From Ascochyta rabiei (lineage: Eukaryota > Ascomycota > Dothideomycetes > Pleosporales > Didymellaceae), in NCBI RefSeq assembly GCF_004011695.2, contig NC_082405.1:2231001-2295000 (forward strand): DNA of 64,000 nucleotides, written 5' to 3'. The notes under the pieces are model-generated. The model was not told the origin of the DNA. It saw only the letters and a list, made by a program, of their open reading frames with translations, and did not search any database. Shown in pieces: positions 1 through 64,000 of this stretch. The number at the start of each line of letters is the position of its first letter. The first letter of the stretch is position 1. Both the position numbers and the translations under genes were made by a program.

Positions 1-194
1 TCACGCACACCCGGGGTTTCGCCTTGCCGCCCCCCGGCGCGAGCAACCTGGCTGGGAATCCTTCTTCTTTTTTCTCCACACACCGGTGGGACCCAGTGTG
101 GAGTCTGCACGGGGGTGCTCTCGCTTCTCGCGCCAGCTTTGTTTTCAGCTCGAAAGAGCCTTCGGACAGCGCTTCGACATGCATCTCCGGTATC

Positions 195-247
195 CCCCAG
201 GTGGACCTCCATCATGGCCAATGCCCACACGCCCCAATAATGTGGGG
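195..247. promoter_or_regulatory. candidate CreA-type sites upstream of the transporter gene
   Basis: CCCCAG at 195-200 (CTGGGG on the other strand) and GTGGGG at 242-247 both fit the fungal carbon-catabolite repressor consensus SYGGRG. A CCCCA at 232-236 faces the second site as an inverted pair. They lie 150-200 bp upstream of the ATG at 397. The consensus is short and this region is C-rich, so repression by CreA is an inference only. Confidence 0.3.
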
Positions 248-396
248 ACGGGGGACAGAGTACAAGTAGCTCTCGCTCGCCTCCATCGCTGCTTCTTCAG
301 CCTCTCCGTCTCCTTCACCCAGGCATCTCTCGTGTCTGTCGATTGACGCAGTCTCTCGTCTGTTCACTACTCACCTCATACCCACCCACCACAATC

Positions 397-1944
397 ATGC
401 TCACTGGAAAGTCTCTCCAGATGACCCAGCTTCTGCTGGTCGTCTTACCCTCTTTCGTCTTGTTTGGTTACAACCAGTCTGGTGTTGGCGGTCTCCTGTC
501 GCTTAGTGACTGGAACAAGCACTTTCCTTCGATCGACACGGTCCATGTTAGTGGCGCTCTGAAGAGCGAGAGGTCGACCAAGCAAGGTGCCGTTGTTGCC
601 ACCTTCACCCTTGGTGCCCTCTTCGGCGCACTTACCTGTTCCTGGATTGGCGATGTTCTTGGTCGCCGCAAGGTCATCTTCGTTGGCGCTATCTGCACTC
701 TTATTGGCGAGATCCTACAGTGCACCTCTTTCGGTATTGCCCAGTTCGTCGTTGGCCGCTTCATTCTCGGCTGGGGCGTTGGCCAGCTCAGTGCTACTGT
801 ACCTGTCTGGCAGTCTGAGTGTTCGTCCTCTGCCAACCGTGGTAAGCACGTCGTGCTTGACGGCTGCTTCATTGCCCTGGGCTACCTCCTCGAGGCCTGG
901 ATCAACCTCGGATTCTTCGAGCAGAACAACCTTCCTCTCCAATGGCGTATTCCTCTTGCCATCCCCACCGTTATCTCGCTCATCCCCATGGCCGTTGTCT
1001 TCGTTATCCCCGAGTCGCCTCGATGGTTGGTGAACAAGGGCCGCGTCGAGGATGCCAGGAAGAGCTTGTCTCAGTTCAAGGGCCTTGACCTCCACGATCC
1101 CGAGATTGCGTCTGAGATCAGCGCTATCGAACTTGCTCTCGAAGAGACAAAGGGCAGCGCCGTCAAGATCAGCGACATCTTCACTAACGGCAAGGACAAG
1201 CTGTTCTACCGATTCTCCCTATGCATCTTTCTGCAGTTCCTCCAGCAGATGTGCGGTTCCAATTTGATCTCCACCTACTCCACCATCATCTTCCAGCAGG
1301 GTCTCGGCCTTAGCTCGGAGACCTCCCGCATCCTGTCTGGTGGCGCACTCACCTGGAAATTCCTGTCCTGCTTTGTCGCCTTCTTTACTATCGACCGATT
1401 TGGTCGTCGCAAGCTCTTCATGTTCTCCGGCGCGGGCATGGCTTCGTGCATGTTGGCTCTTGCTGTCGCCTCCTCCTTCCCCAAGACCAACAACGCTGCG
1501 CAAATCGCCTCTGCGCTGTTCGTCTTCCTCTTCAACTTCTTCATCCCCGTTGGTTTCCTCGGCGCCAACTTCCTCTACTGCACCGAAGTCGCGCCCACAC
1601 GTCTCCGTGTCCCTATGGCCGGTATCTCAACCGCCAACCACTGGCTGTGGAACTTCGTCGTCAACATGGCCACCCCCGTCGCCATCGAGACCATCGGCTG
1701 GAAGTACTACCTCGTCTTCCTCATCATCTCCGCCATCATCGTGCCGGTTGTGTACTTCCTCTACCCCGAGACTATGGGCCGCTCGCTTGAGGAGCTTGAG
1801 ATGATGTTCAGCAGCGGCCGCAGCATCACCGGCATCGTGCGCGAGTCGAGGAGGCCGCTGACCGGCGGGTTCGCCAGCGACATCGTCTCTATCGAGAAGG
1901 GCGACGAGAAGAACGTCGACAAGGTCGAGTCGGTCCGCTCTTGA
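397..1944 (+). CDS. MFS sugar transporter (hexose/sugar porter family)
   Basis: Plasma-membrane sugar:proton symporter of the major facilitator superfamily, 515 residues, with no intron needed. The first in-frame ATG is at 397; the reading frame extends upstream only through a TTG. Family signatures appear in order: GYNQSGVGG in the first membrane segment (about residues 24-32), GRRK after TM2-3 (about 88), PESPRWL before the central loop (about 205), DRFGRRKLF in the second half, and PETMGRSLEELE near the C-terminus (about 457). About twelve hydrophobic segments are present and the length is normal for fungal sugar porters. The substrate cannot be told from sequence. Candidate CreA sites upstream would suit a sugar transporter. 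The next gene is a pseudogene on the other strand, so no operon-like context exists. Confidence 0.9.
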   Translation: MLTGKSLQMTQLLLVVLPSFVLFGYNQSGVGGLLSLSDWNKHFPSIDTVHVSGALKSERSTKQGAVVATFTLGALFGALTCSWIGDVLGRRKVIFVGAICTLIGEILQCTSFGIAQFVVGRFILGWGVGQLSATVPVWQSECSSSANRGKHVVLDGCFIALGYLLEAWINLGFFEQNNLPLQWRIPLAIPTVISLIPMAVVFVIPESPRWLVNKGRVEDARKSLSQFKGLDLHDPEIASEISAIELALEETKGSAVKISDIFTNGKDKLFYRFSLCIFLQFLQQMCGSNLISTYSTIIFQQGLGLSSETSRILSGGALTWKFLSCFVAFFTIDRFGRRKLFMFSGAGMASCMLALAVASSFPKTNNAAQIASALFVFLFNFFIPVGFLGANFLYCTEVAPTRLRVPMAGISTANHWLWNFVVNMATPVAIETIGWKYYLVFLIISAIIVPVVYFLYPETMGRSLEELEMMFSSGRSITGIVRESRRPLTGGFASDIVSIEKGDEKNVDKVESVRS

Positions 1945-2885
1945 GAAGGCATGGAAATGAAAACAGCAATGTAGTTGACAAAATACGTAGCATCATGACT
2001 GAATGAATCCTTTATATCACTTTCACAAACGAAAAACTGCAAGCGGTGACGAAGTTTTTTCCTTGCGCCTATCATGATCCACTGTCCTCCCTGCTCGTCT
2101 CCGATCACACCCGCGTTTCTTCACTCTCTGTGCCCCCAAACTTACGTTTCTTCGCAGGCCCGGACTGCCGTCAGTTCCCGATACCCTCCGACATCTCGGC
2201 CTCCGATGGCTCCACTTTCAGCCGCATCGGACATGTCCTGGGCTGGGTCGCGCGACGCTACCCGGTGCTGTTGGCTGATTTCTGTGTGAGTGTGGTGGTA
2301 GGTCTTGCGCTGGGCTGGTGGGCACTGTTAGTGTGGAAGGGGGGGGGGGGGGTAGTGGCGTTTGGAGGTCCTTGGATCTTTGGATTGCATGCGTCGAAGA
2401 CGGGGCGCTGGGTGCGTGTACACTGCTGTTGTGTGTGCTGAGTGTGTAGACGCGGGCGGTGGGTGTTTATTTTTTATTTTTTAACCATGGTAGGGCTTTG
2501 TTGCTGATGGTGATTGGTGGTTGATGGTCAGGTTGGTTTGGGTTAAACTGTGTTGTCTACGTAGCACGGTTTTCTGCTCATGGAGCTTCGTCGGGCGTTT
2601 TGCGCGACTTGTCTTGTGGCTAGGACGGTGAGGACGTGCAGGGTTGCAGCTTTGTAAGGACGTTGATTCAGGTTAAGACGTGTTTTCATGTATGTCTAGC
2701 TAACTAAGGGGCTTGAATGTGCAGAGGCTGGGGCGTTATATGGTCTTGCGGTTATCGACATTGTGAGTGAGGACTTTGTTTGCGAAAGTGTGGATTTGGG
2801 AGGTGAAGACAATGCTATGGTATGAAGCAAAAGAACGACCAGATACTACGCCTCGATTCTCATACCCTATCAAACACTCCAGCGC
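1945..2885. other. intergenic, no gene seen
   Basis: This is the transporter 3' flank. It contains a run of 14 G at 2339-2352 and G/T-rich low-complexity sequence. Open frames here are short and have no family resemblance or splice support. Confidence 0.5.
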
Positions 2886-4150
2886 TCAAGAAAGCGGATC
2901 CATGTCCTCCATGTCCACGCCCTCGTGCACAGTGACTCCAAAAGCGCGTAGTTGGTCTTGCAGAAGATCCTCCATCGTGATTCTTAGTTGCAATTGATGT
3001 ACGACGATGTCCCTCAAGACACGGTCTGATGGATGCTCCTCGATCTAATTGTGTATAGCAGATAGTAGCCTGCCAATGCGTTTGGGAGGATTGATAATTT
3101 CGAGGGTACGGAGGGTGCGCGGCAGGTCCTTGCACATCGAAGTCAAAGAATGTCGTTTAATTCGCGAAGTCATGAAGGCTTCGGATGGCGCGACGAGTCG
3201 TTCCAGAGCGGTGAACCTCCTCGGTTTTCTTGAGTAGCGTCCTACTGATACCTAGTTGCTCGGCGATCTCGGACCTTCTGCAAAGTAAGTCACGTAGGTC
3301 TCTGCTAAAGTCAATAACCAAACTTTTCAGCCGAATGTGTGCGCTGCACAAATGGTATGAGAGGTAGTCGTAGCTCGGTAGAGAGAAGTCGCAGTAGCCA
3401 CACGCTTCTGTGTGATCTTCTCTGTCTATGTGAGGCCAGGATTTGGGCAGTCCAAGGACAACTCTCAGGTGCTGTAAATTACGCAGGATACAGAGCATAT
3501 CATTGAGATACACAGCTGTGACATCCTCTTATTTGGTTCGATCGCGATAATGATTCTTTCGCAATGCAACGCCAACGATGTGTGAGATTGGTCGGAGTCG
3601 GCAAGGCCTCTGACAGTGGTACACACGCTACTGGCATCAGGTCCTTCACGTTAGGAGGGAAAGCCAGGCCTAATCCCAGATAACGAAGCAGAGCAATCAC
3701 GACGAACTGACATGAAGTCGTTTTTGTCGTGCGAAGATGACGCAGCTTCTGGGAGCTCGCCACCAGCTCGTTGTCTAGTGCAAGTTTGTCACCACCAGAC
3801 AACATGCTCATCTCGTTGTGTGTTGCCTCAAGCTTCTTCATTCTCTTGCCATAGCAGTCCGTCTCCGTCACAGAATTCATAGTAAGACCTGCCAAATCGG
3901 GCAAGAGGATCAAGAAGATGCCGACAACAGCTGGCTCGTATCCGTCGCTCGCTTGATCGATCCATCTTCGACTAGCGCGTGGTCGAGCTGCGAGAAATCC
4001 GATATATCGATCGCGCAACTTTTCCCGGCCACATGTGCACGGCAAGTGACACACCCAGTCCTCGACATGGTCGTACCATCTTTGAGAGAAGGTAATGCCG
4101 GGTTTCTGGACGATGGCGGCGATCACAGAAAAGTCGAAGAGCGTGCGAAG
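2886..4150 (-). pseudogene. decayed C2H2-type zinc-finger-like protein gene, interrupted by a MITE
   Basis: Protein-like sequence runs on the minus strand in three blocks. The first block (about 4150-3560) is Leu-rich and helical. The second (about 3513-3160) holds a possible C2H2 finger, CGYCDF followed by H-x4-H, and then the phrase LLKKTEEVHRSGTTRRAIRSL. The third (about 3175-2886) reads DLPRTLRTLEIINPPKRIG and ends in MEDMDPLS-stop. Block three needs a frame change from block two and contains an in-frame TAG (after LLSAIHN) that a CAG-to-TAG change would explain. At the 5' end the coding frame stops at 4150, exactly where a 418-bp MITE is inserted; the frame continues sensibly beyond the element for a few codons (QTAILLRTLFDF across the junction). 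A normal multi-exon gene with missed introns is the alternative. The function is not recognised. Confidence 0.5.
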
Positions 4151-4576
4151 CAAGCTTGTCAACAAACAAAACAAACAATGTTTCAAGCCTCTGTTTGATT
4201 TGTTTGACGCTTTTTAGCAACGGGCTATTGTTTTGTTGAGTTTGAGCCCTAATTTTCTAATTTTGTTTGTTTGTTTCATTGAATATTGAAAGAAGACCAG
4301 GTGGCTAGGGCGGGAGCAGTCAGGGTAGCCTCGGCTGTGTTGTAATCACGTGTCCTTCCAACCCCTTCATCCCCCCAATTTTACACATGACATTCTCTAT
4401 CACCCTCACTTAGGTATACAAACCAAATCAAACGAAAACAATAATTTCTGATAGATTCATTGATTTTGTTTGATTTTGAGGCCTCCTGCAGTTTTGTTTG
4501 TTTGATTTGAGATAATCAAACAAAATTAAGACAAAATTATGGAATCCATTTGATTTTTGACAAGCCTGGTGCGAAG
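4143..4576. mobile_element. hAT-like MITE with 8-bp target site duplication
   Basis: The element proper is 4151-4568 (418 bp). The left end is CAAGCTTGTCAACAAACAAA; the right end read inward on the other strand is CAGGCTTGTCAAAAATCAAA, giving terminal inverted repeats of about 20 bp. The flanking octamers are identical, GTGCGAAG at 4143-4150 and at 4569-4576. An 8-bp duplication and CA(A/G)G termini are usual for the hAT superfamily. The interior is A/T-rich with repeated GTTTGATTTG-like motifs and no coding capacity, so it is non-autonomous. It disrupts the 5' part of the neighbouring minus-strand gene. Confidence 0.8.
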
Positions 4577-5342
4577 GAGAATTGCTGTCTGATTACGCGT
4601 CCACTAATTAGCGCACCTTTTCAGAACGACGTTCGCATATAGGCATTATCGATAGACTGGGAGAAGTCGGGACTGGCGAGAGCGAGGTGACGGTAGTGGG
4701 CAGTACCGGAAAGGAGAGAGGTGACGCGAAGCAGGTCTTGGAGGTTAACCATGGGGGGCGTCCTGCGGCTGTTGAGCGGTACAGGCGATTGTAATCGATG
4801 GAAGAAGATGGGAGACTAACGTTTAGAGGTGAGAGTGTGCACAACCTGTTGACTTAGCTGACCGTGCTTTGTTGTTGTAGGTGAAGGCAAAGTGCGTGCG
4901 CAAGCTCCACCGGATCATCTTGTAAAGCTTCTCGCACGAAGAAATCACTGTCTTAAACCAGTTTGCATTGTCCATCTTCGATTCCACGCAAAATACCTTG
5001 CCTATCTTGCAACATACGACTAATCTGCGCCTCCCTCCTGCAGAGCAGCAAAAGCCGGACACAAAAGCCGCAACGTTCATTCAACAAAAGTGGTATGGAG
5101 GTCCTGAGTAGAGACGATAGTGCTGAGGAAGGCGAATACATAACCTTAGTCCTCTATAACTACGTATACTCAAGGGCCTTTGCTGCTCCATATTGAAGAC
5201 ATCCAGAGAGTGTAAGAGCGCCCACGAATTTACTCAGTCACCAATCGTCTACATCTCATACCCACTGCAACGATGCATCGCTAGACCTCGGATCACTCAG
5301 ACTTTTGACACTCATCGGCTTCCCTCGAGGTTGGTCTGTTCG
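4577..5342. other. intergenic, no gene seen
   Basis: It may contain the lost 5' end of the MITE-interrupted gene close to 4577-4640. Other short frames on both strands overlap one another and show no domain. Confidence 0.4.
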
Positions 5343-6822
5343 TTACCAGAGTAAAACCGGCTTGATCGTACTCCCAAGATGCATGTCCGTCAGAGCCTTC
5401 TCGAAATCCTCAGACTGACTTCGTTAGATGGGTTATAGCCAATTAACAGTGCAAAATTATCTCTTACTGGGTAGTACTTGACCAGCTTCTCGATCGGACT
5501 TTCGCTCAGTGTTAGCATCCGCGTGTACGGTACCCGGATGAAACTCACAAGTTGCCTTGCCGATACCAATCGATCATCTGCGGTATGAACTGATGGCAGT
5601 CGTAAGTACTGATACGTAGGAACATCCTGCAAAATACTGACCTTGGATGGCTGTGCGTTTCCCTCAACGGACCCACGAATAGCGGTACCGCGCTGCAATC
5701 GTCAGTATAATCGAAACTAGCTTCCCCGCTCTACTCACATTCAACAGCTCGCCAAGATCAAGATCCATTGTCTTCCCGTTCACGATGCCGATCAAGATGA
5801 TCTGGCCTTTGAAATGCAATGCCTTGACCGCGCCCGCAATTAGGGGTACTACACCCGTTGTGTCAAAGACCGCATTGGCGCCCGCTGGCACAATCTCTCG
5901 GATAGCTATAGGAAGGTCGGCTGTTAGATTCCTGAAGTTTGACGTATCAATCACATGTGTTGCTCCCATCTCTTTAGCAAGAGCAAGTCGCGACTGGATC
6001 CTTTCCACTGCGATGATGGTCTTCGCGCCTCGAACATTGGCAGCCTGCATCTATATCAGAACAAGAGGTTCGCTGAGATGCTGCACATCAATGTAGAGCT
6101 GGCTGACCATAATTGCGGACATGCCGACACCTCCCAGGCCAAGAACCTTTCACAAATAGGTCAGCACTCATGTATGTTACAGTGCTCTGAGAGGTTATGG
6201 CTCCACTCACAACAACAGCGTCCTTATTCCCAACATCCACTACCTCAGTCACGGAAGCAGCTCCCGTTTGGTAGCCACAACCCATAGGAGCGAACAGCTT
6301 CAGCTCTTCTTCATCCTTCACAAGCTGCTCGACGTTCACGACGGATGCCCCTTTCACCAACGCAATACTGGAGAAGCTCGACTGGCCAAAGAATAATCCG
6401 CCAGCAGACTTTCCATCGTCCACTTGAAAGACGCCAGGCACACTGGAGAGATTCTTCACGTGGAACTCGTTGCAATAGCCTGGTGTCTCATCTTCACAGG
6501 CCCGACACTGCTCGTTACCACAGTAGTCAAAACTTAGTAAGACCTTGTCCCCTTTCTTAACGTGGCTGATATTGCTTCCAATTCGCTCGACGATGCCAGC
6601 ACCCTCATGGCCCATGATTTTCGGGTACGGTTGGAACCCAGGTGTGTCTTCTGGAAATGTCGAGATGGCAATATCGGTGTGGCATATACCCGAGGCTACG
6701 ATTCGGACCAGAAGCTCGTCCTCGTTTGGCTCTCTCAACTGCACCTTCACTATGCGCCATCGAGGATGGGTGCCGTCTGGTGCGTCGCTCACAATCGCGG
6801 TCGTTGAGATAGGATATGACAT
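5343..6822 (-). CDS. zinc-dependent alcohol dehydrogenase (MDR, aryl-alcohol dehydrogenase-like)
   Basis: Cytosolic NAD(P)-dependent medium-chain dehydrogenase/reductase, 385 residues. Exons on the minus strand: 6822-6211, 6146-6108, 6050-5739, 5692-5642, 5589-5549, 5498-5468 and 5414-5343. All joins keep frame and use GT/AG with CTAAC- or CTGAC-like branch sites. Catalytic zinc ligands are visible as Cys47 in GICHTD and His72 in GHEGAG. The structural zinc lobe reads CGNEQCRACEDETPGYC, with the first spacing longer than the usual C-x2-C. The 39-bp exon 2 encodes the Rossmann GLGGVG loop. The C-terminus is typical (FIPQMIDWYRQGN, then FPIEKLVKYYP, then DMHLGSTIKPVLLW). Six introns in about 1.5 kb is many, and the last exons are only 41 and 31 bp. 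The substrate is unknown; benzyl or aryl alcohols are a family-level guess. Confidence 0.87.
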
Positions 6823-7422
6823 CTTGGAATAAGGAAAGATTAGAACTAAGCAAGGGATAATTGAATGTTTGACTCGAGACTCAACACCCGGACATTGGAT
6901 GGTATTATAGTACGTATTTCAGCCAAGCCGTAACGGGCACTCCGGAGGAGAGCAAAGCAAAACATGGGAAGCTAGTGGCCAATCAACGCCACGCGAAGAA
7001 TGCACCACGTCTCACTTTAATCTAAGAAGTACTCTAAGATGGCAACCGCCAGCTTATCCTTAGTGTATATTCGGTCCGAGGTTCACTTTTGTAGCCGGTC
7101 GCAACTCACGTGACCTTACACACAACCAATCAAACAACCGAAAACGCTACTGTCACTTGCCCTTATTTTTGCATTTAATCACGGTTTTCTTGGATCTAAT
7201 CATGACTCAGAAGTGCAGAAAAATCTTTGTTGAACTGCCGCAATGTAAAACAAGGCACCGTCTTTCCTCAGATACGCCGCTTTCCTGAGCCAAGAAATCT
7301 GTGGTTGACAACGCCAATAGGCAACCAAACCCTGACCAAGTTCTCCGCGGTCGATTGTAATGTCAGTACGTCAAATCTAGCCAACATTCTAGATTGTTCT
7401 TGCAGAGGCTCTTCAGTGTGGC
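6823..7422. other. intergenic; upstream region of the alcohol dehydrogenase gene
   Basis: Holds the promoter of the minus-strand dehydrogenase and the 3' flank of the next minus-strand gene. A TCACGTGA E-box-like palindrome lies near 7106-7113. Nothing else is supported. Confidence 0.4.
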
Positions 7423-9672
7423 TTAACCGAACTTCCTCTTCCTAGACTTCCTCTCTTTGTCGGAATGAAGGTCCTTCTTCTCTTGGATCACGCGCTTGCG
7501 GTCTAGTTTGATAACTTCAGCGTGGAGTGAGAGGAACCCCTTGTCAGGGTCGAATCCGTTGCTAGGATCAATCGGTGACTCGATGTTGGCCTCTCTGAGC
7601 AAGGAAGGCACGTCGCTGAGCATGACTTGGATGCGGTCATTCTCGCGGCACCACTTGATGAGTGCTGTGATAGGCCCAGCGTTGAGACCCGAGGGCAGCT
7701 CCTGTAGCCCGAGTGCAATAGCAAGGAGAGGGTAGTCTTGTGCCTCCCAGATGAGGCTGGACCAGTGTTCTGCCGTGTAATCGGTTGCTTCCATGTCTGG
7801 AGGCTCATTGTGGATACGAGAGCCGTCTTCCTGAAGATCCCGCCAGGTTATGTATCCGTCGACTGTGCTGGCTTTACAGGTCGAAGCAGGAGGCAGACAT
7901 CGGACCATGTTAATGACATTTGCAACATCGCTAGGACCCATTCCTGAGCGTGACAGACGACTACCTCCTCCTCGCCACTGATAGTGTGAAGGGAAGTAGC
8001 ACAAAAGTTCCATGATCGTGAACTCGACGTCTTGAAGAAGCGTGATGTCGATATGAACCGGTGTGGCCACGCTCTTGAAAGAGCAGAACCTCTTTCGATC
8101 TTGCTTAACGAGATAGTTGCCAGCATCTGTGTCTTTATCCTTCATAGCCAGCGCCATAAGGCTGGCGATAGGTTGCTTGGTCTTTCGAGAAGTCATCGGT
8201 ATACCTGTACCGCTCCAGGTTTTACCTGGCGTAGGTGTGAATGCCGCTGTGCCATTCGGATCTAACGCCTTCAGCCAGCGCCAACCGTCTTCAAGATCGA
8301 TGACATGATCTGGGCAGTCACGAGCCTCCACATAGTGCGATTTCGGTTGGGCGACTGAAGTGACGAGGGCTGTAGGCTGCTTCATGTCGGCACCGATAAT
8401 GCTGCTTACCAAGCCGCTATCGATCTCAGAGATTCCTTTCATGTGCGACCATGGCAGCACCCAATCAATTCCTTCGAAGTTAAAAACCTCGTGGTCAGAT
8501 CCATCACTGAACGTAGACATTTGCGGCAACAAGCCGAACTCTGGATGTGATTTGCCACCCGGAATGTAGTTCTGGAGCCCACCCTGATGAACCTCCTCAC
8601 ATGTCAAAGGCAACGGACCCACCGGAGTGAGTTTGAATGCTTGGCGGAACGGGTCGAAGACGACAGGATGGAGTCCAGACCAGCAGACTTGACGCCATCC
8701 CATCGGGAGGATTAATCCAGGTACGTAGGAGACATCAGGCAAACCGTTCCTGAGAGGGACATAATGCGGTTCAAAGACAAGACGTGGATCTGCTGCCGGC
8801 CACGGGTATGATGGATGGCTGCTCCCACCGGGTGGATACATTAGCTGCCAGTCCGTGGAATGTAGAGTGGGCAGTTCGTCACCATGAGCAATAGCCATCT
8901 CGAAGGAAGAAGTGGCGGGCTCAGCGGATGTGAAGATTTGCTGTGATGGCTCTTGCGGCGAGATTGGTGGAGCTTGAGTGACCCGTTTGGTTGGCTTGAA
9001 TATCGAATTGGTCTCTTCTATGGGTTCATGCTTGTTAGAGGGAACAAGATTGAGTCTAAGTATCTTACCTTGATTCTTCATCTTGTTCTTCAGGCGAGAA
9101 CTGCGACGAGTTGACGATTGAGTGGAGTGTTCAAGCGCCGACTCTGCGTCAACCTCGATTAACGTGGGTAAGGCCCTTAGTCTGCGTTGAGATAGGACAC
9201 TCGGCTCTTTGGATTCAAAAGAGAATGCGTTGTCCGACGTTGATGGCGAGAATGGAGTGTTGAAGTGACTGACAACGGCATCTGGAGTGCCTGGCGGGCG
9301 AACGCGTCCCCTTCGCTCAGGAGAACGAGGTGATTCTTTCTTGTTGCCGCAGTGGCCGTCAAAAAGCACATCTGTAGACTGGTATGAAGAAACATCGTAA
9401 GTGTAGGAAGGTGTTTGTGGGGATGGAAGTCCATGCCAGTTGGACTTGACTCGCTTGAGCATCGGTGTTCGCGGTCGCGGAATCATGGTATCTGAGGAAT
9501 TATCAAGTCCAAGCTGTGCATCATGATCACCAAGTGTGACGCCTTTAGCTGAACATGCTGTTGACAGTCAGATTTGGATGCTTATGGACTCATGAGTGTT
9601 TGGTCACATACAGGTATCGAAGCGTCTCAGTCCTACGCCAGCTTGCGATTTCGGTGGTGCCTCGTCTGTCAT
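7423..9672 (-). CDS. unrecognised protein, paralogue 1 of a local three-member family
   Basis: Model of three exons: 9672-9612, 9557-9069 and 9017-7423, 714 residues. The start at 9672 lies upstream of the long open frame; a GTATGT...CAACAG intron joins it in frame. The 51-bp in-frame stretch 9068-9018 (GTAAGA...CTCTAAC...ATAG) is an intron although it contains no stop. The N-terminal third is low-complexity and rich in Pro, Ser and Arg (RRSSRLKNK near the first-second third border), possibly a nuclear localisation signal. The C-terminal half has two blocks shared with the genes at 13.5 and 15.9 kb: FTIMELLCYFP (about residue 515) and GPITALIKWCREN (about residue 629), followed by DVPSLL. The tail is Lys/Arg-rich. 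I recognise no catalytic motif; a nuclear or chromatin role is only suggested by composition. Confidence 0.75.
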
Positions 9673-10323
9673 GACGCTATCAGTCATGATCAATAGATTT
9701 CCTAGATACTGACCACTGGGATGAAGCGCTTGTGGGAGCGGAAATGGTATACGTATTGCGCGCTCCATGGTATTTCGAAGCTTCTCGGCACTGTTTGGAG
9801 GCAGCTAGTGTTGATGAGGGAGTGGTCTTGAGGTCATGGCTGATGATCAGAGGTGCTCGTCCCCTTTGCAATTTCTTGGATCACAGTGAGAAGGAAGGTG
9901 AATTGGGTCGCAAATCCAGGTCAGATTTGGTACCAACTCTCATTCACCTTCACTCGGTGACCTCACAATTGCCTAGGCATACTACCAGAATGCAGTTGAT
10001 GGCCAATTATATTTGTTCAGTACTCAAGACTTCCGATACAGCATCCGAGCGTTGGATAGCTTGTTTGCGGTTATAGTGGTGGATTGCAAAGTAGGGCAAC
10101 AATGGTTGGGCCACGATAAAGGAAGGGAATGAAGGGCGGTGAAGGCAAGTTCGTCAAACATTCGCGTAAGACCTATTTAGTAAGGCATTTGTGACTGTAA
10201 GGATTCGAGAAGAACGAAAAATGTACGTGGAACAAGGCCTGAGCAGTTACAGAGTTGATGTTACCTAGGTAGTACTTGATGTTGGTTGCCTCTGTGGATG
10301 TTATAGGTGCATGTGTTGTGCAC
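9673..10323. other. intergenic, no gene seen
   Basis: Upstream of the 714-residue gene and downstream of the carboxypeptidase gene. A 114-codon plus-strand frame (9732-10076) has no family resemblance and is not believed. Confidence 0.4.
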
Positions 10324-11837
10324 TCAATAGAAGATTGCAGGTCCTTCTCCGTCAAAGAAAGTCTCGTCCAACAGACTCAGCAGAACCTTTTGACCCACCC
10401 ACGACTCCTCGACAGTGGGTCGAATGCGCTCAGGGGGAAGCACGAAGCCAAAGTCACCAGTGTCGGGCAATTCGATGGTGTAGGACCACTCAGCTCGGCC
10501 TACAGCATAGACATGGTCAACACCCACACCGGTGGTGGGGTAAAGTACAGCACCACTGGGTCCGAAGGTATAGGTAGTCTGGTTGGTGGAATTTGCTGCA
10601 ATCTCCTGGCTCATCAAAGAGGCAGCACGTGTCCATCTGCCAAGCTCCGGCGCATAAAGGTACTCATTATGGCCGAACGGACAGAGGATAAGCTGGCTAT
10701 AGCTGTGCCAGTCGATGTAGAGCTTGATACCCTGCTCGTCACGGATGTTGCGGAGGAAGTCGTCCATCGCAGCATTCTCTGGGGCGTCACGTGGTCGTAC
10801 ACCACGGTAGGTCTGCGAGCACTCATTGTCAGAAGCTCCACGTGTATTGGCATCCCAGTTGTGCTCCCAGTTCCTGTTGATATCACGTCCGTAGCAGGTC
10901 TGATTCGCAGCAGTAGCTGGGGGCGGCTGACGGTTCTTCCGCCACAGTCTGTCTGTTGTTTGAGTATGGACAAAGCCTGCTAGAGTTAGCAGATAAACTG
11001 TGTACATAGTAGTCGAGACATACCATCCGGATTGACAATTGGAAAGATGTAGAAATCGTAGCTGTTCAGAAAGGTCTGTGTTAGATTGTCACCTGACTTG
11101 TAGCCATCGACGAGCTGCTTGGTTATGTACTCCAGTGTCTGGACACTATCAGAAATTGCCGTAGCTTGATTAAAACTCTTTTTGTTACTCACCGGTGCAA
11201 CGATCCACTCTCTAGCATGGACGGTGCCATGCCAGAGTACAGCGGGTTTCCCCGGACCATCGGCGCCCCACATATGGATACTGTGCACAACGGTTAGCCA
11301 AAGTCGTACATGGAAACGTTGGAAAGGGCAAGATGCAAAGACTCGTAAGGCTTGGTAGCGTCCAGTGGTAACTTACCCGTAGATATCACGACCTTCATAA
11401 GAAGTACCTGAGCTAGTCCAGTTCGAATTCTCAGGGAATGACTCTTGTAGCTGCTTGAAGTACTCGATATGGTCTTCGTAAGGGTGGTAGCTATCGAACC
11501 AGTCACCGCTGGTGTTGTAATCCTGTCTCTTCCAATACGACCTGACCTCAGCCTCAGAAGCGATTGAAGCTCCGAGATCTGCATGAAGAACTCGTGAGTT
11601 CAAGCCCAATGCTTCGAACCGGGCCACTTCGTGTCGAGGTATTGCAACATCGATATGGTCAGAGGCTGACTCCCACACGTTGTGAGACAGTTTTGCGAGC
11701 CTCTCCTGGACATCCGCTACATGTCTTCCGGTTTTGACATGGTAAACTTTGGTCCCTTCGTACAAACTTACGGATGGGCTACGGATGGAGACACCCGCAG
11801 CGAGGGACGCTAGAGCAAGATGAAGAACGAATCTCAT
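10324..11837 (-). CDS. secreted metallocarboxypeptidase, M14 (carboxypeptidase A type)
   Basis: Extracellular zinc exopeptidase that removes C-terminal residues; 438 residues. Exons: 11837-11377, 11280-11193, 11138-11024 and 10976-10324, all in frame. A signal peptide (MRFVLHLALASLAAGVS) is followed by an M14 propeptide up to about residue 115. Zinc ligands are His175 and Glu178 in HAREW, and His312 in DWHSYSQ. INRNW provides substrate-binding residues, the Tyr in DHVYAVG matches the catalytic-site tyrosine, and the general base is Glu390 in SYTIELPD. For intron 2 the acceptor after TCCAG is preferred because it restores the family alignment at REWIVAP-TLEYI. Several N-glycosylation sequons (NLT, NST, NQT) fit secretion. 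Specificity (A versus B type) is not resolved. Confidence 0.92.
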
Positions 11838-13508
11838 GCTTGGAGCTCACTATGAAAAGAAGCATCTCGGATGGGCATGAACCAGCGCACCTTATATATA
11901 GCAAGGAGGCAGGCCTCGACACCTAGTGTCATGTGCTCAGCCTCGCTAGCATGTTTTCGAACCTGATATGCCGCACTGGCCCATCTTGGCCTGCTTATCG
12001 CCCGAGACGATGAGGCGTGTTGCTTGCTTCGGTTATGCCGGATAGACGTAAGATATCACTGATACCGAGTGATACAGTATGAGGAGACTGTCTTGACCTG
12101 CCATATTAGACCTAGTCAAGGCATGGCATTTCTTGTGTTCTCGTAGACATCGACCGTCGAGACGTCATTTCTGCCAAGTTTAGCTCGTAGCGCCCGTGTC
12201 AGGCCTCTAAGGAAGCATCAATCCTGACATATTTGAGCGGACTTCTTGCGTTAATTTGCCGTTCATACAAGGCATGATTTGATTCTACTTGAACTAGATC
12301 GAGAGCAGTACAGCAACGGACATTTGAGACCTTTACGAACTTCCTGAAGCAGACTGGGATATGTGACGTCAAGAGCCACAGCGATGTGCTTCAGAGACTG
12401 TTACTATCTGTAACATAAAGATGTTAGCTGAAAGTACAGCAAGGCAATAGACAGTGTGTTAAGGTTGCGTGGGGTATCGAAAAGACGCGGACTGTCTTCC
12501 GGAGACGCTAAAGGTCGGGGTAGCGCTAGACCCAAAATAGTCGAGACCTTTGACTCTGCTTTGTTCCCTGCACCTACTCTACAAGCTCGTGGGCTTTCAC
12601 GGGTCACACATGGCGAAATGGTTTGGTTCACATACATAAGACACCCCACAAAACAATGATTTTTTTGGATGCCAAACTACTTATTGCATACATCACATCT
12701 GATGCGGTCTTCGATGACAACCTCCAACGATACGCAAGTGCTTAGAGTTTTACCCCACCTTAAATCCCCCCCTGGTTTTTTTTCCCAAGCGCCAACGCAT
12801 CGTCATAATTATGGGGCTATTCAAGGGTGGATCCAACTACTTCGCAGTCTTTCCAGTGGCATCAGGAAGGCGTTGTTCCCATCAGAAGCTGTATTGACTT
12901 TTCGAAAAGGCAAGATCCGGGACGCAATTCGAGATTTGCATCATGGCAACATTAGTTCTGTAGACCTGTCTGTTTGCGCCTCCAAAAATATCAAATATGT
13001 TGACAAGTCGCATCGATGACCACACGCTGTAGATCATCAAATAGAATGCGCACATACTGGTGATAGTGGAGAAAACGTCTTGAAGCGATCCTTTCACTTT
13101 GAAGTGCAACGTTATATGCCACGGCTGATCTCGAGAACCTCAGCGGCGCGAAACATCGAATCTGTTCTTGAAATCGAACAAAGGAACAGTTTTGTTCTTC
13201 GGCCCCTGACTAGCCCCCGCTCATCAATGACATAAGTCATTGTCATATCACAAAGTGAAAGAGTCTACGCGCAGTCTTTCACAATGCCTCGAAGTCCTAC
13301 GTCTATATCGAAAACCCAAGGTTTAACCCGAAACTTACTCGTTAATCCTTCTCACCACCCGAAATTTCGACTCAGACTCTCAGATCCGATCATTGCCTAG
13401 GATACAGAGTTTGACTACTGCACTTCCGAAAATCTTCCAAAAGTTCAAATTTGAGGACGGTCAATCAGGTAAGAGAAGAAGGCCGCTCTTAAGGAAATAT
13501 ATCAAGAT
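11838..13508. other. intergenic, divergent promoter region
   Basis: Between the carboxypeptidase gene (minus) and the next plus-strand gene. A hairpin-like AATGAC-ATAA-GTCATT lies near 13226-13241. No gene is supported; frames up to about 116 codons overlap on both strands. Confidence 0.4.
11892..11901 (-). promoter_or_regulatory. TATA box candidate of the carboxypeptidase gene
   Basis: TATATATA on the minus strand about 55-65 bp upstream of the start codon at 11837. This is a plausible distance for a fungal core promoter with a short 5' leader. Seen directly; function inferred. Confidence 0.4.
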
Positions 13509-15125
13509 ATGTCCCAAGAACCGAACACTAATGCACTTACGTTCGGGAACATCGAAGACATATTGGAACTTGCGCAGAAACAGTTACACGGTCGCTTCAG
13601 CGATCCAGAATACTCATATGTGCACAACGCGCTTGATCATCTCTTCTACCTTGGAATCCTAGAATGCCGCGCTCATCGAGGCAACCCAGCTCAAATTTTG
13701 AAAGAATGTTTGCAAGATGAACGAATCGTTCTGGACCGCCACAACCGACTCCAAGGCAAGATTCTTCTTCAACAAGAGATGATTTATGACGTATCTGAGA
13801 GCCCTGAGAATTTCCCACTGCGTCATCTGATCTTGGAGAAAGGCATCTCACTTCCTGCCAACAACTTCAGGCCGATTTACCATCTAGTGGATGATCCGGA
13901 GAAATTACAAGCAGCGCATAATGCTCGGAGGAATATAGCAGGGGCTACTACGCGATCTGATTCTTCAAGCCCCCGTACAATGACTGGCTATGCTCCTAAA
14001 CAGCATGCTAACAAGTCAGGGAGTAACCACGATAAGCTATACGATGCTCCATCTCCCGAGCACAGCTTTCCAGATGGAAACATTACACTTGCTGAGATTG
14101 CAGCGTTCATACCACAATCAATAAAGAGCTGGGACATCATCGACCGCATCATCTGGAACAGTGCTAAGGCGGAAGACATCGCTAAATTGTTCAACAAGCA
14201 CCGTGCGATGCCCGCCGGCGCGATCGTCAACAACACTGTTTACATGATGATGCGCGGGCAGATGTACAAGCGCAGCAAAGAAGATGTTGCCTACAAGGGT
14301 TGGACTGTTGGTACACATCAACACATAACAAAGCCGGATGAGTTCGATCCTCACAGCATAAGCGTGACTGGGTTTCGTCGGCCTCGAATTTTTGCAAATC
14401 GATCTGACAACCCTGCTGATCCCGTCCCATTCAAGGACCTCGCCAACGGTGTTGCAGTGTGGCCAGAGCACGGGGACGCTCTGGACCTGACTCGTTGCGT
14501 CTCTTGGTGCGTTGCCAACCCAGAAGCTCAGTACTTCTACCCTGTTGACTTTCAGAAGGTACTCCACGAATGCCTGGGTGGACCAGTAATTGTGAAACCT
14601 CGCAACGAAGATGCTCAAATCCTGTCACGCCTTCGAGTTGCTGGCGGGACCTACAAACCTCGAGATCGTGTGACAAAGGATCTCAGCGATGATGACACTG
14701 ATGAACACAAAAGAGACGCTGTTGCGCATTCAGAAAAACGCAAGAGAAGCACTCGCGTTGATGGATATGTAAATCGTCGCAAGACACTCTCTTCACGCTC
14801 GACCCGTGCCTCGCGCACGTCAACCGCTCGCACCACAACCGGAAACTCATCGTTTAGTTTTCAAATGGTCGATTCTGAGGATGACACAGATGACAATGCG
14901 TACCAGGGCCCGAAGCGAACAAAAAAGAACAAGGCTGCACCTCGTCGCTCAGAGCGTACGAAGAAGTCGGTACAGTACGACGATGGCGCAATGATAATCG
15001 ATGAAGAAGAAGGAGAGCTGGAGGAAGACCAGGGTACGGAGAGGGAGGCTCAGAAAAACGATAGTATTGGAGATGAGGACGACGTTGACGATGGAGAGAA
15101 CGACGAGATATACCAAGACGAGTAG
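13509..15125 (+). CDS. unrecognised protein, paralogue 2 of the local family
   Basis: Single-exon frame of 538 residues starting at an ATG in good context (AAGATATGTCC). Residues about 1-130 are mixed helical. Shared block one, ITLAEIAAFIP, is at about 192; block two, LDLTRCVSWCVANPE, is at about 325 and is followed by DFQKVL. Between them lies GFRRPRIF...PVPFKDLANGV, which matches PGYRRPASIPFRDLTMGV in the gene at 15.9 kb. From about residue 390 the protein is low-complexity: Arg/Ser-rich repeats, KRTKKNK basic runs, then a strongly acidic tail (IIDEEEGELEED to the end). Alternating basic and acidic disordered tails are common in nuclear chromatin proteins, but no known domain is recognised. 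It is in tandem with paralogue 3, 730 bp downstream. Confidence 0.8.
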   Translation: MSQEPNTNALTFGNIEDILELAQKQLHGRFSDPEYSYVHNALDHLFYLGILECRAHRGNPAQILKECLQDERIVLDRHNRLQGKILLQQEMIYDVSESPENFPLRHLILEKGISLPANNFRPIYHLVDDPEKLQAAHNARRNIAGATTRSDSSSPRTMTGYAPKQHANKSGSNHDKLYDAPSPEHSFPDGNITLAEIAAFIPQSIKSWDIIDRIIWNSAKAEDIAKLFNKHRAMPAGAIVNNTVYMMMRGQMYKRSKEDVAYKGWTVGTHQHITKPDEFDPHSISVTGFRRPRIFANRSDNPADPVPFKDLANGVAVWPEHGDALDLTRCVSWCVANPEAQYFYPVDFQKVLHECLGGPVIVKPRNEDAQILSRLRVAGGTYKPRDRVTKDLSDDDTDEHKRDAVAHSEKRKRSTRVDGYVNRRKTLSSRSTRASRTSTARTTTGNSSFSFQMVDSEDDTDDNAYQGPKRTKKNKAAPRRSERTKKSVQYDDGAMIIDEEEGELEEDQGTEREAQKNDSIGDEDDVDDGENDEIYQDE

Positions 15126-15855
15126 TACAGCTGATGTGTCACTCCCGCTGCGAGCCTAAAACTGGATGAACTACCTGCTTGCTTTTTGAGAGCTTTGCGA
15201 GGTCTTGAGACAGATTTCAGAAAGATAAAATCATCTGAAAATATCTTGTTGCTGAATGAAATGAATGATCTTGAAGATAATTGTGATCATTTAGACACAA
15301 TGATGTACAGTTGTAATACATGAGATTCAACAACCCGGTTTTCTCTACTCATTGATTTAGACTATATGCGAGGTCTCATCCAGAGCGAGATGAAGGCTGT
15401 CGTATTGTGAAAATTCCGACAGTTGCCTAAGGGTCTCTGATTGACATCTGTTCTGACCCATTAAGAAAGAATCTACATATATACATAAGACGTGCGTAAA
15501 AGGCATTTCGGCTAGAGAGACGACTAGCCTTATCTGGAATGTAAAGCCGAATAGTGAGACTACATACCAAGGTCACAATCGGGCATAGCTGCGCGTTAGT
15601 TGAACTTGGACACGATCTGAAATATACAGAGACCCTAAGTGAATGACTGTACAGGGTCGCGGCATGGCATTCTGCGATCTACCGCGACAGATCTTGAAGC
15701 TTCCTCCGGACGCACATTCACTCTGCAGTTAGAATGTCTTTCACCGGCAATCCACATTTAGATAAATGTGGTGATTTCCTTGAAACTGGGAAATTTACCA
15801 CCACCGTGATCGCAGTTGCTATCAACTTCTCAAAACCGAGTAGTTCTTTTGTACC
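15126..15855. other. intergenic, no gene seen
   Basis: Between the two tandem paralogues. A frame beginning with an ATG at 15734 overlaps the start of the next gene in another phase and may act as an upstream ORF. No further feature is supported. Confidence 0.35.
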
Positions 15856-17391
15856 ATGGTGGGTCGCCGTGAACAAACACAGAAACAGGCACCCAAAACC
15901 GCAACGCACCCCGATACCCACGACATGCAACCTTTTCGCACAAACAAAGTATCGACCATCTCCGGAGACCCTCAGAGTATCATCAATACCAATCAGGATA
16001 GTTCAGACGAGGGTCACCAGAATGGAAACATGCAATTCAACCGGACCACTTATCCCAACGCCGGAGCTTTCCAACACCTTCCAGTTCGGCGAACTCTAAG
16101 CGGAGCCCCAGCCCAGGAACATCCAAATGCCTACACGATCTTCCTGCGCGACCTTCCAGCACACTGCTATATTTTGCCGCCCGTACCGCTGAACTTCACC
16201 ATGGTGGAGCTGATCGTCTTGCTACCTAACTGGTTCAAGAACAAATCTGTCGTAACGCGGTTCATGAACAATAACCTCACGGCGGCAATTCACTTCATGA
16301 TCCTAGAAGAACATCGATATCTCCAGTTTCCTACCGGAAAGGAGAAGGAAAAGGCAAGGAAGACCATCGCGGATGAGTACCGCCGTGCAATGCGCAAAAT
16401 GATTCCATCGTGGACAAAGGTAGGGCACACAGTGCCGTTTGGCTGGGATCCCAACTCACTAGCCATGGATGGGTTTGTTCCAGATGATGTGGAAATGCCC
16501 GGGTATCGCAGGCCAGCGTCCATCCCCTTCCGTGATCTGACAATGGGGGTTCAGAAGATCCCAGAAGGTCCCCACGCAGGCGATCTCACCAGTGCTTTGC
16601 AGTTTGCACTGCAGCGCCCCGAGATTTACATGTTCCCGGAAGACTTGCCAGTGATCTTGAATCATATTGGTCCAACCAAGATTACAATAGCACATACAGA
16701 TAGGGCGATTGTTCGACACTACGACGAGATCAAGCGTGAGGGCGATCATGCCAAGAAATATCCCTCTCGACACAACGGTCTTCGTCCAACTGCAGAGGAA
16801 CTTGTTGCCCGTCTCTCTCCACATGAGACTTTTGAACGCGAGAAAATGCACACGGTGGTGCAAGCTTTGCGTCAAGGCGGTCGACCTGCAGCTACAGAGT
16901 CTCCTGAAGTATACGATCCGCCATTCATGTTCCAGCGGAGTGGGTTCAATGTTGCCGGAATGCTGCCACGGAACCAGAAGTCGGTTGTGCTTGCACAGAC
17001 TCAGCCAAACCTAGCGCACGAAGTTGATGAGCTCTTTCGTCTGCCAGCACAAGTCGAAACAGATGCAGTCGCTTATCAAACAGTCGAGAAGTCGCCAATC
17101 GTTGGGGTGGAGCGATCTAGCGAGGCGACAATGGATGCTTTACTGCGACCGTATCAGGGTACACATGATAGCCGCACGCTTAAGCTAACCGCAGGCCGAC
17201 CTTACGCTCCCAGTCAACTTCTTCGTCACTGTGTTGAAGGTAACATCGGTTTCGATGGAAGTTTCTTTGCTCAGGCTGCTCGGTACGCTCAGCGATTGGA
17301 TCAGATCGGTACACACTGGTGTGTCGAGCATGTGCCTTGGCTTGCTCAGATACTCAGTGCTGCTCAGCTTGAAGATAGAGTTGACCTCTGA
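15856..17391 (+). CDS. unrecognised protein, paralogue 3 of the local family
   Basis: Single-exon frame of 511 residues; the start ACCATGG has a strong eukaryotic context. The first 85 residues are polar and probably disordered. Block one, FTMVELIVLLP, is at about residue 113, and block two, GDLTSALQFALQRPE, at about 241, followed by DLPVIL. Between them PGYRRPASIPFRDLTMGV matches the equivalent part of the protein at 13.5 kb. Unlike paralogue 2 it lacks the basic/acidic tail and has its own C-terminal region of about 200 residues. No catalytic motif, signal peptide or membrane segment is seen. Homology to its neighbours is read by eye and would need a profile search. Confidence 0.8.
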   Translation: MVGRREQTQKQAPKTATHPDTHDMQPFRTNKVSTISGDPQSIINTNQDSSDEGHQNGNMQFNRTTYPNAGAFQHLPVRRTLSGAPAQEHPNAYTIFLRDLPAHCYILPPVPLNFTMVELIVLLPNWFKNKSVVTRFMNNNLTAAIHFMILEEHRYLQFPTGKEKEKARKTIADEYRRAMRKMIPSWTKVGHTVPFGWDPNSLAMDGFVPDDVEMPGYRRPASIPFRDLTMGVQKIPEGPHAGDLTSALQFALQRPEIYMFPEDLPVILNHIGPTKITIAHTDRAIVRHYDEIKREGDHAKKYPSRHNGLRPTAEELVARLSPHETFEREKMHTVVQALRQGGRPAATESPEVYDPPFMFQRSGFNVAGMLPRNQKSVVLAQTQPNLAHEVDELFRLPAQVETDAVAYQTVEKSPIVGVERSSEATMDALLRPYQGTHDSRTLKLTAGRPYAPSQLLRHCVEGNIGFDGSFFAQAARYAQRLDQIGTHWCVEHVPWLAQILSAAQLEDRVDL

Positions 17392-17643
17392 TGGGAGTTT
17401 GGAGGCTGTGGTTATCGAGATGGGAAGAATTTTGCGATCAGCTGGTGGAACCTCGGTTGGACTAAGTCGATTGGTGTTGTGATTGCATAGAACTCTATCG
17501 TTCGTTACGAGCTTGAAAGTGAAGGATATTGAAGTCGGTCCGAGATTATTTCCCTTGTTTCATGTTAAAAATGCTCGCCTCCAAGAGCCTACATGCATAT
17601 TCATGCTGGGTCGAGGCTTCGGGAACAGATGGACGTACTGCGA

Positions 17644-18854
17644 TCATATATGTAATGAAACATTTGATGCCGTAAGCGCCGGGTCAATCTTATCTTTGGC
17701 CGTTTTGACAGTTTCTTTGAATTCTCCGGATTGCGTTGAGGAAGTGGTTGTGCACAGATTGTGCGGTTGTGACCTCGTAGTAGAAGGAGCGATCTCAAAC
17801 AGCCTCAACAATGCTGGGAGTAGACCACGGTCGTATCGATCTCCGAGTATGTCTCGAAAATAAGAATGATCGAATGATTCCAACATGGCACGAGCAGCGA
17901 AAGCTCGTTGATTCCAGTTTTCTCGCTCCACATCATTGGCTCCATTTGCCACCTGACCGACGAAACGCTCCAAGTATTGTTGCAGCACAGCCTCGAAAAA
18001 AGAGCTGTATGTAACATCTTTCAATGGAATCCCATAGACCAGCATCAACCCAATGAGCTCCTGTAGAAATGGAACGTAGATCGTGTGGAGATCGACGATG
18101 TGGACGTGTGACATCTCGGACCGAAGGCGTGCAAGCATGGACTCGATCGGCTTGAATAACCCTAGGCTGCAGAGACGTTTTGTGAAGATGCCAAACGCAG
18201 TAGCTGTGAGCTTTGCTTGCGGTTGTGGTTCGGGTACAGAGCCACACTCTGCATCTTCTAATGTGGCTAGCTGACGCTTGATAGTTCCTGAATCACGTTT
18301 TTCGATAGAAACTGCACCCAGGATTTGTGCGACACTACAGAGTAGCTCTTCTTTCATCTCTCGTGGCACCTCGTTGTCTGGAGCGTCGAGCACGTGATTT
18401 GAAAAGTTCACAGCGCAAGTTAGATTCGACTGCATCAGCCTCAATAACTGAGGCAGGAGGCAGGAGAAGCCTGTCGAAATGCAATCGTTTAAGCCGCTTT
18501 TACAATATTCGAGCTTGAGGAGAGGTCGCAGTGCTAAGATGTCGTTGCCATTCAGCTCTGACGCATCCGCTAGCCTCTCACAGATGCGATCCAGCATCCA
18601 TGTTTGCACTTCACCATTCTTTTCATCTTTCTCCTTTAGTGGTTGAGGGTCAACACCGCCAAACGCCACTTGACCGGATTTGATGAACTGGGCTATTGTT
18701 GATTGTCTGGAAGTGGTGTCGAACCTTTAACAGTTAGTCAGGATAGGATGTGGAATAGAGAGACATCCGCTACGTACCGTTTTTGCTCGTTCTCGTCTTT
18801 GATACTGTCTTTGTCCTCCTTCAAACGCTGCTTACCCTGAGGTGAAGACGCCAT
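17644..18854 (-). CDS. unrecognised helical protein
   Basis: Two exons, 18854-18778 and 18724-17644, giving 385 residues. The first exon (MASSPQGKQRLKEDKDSIKD) is joined in frame by a 53-bp intron (GTACGT...CTGACTAAC...AAAG), so the real start lies upstream of the long open frame. The N-terminus is charged; the rest is rich in Leu and helical, without membrane segments or a signal peptide. QLIALR-like or catalytic motifs are absent. Genes on the two strands converge here: the stop lies about 250 bp from the stop of the 511-residue gene. The function is not recognised. Confidence 0.7.
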
Positions 18855-18901
18855 CGCTTGGTTGGCTGGTTTCTCTGCCGAATACGAGTGGAGCGGTATA
18901 T

Positions 18902-19381
18902 TTAGTTTTTCCTCCGCCCTGAACGGAGCGCAGCGCGCTGGATATCTTGTGGTGAAGATAGCTTTGTAGAACTAACAGTCCCCTTGTCAAGACGAGGCTT
19001 GTGACCTATTGAATTCTCATCAATGGTTTGCTGAAGGCATGTGGCACTCTCGGTCCACCGCTGACTTAAGTGATGCAACCATAATCCTTCAGGAAAGGCG
19101 CAGGTGTCACTACCACCACGGGAGCGCTGACAGAGCATGGTGCAAAATCGTGAAGAATTCTTTGCACTCATTGTGACAAGCTTGTTTGGATCGTAATTAA
19201 TCGGGCCGACTTCTTCATCCTGATGGTTCATTTCCCGAAGAATTAGGAGTGCTTCCTTCACAAGACTTGAAATAGATGCATGCGCATCTGCGGATGTGAG
19301 CTGACCTGACGGCAGTATGGAGCCGACGCTCGGAGCCGAATAACAGTGGTGACGAGTGGGTCTTGGAGTCAGGTCAACCAT
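18902..19381 (-). CDS. small hypothetical protein, doubtful
   Basis: Open frame of 159 codons with an ATG start, just upstream of the 385-residue gene on the same strand. The composition is protein-like in the middle (SLVKEALLILREMNHQDEE) but no domain or splice evidence supports it. It may be an upstream exon region or chance. Confidence 0.25.
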   Translation of the reverse strand: MVDLTPRPTRHHCYSAPSVGSILPSGQLTSADAHASISSLVKEALLILREMNHQDEEVGPINYDPNKLVTMSAKNSSRFCTMLCQRSRGGSDTCAFPEGLWLHHLSQRWTESATCLQQTIDENSIGHKPRLDKGTVSSTKLSSPQDIQRAALRSGRRKN

Positions 19382-19888
19382 TCAACGATTGGAGATACCG
19401 GGCAACAAAGGCAACAGTGGTACCATGCTTTATGTTTGTGGATGCAAGTACGATATCTGATTCGCGGAACATTTTGCTGCTGTGCCTCAAGTGCCGTGAT
19501 CAAACAAAGCGATCGCCACACCACGCAGAAAACTGGACCTCTGTCAAGGAGCAAGAACGTAGGGGTACGGTACCCGCAAAATAACCGTAAACGGTAACCT
19601 TCTCGCCGACAACTCTTGTTTGAGTCCTCTATACAGATTAGCGGATGGCGACTCAACTAAAGTAAACTCTGTTGAGTCAACATGCACGTTATTTGCAGAG
19701 GTAAGCCGTCTCACTGTTCCGGGTGTGTGGTTGGTCACCTTACGTGACCTTGACATTGGCGCCAAGAGACCGTTCCGAGAATCGAGCGTGTTTGGCTTGC
19801 TGGCGTCATTCTCCCAGTTCCTCCACTCGTCCGTCTTTCTCTTCTCGCCCACCAACGATAACAAGCTTGTTCTCTCCTCTGTTCTCTC
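19382..19888. other. intergenic, no gene seen
   Basis: Short overlapping frames on both strands only. It includes TTACGTGACC near 19740 and a GC-skewed stretch at 19790-19860. Confidence 0.35.
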
Positions 19889-20793
19889 CTACAATGCGCA
19901 CCCGCGTCCTCTCTTGGTATCAATAGCCACGTAGTTCTCAGTGGACTTCAGTATTGCAAACAGGGGATTCATTGACCATGTCTGCCATGTAACGTCATAT
20001 TTGCCAAAAACTGGCGTTGACGTAAAGCCCAAAGTAAAAGCATGCGCCGGCCAGTAGCTCTTGTCGCCGGCGCAGTCAAGCGCTGTTGGAGAAGAGAAGC
20101 GAGAAGGACCTGCTGCGCTTTGCTCAAGCCGTATGCTGGTGCGCTACTAGCAGCTTCGAGCCCCAGAATTGCCTTGCTCCTGGCGATGAGTTGTGTGAAA
20201 AGGCCTGGCGCAGTAATGCCTTCTGTACGTGCGACGTCGTAAGCAAAGTGAGCTATTGCAGAGTAGCTGTCTGTAGAGCTAGTGATCACGACTCTCGCTC
20301 TCGAACTCAGATGGGGTTCGAGGAGATGCGTCATCAAGAAGCTACCTAGGAAGTTCGTCGTGTGCATGATCTCCAGACCTTCATTCGTCTTAATTGAACT
20401 CCCAGCAGGCGGTGCTGCGATGCCAGCATTGTGCACGAGCATGTCGATCTTCGTATACTCTTGTACCCAACTTTGGCAAAAAGAATGCACGCTACCGAGG
20501 TCACCGACATCCAGGATCGTGCAAGTCACCCTTTCCCTGCTCTTGTCACCACACTTAACGACCACATGATCAACTGCTGCAGCTCCGCGGTCAGGATTGC
20601 GAAAGGCAAGGCACTTTGTCGCACCTTGGCTTGTGCGTGCGACAGCAACGGACAAGCCGATTCCACTGTTTGCGCCTGTCACAATTGCCGTTTGGCCCTT
20701 GAGATCGCGCGTCGGCACAACTTGGCGTTTGTACACGCGCGCAAAGACCAAGCAGAATAGTGACTTGGCGAGAGAGGTGTAGAAGCTGTACAT
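19889..20793 (-). pseudogene. short-chain dehydrogenase/reductase (SDR) with a frameshift
   Basis: NAD(P)-dependent oxidoreductase of the retinol-dehydrogenase/WW-oxidoreductase-like SDR type. It starts at 20793 with a hydrophobic N-terminus (YTSLAKSLFCLVFARVY). The cofactor loop TGANSGIG, the VHNAG motif, the catalytic Ser in VITSSTDS and Tyr/Lys in YGLSK are all present. After the YxxxK helix the open frame runs into unrelated sequence and stops at 19969. The neighbouring frame, however, encodes a natural continuation (SYWPAHAFTLGFTSTP, then KYDVTWQTWSMNPLFA) to a TAG at 19889-19891. Loss of one base near 20081-20083 (CG-CTT instead of CGN-CTT) explains this. It is therefore either a recent pseudogene, a sequencing error, or a protein with an altered 45-residue tail. 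Confidence 0.7.
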
Positions 20794-21559
20794 GACACCT
20801 AGGTAGTGTAGGCATTGTAAAAAAGTTTGTGTTAGTAGCGAATTGTGGCTTACACCCGTTTGCTTATACTATCATATCTGAATACCCCATCTCGCTATTG
20901 TAGGCGGATGTGACGTCATTATTTCACGTTTGCGGCACCAGCTGAGCTGTATTCGGACGCGTGTAGACACTATGGACGCGCTCAGTGTTTATAGCATCGT
21001 GGCTTCCGCAGATGATCCTTGGGATAACTAAGAAAATAGGTAGATTCGACTCAGAACGATAGATTGGTGGAGTCAAGGTACAAATGCAGGTTCTGGATGA
21101 ATCAGGTTACTGGGGATGACGCCTGCGTCTTGTCTACTTGCCTGTTTAAGACAATCATACATGTAAGGAGGAAAAGAAAGGTCTTAGGACATATATTAAA
21201 CTGCTGGGTTGGTTATAATTATAGCTTGAAGATCTATCACGATGTAAGCTAGGTTACAAGGATATTTACCATAAAGAACAACACTTTGTCAAGCTGAGAG
21301 AAGCATCGGTATCCACGGTTTTTAGGGGGACAGCTTCTTGCACTGCACATCTCTTATCGGTAGCGGAAATTGTTCAGATGAGTTCTGCTTGACTTGAATG
21401 AAGCCCGTGCAAGAGATTATAGAACGATTCCTTGCGTGAGCCTACCGTAAAAAAGGGAGCGACCTGCGTTTTAAAATCTAAAAGCGAAAAAAAAAAAAAA
21501 AAAAAAAAAAAAATAGAGACAACGGGCTCTGTGCAACTGACGTGCAAAAAGAATTGCTC
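20794..21559. other. intergenic; long poly-A tract
   Basis: Contains a run of about 27 A at 21487-21513, downstream of the tRNA on its strand. No gene is supported. Confidence 0.4.
21546..21550 (-). terminator. RNA polymerase III terminator of the tRNA gene
   Basis: TTTTT on the minus strand nine bases after the mature 3' end of the initiator tRNA. Confidence 0.7.
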
Positions 21560-21631
21560 TAGCTGAGACTGGTTTCGATCCAGTGTCCTCCGGGTTATGA
21601 GCCCGGCGCGCTTCCGCTGCGCCACTCAGCT
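21560..21631 (-). tRNA. initiator tRNA-Met (CAU)
   Basis: 72-nt cloverleaf on the minus strand. The acceptor stem AGCTGAG pairs with CTCAGCT, followed by discriminator A. The anticodon loop is CTCATAA (CAU) flanked by a GC-rich stem (CCGGG/CCCGG). The T-loop reads GATCGAAACC, with A instead of the usual T at position 54, a mark of eukaryotic initiator tRNA, as is the A1:U72 pair. There is no intron and no encoded CCA. Five T residues on the RNA-like strand at 21550-21546 can serve as the RNA polymerase III terminator. Confidence 0.95.
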
Positions 21632-22082
21632 TTTGAACTAATTGATAGTAATTATCCTTGCTTCTGAAATCTATATCCCCTCATTAAAAGTCATTAATCT
21701 CCATAGCCACCTGATGTCTAGTTTTGCATCAGGCCTGACCCTTTTCGCGAAGGAACGATCAAAATTGACATTCCACCCCGCTCTGCTTAGCCCATAGCGT
21801 TCGCGGGACTCGCTGTTCAAACTTTTTTTTGGCGCAGGAGCCTATCCTTCGAAGCTGATTAATAGATAAGGTACATGACAGTTGAAGGCCCGTTAGAACC
21901 ATGCGGCGTGAAAGGATCACATACGTAAACGGAACGAGATTCGTATCGGTGCTAAGGAACATGGACAATCGCCTGTTCGTAACGCGACTAGCGCAAACAC
22001 GAAACGCGTCGACGCGCCGCTCTCACGCTCGTCACCAACACCACCAAAATCTACCATGACATGATGCCATGCGCCTGACCGG
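21632..22082. other. intergenic, no gene seen
   Basis: Upstream of both the tRNA (minus) and the Ctf18 gene (plus). No ORF or repeat is supported. Confidence 0.4.
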
Positions 22083-25000
22083 ATGAGTAGTCACTCTATC
22101 GGAATCCCCACATCTTTTGACCCTGCCTTCCTCTACTCCGAATACGACCTCGTACAGAACGCACCGAGTTCCATCTCCCACTCTGACGACCTAGAAGCAT
22201 TGCAGGCGTGCATCCTAGAAGACAGGGCAAAGAAGAACGTGCAAGGCGTTGTCATACAGCATCAATCTTGGAACCTGACAGACATCTTCAGGAGTGAGGG
22301 TGAACAAAGCATTGGTACTGCAAGCCGCAAACGGGGCTGCTACCAATACTGATCTATCTAGATACTCCCCTTAGAAATCGAACATATCTCCCCATCCAGC
22401 GCACATCCATCGACGAGCGTCCTTTTCCATCTTCGCCGCCCACCTTCGTCATGCCGCTTGTCTCCTCCCCAGTCGCATACCCGCCGAGCTCGTCGATGCC
22501 TCAGGCCACGACACCGAAGAAGAGAAAACGCTCGATCGATGTGCGCAGCCCACTGAATGGTGCGCCAAAAAAGGAGACTGCACGTAGATTTGGGGGCTTT
22601 TTGGACGATTCGGACAATGAAGATGACGTCGCAGCATTGAAGGAGCACTCGATGAAGAGGATAGCGGTCACTAGCATCAGAGAGCTGCCTGCAGCGCCAG
22701 AAGAACTTGCACACTGCACTCTACCTGCAAGCCAGGACGAGATCGCAGATGCGGAGGATGTACCGGTCGAAGCGCTTGACGAGTATTTTGACCTACAATC
22801 ACAAACCAAGCGTCTCCCTCTCCACACTGCGCCCACATATGCGCGGTCGGTGCATGGTTCGATCGCACGAAATTCAGCAGGCAAAACGATCTACATACCA
22901 AAGAAGGCGAAGAAAGAGGCCATCTCTTTCGAGGAGTTGATCGCAGCGCGGTCTGAGGCTGTGGAAGGCAAGGCAAGGACAAGCTACTACGGCATAGACA
23001 TTCACTCGTTAATCGATGAGGCCAATGCAGAAGACACTGCGAAGGCCGCCAGCCAAGCGCAAGCATTCCAAAATTTGACACACCAGTCAATTGAGCAGCC
23101 GGCTAGCAAGACCGAAAAAAGCAATCGTACGCTGATGTGGACTGAGAAGTATCGCGCACGCAAGTTCACAGATTTGGTGGGAGACGAGCGTACACACCGA
23201 TCTGTTCTGCGATGGCTGAAGGGCTGGGACAGCATCGTGTTCCCCGGCTCTGGCAGGACCAAGTCGAGGACAGTGAAGAAAGAATTTGGAGAGGAAGAGC
23301 AGAAGCACCGCAAAATCCTGCTTCTGACAGGGCCGCCAGGACTCGGCAAGACGACTTTGGCGCATGTGTGTGCTAGACAAGCTGGCTATGAGGTCCAAGA
23401 GATCAATGCATCAGACGAGCGAAGTCGCGATGTGGTCAAGGGCCGCATTCGAGACATGGTCGGAACGGAGAATGTGCGTGGCATCAGCTCAAACACTGCG
23501 AATGGCAAAGTACGCAAAGCTGGCAAACCGGTCTGCGTGGTTGTGGATGAAGTGGACGGTGTGGTTGGCGGCAGCAGCAGCGGCGGTGGCGAAGGCGGTT
23601 TTGTCAAGGCATTGATTGATCTCATCAATCTGGACGAGAAGAACTCAAAGATGACTGGCCAACAACAGGCGACAGGCTCAAAGACGAAGAAAGGTGACAA
23701 GTTTCGGCTGCTGAGACCGCTCATTCTTATCTGCAATGATCTTTACCACCCTGCGTTACGACCCCTACGACAGTCATCGACTGCCGAAATTGTGCGCATT
23801 CGCCAGCCTGCCATGAACATGGTTGTTACGCGCATACAGGACATTTTCAGTAAAGAAGGCTTCCAGTGCGACTCTGACGGCGTGCGCAGACTTTGCGAGG
23901 CAACCTGGGGTGTCAGTACAAAGAAGGAGGGCGGCACAGGCAGTGGCACAGGCGAGGGCGACATTCGTGGTGTCATGGTAATGGCTGAGTGGGTAGCAGG
24001 GCGGCTGAAATCAACGCACGATCTGAGGTCCAGCGATCGACCACATCTGACGAAGAAGTGGATCGAAGATAACTTCATCAATGACCTGAAGCATGGAGGT
24101 GGAGCGGCTCGCAGCTTGGGCCGCGGTGGCGCGAAAGATGTCGTGGATCGCGTTTTCAAGGAAGGTGCTGGCTTTCCTAAGCAGGCTGAGACAACAGATG
24201 TGCGGACAGCGGCTGCTCGAGCAAAGACTGGCGTTGTTGGTGTTGCTGAAGCAGCGAAGCGCCGCGCAATGGACCGACTTCGAGAGATGGTCGATACGAG
24301 CGGCGATTGCGACCGCATCGTGGCCGGTAAGCATGCTTACATTTGTTACTCAATCTCCTCTGACAAGCCGCAGACTGCTTTGCTGCCTATCCCGATAAGC
24401 CTTTCCAGGACGACACCCTCCTCAGCAAGCCTTCCGTCGCCTACGAATGGCTTCACTTCCACGACACTCTGTCCTCTGCTGTGCACAGTTCGCAAGAATG
24501 GGAGCTCTTCCCCTATCTTTCTCAGACTGCCCTCGCCTTCCACGACCTCTTCGCCTCGCCTCGACGCGAAGCCTCCAATCCAGCAGCCGACCCCGATGCC
24601 CAACCCCTACCCTTCTCTGGTCCTGGCGCAAGCTTCGCCGCAGCCGAACAATTCAAGGCCAGTCGCGCGCAACTCATGGGCCTGCAGTCATCCTTGAGTG
24701 TGCCACTCACCAGACTGTTCCGGAGCCCAGAGGAGATGGCGACAGAACTCATACCCTACACATTACGCATGCTGTCGCCCGATATCAAACCTGTCATCGT
24801 CAACACTGGTCCCGCTGGCTCGAGATCTAGCGCTACAGCGGCAGTGCGCAAATCGTCAGAGAAAGCTCTTGTCAAGAAAGCTGTCGAAGCCATGGCTGCA
24901 ACAGGAGTGCGGTTCGAGCGAAGCAGGATTGAGGTTGATGATGCTATGAACAGAAGTGGGGGATTTGTGTTCCGCATGGAACCTCCACTCGACACACTCG

Positions 25001-25386
25001 CGTCTTTTGAGACACTAAGCAGCAAGAAAGACGACAAAGTGCGATATGCAGTACGTAGCGTTCTGGAGATGGAGTGGAAGAAAGAATCCGCACGAATCGA
25101 TATGGAGAATCGAAAGCGACGAGGTGGGCAGGAGAGCGAGGAGATTGTGATACCCGAAGAGAAAGACGAAGACGTTGCGAAAAAGCTCGAAGACGCGAAC
25201 AGAAGAGCGGTGAAGAGAGATTTTTTCGGCAGAATAATCAAGGAGAAGCCGCTCTTGGAGGGTGAGGTGAGGAAGAAGACGAAGCAGGAGGGCGATGACG
25301 ACAGAATATGGGTCAGCTTCCACGAAGGATTCTCAAATGCGGTGAGAAAGCCGATCACGATTGACGAGCTGTTCAGGGGGCTCTAG
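22083..25386 (+). CDS. CTF18: Ctf18, alternative clamp-loader large subunit
   Basis: Nuclear AAA+ ATPase, large subunit of the Ctf18-RFC complex that loads or unloads PCNA and supports sister-chromatid cohesion. Exons 22083-22293, 22362-24326 and 24374-25386 join in frame to 1,062 residues. The first exon is short, and its splice (AGG-A|GTGAGG...CTATCTAG|AT-ACT) removes the stop that ends the first open frame. The Walker A motif GPPGLGKTT is at about residue 393, Walker B VVVDEVDG at about 462, and the RFC box EKYRARKFTDLVGDE just before the ATPase core. NDLYHPALRPLR matches the sensor region. The C-terminal part (RDFFGRI...WVSFHEGFSNAVRKPI) is the Ctf18 tail that binds Dcc1/Ctf8. Length and domain order are normal. 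Confidence 0.95.
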
Positions 25387-25654
25387 GACAATATCCTAAC
25401 TTGAATAACCTCAAAGAGATGCAATGATATACGATTCAGCTACCAGACGCCTGCTTTCATGAAGCTTATATCATCGTAACACACGATCGCTAGACAAAGA
25501 ACAAGAAAAAACAGTTAAATAGTAACAACGGGCCCGCCCACCAGCTACAATCCGACCGAACGGACGCCGCCAATTTGAAAACATGGCCGCCACGTCCTTA
25601 CCAGGCAGGGCAGAAATTCCAAAGGGTAAAGAAATGATGCCATCGACCCTACAC

Positions 25655-27703
25655 TCAGGGCGTACCTGCAGCGCTCAGCTCAGCAATGATTATATCTGCG
25701 GCCTTCTCTCCAATCGCCAATGCAGTGTTGTTCGTGTTTGCACCAACGTTCTGCGGCGGTATACTCAGATCTGCGATCTTCAAACCAGAGACACCGTACA
25801 CGTTCAGCTTGCTGTCCACGACGCCATTTTCTTCCCTTGGTGCCATCTTGCACGTTCCCAGCGAGTGCCATGTGGTGTTGACGTTCTCACGCAGCCACTG
25901 CTCGATAGCAGCGTCATCTTCTTGTGAATAAACCAGGTTCTGTACATTTGATAACGGCTCTTCAAACTCGACAGCAGCAGCCTTTGATCCCTCGGGAAAT
26001 CTTGGGTGACCAGCAGCCAGCTCGCCGCGATAGAGGTCGGTTCGTCGCAGGATCTCACGTTGCTTCTTGTACGCCCAAATCTGCTTCTTCACATCGATGT
26101 CGTGATCGTCGTTGAAGAATCCAACGTCGAAGTCGAGTGGGTCCTCAACGGAAGAGCCGGTGATATGCATATGTCCGCGCGAGTATGGGTACGCTGTGTA
26201 TACGCCAGCTGTAACATACTGGCCTTCAGGAACGGAAGACGGGTCACCGAGGAAACTACATGGCGTTAGCTATTTCACTCGATCATCGCGTAGGACGAGG
26301 TACTCACCATGAAACAATACCACATAGAACGAGTGGGCGGTTTGGTGTGTTCTTGAAGTCGCGATCCCACGCTGCCTTGAACTCAGGTCCAAGTCCAGCT
26401 ACCTCCTCTTCTGTTGGTCGAAGTTTGGACGCAATATCAATTGCATTCCACCCCAGAGTCTTATCGTTGTTCTTGACTAGCTCGGTTGCATCCACCCGTC
26501 CGCTTAAAATGCCGTCGATCGTCTGATCCGGCTCCAAGCTTGTCCTGTACGGGTAGAGCAGCAGGTGGTGATCCTGGTAGTCCTTGCCAACACCAGGTAG
26601 TTCTTCAACAACTGGAACACCGGCCCTTTCCAGAATCGACCTTTCGCCTACACCGGAGCGCTCAAGAACCGGTGGCGTACCGCACGCGCCACAAGTTACG
26701 ACGACGAGCTTGCGAGCCTTGATAGTCTTGACAGGGTGTGCAGTGAGGCCAATGACTGCCTGGAACTCAGCGTTCGGTGTGTACTCGACGCCAACCGCGC
26801 GCTTGTTGTCGTCAAAGAGTACACGGACGACCTTGGACTCTACGAGAACGTGCAGGTTCGAATGTGCCTCGTCTTCAAGCTTGGGGTGAATGTATCTGGA
26901 GGCTGTGTCTTGTCGCTTTCCTTCGGGCGAGACGTATCGCAGCCATCGCTGGACCCCGTTGTTGTTGTCCAGGCTTTGCAGATCATCGATCTCTGGATAG
27001 CCAACCTCTCCAGCTGCCTTGATGAAGTCATCTTCGACACGCTTCTCGCGGAATCCGCCGTCCGAAACATTGATGGGGCCATCGAAGCCGTGATTCTTCT
27101 TCTCTCCTGGACCGTGGTACGTCTCCAACTGCGAATTGAGTCAATATTTTACATCTGTTAGCGCTTACTTTAGTTGTGACAAACCTTCTTCATATGATGT
27201 AACATCTCGTCAGCGCTCCAACCTTCACTCTTCCAGGATTCAAAGTCGTCTCGCTGGGCCCTTGTGTACATCATAAAGTTGATGGATGAACCACCTCCCA
27301 GCGTACCGCCGGACGGAACGATTGGTTCCCTGTCTGCGAGCTGCTTGGACTTGTTTCCTTTGTAGAAGAGAGCTGTCTTCTGTGTCGGCAGGAGGTTCTG
27401 CAAGTAGAATACCGGGTACTGGATGCTAGCGACATCTTTGTTGTTTGCGCCACCCTCAATCACCAGGACTGAAAGGTCAGGATTAGACTCTGCAAGACGA
27501 CCGGCGATGATGCAGCCCGCTGTGCCGCCTGAGTAGCCAGTTAGTTCGGGTCTGTTCTTGATACCTTCTTTAGGAATCTACCCACCTCCAGCGATGATAA
27601 CGTCCACCTCGTCGATGCCATCGGCCAACTTATTCTGGATGCCCATCTTGACTATAGTGTCGAGTAATTCAAGCGGAAAAGTGGTTCGCGTGTGTTGAGA
27701 CAT
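25655..27703 (-). CDS. alcohol oxidase-type GMC oxidoreductase
   Basis: FAD-dependent oxidase of the glucose-methanol-choline family, closest in motif order to fungal alcohol (methanol) oxidase, which oxidises short primary alcohols to aldehydes with H2O2 release. Exons: 27703-27586, 27528-27186, 27129-26308 and 26255-25655. This gives 627 residues from the first ATG, or 608 from a second ATG at 27646 that has a better context and matches the usual family start. The FAD loop AGGGTAGC is split by intron 1. LGGGSSINFMMYTRA is the GMC signature, HGFDGP and LPGVGKDYQDH follow, and the active-site region reads TTWHSLGTCKMAPRE and NVGANTNNTALAIGEKAAD. It ends in ELSAAGTP and lacks the C-terminal extension and PTS1 (ARF-type) of peroxisomal alcohol oxidases. 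It may therefore be cytosolic, or a small 3' exon was missed. Confidence 0.88.
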
Positions 27704-29220
27704 GACAGCTGGTAGGGCGGCGTCTTAAGTACTTGTGGCCGTGTCCCCTTTGGCCAGGCTCCACATGGCTTGTAGGCCTTCAAATTGGGTGTCAGGATAC
27801 CTGCAGGAAGGTACCCAAGCCAATGGTAAGCCAGCTGCATCCGCACATTCGAGTGGCCAAACATGGCGCAGGCTTAGTACAACACCAGACTACATGGCTC
27901 TCGAATGCTGGTGTGCTGATCTACCCAATGCACGTACCGCAAACTACCACAAATTTCAATTCCCCCGCATTGCGGCTATTGTGGTGCTCGACCTCTAGCT
28001 TTTTGTAGCCTGGTATTGGGGCCCCGCGACGGTCGCTTTCCGCGAGGACGTGCACAGTTTAGTTTAGTGGCTTGTAGCGCCTACCTTAGCCGATATGGTG
28101 AAGGCGCCACGTTGATCCCATGGTCCAAAAAAACTCTAAATCACGCAGAGCTGCCCGCTGATGGCGTTGCGCGGAAGGCACACCCCTACAGTGACCTGCG
28201 AAACAAAGCTCCTCTTATCCGAAGGACTAGACCGAGATGTAACATCTTCGCCGACTCGTCACTCTAAGGGTCCAGGATTGTGCGCATCGATTACCCTGCA
28301 GATGCACGTCTAATCAGCTCTGCAGAGCAACTCTAGATGCGTGGCATGTGGAGTCCTGGTCCTCGGGCGAGAAGCCTCAGACACGATCGGTGGAGACCTT
28401 CCAACAGGTTTGACGTGCTTGCGCAACGTTCTCTAGCAAAAGTGAAGCTTGCTTAATGAGCGTGTGGCTTTCAAAAATCGTTTACGTGTGCACCTGAAAG
28501 TGTAGACCTTAGCTGCGGAGGAGTGCTTTTTATTGTTTGGTCTTAGTCAACTGGAGATTAGCCAGCCTATCAGAGGCTGAGAGAGGTGCTGATAGGGCAA
28601 CACGCATTCGAGCCTCATCTGCGTCCTACACAAAACTAGCACTGGGATGACTAAGCTTTGTCAGAATCCTTAACCAGGGATCGCATTTCTCAGTAAGCCA
28701 AGATCATACATGGTCCAGTATTGACTCCAACAACCGACCGAATCGAGAAGCTGTCATTACAATTTAGAAGCACCGATTTCCGCACAATGTGCGCTTTCGA
28801 TTGTGAGCGGGGAGCTGTAAAAACAGCCTTGTGAGCAAATACCTACTTATAGGCCCATTGGGCATGCCCTCACCGCGACCCAACGTTCTGTGCTAGCCTT
28901 CTCTCATTAGACTTCTATCATTAACAATTCTGAGACACATCGCGTTCCGTCTACTCCTGTACACTACATCACTATTTGTTGTCTAGCTGAGCATGGCCAA
29001 ATCAAAAATGACCGACAAGAGCAAGGAAGGCAAGAACGTTTGGAGATACAACTTCGGTGAAGCAGAGCACTGTCTTTAAGCGATTATGGCAGCTACAGTA
29101 TACTCGAAAGTAGGCTGTGAGAAATTTTCTCATTATTACTCATGCTTTTGCCTTGTAATTGCGAGAATGAATATTCGTCCTTTTCTAACCTACTCGCAGT
29201 GCCGCTTCCTATTCACCCCT
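27704..29220. other. intergenic, no convincing gene
   Basis: About 1.5 kb with scattered stops in all frames. A 28-codon frame starting with an ATG at 28993 (MAKSKMTDKSKEGKNVWRY) is Lys-rich and could be a first exon or chance. Nothing else is supported. Confidence 0.4.
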
Positions 29221-30075
29221 CTAAGCACCGAGAATAGCCTTGTTTGCCTGCGCAACCACATTGACCTCCTTGACAATCTCAGCCCAGTCATAGGGAAAGT
29301 ACGCATACTGATCGGTCGAGCGATCGGTATAGAACATGCTGTGGAAAGCATCCTTGTCGACTCTCAGCACGGTGCTGGTGTCCCTTTGAATTATGTTGGT
29401 AGCGTTGCTGGCCGAGTGGATGATGATGGACGATTTCCTGGCGTACTTGCCGTTGCCGTTGCGGACGCCAATGTCAGGGATTTGTTCGTACCTATCTTGG
29501 GTATCCTCTAGAATGATGACGACGTCGGCGACGTCGAAGTAGGATAGTTCGATTTCGGCGCCAGCGTTGAAGAGCACCTCACCCCCGGTACTGGTGGTCA
29601 GAGATGACTTGGCGTGATTTGTCAAGTCGGTCATGTAGCTGAGACAGCTGCCGCCATCCTTGCCAGGTGCTTCGTCGATGAAGATGCTGTTGATGTGGAT
29701 GTCTGGGTTGACGGTACTCCATCCGGGGCAGCCTTTGGTCTTCCAGCTGGCGTAGGTTGTGATGTTTGCCTTTACATCAGCAGCTGGTGCAGTGCAGAAA
29801 CAGATATCTTTCTTTGCATCGCCACAGTCCCATTTGTTGGCAGTGTGGACGTAGCCCATAGTGTGGATGTTGGGGTACTTGTTCAGCGACGCGATACCCT
29901 CGACATAGTCCTTATTGGGGCAGCCATTTGCGTCTGGGGCTGGGCCAGTCGACGGGTTGATGACTGCTGTGAATGTGACGTCTGGGTACTGCGCAGCCGC
30001 GGAGGTCAACGGCTCCCAAGCATTGTTGATTGGGTAGACATAAAGCGGAAAGAGGAAGTTTGCGTATTGAACCAT
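29221..30075 (-). CDS. spherulin-4-like cell surface family protein
   Basis: 284 residues, single exon. The whole protein fits the spherulation-specific family 4 domain, whose characterised Aspergillus member Sph3 is a glycoside hydrolase acting on galactosaminogalactan. Family landmarks: LFPLYVYPINNAWEPL at the start, FTAVINPSTGPAP (the conserved INP-x-GPG-like loop), YVHTANKW, then INSIFIDEAPGK with acidic residues where the family has its catalytic or ligand-binding acids, and VVIILEDTQDRY late. Family members are usually secreted, but here the domain begins five residues after the ATG and no signal peptide is visible. The upstream sequence looks like a leader without a splice acceptor, so the protein may be intracellular. 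Confidence 0.82.
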   Translation of the reverse strand: MVQYANFLFPLYVYPINNAWEPLTSAAAQYPDVTFTAVINPSTGPAPDANGCPNKDYVEGIASLNKYPNIHTMGYVHTANKWDCGDAKKDICFCTAPAADVKANITTYASWKTKGCPGWSTVNPDIHINSIFIDEAPGKDGGSCLSYMTDLTNHAKSSLTTSTGGEVLFNAGAEIELSYFDVADVVIILEDTQDRYEQIPDIGVRNGNGKYARKSSIIIHSASNATNIIQRDTSTVLRVDKDAFHSMFYTDRSTDQYAYFPYDWAEIVKEVNVVAQANKAILGA

Positions 30076-31471
30076 GTTTAGAGAGCAAAGAGGGGTTGCT
30101 GAATTTAGGTAGAGAGGCTCCTGATCTTCAGAGCTTTACTGATATCGATAGAGGAACGGTTATGTATGCTTCTCGATTGTGGGGCCGAAAAGATCCTGGT
30201 AAAATCCTAAGAGCGAACTCGTCTTTGCGTTTGCCCTATCTCGTAAGAGATTGTTAGCCGCTGATTGAACGTTCTCAGACCAATCTCTAGACCGATCTAT
30301 TCAGCAAAGTGCTTTGAATGAAGTGGAGACGGAGGTGAGGCTGCATCCTGCATCCCGCGCCATCTGACCACTTGCGTCAGATGGCGGCGCTAGCATGCAG
30401 TAGCTCGAGCTGCAATTCGTTCTTAGCTCCCCGTTCTCTCCCGTACCTGCAGCCTATTTTCATTTTTTGGTCAAGTGGAAGCCTTGTCCCGAGAATTATT
30501 ATGAGCCTTGCACAGCAGCAATTGCTGCGTCCCCTATGCATATGCACTGTGTCGCAAGCAGCTTTGTAGTCGACTTGTCAAAATCGATGACGCGGGCCGA
30601 CACCTAAACGCTGCGTACCGTACCGTGGCCACCGTCGAATCCATTTTGCTTGGGCGCTTCATTGGAGCACGCGCTGACCTAGACAAGAGACAGCTGTCAA
30701 ACCCTTCGAGGCAGCCGGCACGTGGCAACGTCCGCTTCTGACATAGTATTGGTGTTAGGTACTGCTCTGGCGATATGCTTACTATCCGAGTGAGCATTGA
30801 GTCCTTTTCAAGGTTGTGTTGGCTCTGTGGGCTGAGCCGGGTCCAGACAACAGCTTCCAGATCGCCGTGAGGACTTTGGGGGCCAAAATAAGTTTTTTTG
30901 CGTCTTTGAATTACATTTGTCAACTCGTGCTTCTCTGCATCGTGTACAAGCGCGTCCGCAATGGGAGCGAAAGACGAATCACAATCGTTTGCTTCTATGC
31001 TGATCATCGCCTTGGGAGCCTTTGTTCCCACTATCGATTTACTGCTTTTGAAGATATATTTAGAGTGTGGAGCCACGAAAATCGCATTAAGCCGCATGTG
31101 TCAATACCCGACTCTGCCCCACAAGCCAAAAAGGTTCTGATGCTCACTCACATGGTTAGTACATGGCCAGAGCAGTACTATTTGCCGCCAGATCAGGGGT
31201 GGATGTATCCACGTGCTGGGTGCCTTACCGGGGCTGGCAACATGGCCAATTGGCGCCTGAAGCTTGCCTAAGGCGCCCTGAACTGATCTCATTATCTAAT
31301 TGCACATCCCTACGTCTAATAGAAAGAAGAATCGCCTTTGAAGTAATGTCGAAAGTTCCTCCCATGTTGCTAAATGTTGCTAACTAGAGATCAAAACCCG
31401 AACACTCAGCGTTTACCCACAGCAGCACATCCTCTCTATTCATTTATTCTCTTCTTCTTGCATGTTCTGCG
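30076..31471. other. intergenic with an imperfect long inverted repeat
   Basis: No gene is supported. Frames of 187 codons (minus, 30534-31097) and 151 codons (plus, 30816-31271) arise because this stretch holds an inverted duplication (see the next entry), so the two frames encode similar peptides on opposite strands. Confidence 0.5.
30708..31235. repeat. imperfect inverted repeat, arms about 135 bp
   Basis: The reverse complement of 30708-30843 resembles 31106-31235 at roughly 70 percent by eye, sharing ATGCTCACTC, CCAGAGCAGTAC, CCACGTGC and CCCGACTC-like stretches in the same order. Both arms translate to similar phrases (PEQY...PRAGCL). About 260 bp separates the arms. It is either an old foldback/MITE-like element or an inverted duplication. 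No target duplication was found. Confidence 0.6.
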
Positions 31472-33305
31472 CTACCGGCGTGCGAAAGGTGCCCAGTACC
31501 TCTGCGGCCGTGGTGTCTCCGTAGGCGCCTCCTTTGTCTGTAGAGTCTCGATATTGACTGGTACCGCTTGCGTACGCTCCGCTCGAACCGGCAGGTTCAT
31601 TGGATTTGCAGTCACCGTAGTGGTGACCGTTCTCCCCGTGAAGATGGTGGTCGTTATACCGCGCTCACTGACGCTGATTGATGTTGTGGTCAAAGTGAAT
31701 GTCGAGGGAATCAGTTGAGTGGAGTAGATTGTTGTGGGTCGCAAGACAACGGAGGTAGTTGCTGCGATGGTGCTTTTTATCACAGAGATCTGGGTTGCGA
31801 AGATGGTGCGCGTCGTTGTGGCAGAAATGGTCTGGAAGTTGGTGAAAGATTTCAGAATGGTGGCAGTCCCTGCAAATTCTGTGCAAGTGACAGTTTGAGT
31901 AGTCGTAGAGAAGTCGCGCATTGTGAAAGTTGTCGGGATTACGTGAGTGGATGTCTCAGTAGCTGTAGTTCGGATTTGTTGGATCTGAGAGAGGATAAGT
32001 AAGATGACAGTCAATAAACCACAAATATCGTACCTCGGTCACAGTAGGATGCACAAAAGCTGTAGATGTGAAAGGCTTAGTGGCCTGAACCAATGTGGTT
32101 GTCACACTGATAGTATTTGTGGTGGTCTTCGGAGGACTTGTGCTCGTTACAAAGAAGTTCAAAGTCTCGCGCTGGGTAATGATAGCCGTCACCGTGCGGA
32201 ACACAGTAAGAGATATTGTCTGTTCTAAGGTCAGAGCTGGCAGTAAAGCTGTCGAGGTTACGACTATTCCTGGCAGGAAAGATGTAGTGGTCAGTGTCTG
32301 GGTTCGGACGACTGCTGCAGGCGTGAACGTCGTAGTGACAGTCTGAACACCTCCACCGGTTTGCATGCCAGCTTCAGTGACGCCCACTGCTGGGGAGCTC
32401 ACATCCACTGTTTGGAGTTGGCTTATTGTCCGTGTCACGAACTCAGTGCTTGTGATGGTTGCAGCTGGCAAAGCGGGCGACGTGACAGTGAGGATGTGGA
32501 TGGAAGTGACAACCAAGACGGAAGTTGTAGTGAAGGGTACCGAGCCTTCATTGCAAAACCAGTCAGCATTTTTCGGGCGATTCGAACCCGTGGGGAGAGC
32601 TTACGAGTCACAAACAGTGTTGATGTATCATGTACAAGATCAGTAGCAGTCACGGCAACAGTTTCCGTGTTTCGCTCTACGCTGGTAATAGTGACCTGCG
32701 GAAGCGGCACTGAAATGGTGCTCAGCTGTGTGATAGTGATCGCCGATGGAATGCGAGTTGTGGTAGCTAGCTGAGGCGCAAATATCGTGCTCAATATGGT
32801 GGTTGTACTTGGCGCAGGCGCAGGTAGGGTGACGGTACTCGTCCTGAGCTGTGTGACTGTTGTAACCAATGGCAACAGCGGATTGGTTGTTACACCAACT
32901 GGGAATAGTTGAGGCGAAGAGATAATATTATATAGCGTTACCGTGGTTGGCAGAGGCACGGAGATGGTCCTGAAAACTGTGAAAGTAATAGGCTCAGGCA
33001 CTGAAACGGTGCTGAAATCCGTTACAGTCGCTGAAAGATATACAGTACTCAACTGAACTGCCGTGATCGTCCGAAGTAAAGAGATAGTGCTCGTCTGCGT
33101 CGTAGTAGTAAGTACCGATGTCGTCTCTGTACGGGTCTGAAGTAGCGTTTCAGTTTCGCGGATATATTCTGGCGATTAATTAGCAACAATCCCGAGCAAA
33201 GTCTTTCTTCAGGCGACCTTGAAGAACTGTCGTGGAGGGCACAGCAGAATATCCTGCTCTAGCAGCTTCAAGCCCTGCGAAGGTGATCAAAGCAATGCAG
33301 CGCAT
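31472..33305 (-). CDS. secreted Ser/Thr-rich repeat protein
   Basis: Exons 33305-33218, 33168-32605, 32545-32034 and 31984-31472, in frame, 558 residues. The first exon encodes a signal peptide (MRCIALITFAGLEAARAGYS) and is spliced by a 49-bp intron with branch site GCTAAT. The mature part is dominated by Thr, Ser, Val and Ile in alternating beta-like runs such as TVSVPEPITFTVFRTISVP and LPAATITSTEFVTRTISQL, as in fungal cell-wall mucins and adhesins. Heavy O-glycosylation is expected. No cysteine framework, ligand domain or GPI signal is seen; the C-terminus is basic and hydrophilic. It lies tail-to-head behind the much larger similar gene on the same strand, separated by only 172 bp. Confidence 0.72.
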
Positions 33306-33477
33306 GCTTTGAACGCCTTCTACGTAAACGAACGACTACAAAGCAGATTGCTTGAAGTGTAAAGCTGGCTGACAGTGGTTGAACACCTCCTTATTCTACA
33401 TTACGAGTTGAGATCTCGTTGCTGTGGCAACTGACGTTTCCGCGATATTCTAAGGTCAAGCTCGATTTGACAAGCCT

Positions 33478-36400
33478 CTACCATTGATCGAGTGTAAGAT
33501 GACGTGGCTTACCTGTAAGATTGAGCGTTGCTGGTTGGAAGACGGTAAAGGTAGTGGGTCTAATTAGCGTCGTTGTGCTGGTGACCATCTGCCCAGCATC
33601 CACGAATGTTGTCGATGTGGAAGTGAAACTGACAAGTTGAGTTGTGGTACTGAGAATGAGCACATTTTTAGTCAGAGTCTCGGTGACTGATATCGTCGTT
33701 GGTACGCTCTTGATAATGGTAGTCTCTTGGGGTAGTATAGGAGTAGTAGAACATGTGATCAATGATGTTGACGTGGCAAAGACGGAGATAGTTGTCGGTG
33801 CACTTTGGGTATACGTAACTGTGCGTACGGCGAGGCCCAGGTCGCCGTCGTCTTCAATAGCGGTGATAGGGGCGGGGGTATTGATTGTAAGCGTGGATAT
33901 CGTGAACTCTGTGACATTTCGAATTGCCGAAATGGTTCTGCTTGGCGTCAGCAGTAATCCCAAAGTTAAACCTACGGAAAAGAATATACGGTCAAAGGAC
34001 CGAGTCCAAGCCTGCACAGATGAGAAGTGGAAGAAGGGCTACACATACTCAGTCGCAGCCGGTTGCGTTATAGTGAATGTCTCAGGAGTAATCCTCGTCA
34101 CAGTGGGACCAGTGACATAAGCTGTCTCGATAAGTGTTGCTTGGTACACAGTCGAAGTGATAGTTCCAACGAAGGACATCTCCGTGAGAGTTCTTGTGAG
34201 AACACTAATGGGGCAGGTTAGCACTTCAAAAGAGCTGGGCGTTGGTACCTGGTATGCATGCATGCAAGATAATAAGGGCATGGCGCACAACGACAGCATG
34301 GAGGATGATTTTGCTGTTCCGTTTTGCATGATCTCTATCCAAGCTAGAAAGGATAGACTTTGCTTCCCAGTAGGTCCAGGACCGGAAGGCTTGCGTCTGC
34401 TCCATGAATGTGTCGATTGGCTCCAGGGATATGCCATACCTTGCGTCGTCCCTTGCGGTGCGAAAACAACATTAAGAGAGACAAGCAAATTGAAGTCATA
34501 ATAGAGACAAAATGGAAAAGTATGAAAATCGCACTGGATGTGAACTCACCTATCTTGGACAGAAGTTTGAACGCTGACCTGAGTTACAGTTCTGGAAACG
34601 CATTAGGTATAGTTCATTCCCAAGGCCTTAAATACTTACATCGTGGTAAGAACAGTCTCAAACTGGGTTACAGGCAGAGTTTCTATAACTGTAGACGGGT
34701 TCAGAGTGATTGTGGTAGGCTCGGGCGTTATGAGGATGGTAGACGGATCCTGCGTGAAGGTAGATGGCGGCAAAGTTACGAGGACAGTGCCGTTGACGGT
34801 CACTGTAAGCGGGTCCTGGGTGATGATGAGCGTATTTTCCCTTGTCAGGGTCGTTGGTTCGGGCGTCAAAGTGATTGTGGATGCATCCAGCGTGACCGTG
34901 GAAGCTTCCAAGGTCACCGTTGTTATAATGACGTCCTCATCCTCCACTGCTGTTATCGGTGCGGGAGTGACATATATTGTGCCATTGATCGTTATTGTCG
35001 ATGCTTCCAGCGTGATGGTTGAGGCAGGCTCGGTGATGAAAACCGTACCTTCAATCGTCGTCGTGGAGGCCTCCAGAGTCTGTGTGACTTGCAAAGTCTG
35101 GCTCTCAGTCACGGTGACTGGGTCCGGGGTCACGTATACAGTTCCATTCAAGATGACAGTAGACGCGAGCAAGGTCTCTGTAATCAAGAGAGTATTCTCT
35201 TGTGTGACCGTCGATGGCTCCAATGTTTGAGTTGTGAGAACAGTGTTTACCTCCGTGAGGGTGACGGGATCAGGTGTGACGTAGATAGTTCCATTGAACG
35301 TAACAGTAGAAGCTGGAAGGGTTTCCGTGACCAAAACAGTATTGTCTTGCGTAATGGTGGAAGGCTCTAAAGTCTGAGTCACTTGAAAAGTATTCTCTTC
35401 AATCAATGTGATTGGATCAGGTGTGACATAGATTGTCCCGTTCAAAGTAACGGTGGAAGCGGCAAGGGTCGATGTGACGAATATCGTGTTCTCTAGAGTT
35501 ATGGTAGATGGCTCAAGCGTTTGTGTGATCTGGAGAGTCTGTTCTTCCGTGACGGTGACTGGAGGAGGTGTAACGTAGAGGGTGCCATCGATCGTGACCG
35601 TAGAGGCGGGCAGCGTCGACGTAATTTCGATGGTGTTATCCAATGTGATAGTCGATGGCTCAAGGGTTTGCGTGACGATGACGATATTGTTGCTAGTAAT
35701 TGTCCTATTGTCATGAGTCAATAGCCGCTCATCGCACACCAATAATTTCAAGAGAGCGCAAAAGCGAAGACAAGAGACAAAGAAACATAAGAAAAAGATC
35801 AAGCACGACGCTGGCAGCACTGGTTCCGGGATCCAGGAGTTTGCGAGTTCGTCCAGAACACATTAGGGGCCAGCGAGGAAGTTCCAGGAAAGTCATTAAA
35901 AAGCTTGGGCTTCAGCGCTGCTTGATGATGTGTGTATTATAGTAAATGTCGATGAGTTGAACAACGGAATGCTGTCATGCTCTGTAACTATGATGCATGA
36001 GGGTTGCTGTGGCAACAAGTCTGGAATGTAGGGAGGCATGGGGCGATGCGCACTAGTCCTCCAGTTTCGCTTTCAAAAGTAGGGGACTCTGCGAAGTTGA
36101 ACTTTACTAGCGGGAAAGACAGCTGAAAGCTCGAAGTCTAGGTCATCTTCCTTCGATGAAGCAAAACAGCTTGCGTAGAAAGTGAGGTTTGCGTATGTAA
36201 GCAGCTGAAAAGAACACTTATGCATACCTTGTCTCTAAAAGCGTGTTGGTGACTGTGTCCTGAGGCAAGATTAACGTTGTTGTCTGGACTTCTGTGAGAG
36301 GAGAGACAACTGTGGTTATCTCCGTTGATGTCAATAAGGCAGTTTGTGTGGATATGACAGTCTCAATGACTAGTTCTATTGCGGTGAGAGTAGAAAACCC

Positions 36401-39400
36401 AGAACTCGTCAATGTAGTAGTCAGTTGCACGTAGGTAGTGTCGGTTTTGTTTTCATAGAGAGACAAAGTAGATGTTTCGATGCTCTGCTCAGTCAAGGTT
36501 GTAGTCGTTGGTCGGTCGATTGATAGGGTGGACGTAATGATCTCTTGCTCTACGATGGTGGTTGTTGTAGGTTGAAGGAGAGATGTGGTCTCCGTTATCG
36601 TCGCTTGCACAACGAGGGTCGTAATGATAGGTTGCAAGATGGATAGCGTTGAGATCACTGTAGTTGGCTCGCTTACGGTACTAGTTGTGGAGACAACAAT
36701 GGTTTGTTGCTCGGTAAGCGTGGTTGTAGTAGGTTGCAAGACGCTAAACGTTGTGGTGATGACTTCCTGCTCGATTTCCGTGATTGTTGTAGGATCAAGT
36801 ACAGATGTGGTGGATGTTTCCGTACTACGTTCAGTCAACACCGTGGTCTCTGTTAGTGAGATCGTGTCGGTGCTGAAAAAGGAGAGGATGGTGGTAGCTG
36901 TAGTTGAGACTATTTCTGTACTAGTCAGAGATAGGGTGGAGGTAGCTATGCTTGTTTCAGTCAGGACAATAATTTGAGTAACAGATAGTGTCTCGACTTG
37001 GGTGATAGATGTAGTTGACGTGCTTTGTACGGTTAATGTTGTAGTAGTCGGTGAGGGGATCGAAAGAGTAGTCGTAGACGTGATGCGGGATGTTTGGATC
37101 TCAGTCACCTGGCTCGTCACGATCTCAGTCTCAGTTTCGGTAGTCGAGAGCGTGAGAGATGATGTTAGGGATAGCGTCGATAACAGGATTTCAGTCAAAG
37201 TTGTAGTTGTTGGATCTAGAACAGATAGGGTCGTGGTTTCGGTGCTTCGTTCAGTCAATGTAATTGTGGTGGGCGAAGGGATTGACAGCGTAGATGTCGT
37301 GGTAGTGCGCAAAACAAGTGTTTCAGTTATGCTGCTTGTCAGTGATAGAGTAGAAGTCAGCGAAAGTGTAGCTGTCTCAGTAGTTTGTTCTGTTTGCGTC
37401 TCTGTAAGGGAGAGTATGGAGGTAGCGGTGATCTGATCTGTGGTCGTGATGGTAGTAGGATCAGGGATCGACAAGGTCGAGATTTCCGTGATCTGCTCTG
37501 TTTGAGTGAGTAACAGCGTCTCGGTTGAAGTAAGCTGTTGGACAACTGTGGTTGTTATCACCTGGGTAGTGGAAATAGTGGAAAGCTCCGTGCTTCGCTC
37601 AGTCTGGACAAGCGTAGTAGTGGATACAGCGGTGATTATCTGCGTATCGACAGATGTAGAAGTGATTTGAAGTATCTCGGTCAACGTTGCTGTTTGCGAA
37701 AGCGTTGTCGTAGCCGTTAGAGTCTGTATGTCGCTCGATACAACTGTGATAAAGTCGGGTGGCGAGATATTAGTAGTGGTGATTATCTCAGTGACCGGAG
37801 CAAGTGTCAAAAAGCTTGTAATAAGTGAGGTAACTTTACGCGAAAGAAATTAGCAGTATTCATATTGCGCAATGAAAGACTGGAAATTATGAAGTTCTGA
37901 TGGAGACTAGTCTCGTCAAGAAACTGGGCATTTCTTGGGGATATGGAGTCGACTGCTCTTGTTCCGATTACGTACTAGAACATAGTTAGCAAGAAGGCAA
38001 AAGATTGGAGAATACGTACCCGGCTGGGAGAGTTGAGGTGGAGACAATAGTTTGGGCAGGGACTATGGATGTCGTCGTTAAGCTCAATGTTTGCGTGACG
38101 GGGTCAAGTGTAGACGTGGTCGTGAGTGTGATAGCGGGGAGAATTGTGGTCGACGTAAAGCTGACCGTCAGAGTAGCGCTCGAAGTCAGTGTTTGCAGCT
38201 GAACCTGAGTTGCTGTCGTTGTTTGTGTTTGGCTCGACGTAAGCGTTATCAGACTAGGCGGCTGTGTCTGGACAACAGTCTGGATAAGGGTCTGCGTATA
38301 AATTACAGGGGGTATTGTCGAAACAGATGTTATGGTAGAGGTTACTAGAGAAGCATCGCGAGTTAGAGAAGGCTCAAAGCTCCTAGGAGATGGGCATGGC
38401 GCAAATTCGAATCCTGGAGAGGCACATTTGTAATGTGTAGCTTTGGACAATGGAGAAAGCAGCTGAACATCGGCCTGAAGGTCCAGATGGGTAAACCAAA
38501 GATCCCGACTAGCTTATCAGGGGTAGATTGACGTCTCTCTACAACGTCTTTCGGTTTCGTAGAGTATCCTGAACACGTGCCGTGGGCTGACAGATGAAAT
38601 AGAACTTACTATCTTGAGTTAGTACTATATTTGGGATTGTAAAGCACGCATTCGTCGCAAACAATCTTGCGTGAGCTAGAGCACATACCTAGCAGGGAGT
38701 ATAAATGTAGATACGGATACAGATGTAGATACAACGGTGATGGCAGGCAAGACTTGCGTCAAAGTGGACAGCGAGGTCTCAGTCAATGTAATGGCCTGTG
38801 GTATTTCTATGATTGCAGGGGGTGCAGGAGGTGTTTGGATCGATACGGAAACCGAAGTGATCGTGATGGTGCCCGGCGGCGGCACAGATGTAACTGTGAT
38901 CGCAGATAAGGTTTGAGTGCTCGTAGATATCGAGGTTGTGGTGATGAACTGGGGGACAACCGGCAGAGTCTGAATGGATGTGGAAACTGAAGTAATCGTA
39001 AAAGACTGGGTCACTACAGGCAGGGTCTGAGTGATGAACTGCGTGACTTCGGGCAAAGTCTGAACAGAAATTGAAGTTGCTGTGAAAGACTGGGTCACTG
39101 CAGGCAGAGTCTGAGTGATGGACTGCGTGACCGCGGGTAGAGTCTGAACAGAAATCGAGGTTGCTGTAGTCGTGACGGCTGGTAGTGTTTGAATTGAAGT
39201 AGATACCGAGGTGACAGTAAAAGACTGCGCTGGCAGAGTTTGAGTAGATATCGACGTTATCGTAAAGGACTGTGCAGGAAGCGTGACTGCAGGCAGGGTA
39301 GAAGTGAAAGATAAAGTCGCTGTAGAGGAGACAGTAGCGGTGGTAGTGGACAACTGAATGGCCGTCACCTTGGAGATATCAGCAGAAGTAAGCCAAGTCT

Positions 39401-39661
39401 CCATGTCATACGCACTGTGGTCGTCCCCAGAAGATTCAAGCTTAGAAGGGCAGAATTAATGGTCACCGTGGATGTTATGCTAGTGGTGGCTAATTGAGTT
39501 GAGATCGAAGTTAAGGTCGCCGAGGATGTTATAGTAGTAGTAGCTAGTTGAGTTGAGATTGATGTTGAGGTCACCGATATCGTTGCCGTCTGGGTAGAGA
39601 CACTGGTTACTGTCGCGGTTCGCAGCTCCGTGACGGTAAAAGACGGATTGATCGATGGGTC
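33478..39661 (-). CDS. giant Ser/Thr-rich repeat surface protein (mucin/adhesin-like), 5' end unresolved
   Basis: At least eight exons join in a consistent frame: 39661-39416, 39368-38689, 38382-38020, 37814-36228, 35704-34640, 34591-34550, 34204-34049 and 33937-33478. Together they encode 1,532 residues; the first listed exon begins at an acceptor (GAATAG), so an upstream exon with the signal peptide is missing from the model. Almost the entire protein is Thr/Ser/Val/Ile in degenerate repeats. Exon 2 repeats QTLPAVTQS-type units, exon 4 repeats TTTTLTEQ-type units of about 20 residues, and exon 5 repeats a 50-residue unit. There is no GPI signal at the C-terminus and no cysteine-rich domain. 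It is probably cell-wall or extracellular. Introns of 306, 205, 523 and 345 bp are long compared with about 50 bp in neighbouring genes, so two or more genes remain possible. Confidence 0.6.
34990..35690 (-). repeat. 150-bp coding tandem repeat, about five copies
   Basis: Within exon 5 of the giant Ser/Thr-rich gene. Each unit encodes 50 residues with landmarks QTLEPSTIT, LPASTVT, NGTIYVTPDPVT and TE. Four copies are clear and a fifth is degenerate (EASTTT..., with extra EAST blocks). An NGT sequon recurs in each copy. Periodic coding repeats of this kind often vary in number between strains. Confidence 0.75.
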
Positions 39662-41198
39662 CTATTCATGTCAGCACATCGTGGGGCACAAAAGAAAGCC
39701 TGTGTGCTACTGATCAACATAAGAAACTATCTACAAATGAAGGATATGTGCGGGTCGATTGCAGAGGCCAAGCCTACGATCAATTAGCCATGTAAATTTG
39801 TAGAGGTGTACTTCTCTGCGCGGAGACTTGGTGGCGGTCTGACCTGCCGTCAACTAGACGCGACATGGACAGACATGTCGAAGTACGAGCCCCAAGATAG
39901 CCGCGTGCAAACACGAGACTGCACCGAAAAAACACGGGAATAGACGGGACAGCCACAGGCGATCAGATATACGAAGGCCGAAGCATCGCTACAGAATAAT
40001 ACGAGACGCCTGAGGTGTGCCGCATTCCAGAGGATTGCTAAATCGAAGCCGCAAACAACCGATTGCTCGGACCTGGGGCTCGACATGGCCGGAATGCAAT
40101 CCAACAAGGAAGTCGATAGAGCCACCTAGCTTCTGGACATCGGCATCTTTCCATTGCCGCGGACCGAAGGCGACTAACTGCATTGGTGCTCGTTCATCGA
40201 TGCCATGTGGTGTGCTTTTGTGGCGTTGTTTTTCCCCAGGAATACATGTCATGTCTGAATGAGTCGACACCAAGGGATTGGGACTAGGACGGTTTCTGTC
40301 TACGAAGGAGCTAACACTTGTGCACAAACCATACTAAGCTAGACCTATTTGGTGCAAGACCAAATACCAGCTGCTTCGTACATTCAATGTGTCGCTCGTC
40401 AAAAACGACTTCACCCCACTTATGAGCATACAGAAGGCCAGGCTGGATGATGATGTCAAGTCCGTGACGGCTTGCTGGCGCTGGTACCTAGTCTGTCCCG
40501 CTCATTGGTACAGGTAGTGCCATGCGCATTGTCAACACAAACCACAATGGCCGCTGCCCCATAACATTGGAATCGTGTTGCCGGGAAACTGGCTGTTGTT
40601 GCTGTCAATAGGAATGGGACATGCGGTGCGGCGAAGACGGTGGGTCCCCAGCATAGTCGCGCGCCATCTCGGAATGCTCCGCTTCTCTTTTGTCTGTTCG
40701 TTGGTTCGATGCTCTCGACGTACACGTGGACATCTCCTGCTTTGTACTTCGTACATTCAAGTGGTTGCTCATCATGCTTCCCAAGCAATCGCGAAGGCTT
40801 GTGCGGCGGTGGAGCTTCATGCGCAATCGACTCTATTTGGAACTTGCCCAATCGGGCAGGTTACGTGCGACCTTTCGACGACCCCCAACGTCCAGCACAC
40901 TTCATCACTACAGTTTCGTCGCCGCGTGCAATTTCGATGCTACAAATGTCACTTGAAAGACAACACAGCCTTGCACTCGGCACGGCGCTGCTCAGCTGAA
41001 ACAAACTGCCGAACCCCGTGATTCCTGTCCGAGAATGCCTCGGCTCCTGGCTCCACGCGGCAACCCCATCGTTGTTAAAGCTCTCTCCGCTCTCCGCTCT
41101 CCGCATCCGCACCGCTCAATCTTCTCTTGTGCTGATCGAATCCTGGCGCCCCTGCTCTCCTCTACATCACACTCTTCACACCACACCACACACACAAC
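39662..41198. other. intergenic; should contain the missing first exon of the giant gene
   Basis: No convincing signal-peptide exon was identified. Several frames of 100-150 codons overlap on opposite strands in 40.4-41.1 kb without domains. The last 200 bp are the thiolase promoter, ending in a CA-rich leader. Confidence 0.35.
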
Positions 41199-42500
41199 AT
41201 GACAGAACGTCTCAAGTCCATCGTTGCGCAGATGTCGCCCTCGACGAGCGGTCTGTCCACCATGTACGCTTATCACATCGTCTCTCAGTGGCAGTACGGC
41301 TAACGCAGCGCCAGCACCACCAAAAACCCCGACGACGTAGTCATCACCCTCGCCATCCGCACACCCCTCACAAAAGCCGGCAAGGGTGGCTTCAAGGACA
41401 CGAAGCTCGACGGCCTCCTTGTCAAGACGCTCAAGCAGGTTGTCGCGCAGTCGAAGCTCGATCCTGCCGTCGTCGAAGACATCTGCTGCGGCAATGTCTC
41501 GGATGCAAAGGCTGCCTACTACGTTCGCGCCGCCATGCTCGCCGCTGGCTTCCCCAACACCACCGCCGGCTCCTCGCTTAACCGCTTCTGCTCGTCCGGC
41601 TTGAAGGCAGTACAGGATATTGCCAACCAGATCGCCGTCGGCGCCATCGAGTGCGGTGTCGCCATGGGCGCGGAAAGCATGACAAGCGGAGGCGACAGGC
41701 TCGAGCGTCCCTTTGTCGATGAGATTCTGCAGAACCCTGAGGCGTGTGACTGCATGCAGCCCATGGGCCAGACTTCTGAGAACGTCGGCAACGACTTCAA
41801 CATCTCCCGCGAACGCCAGGACAGGTACGCCGCAGAGTCATACAGGCGCGCCGAGGTTGCGCAGAAGGCAGGCTGGTTCGATGACGAGATTGCGCCCATC
41901 AAGACCACCATCAAAGACCCCAAGACCGGCGAGGAGAAGGAGATCACACTTACAAAGGACGAGGGCATTCGTTACGGCACAACGTTCGAGTCGCTGCAAA
42001 AGGTCAAGCCCGCCTTCCTGCCCCATGGCGACAAGTCCCACGCCGGCAACTCCTCACAATTGACCGACGGCGCCGCCGCGGTCATCTTGATGAAGCGCAG
42101 CAAAGCCGAAGCGCTTGGTCAGCCTATCCTCGCCAAGTACGTCGGTGCCACCGTTGCCGGTTTGCCCCCCAGGATCATGGGTATCGGCCCTTCTGTCGCC
42201 ATTCCCAAGCTTCTCTCCCAGTTCAAGCTCTCGCTTGACGACGTTGACCTCATCGAGCTCAACGAGGCTTTTGCCAGTATGGCAGTGTACTGTCTGGAGA
42301 CGCTGAAGATCGACCACAACAAGCTGAACGTCAGGGGAGGCGCCATCGCGCTGGGTCACCCTCTCGGCTGCACAGGTGCCAGGCAGATCGTCACAGGGCT
42401 GAGCGAGTGCAGGAGGCAGAAGAAGAAGGTTCTGCTTACCAGCATGTGCATTGGCACAGGCATGGGCATGGCCGGGTTGTTCGTCAACGAGCAGTTGTAG
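41199..42500 (+). CDS. 3-ketoacyl-CoA thiolase (acetyl-CoA C-acyltransferase)
   Basis: Beta-oxidation thiolase that cleaves 3-ketoacyl-CoA to acetyl-CoA and a shortened acyl-CoA. Exons 41199-41263 and 41309-42500 (intron with GCTAACGCAG acceptor) give 418 residues. The nucleophilic Cys is in NRFCSSGLKA (about residue 115), the catalytic His in GGAIALGHPLG (about 370) and the second Cys in SMCIGTGMG (about 401), followed by NEQL-stop. Overall resemblance is to the yeast peroxisomal POT1 type. The N-terminus (TERLKSIVAQM) resembles a PTS2 signal (RLx5HL) but has Gln-Met where His-Leu is usual, so peroxisomal import by PTS2 is possible but not certain. Confidence 0.93.
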
Positions 42501-43610
42501 ATTGTTCAGTTTGTATCAAGTTAGCGCGGAAAAAGCAATACAGCACGCTTATGACCAAACTCGAAATGTGTGTCTATGTTCTCAAAAAGACCCCGCCCTG
42601 CAACAACGGGCGCCAAGAGCTAGCTCTCACGTGACTGTCTTGAGTATAAATCATCATTGCCTCCATCAATCCTTTGTACCAACGATCACCTTCTAGAACT
42701 CTTTCGAACTCATCTTCTGCTCCGTCCATTTTGGTAGGATCCAAAACGGATGGAATGTTTACATTATGTCTCCTGCAGTCCCAAGACCTTGTTCCACTCA
42801 AAGACAGCCTTAAATTGTGAACGGATTCTACACGTGAAATGGCATGCATGCCGAATTTCGAATATTCTTTCCAGTCCACATAGTCTAAGATCATGGATGG
42901 TTGTGTCGAAACACGATGGATGCACATCTTCAAAAGTGAAAGCTGACAAACCTATGCGTGGCTGCCATTTTTCGAAAACGATGTTCAAAACTGATGTCAA
43001 AGGATACCATGTGTGGCTGCCGTTCTTTCAAAGATGAACGCGATGGTCTCTCATGCTGGCTGCGTTGCTATCGCAGCCAAATAGGTAGTATTTGTACGCA
43101 CATTTACTTGCTTTCTTAGCCACGTTGTATAGGCCTACTCTCTACTGCAGCAGTTGCGCTTATGCAGGCAGATAAACAGGTTCACCTTTTTCTCGTCGTT
43201 CTTCCACTACACGATCTTTCTCTGCGGCTATAGTGAAAGATCGGCATATATGCTGAAGAACATTACCTGGGAACAAACAGTCTGAAAGCCTAAGTCAAAC
43301 GACGAAGGTTTCGGTGCTGTCGGCTAGGCTCTTTTCCAGGATACGAGAGCGCGATGCTTGGATGAAGGTTGTCCGTACAGTGAAAAGAAATCGGAACAGC
43401 TGGATGCTCTGTCGTCTGTTTTCCTGTTTCTTTCCATTGAATTCGAAACATCATAACACCGCAACGATTCACAAAAAAAGACAGGCCGGTATTCCAACCC
43501 GAAGAAAGCATCCTGATGAGATGACTTGTCTGTTTGAGAAACTTGAAAACTCCAAATCATCGCAGCTTGTTGTGTATGGACAGTTTCCGTTCCGAAATGC
43601 ACGAACCCAA
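42501..43610. other. intergenic, possibly further decayed transporter sequence
   Basis: Moderately AT-rich, with stops in all frames. A short inverted repeat GGCTGCG...CGCAGCC lies near 43058-43079. No gene is supported. Confidence 0.35.
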
Positions 43611-44219
43611 GATTGATGTTCATCTTCCTACGGAGAACTCTCAGGTTTCTTACAGCTGAAGAGCCTTGCGAAAACGATCTTGAAATTGAAAATGTTTGCT
43701 GGGGTAATTTTCAAAGACCACTGTTCTCCTGCCATACTGCGGAGCTGGCGAGCGAGATATATTCTATATTCAAGCAGAGATGTCGACGACATACGATCAC
43801 AGTACAGCCTCCTTCACCAAACCCTGAGATAAATCTCCCAGCGTGAACGGGGCCAAGATGTCCTCCAATGGCAGAAAAGTAACACAGACACCAACAATGA
43901 AGAGAGTAACGAAAGCCCACAGCGTGATCCTCCGACCAAAGTGGTAGGCAGTGCCGTACGAGAAGATGGATCCGAAGAAAGTCCCAGCTTGAAATAGAGA
44001 CACAACGTTTGCCTGAATCAAGCCCGAGTGCGAAGCGCTCATAGACGAGAGTCCGAACTCGTCCTTGAAGGAGTCTAGTGATACTGTCGTTCCGATGAAG
44101 GAGGTCGTGTAGCCAATCATGCAGGATGCGAAAGATGCGGTCATGGCCGATACGTAGACGCGCCAGTTGTACACGCTCTTCGGCGTGGGCTGGTCTTCGA
44201 CCATGGTGAGGATGTCCAT
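43610..44219 (-). pseudogene. relic of an MFS sugar/quinate-type transporter (N-terminal part)
   Basis: From the ATG at 44219 the frame encodes a typical start of fungal quinate/sugar transporters: VEDQPTPKSVYNWRVY, IGYTTSFIGTTVSLDSF, and the first three membrane segments to FGRRITLWAF and VGVCVTFLP. The frame then ends at 43797. A second frame continues the family with HLGPVHAGRFISGFGEGG and CTVIV (43711-43860), so a frameshift lies near 43860. Beyond this a third frame shows only traces (QYGRRTVVFEN, matching the usual IRGRLVGFYE region) interrupted by stops. The remaining two thirds of a roughly 530-residue transporter are not recognisable. It is therefore a truncated, frameshifted pseudogene. 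Confidence 0.75.
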
Positions 44220-45660
44220 CTTGCCAGGATTCAGATCAGCGAGCCGGTATGAGATATGGAGGGTGGAAGAAGGCACAGAGGACGGCGAGGTGGTGAAGAC
44301 AAGCGCTTGTTATGAGTCTGAGGGTCGCGGAACGACTTTTACGGGGCTCCACGATGCTCCAGCTAGATTTGTTGAATTCCTTGGAGACGCCAAACTTCCC
44401 CCACGGTCAATGTCTACCCCGAGACGGCATCAGGGTGAACATTCTCTCTGTGTGGAGTCCTCATGGGGAGGCGAGCGGATGCATTTGCGCCTGGTGAAGC
44501 TCAATCCTCCATGTGTGTGGAGCATACAACCGGTGCTGCGAACTTCTAAGATGCAGTGACGACGATATGGGACCAGGAGGGAGAGGAATTAAGCTTCGTA
44601 GCGGCCAGGTAAAGTCTTGTAGGCCTAGAAAGCGCGTTATATCCGTTAGCGCCGAGTGCAGAGCCTCGTCCTGGCCGTATCAGGTTTAGTGATGTTGCGA
44701 ACGCCTCTCAACCATTGACAACTCAGGTGTTGCTGATGTTGCCATCAAATAGATCCAACGGCTGCTGATGGCAATGTTGGAAAAACTTCTAGAGCTGACT
44801 GCAAGTTCCAGTCCACAAAGCCACAAAGTCATGGGGACTACGACTGAGTGCGAGTACGTTGCGCTTCCAGCATTCGACACGCCTGAGCACACTCTTGGCT
44901 CATCTCCGGCTCTATATCTGCTGGAGCGCCTTCGCGGCATCCTTCTTCAGCCTCTCTAAATCCTCCTTGCGGGCTCAAGATTCGGCCATGGATAGACCCA
45001 TTGTTTTGTTCTCTTGGTCCGCGAGAAGTGACAACAAGCATAGGTATGGTAATTTGTATTCTTGTAAGACAGAGACGAGCTCGGCTTCACCTAGAAGTCA
45101 AGAAGTGCACGCTTGTATCCATATATAGGAAATGACTTTGAAGCCACGCCAAGTGTTTCGAAGAGATATGGCCATTTCCCGTATTTCGCTGACTCTATTC
45201 ACTTTACATCCAACAAGCCCACGTTGCCCACCATGTTCTCCATAAGACATGCTGTAAGATCAACAACCGCATCTCCCGAACATCGAGAGCAAATCGAGCC
45301 TGTAAGCTACTCAATTTCCTCCAGGTGAGCGCCATAACCGACAAGCATCCCCCACGAGGCCCATTGAAGATTATACAACCCCCCGCATTGGAGCGGTCAT
45401 GCACGAGCTGTGATACTCTGGGAGAGCGTTCACCCGACATGAATGCAGCATGAGCATTGATCAGCGGCACAGCCAAGACTTTTCGAGACAGTTTACCCCC
45501 ATGGACAAACACTCACCCTCGCCCCATCTTTCAAGCACTGCAGTTACTTTGTTTCCCCGCAACTAACCACACGCCCCACGCCCCGCCCCTCGATAAACGA
45601 ACACGGCCAGAATCTCAAGACTCACTGCGCCTTACCACGTCTGATGGCGCACTGATGATA
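44220..45660. other. intergenic, no gene seen
   Basis: Upstream flank of the transporter relic and downstream flank of the acetyltransferase gene. Only short frames without domains. Confidence 0.4.
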
Positions 45661-45880
45661 TAAAATATATAGCTTAGTCTAGTACTGTCTTTAATCTAGA
45701 CATTAATCTAAACAGATATATAAGTACTAGAGGAAATTTACTTAACAATCGTATAGTATAGTACAGTATGGTAACTACAGTATCTAAAAGTACAACACCA
45801 GCAGTCTATATTTAACAGCAGAGACAGGTAAACAAGTAAACATTTAACAGTATAGAAGACTAATGTACATGTGGATTTTC
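45661..45880. other. isolated AT-rich patch
   Basis: About 220 bp of strongly AT-rich sequence (TATAAAATATATAGCTTAG and similar) just downstream of the acetyltransferase stop. Its texture, TAG/CTA-rich with few CpG, resembles the RIP-mutated DNA at 51-64 kb. It may be a small relic of a mutated repeat, or simply a 3' flank. Confidence 0.4.
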
Positions 45881-45888
45881 CAGCATGT

Positions 45889-46481
45889 CTACGACGCCGA
45901 CGAGCCAGCTAACGCATCTAGCTTGTCCCCCTCCACCCTCAATCCAACCCACTCGTCCTTCTTCGCGGCACCTATTTTCTCGCTCTGGTAGAAACTCAGA
46001 CTGGGCTCGTTCCAGTCGAGACAGCTCCACTCGAGTCGCTTGCCGTCCACCTTGAGCGTCTCCTTGGCCAGCTGGCTAAGCAGGAGGGTTCCATAGCCCT
46101 TGTTGCGGTAGGCGTCCTTGATGAAGAGGTCTTCGAGGTAGATGCCAGGGACGCCGGTCCAGGTGCTGTAGTTGTAGAAGTAGAGGGCCATGCCGACGAT
46201 GGTGCCGTCTGGGTCGGTGAGGAGCAGCGTTTTCGCATAGCCCTTTGAGAATTTGTCCGGGTTGTCGGGGTCCGAGGGGTCGGCATGGGAGAGGGTGCGC
46301 GTGAGGGATTCGACCGTGGCTTCGACCGACGACGAGGCCTTTTCGTAGTCGGCGAGCTCTTGGATGAGGCCCAGGATTGTGGGGACGTCTGGGGTGGGCG
46401 TTGGTGGGTGTGGAGGCTTTGGTGTGTGGTGGACGTACCTTTGCGCGTTGCGTGACGGACGGTGGGGTTTGTGGAAGACAT
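45889..46481 (-). CDS. GNAT acetyltransferase, spermidine/spermine (diamine) acetyltransferase-like
   Basis: Acetyl-CoA-dependent N-acetyltransferase, 180 residues. Exons 46481-46439 and 46388-45889 are separated by a 50-bp intron; this gives the start SSTNPTVRHATRK-DVPTILGLIQELADYE. The longer open frame upstream of 46481 is not part of the gene. GNAT motifs: YLEDLFIKDAYRNKGYG (motif A, acetyl-CoA pyrophosphate loop, here RNKGYG), then WSCLDWNEPSLSFYQSEKIGA (motif B). The order ELADYEK ... GMALYFYNYSTWTG ... YLEDLF matches the SSAT family, which acetylates polyamines or small amines; the actual substrate is not shown. It lies 120 bp downstream of the LYR-motif gene on the same strand. Confidence 0.88.
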
Positions 46482-46601
46482 GGCGGGTCTGTGTGTGTTC
46501 GCGTTGGGTGTGACGTGAACGACAGAAGTTTGTAGCCACCAGGCGCGCCCTTTGGATGTCGCGGGGTGGCAGAATCCAGGGCCCATGTGGGGCTCCTTTC
46601 G

Positions 46602-47918
46602 TCATGCGTCACCGCCCGAGGCTACCCAGCTGGCGTGAGCCTCTGCGCGCTCTTTCTTCCACTTGTCCAAGTCGATGCGCATGGGATGCGTGGCGGGAAG
46701 CATTTCGGCGAAGAAGGGGAAGCGCATGTAGTCGCCGTCTTCGGTGCGTGGCTGCACCAACGGCCGCGTGTTCGCTTTCGTCTGGTGCGCCTTGGGTCGG
46801 AGGCCTTTGGCATCGACGTCTGCAAACAGGACGTGGTCGACGGGGGCGGTGTAGCTGACGGGCCTGATGCTTTTCATGGGCTCTCCCCAGATGGCGTTCC
46901 ACTGCTTGTGCACCGCGTCGTACTCGAGCTTGCAGGACAGGGTGAGGAGTTTGGCGTACAGGCGCTGCATGTACCTGGCGGTCAGGGCGTGTGGGCGGTC
47001 GATGCCAGCGGGGCGGTCTGCTTTGCTGAGCTTGTCGAGGGCGAGGTTGCGCTGCAGCCTCTTGGGCAGGTCGTCTTCGTCTGCGAGGGCCCTGGGCAGG
47101 TCGACGAGGGTGGCTGGCGTGCGTCGGCGGGCAAAGGCGATGCGCTGCTTGCCGGTGCTCATGGCGTGGATGCTGTCCCACTCGGCGGCAGGCAGTGCGG
47201 GCAGGAGGCGCGTCATGGTCTCGGCGTACCAGCGGCGGACGTTGTTGACCGCGCGCTCGAGGGGCATCGGTCGCTCCCACGTGTTCCGGATGGGGGCCTT
47301 GAAGTAGGGGCGCTTGATGGCGCGGCCGAGGGCCAGGGCGTTGTGGGACTGGGAGGCGAGGACGGCGCGCAGACGCGGGTACTGCTTGGAGATGGCGATG
47401 GTGTGGGTGCCGTGGGTGCCGTGGGCGGCGGGGGCTTCGAAGTACTGCAGACAGGGCGCGGTGCTGTGGTAGAGCAGCTGCAGCGGCGGCGGGGCCTCGG
47501 GCCAGGCGGGGTCTGGCTTCAGCAGGTCGTGCAGCAGCGCGTGCTTGCGGCGGCCCAGACGGCCGTAGGTGAACCACAGCACCTTTTCGAGACAGGGGCC
47601 CTCGCCCTGGTTGGCGCGGCGCAGGAGGTTCAGGCCCTTGTGCGCCTGGCGCTGCTGCTGGGCGGTGCGGGCGCGGATGACGGCGAGGTGGCGGCGCTTG
47701 AAGGCGCGGTGGCGGTGCTTTGCGAGCGCGAGCACGTCGAACGAGGCCGTGGCATGGTCGGCCGGCTGGTAGGCCCTGAAGCGGGCGACGGCGTAGCGGC
47801 GGAAGTAGTCGCGGGCGGCGGCGTCGGGCAGGTACGAGGCCTCGCGCAGGAGGGCGCGCAGCAGGCGGAGCGACTTTGCCTGCGAGGGCGAGGCGGTGGG
47901 CGAGGGCCAGGCAGACAT
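46602..47918 (-). CDS. LYR-motif (complex I LYR-like) protein
   Basis: 438 residues, single exon, very GC-rich. The N-terminus carries a LYR-type helix, SLRLLRALLREASYLPD followed by YFRRYAVARFRAY, as in proteins that bind the mitochondrial acyl carrier protein and help assemble Fe-S or respiratory complexes. The arrangement (N-terminal LYR domain, then a long Arg/Lys-rich region with WxxP and RRWY motifs) recalls the fungal Cup1-like LYR proteins; this assignment is tentative. It is probably mitochondrial, although no clear presequence is visible before the LYR helix. It shares a divergent 494-bp promoter with the APSES gene. Long frames on the other strand here are by-products of GC-rich third codon positions. 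Confidence 0.8.
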   Translation of the reverse strand: MSAWPSPTASPSQAKSLRLLRALLREASYLPDAAARDYFRRYAVARFRAYQPADHATASFDVLALAKHRHRAFKRRHLAVIRARTAQQQRQAHKGLNLLRRANQGEGPCLEKVLWFTYGRLGRRKHALLHDLLKPDPAWPEAPPPLQLLYHSTAPCLQYFEAPAAHGTHGTHTIAISKQYPRLRAVLASQSHNALALGRAIKRPYFKAPIRNTWERPMPLERAVNNVRRWYAETMTRLLPALPAAEWDSIHAMSTGKQRIAFARRRTPATLVDLPRALADEDDLPKRLQRNLALDKLSKADRPAGIDRPHALTARYMQRLYAKLLTLSCKLEYDAVHKQWNAIWGEPMKSIRPVSYTAPVDHVLFADVDAKGLRPKAHQTKANTRPLVQPRTEDGDYMRFPFFAEMLPATHPMRIDLDKWKKERAEAHASWVASGGDA

Positions 47919-48412
47919 GGACCTTCACCCTGGCGGCCACGACGACGATGCACGTTGGCGGCGCAGCGGTGGTGGGTGGAGGGTGCCGTGTGGGCGACGT
48001 CGCGCAATTGGCTCGGCGGGCGACGCGTGCACGCCGCCGGACGCGAAGCGCTCCACAACGGACGGCTGGCCATCGACTCCCCGCATCGCAGCAGCAGACG
48101 ACGACGACGACGACGGCGACCCTCGAGACTCGAAGCGCGACCGACTGCGACCGACTGACTGCGACCGACTGCGCCCGACTGCGACCGGCTGCGACACGAC
48201 TGCGCTTCTTCGCCGGCGGCAGCCACTCGGCCTCCCTCTGCCCACCACCCACCGTCGCCCACCACCCACCGTCGCCCACCACCGTCGCCCACCACCGTCG
48301 CCCACCACCGTCGCCCACCACCGTCGCCCACCGCCTCGCCCATGCGCACCAGCTAGCACAGACTGCACACCCGGCACACCCGGCACACCCGGCACCGCAC
48401 CGCACGCCCGCA
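47919..48412. promoter_or_regulatory. divergent promoter with GC-rich minisatellite
   Basis: Between the LYR gene (minus) and the APSES gene (plus). Positions about 48240-48335 carry tandem units of CGTCGCCCACCAC (13 bp, plus variants lengthened by CACC). Positions about 48140-48200 carry repeats of CTGCGACCGA. Such arrays can bind regulators or change length, but no function is shown. Confidence 0.55.
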
Positions 48413-51185
48413 ATGCAGCAGGTCGCCCGCTCGTTTCCCGACCCGCAGCCCGTGTACCAGCAGTCGCCCGCCCACGCGCCCGCGCCCTCGCCCTCGCACT
48501 CGCACTCGGCCCTCATGGCCGCCCCCGGCTTCAACCGCTCCTTCTCCGACGCCAGCGGGTACGCGCAGCAGCCACACGCGCAGCCACACGCGCAGCCACA
48601 CGCGCAGCCACACGCACACGCCCACGCCCACGCCCAGGCGCAAGCACACGCCCACGCACACACACACGCCCACGCCCACGCCATGGACAAGCCGCAGATC
48701 TACACGGCCGTCTACTCGGGCGTCTCCGTCTACGAGATGGAGGTCAACCGCGTCGCCGTCATGCGCCGCCGCTCCGACGGCTGGCTCAATGCCACGCAGA
48801 TCCTCAAGGTCGCCGGCGTCGACAAGGGCAAGCGCACAAAGGTGCTCGAGAAGGAGATCCTCACCGGCGAGCACGAAAAGGTCCAGGGCGGCTACGGCAA
48901 GTACCAGGGCACCTGGATCAACTACCGCCGCGGCCGCGAGTTCTGCCGCCAGTACGGCGTCGAGGACCTCCTGCGCCCGCTGCTCGACTACGACATCAGC
49001 GCAGAGGGCACCCAGGGCCACGGCCTTGACACCCCGACCAAGGAGCAGGCCATGGCCGCCAACCGCAAGCGCTTCTACACCCAGACCATCGACGCCCGTC
49101 AGCCCAGCCAGAGCCTCGGCGGCACCTTCTTCTCCAACATCTCCTCCACCGCCACCAGCGCCCTGGCCGCCATGAACAAGGTCGCCCGCCTCCACTCCCC
49201 GGCCCCGCCCCGCCCCGCCAGCGCCTCGCAGCCCCGCCGCTCCACCACCCGCCCCTCGCAGCCCCCGCCCCTCCCCAGCCAGGACTCGTTCCGCACCAGC
49301 AGCCAGCACAGCATCCACAGCCTGGCCTCGGACCGCAGCTTCAGCGCCCACAACACCCACCCCCACCACAGCAACAACACCCACAACACCCACAACACCC
49401 ACACCGACTCGGCCTACGCCACCGGCGCCGATGACACCCAAGAGCCCCCCAGCAAGCGCCTGCGCGACGACTCCTTCTCGCAGCACCGCCCAAACGCCGC
49501 CGACGACCTGCTGCACGACCACGGCTCGCCCACCGAGCCCAGCGACTCCTTCTACCAGCACCAGACCGGCCACCACATCAGCCTCCCGGACGGCCAGGTC
49601 CCCAGCGCCCTGCCGCCCCTGCCCTTCCCCGACACCAAGCTCAACGAGGAGAAGCAGGCCATGCTGACCGACCTCTTCGCCGACCAGACCCGCACAGACT
49701 TCACCAACCACCCCGCCATACTGCACCTCTCCGGCGCAGACCTCGACATGCCCATCGACAACAGCTCCAACACGGCCCTGCACTGGGCCGCCACCCTGGC
49801 CCGCGTCTCCCTCATGCGCCTGCTCGTCTCCAAAGGCGCAAACATGTTCAGAGGGAGCGCCTCGGGCCAGACCCCGCTCATGAGCGCCGTCTCCGTCAAC
49901 AACAGCCTCGACCATAGCTGCTTCCCAGAAACGCTCGAGATCCTCGCGCCGCTCATCGAGCTCCGCGACACCCAGGGCCGCACCATCCTGCACCACATCG
50001 CCGTCACGTGCGCCATCAAGGGCCGCGCCGCATCCAGCAAGTACTACCTCGAAGCCCTGCTCGAGTACCTCGTGCGCAGCAACATCGGCGCCCACCAGAT
50101 CCCCTCTTTCCTCGAGAACAGCAACTACCCAAAGCCAATAGGGCTCATGAGGTTCATGCAAGAGATGGTCAACGCCCGCGACAAGGCGGGCAACACGGCC
50201 CTGAACCTCGCCGCCCGGATAGGAAACCGCAACATCATCTCGCAGCTCCTCGAGGTGCAGGCCGACCCCACCATCCCCAACCACAAAGGCACGCGGCCGG
50301 TTGATTTTGGCGTCGGCAGCGACCTGCACGGCGACGCCGCGGACACGGCGCTCTCTGCCGCCAGCCCGTCTAAAGGAAAGGTGCCGCTGAGCAAGGTGGA
50401 AGAAACAAGTCGGGAGATCCAGCCTCGTGAGTCCTTTCACGGCCTCACATACTCGTCTAACCACAATTCCAGTCATGAACGGCATCCTCCAGTCCGCCTC
50501 GATGCAGTTCACGCAAGAAGCGCGCCTGAAGCAAGACCTGATCGACCAGACAAACTCCACCATCTCCACCCTCTCCTCGCTCCAGAAATCAGAACAGTCG
50601 CGCCTCGAAACCCTGCGGTCACGTCTGCGACAGCGCCAGGACCGCGCAAAACGCATCGCCAACCTCAAGCGCTGGCTCGAGCCGCAGCGGCACATGCTCG
50701 CCGCGACCAACGCCGCCACAGACCTGACGCAACGGCGGGACGTTGGGTACGCCGACGCCGAGGGCGCAGGAGTCCTCGTGCAGGAATCCGACCTCCCCGA
50801 AGAAGTCCGACGAGAAGGCGAGCACCTCATCCGGCAAGCCTCTGGCGGGCCGTCGTACCTCAGCACGCCCCTCTCGCTGCCTCCCGCGGCCACGCTCTCA
50901 CCCTCACTCACCTCCATACCGACGGTTGCACTACGGCAGAGGGTCGAGGTTTACACGCAGGCCAACGCTTCTCTACTGCAACGCTCAAGACAGCTCAAGG
51001 ACAAGGACGGGCAGCTCGAGGCCATGTTCCGCCAGGTGGTGTGTCTGTGCACCAACGTCCAGGAGGATCGGATCGACGAGGTGCTGCCCTCGTTGGTCGC
51101 CGCATTAGACAGCGATCCACTAGACGGGGTGGAGGTCGGGCGGGTACGTGAGTTCCTTAGGAAAGTAGAAGGCGTAGAAGCCTAA
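48413..51185 (+). CDS. APSES transcription factor, Mbp1/Swi4-like (MBF/SBF subunit)
   Basis: Nuclear DNA-binding subunit of the G1/S cell-cycle regulator. Exons 48413-50426 and 50473-51185 (intron CTC|GTGAGT...TCTAACC...TTCCAG) give 908 residues. An N-terminal extension of 90 residues is rich in His, Ala, Gln and Pro (QPHA and HAHA repeats). A second ATG at 48683 (residue 91, MDKPQIYTAVYSG) corresponds to the usual Mbp1 start. The APSES/KilA-N domain follows at about 94-200 (RRSDGWLNATQILKVAG, KVQGGYGKYQGTWI). A Ser/Pro-rich linker precedes ankyrin repeats (NTALHWAATLARVSLMRLL; GQTPLMSAV; GRTILHHIA; GNTALNLAARIGN). The C-terminal coiled coil (SSLQKSEQSRLETLRSRLRQ) would bind Swi6. The gene ends only about 65 bp before mutated repeat DNA. 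Confidence 0.93.
51078..51136 (+). repeat. source copy of a 59-bp duplicated segment (in the APSES gene tail)
   Basis: This coding segment, near the C-terminus of the APSES protein (EVLPSLVAALDSDPLDGVEV), reappears in mutated form at 51252-51310. Confidence 0.85.
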
Positions 51186-51251
51186 ATAAACACTTAATTA
51201 ACATCTGTTACTATAACGCTTTAAATGACTTAAAATAAGAATAGGTAGCTT

Positions 51252-51310
51252 AAGGTACTGCCCTTGTTAGTTACTATATTAGACAGTAATCTACTAGATA
51301 GGGTAGAGGT
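51252..51310 (+). repeat. RIP-mutated partial copy of the APSES gene tail
   Basis: Ungapped alignment over 59 bp with 51078-51136 shows 44 identities and 15 differences. All 15 are C-to-T or G-to-A with respect to the gene copy, and none is a transversion. That one-way transition pattern is the hallmark of RIP on duplicated DNA. It ends a few bases before an LTR-like sequence at 51314. Confidence 0.85.
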
Positions 51311-51313
51311 TAC

Positions 51314-51464
51314 TGTTACAATCCACAGAACACAGGAAGGATACAAGCTAATTACAGTGCGTGGGGCACAGTAATTACAACAAGTTATTAAGTTCAGCGT
51401 AAGCAAATATAACAGCGTTAGCACTTAGTAAGAGGCTAAGGATCACGTAATATAATTAGGCTTA
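51314..51464 (+). repeat. LTR-like sequence, inverted partner of 54040-54190
   Basis: Starts TGTTACAATCC. Its reverse complement matches 54040-54190 over the same 151-bp length at about 85 percent; differences are mostly transitions, with the 54-kb copy the more mutated. The other copy is preceded on its own strand by a G-rich polypurine tract (AGAAGGGGGATAA), which suggests these are LTRs of one retroelement family inserted in opposite orientations. Confidence 0.65.
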
Positions 51465-52176
51465 GTATAATTAGTACAATTAGCAATTAGTGTAATTAGT
51501 AATTAGTGTAATTAGAAGCTCCTTAACACTAATTAGCCTATATTACTACTACTATTATTAAAGTATATAGTTAGTAGAAACATAACCCTTATAGTTTATG
51601 TTTAACCTTATTAATTAAGTTTGTCTTTAGAATCTTAACCTGCGCTTAAACTAGACAGTCTACTCTGTACTATTTAGTGCACCCTATCTTTTTAAGCTTT
51701 ACTTAGTTAATAACCCTAACTAATCTACTAGTACTTATTCCTAAGAACTAACAGAATTAGTGCTTATAGTCTTTAACTAAAGTATAACTTTAATATTTTA
51801 AACACTTCTAAGATAAGTACTATTAGATCCTATACTACCCCTAGTAACTCTATATCTAGTAACATTAATATAGATATAACTGTTACTACTAGCACTATAA
51901 ATGTTAATAAGCCTAACCTTTACTATAAAGATTATAGTAAGCTTAATAACTAGCTTATATAGTAAGACTTCTTCTTTACCTTCTAAGGTAAGAAGGTTCC
52001 TAAGGCTAAATAAGTAGTCCTTACAGCTAGCTACATACGTAGTAAAGTATTTACCTAAATTAAGCCCTTTATACAGCAGTACTAAGCTAGTAAGGCCCTA
52101 GATAACGTAGATAAATAGATAAAAGACTTTAACCTATTTAAAGAAAAGATTAAGCTAATCTTTAGAGTTTCTAATA
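51465..52176. other. RIP-degraded AT-rich DNA, no gene
   Basis: Stops in all frames and a TAG/TTA-rich texture. It probably belongs to an older repeat into which the pogo-like element inserted (TA target at 52175-52176). No family is recognised. Confidence 0.5.
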
Positions 52177-54039
52177 ACGTACTCCACAGGTGAGCGGATC
52201 AAACGGGTGAGCGGATTACTCTGCTAAGACCACACTAAACCTCTACCCTATTATAGCTTGCATTAGCCTACTTTAGCCTTATATATAGTAGTGCAGGACA
52301 TAATATTATTTAGAAACATCTTCTATATCCTTCTTATATGTACGTAAGTTATATCTAATATTGTAGCACTTTGTATAGCATCTTTAGGTTACTTCTCCTC
52401 CTTTAGCACGCACTTGCTTCTTTACCTTCTTACTATTACTACACGCCCTAAACTTAGTTAGAGTAGTTAATTAAAGGCCTTCCTTAGCTGTTAGGACCCC
52501 CTCTTCCTATAACTGCTTTCTGTTATTTAATTTGCATTATATAGCAGCCTTATTTACTGTTTAAAGCCTAGTAATCTCCTTTTTAGCTAACACTAGCTTA
52601 TACGCAATAATAGCTACGCCTTTAGTAAGCTTTTTAAAGGCCTTAACTATTAAAGTTAGTAAGCTGCTTACATGCCTTTAAATCCACTCTTAAACTAGCG
52701 TTAATTGTGATCCTAATTGCAGGGTATTACTTAGGGTTTAGGACTGCTAGGGAGCATCTTCTATAGGAGGTAGCAGTAGGGTACGTAGGCGGATATTAAG
52801 ACCTATTATAACCTGTTCTAGGTTAAAGGGGACTATTCTAGCGCCTTAAAAGCCTCCTTAGATATTACTGGAAGTAAATATCTCCTTATAGGCGCCTATA
52901 AAGTATAGTAGGAACTTAGTTTTAGTAATATAAGTAATATAGTTATATATAAGATCTTTAGCTTAGCGCCTATATACTATCTTTAAAGGGGTAAAACAGC
53001 CTATATCTAGTAGCTATAAGAAGTGTAATAAGTGTAGAGGTATACATAGTATAATAATCTTTACTTCCTTATAGTATTGTTAGAAGTTAAGGGAGTTATA
53101 GCTCTTATAGCTATTAATAAGGAGTAGCTAGTATACTCCTTAGGTGCGCGTCTTTATATAGGTATTAAAGTGCTTTAACTAGTCTAGACTAAGCTTGTTA
53201 GTAGTCTATCTGTTCTTAGAGACTCTAATAACCTAATTATAGGGCAGATTGTCCTCTTTATACTAGGCAGAGAGGTAGTTGCAGCCTTTAAAGATAATAA
53301 AGGGTAGAATAGCCTACCCTGTGCTATTAATGCCCTGTATAACTATTGTCTACTTACAGTTACCTTACTACACTACCTTTAGCTGTCTTTAACGCTCTAA
53401 GCCTGTAATAACTACTTCTGTTAATATCTAGCCTATTATAAAGCCTGTCTTATTAAAGTTATATATATTATTATTCTAGATGCTATACTTAGCTTTAACA
53501 TTTACTACAAGCTTAAACTAGCCCTTAATAATCTCTAGATTCTTATAGAGGGCTCTCTTATAGTTATACTTATAATTAAACCTTACTCTAAGGTTAGGGC
53601 AGCGCTTAATAAATATGTTAGGCTAGTTTATGCTAATATAGCCTATATTATACTTAGTATACAAAGAATTAGCTATATTAGCTATAGCAGCTAGCTAAGG
53701 GGCAAATCCTTATGCATCTAGCTTAAGGATGTACTTAGTAATTACGTCTTCCTTAGTCTAGTCTATAATCTGTTAAACTAGCGTATAATTAGCTTATGTA
53801 GGTTATCCTGTATATTAAGCATGTAGTGTGCTGTAAGGCGTGTTATATATAGCTGCAGCGCGTTATAAGGTAAGTATTATGTCTTATTTAATTGCCTAGA
53901 GTGTAAGCTGTATTGCAGCTTCTCTTAAGGGCGTAGATTAATGTTGTTGTTAAGGCATTGCGTGGTGAGGTGGAGGTTTGGTGTGGTCTTGGCAGAGTGA
54001 TCTGCTTACCTGTTTGATCCGCTCACCTGTAGAGTACGT
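52177..54039 (-). mobile_element. pogo/Fot1-like DNA transposon, RIP-inactivated
   Basis: 1,863 bp flanked by TA (52175-52176 and 54040-54041). Terminal inverted repeats begin ACGTACTC(C/T)ACAGGTGAGC and extend about 70 bp on both sides. Read on the minus strand from the right end, after ATGCC, the sequence gives a transposase start with many C-to-T stops: phrases TPLREAAIQL, NTPYSTLHA, EDVITKYILKLDA and LAAIANIANSL match the helix-turn-helix part of fungal pogo transposases, which precedes a DDE nuclease. Length, TA target and strand fit the Fot1/pogo group (Molly-like in Pleosporales, from memory). No intact frame remains. Confidence 0.82.
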
Positions 54040-54190
54040 TAAGCCTAATTATATTATATAATCTTTAGCCTCTTACTAAGTGTTAATACTGTTAAATTTA
54101 CTTACGCTAAACCTAATAACTTATTATACTTACTGTGCCCTATATACTATAATTAGCTTATATTCTTTCTATATTCTATAGATTTTAACA
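54040..54190 (-). repeat. LTR-like sequence, inverted partner of 51314-51464
   Basis: On the minus strand it starts TGTTAAAATCTATAG and is preceded by a polypurine tract, so it looks like a 3' LTR of a minus-strand retroelement. The pogo-like element is inserted immediately next to it. Confidence 0.6.
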
Positions 54191-54791
54191 TTATCCCCCT
54201 TCTGTCTTAGCTTAGTCTCTTAAGCTTATTTATATAACGCAGGGCCTGTTCTTAATTAGTAGGTAGTTTTAATAATACTATAACAACTAACTATCTTAAG
54301 TTTAGCTTGCTATTACTGTCTATACAAATTTATTAAGTCCTTTAGAAAAGTTATTGTATAAAAATATAAAACTTATATAAAGTATAACTGCGTATATAAG
54401 GTTTATGTTTAATCTAGAAGGTATAGTAAGTATGTTTGCCTTAAGTAATATTATAATATAAAAGTAACTTAATCTAATTTTACCTAGCTAGTGTCTAAGA
54501 AAGACAAATTGCGCGTGCGTATAAAGGAGAGTTACAAAGTGTAAACTAAAGTGCTTAAAATATTAGAAAAAGCTATAGAGGACTTGTGTAGAGTTTATAC
54601 GCGTAAGGAGCAGTTATAACAATAAATAGATTTATTAGACTATTATACTAAGGAGGCTATTATAGTAGAGAAGCGCAGTATAGAAGAGTAGGAGCAGTTA
54701 GAGACAGGGACTATTAAGTTAACTAATCTGTCTAATAAGTTCTTGTTGCTGCCTAGTACCTAGGGTGCCTTTAAAGGCTATCCCTTAGAGT
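54191..54791. other. RIP-degraded repeat DNA hosting the Copia insertion
   Basis: Plus-strand traces of a charged helical protein (KVLKILEKAIEDLCRVYTRK, and SIEE, EQLE) with stops. The stretch seems to continue at 62189 on the other side of the Copia element and to end in a G-rich polypurine tract at about 62318-62335 before an LTR. No family is named. Confidence 0.45.
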
Positions 54792-54964
54792 TGTTAGATA
54801 GAATAAGCTCTAGCAAGGTCGGATCTGTACAATCGAGCAGGGACCAATAGGCTTAGCACACTAGCAAAGAACCTAAATCTCACTGAACACAGGGGAACAG
54901 GAACACAGAACAATTATTAATATTATTAAGTTACCTTATTACACATTTATTATACTATCTAACA
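54792..54964 (+). repeat. 5' LTR of the Copia element
   Basis: 173 bp, TG...CA, same length as the LTR at 62016. Differences between the two are mostly transitions. Confidence 0.85.
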
Positions 54965-57900
54965 ATTAAGAGTCGTACTACCGTAACTAACACAAAATAG
55001 CACAATTAACCTACTGTAACCCTACAATAACGCTAAGGGATTACACTAATTACACTAGATAGTTTATGTAACTATAATCTAGATATATAGTCTATAACAT
55101 CTAGAATAAGATAAATCTAAAATCTAGTGTCTAAGAAACTCTAAAACTACTAGCTATACGTGCGCCTGTTGTTATAGACTACGCGCTAGCTCCTAGCATT
55201 AAAGTCCTAACAAGACTAACTAAACTATTAACTAGAGGTTAGAAGGCTTTTAAGGAAGACCTTAAATATTATAAGATACTCCTTAAATAGTATAAGAGCA
55301 ATTAACATAAGTATAAGAAAGAACAAAGCAGCATGCAACAAATTATTGCATTTATCTAGTTAACTGTGTTACTACACTTACTACATACATACTATCTTTT
55401 AGACAAACTACTCTAACAGTAGATTACTAACCTGCAAATAATAGTTAGAATTAACAAACAAATTAAACAAGGACAAGCCTATAACAGATACCTTATAGCT
55501 CTTAAGCTAATAAGAAGCACGTTATAATAGGATATATAGTTAGCTAAGTATAACTAGGCAGCTATAGAGACAGAGATATATTAAGTTACTAAATTATTAT
55601 AATTAAATGTAATAACAAAAGACTTCCTAGTAGCTATAAACAAAGTTGCGCCTATATAGTCTACAAACTTTTAGGATAATAGTAGACTTATAACTAGTAT
55701 AAGCTAAAAAGAGATAATAAAACGCTTTTAAGAACACATAATAATGTATTATCCTCTTAGATTAGGGAAATATAAGGCCTTTATAGCTAGTAATGCATTA
55801 TTTCTTACTAAAGGGGGTAGAACCTCCTAGAGCACTAAAGGGGACGCCTAATATGCTAAAAGCGCGCTATCTAGCAACTAGGGCAGACCCTGCAATTAAC
55901 GTACAGCAGGTAGGAAAACTACCACACTTAAGCAGCCTTTAGATTAAGGACCTACTACTACAGGGGGAGCAAAATACCCTGCATGTAGACAACGCTACAG
56001 TATACAGGATTACTATTATATTAATCTAGATAAGGCACCTAAGTAGTAGAAACTAAGTAAGATAATAAATAAGCTTATATAATTTAAGCGTAAGAAAGAT
56101 ACTATATTTTAAGGGCTAATTTGCAGATAAAGCAGAACCTGTTTAAGAACACTAGTTGTAAAACAATTACACACTCTAACGCCTAAAATCCTTAAAGAAT
56201 AACTAGAGGGCTAGAAAGTTATAAACATAAAAGCTGTCTTTAATACAGCATTAGGCAGAAGGAATGCTAAAGGCTATCTACTAAGGAAGGTATTTATCCT
56301 TAACTTAGGATTAACCTGCTATATAATAAACAACCCTAACTATATATATAACTTCTGCCTACTAATACCTAGTAACTATATCTAGGCTAGAAACTTAAAA
56401 GTGTAGATAAAGGGATACAGATTAATTAAGCTAAGTTTAATAAACTAGTCTAGAACCTGCAGTATAACACTACAAAACGTAGTAGTCTACCCTAACCTAC
56501 TATGCAATTTAGTATCTTTCTACCTCCTAAGACAACAAGGGATATGGTAGGATACATAGACAAATCTAACAACCCTACAGAGACTAGACAACAAAATTAT
56601 CTACACTATTACTAAAATATTTAGGTAATAGGTACTAGATTATAAGGAATTGTAAGATACCTTATACTATATATATAAAACTATAATAAAAACTAAAAAG
56701 GGACTATAAAGAGCCTCTACCACACTATAGCACAAGCAACTAGGTTATTCTAGCCTAGTAGCAGTAGAACACCTTGTATAACAAACTTAGGGGGTATATA
56801 CTAAGGGTATTACTATAGTAGAGTGTAATTCCTACAGAAGAGCAAAGTTAAGGCAATAAATAAGCCAAGGCCTACGTATAAATAATAACAGCCTAGGAAA
56901 AAGACTAAGTATTAATTTCTACACCTATAAAGCTTAAGGGGTAACAAAAGAGAAGAGCTAATTATTAATTACTAACAAATTCTTAGGCCTGTAATAGGAT
57001 CTCTACTTTACTAACAACTAAACAGCAAAATCTATTATTAAAGCCTTATTAATATTTATACTATTTCTTAAAAATTACTATAACATATCTATAAAGACAA
57101 TTAAGGCAGACAACAAAATAACAACTGTTAAGCTAGAGGTTTAAAGATAGTTAGCAACATAAGGAATTGTTATTAAGCCTTCTATACTAGATACATAAGC
57201 ACAATATAGAGGCGTAGAACGCTTAGGGGGCGTAAACAAGGAGAAAGCTTGCGCTATGCAACTTAACGCTAACCTCTCCTAGGAACTGTAGCTAGAAGTT
57301 ACAAGAGCTGCAGTATACCTCTATAACAGATCTCTAAACTATATAAACTATTAGAAAACACTATATAAAATAATCTTTATATAAGTTACTTTTAGTAATA
57401 GGATTGTAATATTATTATATAAACCTAATCTTATACACCTTAAAGAATACAGCTGTAAGGCATTTATAATAACTAATAATACACATAAAGGTAGGTTACG
57501 CCTTTAACGCCTAGATCTAAAGGTATAGATTAGATATCTAGTAGGATATTAATTATTCAACATATATTAAATATAGATACTATTACTTGCTAAAGTAATT
57601 AGTACCTAGAACGTTGTATTTAACAAACTATTAATATTTAATAGAGAGATTAAAGATCTAAAAGCTAGCCTAATGTATAAGACGCTAGAGGAGATAGCAA
57701 CACATGTTAGGACTATTAAGCTACTAACTCCCTACTAGTAACTAGAAACAGAATGCTTCTATAAAGACAATGTTGCTAAAGAACGTTTAGAAGAACAAAA
57801 CAAAGTAGACTAACTAGGCTACTACTAAGGAAGGAAGATTAGGAATAATTACCTAACACCTCTATTAACACTACCTTCTATAGCACTACTTGCACAGTTA

Positions 57901-58111
57901 ATTACTAGAGAATAACTAGACCTAACGTAATAAGTGTCCTTAATAACTGTCCTCTAGGCAGCGGCCTTTATAGCAGGAACCTAAGCTAGTTTTATTAGAC
58001 AATATAGAGAAGAGGTTATAGACAAGGCTAAGATAATAAGAATACTTACTACAGGCTTAAAGCCCTATTGCAGTTAACTTCTACCTTTGCTAACTTGCTA
58101 AACTAAGCTTA

Positions 58112-60197
58112 AGAATCACCTACGGTGGTAAAAGGGTAGGGGTTAGGTAGGGGTAGGGTACATCACGTGATGTACCCCTACCCTACCCTACCCCTACCCA
58201 CGCTAATTCTATACTAAGAGGGTAGGAGTAGGGTAGGGTCTATATAGGGTATAGGTAGGGGTAGGGTAGGGTCTATATAGGGTACAGGTAGGGGTAGGGT
58301 AGGGTCTATATAGGGTAGAGGTAGAGGTAGGGTAGGGTCTACATAGGGTATAGGTAGAAGTTAGGTAGGGGTTAGGTAGAGGTTATATAGGGTAGGTGTC
58401 AGCGTCTAACTCTTTACCTAAAGTAGTTATTATAAAACTTTGTACTACAAAAATGTAGAGTAAAACAAGCTCTTTTAAATAGTCTATATACTGTAATATT
58501 CTAATTAAAACTAGTAGAGTTTTAGTAGTTATTGTATAAATCTTAGGTTATTACTACATAGGCCTACGTAACAACTACTCTAGCTCTACTAGTTTTAATT
58601 AGAATCTTACAGAATATAGACTGTTTAAAAGCGCTCTCCTTATTCTATATCTTTCTAGTACAAAATTTCTTAATAGTTGCTTTACTGTAAGAGTTACAGG
58701 TACGCTGGCAAAAGGGTAGGGGGTACCCTGGGGTTGGGTAGGGGTTAGGTACGGTCTGCACGGACCAGGGGTAGGGGTAGGGTAGGGGTAGGGTCTATAT
58801 AGGGTAGGGGTAGGGTAGGGTCTGCACAGACGTTAGGTAGAGGTAGGGTAGGGGTACCTCTAGCGTGGGGTAGGGGTAGGGTACAGTCTGCACGGACCAG
58901 GGGTAGGGGTAGGGTAGAGTAGGGTTTAGGGTAGGGTCTGTAGGGCCCGTAGGTGTCAGCGTGTAACTCTTTAACTAAAGCAGGTATTGTAAAACTTTGT
59001 ACTACAGAAATGTAGAGCAAGACAGGCTCCTTCAAACGGTGTATATACCGTGAGATTCCGATTAAAGCTGGTAGAGCTAGAGCAGTTGTTACGTAGGCCT
59101 ACGTTGTGACAACCTAGGATTTACACAACAACTGCTGTAACTCTATCAATTCTGATCCGAATCTCACAGTATATAGATCGTTCAAAAGCGCTTGCTTTGC
59201 TCTACATTTCTGTAGTACAAAGTTTTGTAATACCTGCTTTAGTTAAAGAGTTACACGCCAACACCTACCCTACCCAACCCCTACCCAACCCCTACCTAAC
59301 CCCTACCTAACCCCTACCTGTACCCCATGTAGACCCTACCCTACCCCTACCTCTACCCCATGTGGACCCTACCCTACCCCTACCTCTACCCCATGTAGAC
59401 CCTACCCTACCCCTACCTGTACCCCATGTAGACCCTACCCTACCCCTACCCTCTTAGCATAGAATTAGCGTAGGTAGGGGTAGGGTAGGGTAGGGGTACA
59501 TCACGTAATGTACCCTACCCCTACCTAACCCCTACCCTTTTGCCACTGTAGTTACAGGTAGGGGTAGAGATAGGGAAGAGGTAGGCCTAAGTAGGGCCTG
59601 TAGGTGTTAGCATCTAACACCTTAACTAAAGTAGTTATTATAAAACTTTGTACTATAAAATTATAGAGTAAGACAAGCGCTTTTAAATAGTCTATATACT
59701 ATAAGATTCTAATTAGAACTAGTAGAGCTAGAGTAGTTGTTACGTAGGCCTACGTAGTAACAACCTAGGATTTACATAATAACTGCTGTAACTCTACTAG
59801 TTCTAATTAGGATCTTATAGTATATAGACTATTTAAAAGTACTTATTATATTCTATATTTTTGTAGTATAAAGTTTTATAATAATTGCTTTAGTTAAAGA
59901 GTTACACACTAACACCTACAGGCCCTACTTAGGCCTACCTCTTCTCTTCAGACCTTACCCTAAACCCTACCCTACCCTACCCCTACTTCTGGTCTATGCA
60001 GACTATACCCTACCCCTACCCTACGCTAGAGGTACCTCTACCCTACCCCTACCTAACATCTGTGCAGACTCTACCCTACCCCTACCCTATATAGACCCTA
60101 CCCCTACCCTACCTCTACCCCTAGTCCGTGCAGACTATACCTAACCCCTACCTAACCCCAGGGTACCCCCTACCCTTTTGCTAGCGTAGAATCACCT
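58112..60197. mobile_element. foldback-like element with telomere-like arms, 10-bp target duplication (outer copy)
   Basis: The element proper is 58122-60187 (2,066 bp, or about 1,208 bp without the nested copy and one duplication). Identical decamers AGAATCACCT flank it at 58112-58121 and 60188-60197. Its ends are ACGGTGGTAAAAGGGTAGGG and, read inward from the right, ACGCTAGCAAAAGGGTAGGG. Both arms are several hundred bp of irregular TAGGG/TAGGGG arrays (CCCTA on the right) with interspersed GGGTCTATATAG and GTCTGCACGGACC motifs. Two internal palindromic modules (centres 58556-58569 and 59742-59755) lie between the arms. There is no coding capacity. A 10-bp duplication is in the range of Mutator-like or foldback elements. 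I do not recognise a named family. Confidence 0.82.
58692..59559. mobile_element. foldback-like element, nested inner copy with 10-bp target duplication
   Basis: The element proper is 58702-59549 (848 bp), flanked by identical AGTTACAGGT at 58692-58701 and 59550-59559. Its ends are ACGCTGGCAAAAGGGTAGGG and, inward from the right, ACAGTGGCAAAAGGGTAGGG. It is nearly a complete palindrome of two arms of about 420 bp around ACGTAGGCCTACGT (59091-59104). Its left arm matches the right arm of the outer copy inverted (GTACCCTGGGGTT, CTCTAGCGT landmarks); its right arm matches the outer left arm (ACGTGATGTACCCC, GCTAATTCTAT landmarks). It is thus the same family in the opposite orientation, with one instead of two palindromic modules, and less mutated. 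Confidence 0.83.
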
Positions 60198-61000
60198 AAT
60201 AGGCAAATTATTCTAAGAGGCTAAGTAAGTACACCTTATAAGTTATTAGGATATAAAATTATAGTTAGAAATACTATTAAAGAAGATTAAATTAACAGGA
60301 TAATAGATCCTTAACTGTATATAGGTATACACATATAAGCTTAATAAATACTATTATTTACTAAAGTATAAGGCGCAACTAGTAGTTAGACGTAACTAAT
60401 AACAAAACCTACCCTTATAAGACACTTATGCAGCCACGCTTACTAACTAATTATTTTAGATAATAATAGTAATTGCAGCTTACTAAAATATAGAGCTAAA
60501 ACATTAAAATATTATAAACGCATTTGTCTATACAATAATAGATTAAGAGGTTTACATAAAAATACCTTAAGGCTACTAGAAGCCTAGAATAATTCTATTA
60601 ATAAATAAGGCGTTATATAGTCTCTGTATCTCCCTACTCCTCTAGCAGAAAGAATTTACTACAACGCTTAAGGTACTAGGGTTCCAGATTGTACCCTATA
60701 AGCCGTGCTACCTAATTAGAGATAGAGTTATTATTTTCTTCTATATTAATAATATTATACTTATGTACTACAGAGATAAGGAGCGCAAAGTGTAAGAAGC
60801 AATTAGATACTTACAAAACAGTTACAAATTTACTAGAGGAGACAACCTTTAGTAGTTCCTTAGCAAAGAAATTATCTAAAAAAGAGAAGATTAAAAGATC
60901 TAACTATTACAAGCTGCATACTTAGACAAGATTAGCTGCTTAGCTAATAGGTAAGATATTTAACACAATACTCCTATAGCAGCAATAGAACTTTACCTAA

Positions 61001-61212
61001 GAAAGTGTTAGGCGCTAGGCCCGGAGGTACCTCTGCCTGTCTTAGCGAGCTACTATGGGGCTAGTCAGCCCGGACTATATAAAGGTGTTGGAGGTTATCG
61101 CTGGTACTCCAGCAATTAGTCTTGTTACTACACACTACGTACCTTAATACACCTGCTATCCTCTTTAACCCTATCCTCCCTCGTAATCGCTTTGTACACC
61201 CCTTACAGAAAG
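61001..61212 (+). mobile_element. solo LTR with 5-bp target duplication, inside the Copia element
   Basis: The LTR is 61006-61207 (202 bp, TGTTAGGCGC...CCCTTACA), flanked by GAAAG at 61001-61005 and 61208-61212. It contains ACTATATAAAGG as a TATA box. It matches the LTR at 63136-63337 in length and sequence but keeps more C and G. It interrupts the Copia polyprotein between RT and RNase H. Confidence 0.85.
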
Positions 61213-62015
61213 GGTCTAGCAGCGCTAGCAGAAATTAATAAATATTAACGCAAGATTAGGTTGTTACTTTTTACTGCAGTTACTATAAGGCTAGATATTG
61301 CTTTTGCTACCTTACAACTAGCTTGCTTCCTAGCAGATCTAGGACCTAAGCACTATAACGCTGTAGATTAAGTACTACTATACCTCTAAGATACTAAACA
61401 ACAAGCCCTATAACTAGGAGAAGCAGAAGGACTGTAAATTGCGAGTAACGCTTTGTTTGCAGACAACACCCTAGATTGCAAAAGCTTACAAGGATACGCT
61501 ATAAGACTATTTAGTAGACTTATTATATAGAAAGCTAACAAGCAAGACACAGTTACCACATTAACTACTAAAGTAGAGCTACTAGCTCTCTTATAAGTAG
61601 CTAAAGAAGCACTCTTTATATTAAGACTGCTCTACAAACTCTAAATAAAAATAGACACGCGCACTATTACTATCTAGTATAATAATAAGCAAACTATACG
61701 CTTAGTAACAGAGAAAGTTTCCTATCTCTAAACTAAACTCTAATATGTAGATATCTATAACTATTAGATTAGATAAGAAGTATCTAAGGGTACAATTAAG
61801 ATAGAATTTGTGCAGTTAGCAAATATAATTGCAGACAGCATAACAAAGGTCCTACTAGCAAACAAATAGAAGGGTTTTCTTTAATAACTTAGCTTAGCTA
61901 TTACAGAGCTAGTATAGGTAACAAATACTGTACCTCTTAAGGAAATTTAAGAGCAACTTAAAGACCTTACATTTACAGAACTACTAGCTTAATAAGTCTC
62001 TAAGCTAAAGGGGTG

Positions 62016-62188
62016 TGTTAGATAGAACAAGCTCTAGTAAGGTTAGATCTGTACAATTAAGCAGGGACTAATAGGCTTGGCACACTAGCGAAGAACCTGA
62101 ATCTTACTGAACACAGTGGAACAGGAACATAGAACAACCATTAATATTATCAAGTTACCTCATTACACATTCATTATACCATCTAACA
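62016..62188 (+). repeat. 3' LTR of the Copia element
   Basis: 173 bp, preceded by a purine tract. See the 5' LTR. Confidence 0.85.
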
Positions 62189-62335
62189 CCTATAGACACT
62201 AACTAATAGAGTCCTACTAGCACTACATTTCTTCTGCTAAGTTTTTCCCTCTATAGGAGGTTTTTCTAGAGCTTAATAACGTTGCTAGAGACCTCTCTAC
62301 AGTTTAGGACAAACCTTTAAAGAGGGGGGGGCTAT

Positions 62336-62521
62336 TGTTACAAGTATTCTCCCCACGCCAGGAGATACCTTAGCCAGTTCCCAGGCTAAGCTTAGGGACC
62401 TACTGGCCACACACGTATATAATTTACAAACCTTAAGACTTATCTATTAAGGATTTGTCTTATCTCTTAAATATTACCCTATTATTTGTCCCATCTCGCT
62501 CTGCTCCATCGCCTGCCTACA
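62336..62521 (+). repeat. LTR-like sequence following a polypurine tract
   Basis: Begins TGTTACAAGTATTCTCCCC directly after an AAAGAGGGGGGGGCTAT purine-rich tract, and could end at TGCCTACA (62521). It is interpreted as a 3' LTR of the element that hosts the Copia. The end is uncertain and no second copy is seen in the window. Confidence 0.45.
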
Positions 62522-63135
62522 GCGACCTTACAAATAGTAATATAGTAGAGACAGAGCATACAGCACTACTTAGCAGTCCTACTATTCTTAGCAATGTTAA
62601 TCTTGTAGTAAGCAGGCATAGACATAACAGCTATAGTAAATAGTAGGTAGTAGCAGTTAGGAACAGTCTAGAGAGGTTACTAGGGTGTATTGTGCGGTGC
62701 TATCTGCTAAAACGTGTTAGAACGTGCTAGAAAGACCTAGAAAATCCCTTAGCTATCCTTATAAAAGTGCTAGACAGAATAGGTTAGTACTTACTAAAAT
62801 AAAGTAGGATGTAGTAGTAACTAATAAAACTAGGGGTATAGATAGCTTATATGCTGCCAGCTACCTAGTTAGAGCTTTAGCCTGCGCAGACAGCTACCTA
62901 GACCCTAGAGGTAAAGTAAGAGGTAAGAGAAGATTTCTGTTTAACTTTTACTAGATAAAGGTAGAATTAGTATTAAGCCCTATCTAACCTTATAAGGTGT
63001 TATAAGTGCCTAAACCTAGTTAGAATTAGCTATAATAGGACAGACAGAGTAAACACGTCTAAAGCTAGGTAAAAAGGATATAGTATTACTAATTATACTA
63101 TTATTTAAGCTAAATAATCTAGAAAAGGGAGGCAT
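62522..63135 (+). mobile_element. degraded retroelement internal region with zinc-knuckle trace
   Basis: Stops in all frames. Near 62990-63060 the plus strand reads CYKCLNLVRISYN-x-TD, resembling a CCHC knuckle (C-x2-C-x4-H-x4-C) damaged by point mutation. A polypurine tract (AAAAGGGAGG) leads into the LTR at 63136. It is probably the internal part of the element to which that LTR belongs, shortened. Confidence 0.5.
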
Positions 63136-63337
63136 TGTTAGGCGCTGGGCCTAGGGGTACCTCTGCTAGTCTTAGCGAGCTACTATAGGGCTAGTTAGCC
63201 CAGACTATATAAAGGTGTTAGAGGTTATTGCTAATACTCTAGTAATTAGTCTTGTTACTACACACTACGTACCTTAATACACCTGCTATCCTCTTTAACC
63301 CTATCCTCCTTCGTAATCGCTTTGTACACTCTCTACA
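63136..63337 (+). repeat. LTR, 202 bp, same family as the solo LTR at 61006
   Basis: TGTTAGGCGC...CTCTACA with the same TATA box and 3' half (CACACTACGTACCTTAATAC). It has more C-to-T and G-to-A changes than the solo LTR. Confidence 0.75.
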
Positions 63338-64000
63338 CTCTCTAGACATAACAAAATTCGAATTAGAGCTCCAGGACCCTAAAAAAAAGACTCTTAGTAA
63401 ACCTATTAAGATAAAAGAGTAAGATGCAGTTCCCTGTGTAATTAATCTCCTGCTAATATTAGTAAACAGTATAGATAAACTAACACTAGTAGAGGTAGCT
63501 TAGTTTAGCGAGGTGTTGCATGCTAGAACAGGCCTGCTAGAACAGGTACCAAAGACTGTCCTTAACCTTATCTCAAATAGCCTTACCCACAATCTAGATC
63601 TCTAAGAGCGTGATGCAGATAGCTTTAGAGATAGACCACTTCAATTCTTTACGTAGTAGGATACACTTAGATCAGCTTACTGTAATACTTAAAGCCATTA
63701 CGCTAACTAAAGGTATTAGTTATGTAGTTTCTCTCCTTAAATATTTCTCTCACCCTTAACGTTGCCACTTCGTCTTACCTCCCTAATTTAATTATCTCTT
63801 GTACATTCTCGCCACTAAATCATTGTCTAGACTACAAAATGTAGACTAAGCCTAGGAGCTATGCAATTAAAAGAGATACGTGGTCCTACTTAGGTGCTAT
63901 CAGCATTAACCGCGTAAATATACTTATGATCTAGGAAAGTTTGTAGCTTTTAGCACATAAGTACCAAGCACTCTATTAGGATAGACACTAGGGGTGGCTC
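63338..64000. other. RIP-degraded AT-rich DNA, no gene
   Basis: TAG/CTA-rich sequence without open frames, continuing past the window end. No family is recognised. Confidence 0.5.

Follow-up and report, generated by a model that had tools for sequence, protein, structure and literature searches.

The block at positions 58121-60188 of the window, by which we mean the whole 64,000-nucleotide stretch of Ascochyta rabiei DNA analysed here, is with high probability a nested pair of non-autonomous, MITE-like hAT elements from a single A. rabiei family, both of them apparently dead and of the 'passenger' type. An earlier note on this DNA had taken the block for one non-autonomous Mutator-like or foldback transposon. 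Its view of a transposed, non-autonomous, multi-copy unit with precise insertion sites agrees with our results, whereas its choice of superfamily does not, given an 8-bp duplication, hAT relatives and short ends of two types.

The outer element (58121..60188, plus strand), of the two-core type, has its A-type end on the left and its B-type end on the right, and is bounded by two copies of the 8-bp target duplication GAATCACC (58113..58120 and 60189..60196). Its left part (58121..58400, plus strand) is made up of the A-type end (TACGGTGGTAAAAGGGTAGGGG...) and a TAGGG arm that contains 33-bp units and a palindrome centred on CACGTG, and matches the A ends of two long relatives, L009 and L010, which in turn match those of L069 and L070, the arm of L070 being interrupted by other DNA. 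The right part (59946..60188, minus strand), a B-type arm and end with 66-bp units that contain GGTCTGCACGGACC-like palindromes and with the terminus ...GCTAGCGTA, likewise matches the B ends of L009 and L010. Inverted-repeat detection placed palindromic core 1, a member of the core family, at 58407..58696, and core 2, together with neighbouring spacer, at 59572..59947. The inner element, a one-core element of 850 bp, occupies 58701..59550 on the minus strand, inverted with respect to the outer one (B end at 58701, A end at 59550); its own palindromic core, found by the same detection and also of the core family, lies at 58949..59268. This element is flanked by its own 8-bp duplication, GTTACAGG, at 58693..58700, where core 1 meets the spacer that separates the two outer cores, and at 59551..59558; it thus adjoins that spacer. 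The palindromic core announced in the earlier note is therefore real but plural, and the single block is two elements.

Removal of the insert and one inner duplication shortens the outer element from 2068 bp to 1210 bp, which is also the length of the two-core elements in L019 and L041. Eighteen other elements of 1.0-1.3 kb were aligned across the joined inner-insertion site; 14 of them are gap-free, covering 117-130 of 130 bp, and the other four (L014, L033, L051 and L055) show small gaps, L014 being a one-core element.

The host of the block is a degraded Copia element, as had been proposed, with an RVT_2 match on its right side (E 2.4e-10) and, on its left side, an SH3-like match (E 2.5e-5) that falls under the curated cut-off of that profile. 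The outer site is empty in all seven Copia paralogues examined within the genome, gap-free over 244 bp and at 94.7-95.9% identity. These empty sites cannot separate a duplication of 8 bp from one of 10 bp, the 8-bp length resting instead on base counts in 43 pairs of ends, given below. Elsewhere in the window, positions 46000-50000 are markedly GC-rich (67-70%) and hold many short tandem repeats, and an AT-rich transposon island begins near 52 kb, a few kb from that stretch. One protein encoded by the window is 98% identical to A. rabiei EKO05_0000675.

The direct repeats AGAATCACCT from which a 10-bp duplication had been read are indeed present, at 58112-58121 and 60188-60197. In 43 pairs collected from the genome as 8-mers skipping one base per side, however, the base just inside the duplication is T on the left and A on the right in 43/43 cases each, whereas the base beyond the 8-mer is mixed (left A17 C9 T9 G8; right T20 C10 A8 G5). 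Thus, the terminal inverted repeat (TIR) starts with TACG and the duplication measures 8 bp; the 10-bp repeat of the window copy is due to chance, its flanking A and T matching bases of the element. The termini themselves are inverted, as had been noted, but they do not follow one consensus and their inverted repeat is only 22 bp long. Two end types can be distinguished, A (TACGGTGGC; consensus TACGGTGGCAAAAGGGTAGGGG) and B (TACGCTGGC; the same with C at position 5), with 29 and 72 exact occurrences in the genome, respectively. Over the first 22 bp, position 5 is the sole difference between the ends of an element, which diverge from position 23 (five elements); beyond that point, A/B identity drops to chance except for one TAGGG stretch (three elements). 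Other copies, for which the earlier note had suggested a search with the 20-bp terminus, are abundant: this terminus has 222 genome matches at up to three mismatches, compared with five for a reversed control.

Among 49 distinct A-B pairs in the fetched loci, the 8-bp duplication is perfect in 36, has one mismatch in six, two in one, and three or more in six. Duplications with at most one mismatch, of the hAT type, therefore accompany 42/49 pairs; other copies do carry the duplications that had been expected of them, at 8 rather than 10 bp. For this count, 11 internal pseudo-ends were dropped from 60 rows, ends lacking a partner in their own locus were left out, and the best-matching partner was used wherever several were possible. 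L056 contributes one more pair with a perfect duplication, left uncounted because its A end has mutated too far. Some counted pairs carry little weight: L067 has a TAGGG-like duplication, and L052 and L053 look like one segmentally duplicated copy. The latter two lie on C8, near 1.949 and 1.884 Mb; each holds a 701-bp copy, and they share the duplication CTTATACC and their flanks in inverted orientation. About 65 kb separates them, in what is probably an inverted segmental duplication close to a contig end. In a pair search that ignored end type, one A and one B end were found in 42/42 elements, and no A-A or B-B pair with a duplication occurred in the fetched loci. The precise sites, the duplications in 42/49 pairs and the empty sites together uphold the notion of a transposed unit as opposed to a chromosome-end fusion.

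The earlier note had also suggested looking for a larger relative with the same ends and a MULE-type transposase. Four relatives with these ends exist (L009, L010, L069 and L070; 6.6-8.7 kb), but their transposase is of the hAT type. Their ends and arms are also found in the small copies, their main aligned blocks agree with one another at 91.6-93.7%, and all four carry a point-mutated hAT transposase region and a histone-H3-like region. In L069, the hAT dimerisation domain (PF05699) scores 29.4 bits against a cut-off of 21.4, and the transposase region is 52% alike over 425 aa to the Boeremia exigua protein P0001, while the Pyrenophora tritici-repentis protein P0003 aligns at element positions 4072-4773 and 4799-6169, in two successive frames. 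The three matches listed by a protein search with the transposase, in which the best 7987 candidates (those sharing most words) were scored, are this Boeremia protein and two Pyrenophora hAT proteins, P0002 and P0003. The DDE and CxxH motifs belong to the hAT catalytic core; where P0001 has DNASNN and CLAH, the heavily mutated L069 reads NNASNN and CLTH. The CxxH motif of hAT transposases is also described in PMC4763223. When compared by eye, at least 16 of 44 genomic PF05699 places have a B end within about 1 kb downstream, each of these with 3-6 stops in the domain. The gene model of Boeremia P0001 joins a hAT and a DDE_1 transposase. Separately, L010 and L070 hold an extra insertion of 1.9 kb, pogo-like and DDE_1-matching (element positions 4669-6537 and 3522-5389, respectively); the two insertions are 75% alike, lie in opposite orientation and have TIRs of about 70 bp.

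The decay of the transposase genes bears the marks of repeat-induced point mutation (RIP). A 701-bp transposase probe has 39 genome matches, and six places matching the hAT part of P0001 contain 31-41 stops each, all of them TAG or TAA, as RIP would leave. The TpA/ApT ratio is 1.9 in L069 compared with 0.66 in window positions 1-20000, and transitions make up 76% of the pairwise differences among 18 small copies. An intact family transposase was not seen among the best 36 of 1178 candidates, many of which are pogo-type. Since RIP-type stops occur in each transposase region whose stops were counted, the family looks dead in this genome. At G000:C2:1909712-1926432, which contains L022, two long family members stand in mirror arrangement with equal stop counts in their transposase and histone fragments, which suggests a palindromic segmental duplication. 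At G000:C1:1389237-1389476, a hAT dimerisation domain lies within a stop-free open frame of 655 aa; it belongs to another hAT gene, which may be intact or domesticated.

Mutator-like elements make 9-11-bp duplications, and foldback elements have long, internally repetitive terminal inverted repeats. The window copy taken by itself, with its perfect 10-bp repeat and long inverted repeats, invites a reading as one or the other, and MULE domains are present at 11 places in the genome. Nevertheless, the innermost base on each side of the 10-mer belongs to the element, the duplication is 8 bp, and L069 yielded a hAT domain but no MULE domain in its three forward frames or in the minus frames of 600-3700. 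The long inverted repeats stem from the inverted nested copy, the ends of a single element diverging after 22 bp, and no foldback-type repeat was found within one element. We accordingly give a Mutator-like or foldback origin next to no credence. Some features count against hAT membership as well. The target sites prefer T at position 3 and A at position 6 (40/72 each; 36 sites, both strands counted), which differs from the nTnnnnAn of hobo/Ac-type hAT elements, and six of the 49 pairs lack a recognisable duplication. Relative to the hAT end consensus YARNG, the A end, TACGG, fits at Y, A and the fifth G but not at its third base, C, and the B end, TACGC, fits less.

A histone-H3-like gene accompanies a hAT transposase and a second ORF in the published 'transduplicating' H3L-hAT of P. 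tritici-repentis (Manning et al., 2013; PMC3538342). Because that element has an H3-like gene, a histone search was run here as a test, and fragments were found near the transposases. The genome contains 21 PF00125 places, 14 of which are fragments with four or more TAG/TAA stops; the place at C4:959085, with two stops and far from the family, was left out of this count. For thirteen of the 14, a family transposase is encoded on the opposite strand at a distance of 3.5-11 kb; the fourteenth, C8:827487, is 70.8 kb from one. The fragment of L070 is identical to the genome's own H3 at 26/60 positions (E 5e-9, in a search of four sequences); at the DNA level the region is 92-94% alike in L009, L010 and L069; in these three copies the histone match as such stays below detection (E 0.17-0.53). 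A Pfam search of the minus frames of L069:600-3700 gave no histone match, the fragments having come from the genome-wide family search. As for the second ORF, L070 alone has a match to the N-terminus of P0002 (E 3e-7), located upstream of its transposase and pointing to an upstream ORF there; this N-terminus is probably the Pyrenophora second ORF, judging from the fusion described in PMC3538342. An H3-like gene, a second ORF and a hAT transposase were thus all found between the TIRs, the second ORF, seen in L070 only, being the weak part.

Based on these comparisons, the A. rabiei long relatives are built from the same components as the H3L 'transduplicating' hAT of P. tritici-repentis, as far as the published account of the latter goes (PMC3538342). 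Both have the three genes between TIRs, at lengths of about 5.6 kb in P. tritici-repentis and 6.6 kb in A. rabiei without later insertions, and short derivatives exist for both. The differences are that the A. rabiei copies inspected are RIP-degraded, unlike H3L-hAT; that the A. rabiei family has TAGGG arrays and A/B ends, of which the available text of the H3L-hAT description makes no mention; and that the small A. rabiei copies carry a palindromic core, whereas the short H3L-hAT derivatives carry a fusion gene (PMC3538342).

All genes are missing from the small elements whereas both arms are retained, a pattern that a cis requirement for the arms would predict; where the long relatives have their genes, the small ones hold one or two copies of an unrelated 290-bp palindrome. 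A blastn search with this core against the four long copies returned nothing at E 1e-3, so the idea of the core as a piece of the long element was dropped. The core as an independent MITE was also set aside, at least one family end being present in 34/34 loci tested (L029-L062, picked for their cores); these are 34 of 40 fetched loci. The core search scored the best 40 of 92 candidates, so cores free of family ends may exist.

The arms are irregular TAGGG/TAGGGG arrays, as had been reported, with 90 TAGGG/CCCTA in the block compared with 79 in the rest of the window, and 15 predicted G-quadruplex-type motifs compared with 10. In the A arms (e.g. window 58155-58170), the palindrome TACATCACGTGATGTA lies between TAGGG and CCCTA stretches; among 42 elements it is exact in 30, has CAGGTG in the middle in three, and occurs in neither form exactly in nine. 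Successive TAGGG units are spaced by 5, 6 or 11 bp in at least 75 of 117 cases (both arms, four elements), a spacing that would set many TAGGG sites on one helical face, which is suggestive only. Most likely, the arms are transposase-binding subterminal repeats, by analogy with the BED domains of Hermes and the subterminal repeats of Kat1 (PMC10368747; PMC4763223). A transposase multimer would have bound the arrays, with their spacings of 5, 6 and 11 bp (the last of which corresponds to roughly one turn of the helix), brought an A end together with a B end, excised the element, and inserted it with an 8-bp stagger; the small copies would have been mobilised in trans.

The resemblance to telomeres raises the question of whether telomere DNA was captured, or has decayed, to give the arms, or whether the arms work by way of telomere-binding proteins of the host. 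The genome's telomere is TTAGGG, found as arrays at 14 of 15 sampled contig ends, the fifteenth reading N, and TAGGG resembles it. The telomere-like repeats of the earlier note are there as TAGGG arrays, but canonical units are nearly absent: the block holds two TTAGGG and no tandem TTAGGG, and both arms of five elements examined, on either strand, hold none. This lack speaks against a true telomere identity of the arms, whose likeness is one of letters and not of identity, and a telomere fusion was rejected on the same counts. Within 100 kb of contig ends, exact B ends reach roughly double their expected number (15/70 against 7.3), but show no excess within 50 kb (2/70 against 3.7; two of the 72 B ends were omitted, their contig size not being known), and subtelomeric targeting was discarded accordingly. 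Moreover, the Oxytricha TBE elements illustrate that telomere-like TIRs are possible in true transposons (PMC12242761). A telomeric origin or action of the arms is, altogether, improbable. TAGGG arrays might instead have been favoured because, having no CpA or TpG, they escape RIP, so that binding sites outlive dead genes. The B arm of L004 is depleted in these dinucleotides (5.5 CpA+TpG per 100, against 12.2, sd 1.7, when shuffled) and GC reaches 55-61% in the B-side terminal 300 bp of the four long copies, compared with 32.5% in the interior of L069. The A arm of L004, however, is not significantly depleted (9.7 against 12.1, sd 2.3). Mutation does reach parts of the arms, since units that stand as CCACATGGGG in less mutated copies have become CTATATAGGG in the window; a single family, moreover, amounts to a single event. 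Hence we regard selection through RIP escape as doubtful. It is rather far-fetched, finally, that arrays and H3-like gene act jointly, the arrays nucleating a distinctive state of chromatin or nucleoprotein, made up of transposase, an H3 variant and host factors of the Myb/telomere type, that marks the ends, with the CpA-poor arrays escaping RIP and small copies staying mobilisable after the genes die.

Binding of the arms by the transposase, the reading that we prefer, has parallels in known hAT systems. The Hermes and Kat1 papers name 8-bp duplications as a hAT feature, which the A. rabiei family shares (PMC10368747; PMC4763223). The Hermes transposase binds subterminal repeats, its BED domains doing so at one end only, and the Hermes ends are non-equivalent, with TIRs that differ by two swapped base pairs (PMC10368747); for Kat1, the authors speculate that subterminal repeats enhance activity (PMC4763223). 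Subterminal repeats are few and short in both, with six hexamers between the Kat1 TIRs, whereas the A. rabiei family has telomere-like arrays of 200-300 bp. ToxhAT is likewise a hAT-like element of Pleosporales in RIP-affected repeat islands, but it measures 14.3 kb, has 74-bp TIRs, carries ToxA, and has no duplications that could be found (PMC6737239). The Oxytricha TBE transposons share telomere-like repeats at their ends, and differ in being Tc1/mariner elements with an ANT duplication and the ciliate-type repeat G4T4 (PMC12242761).

The family seems not to be named in the ArME14 genome paper, the available text of which lists seven MITE sequences and does not mention 'hAT' (PMC7341154), and the accessible parts of a 2024 A. 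rabiei population paper mention neither hAT nor MITE (PMC11893274). In the literature, judged mostly by titles and abstracts and with later H3L papers possibly in existence, we found no hAT family for which TAGGG arms are described. These results place histone-carrying, H3L-type hAT elements in a second genus and tie them to a swarm of small non-autonomous copies. They also describe a naturally occurring element in which the subterminal arrays are telomere-like and very long and two unlike ends are consistently paired; the A. rabiei arms offer a direct substrate for testing how hAT transposases read repeats of this kind and whether RIP has a part in shaping the ends of transposons.
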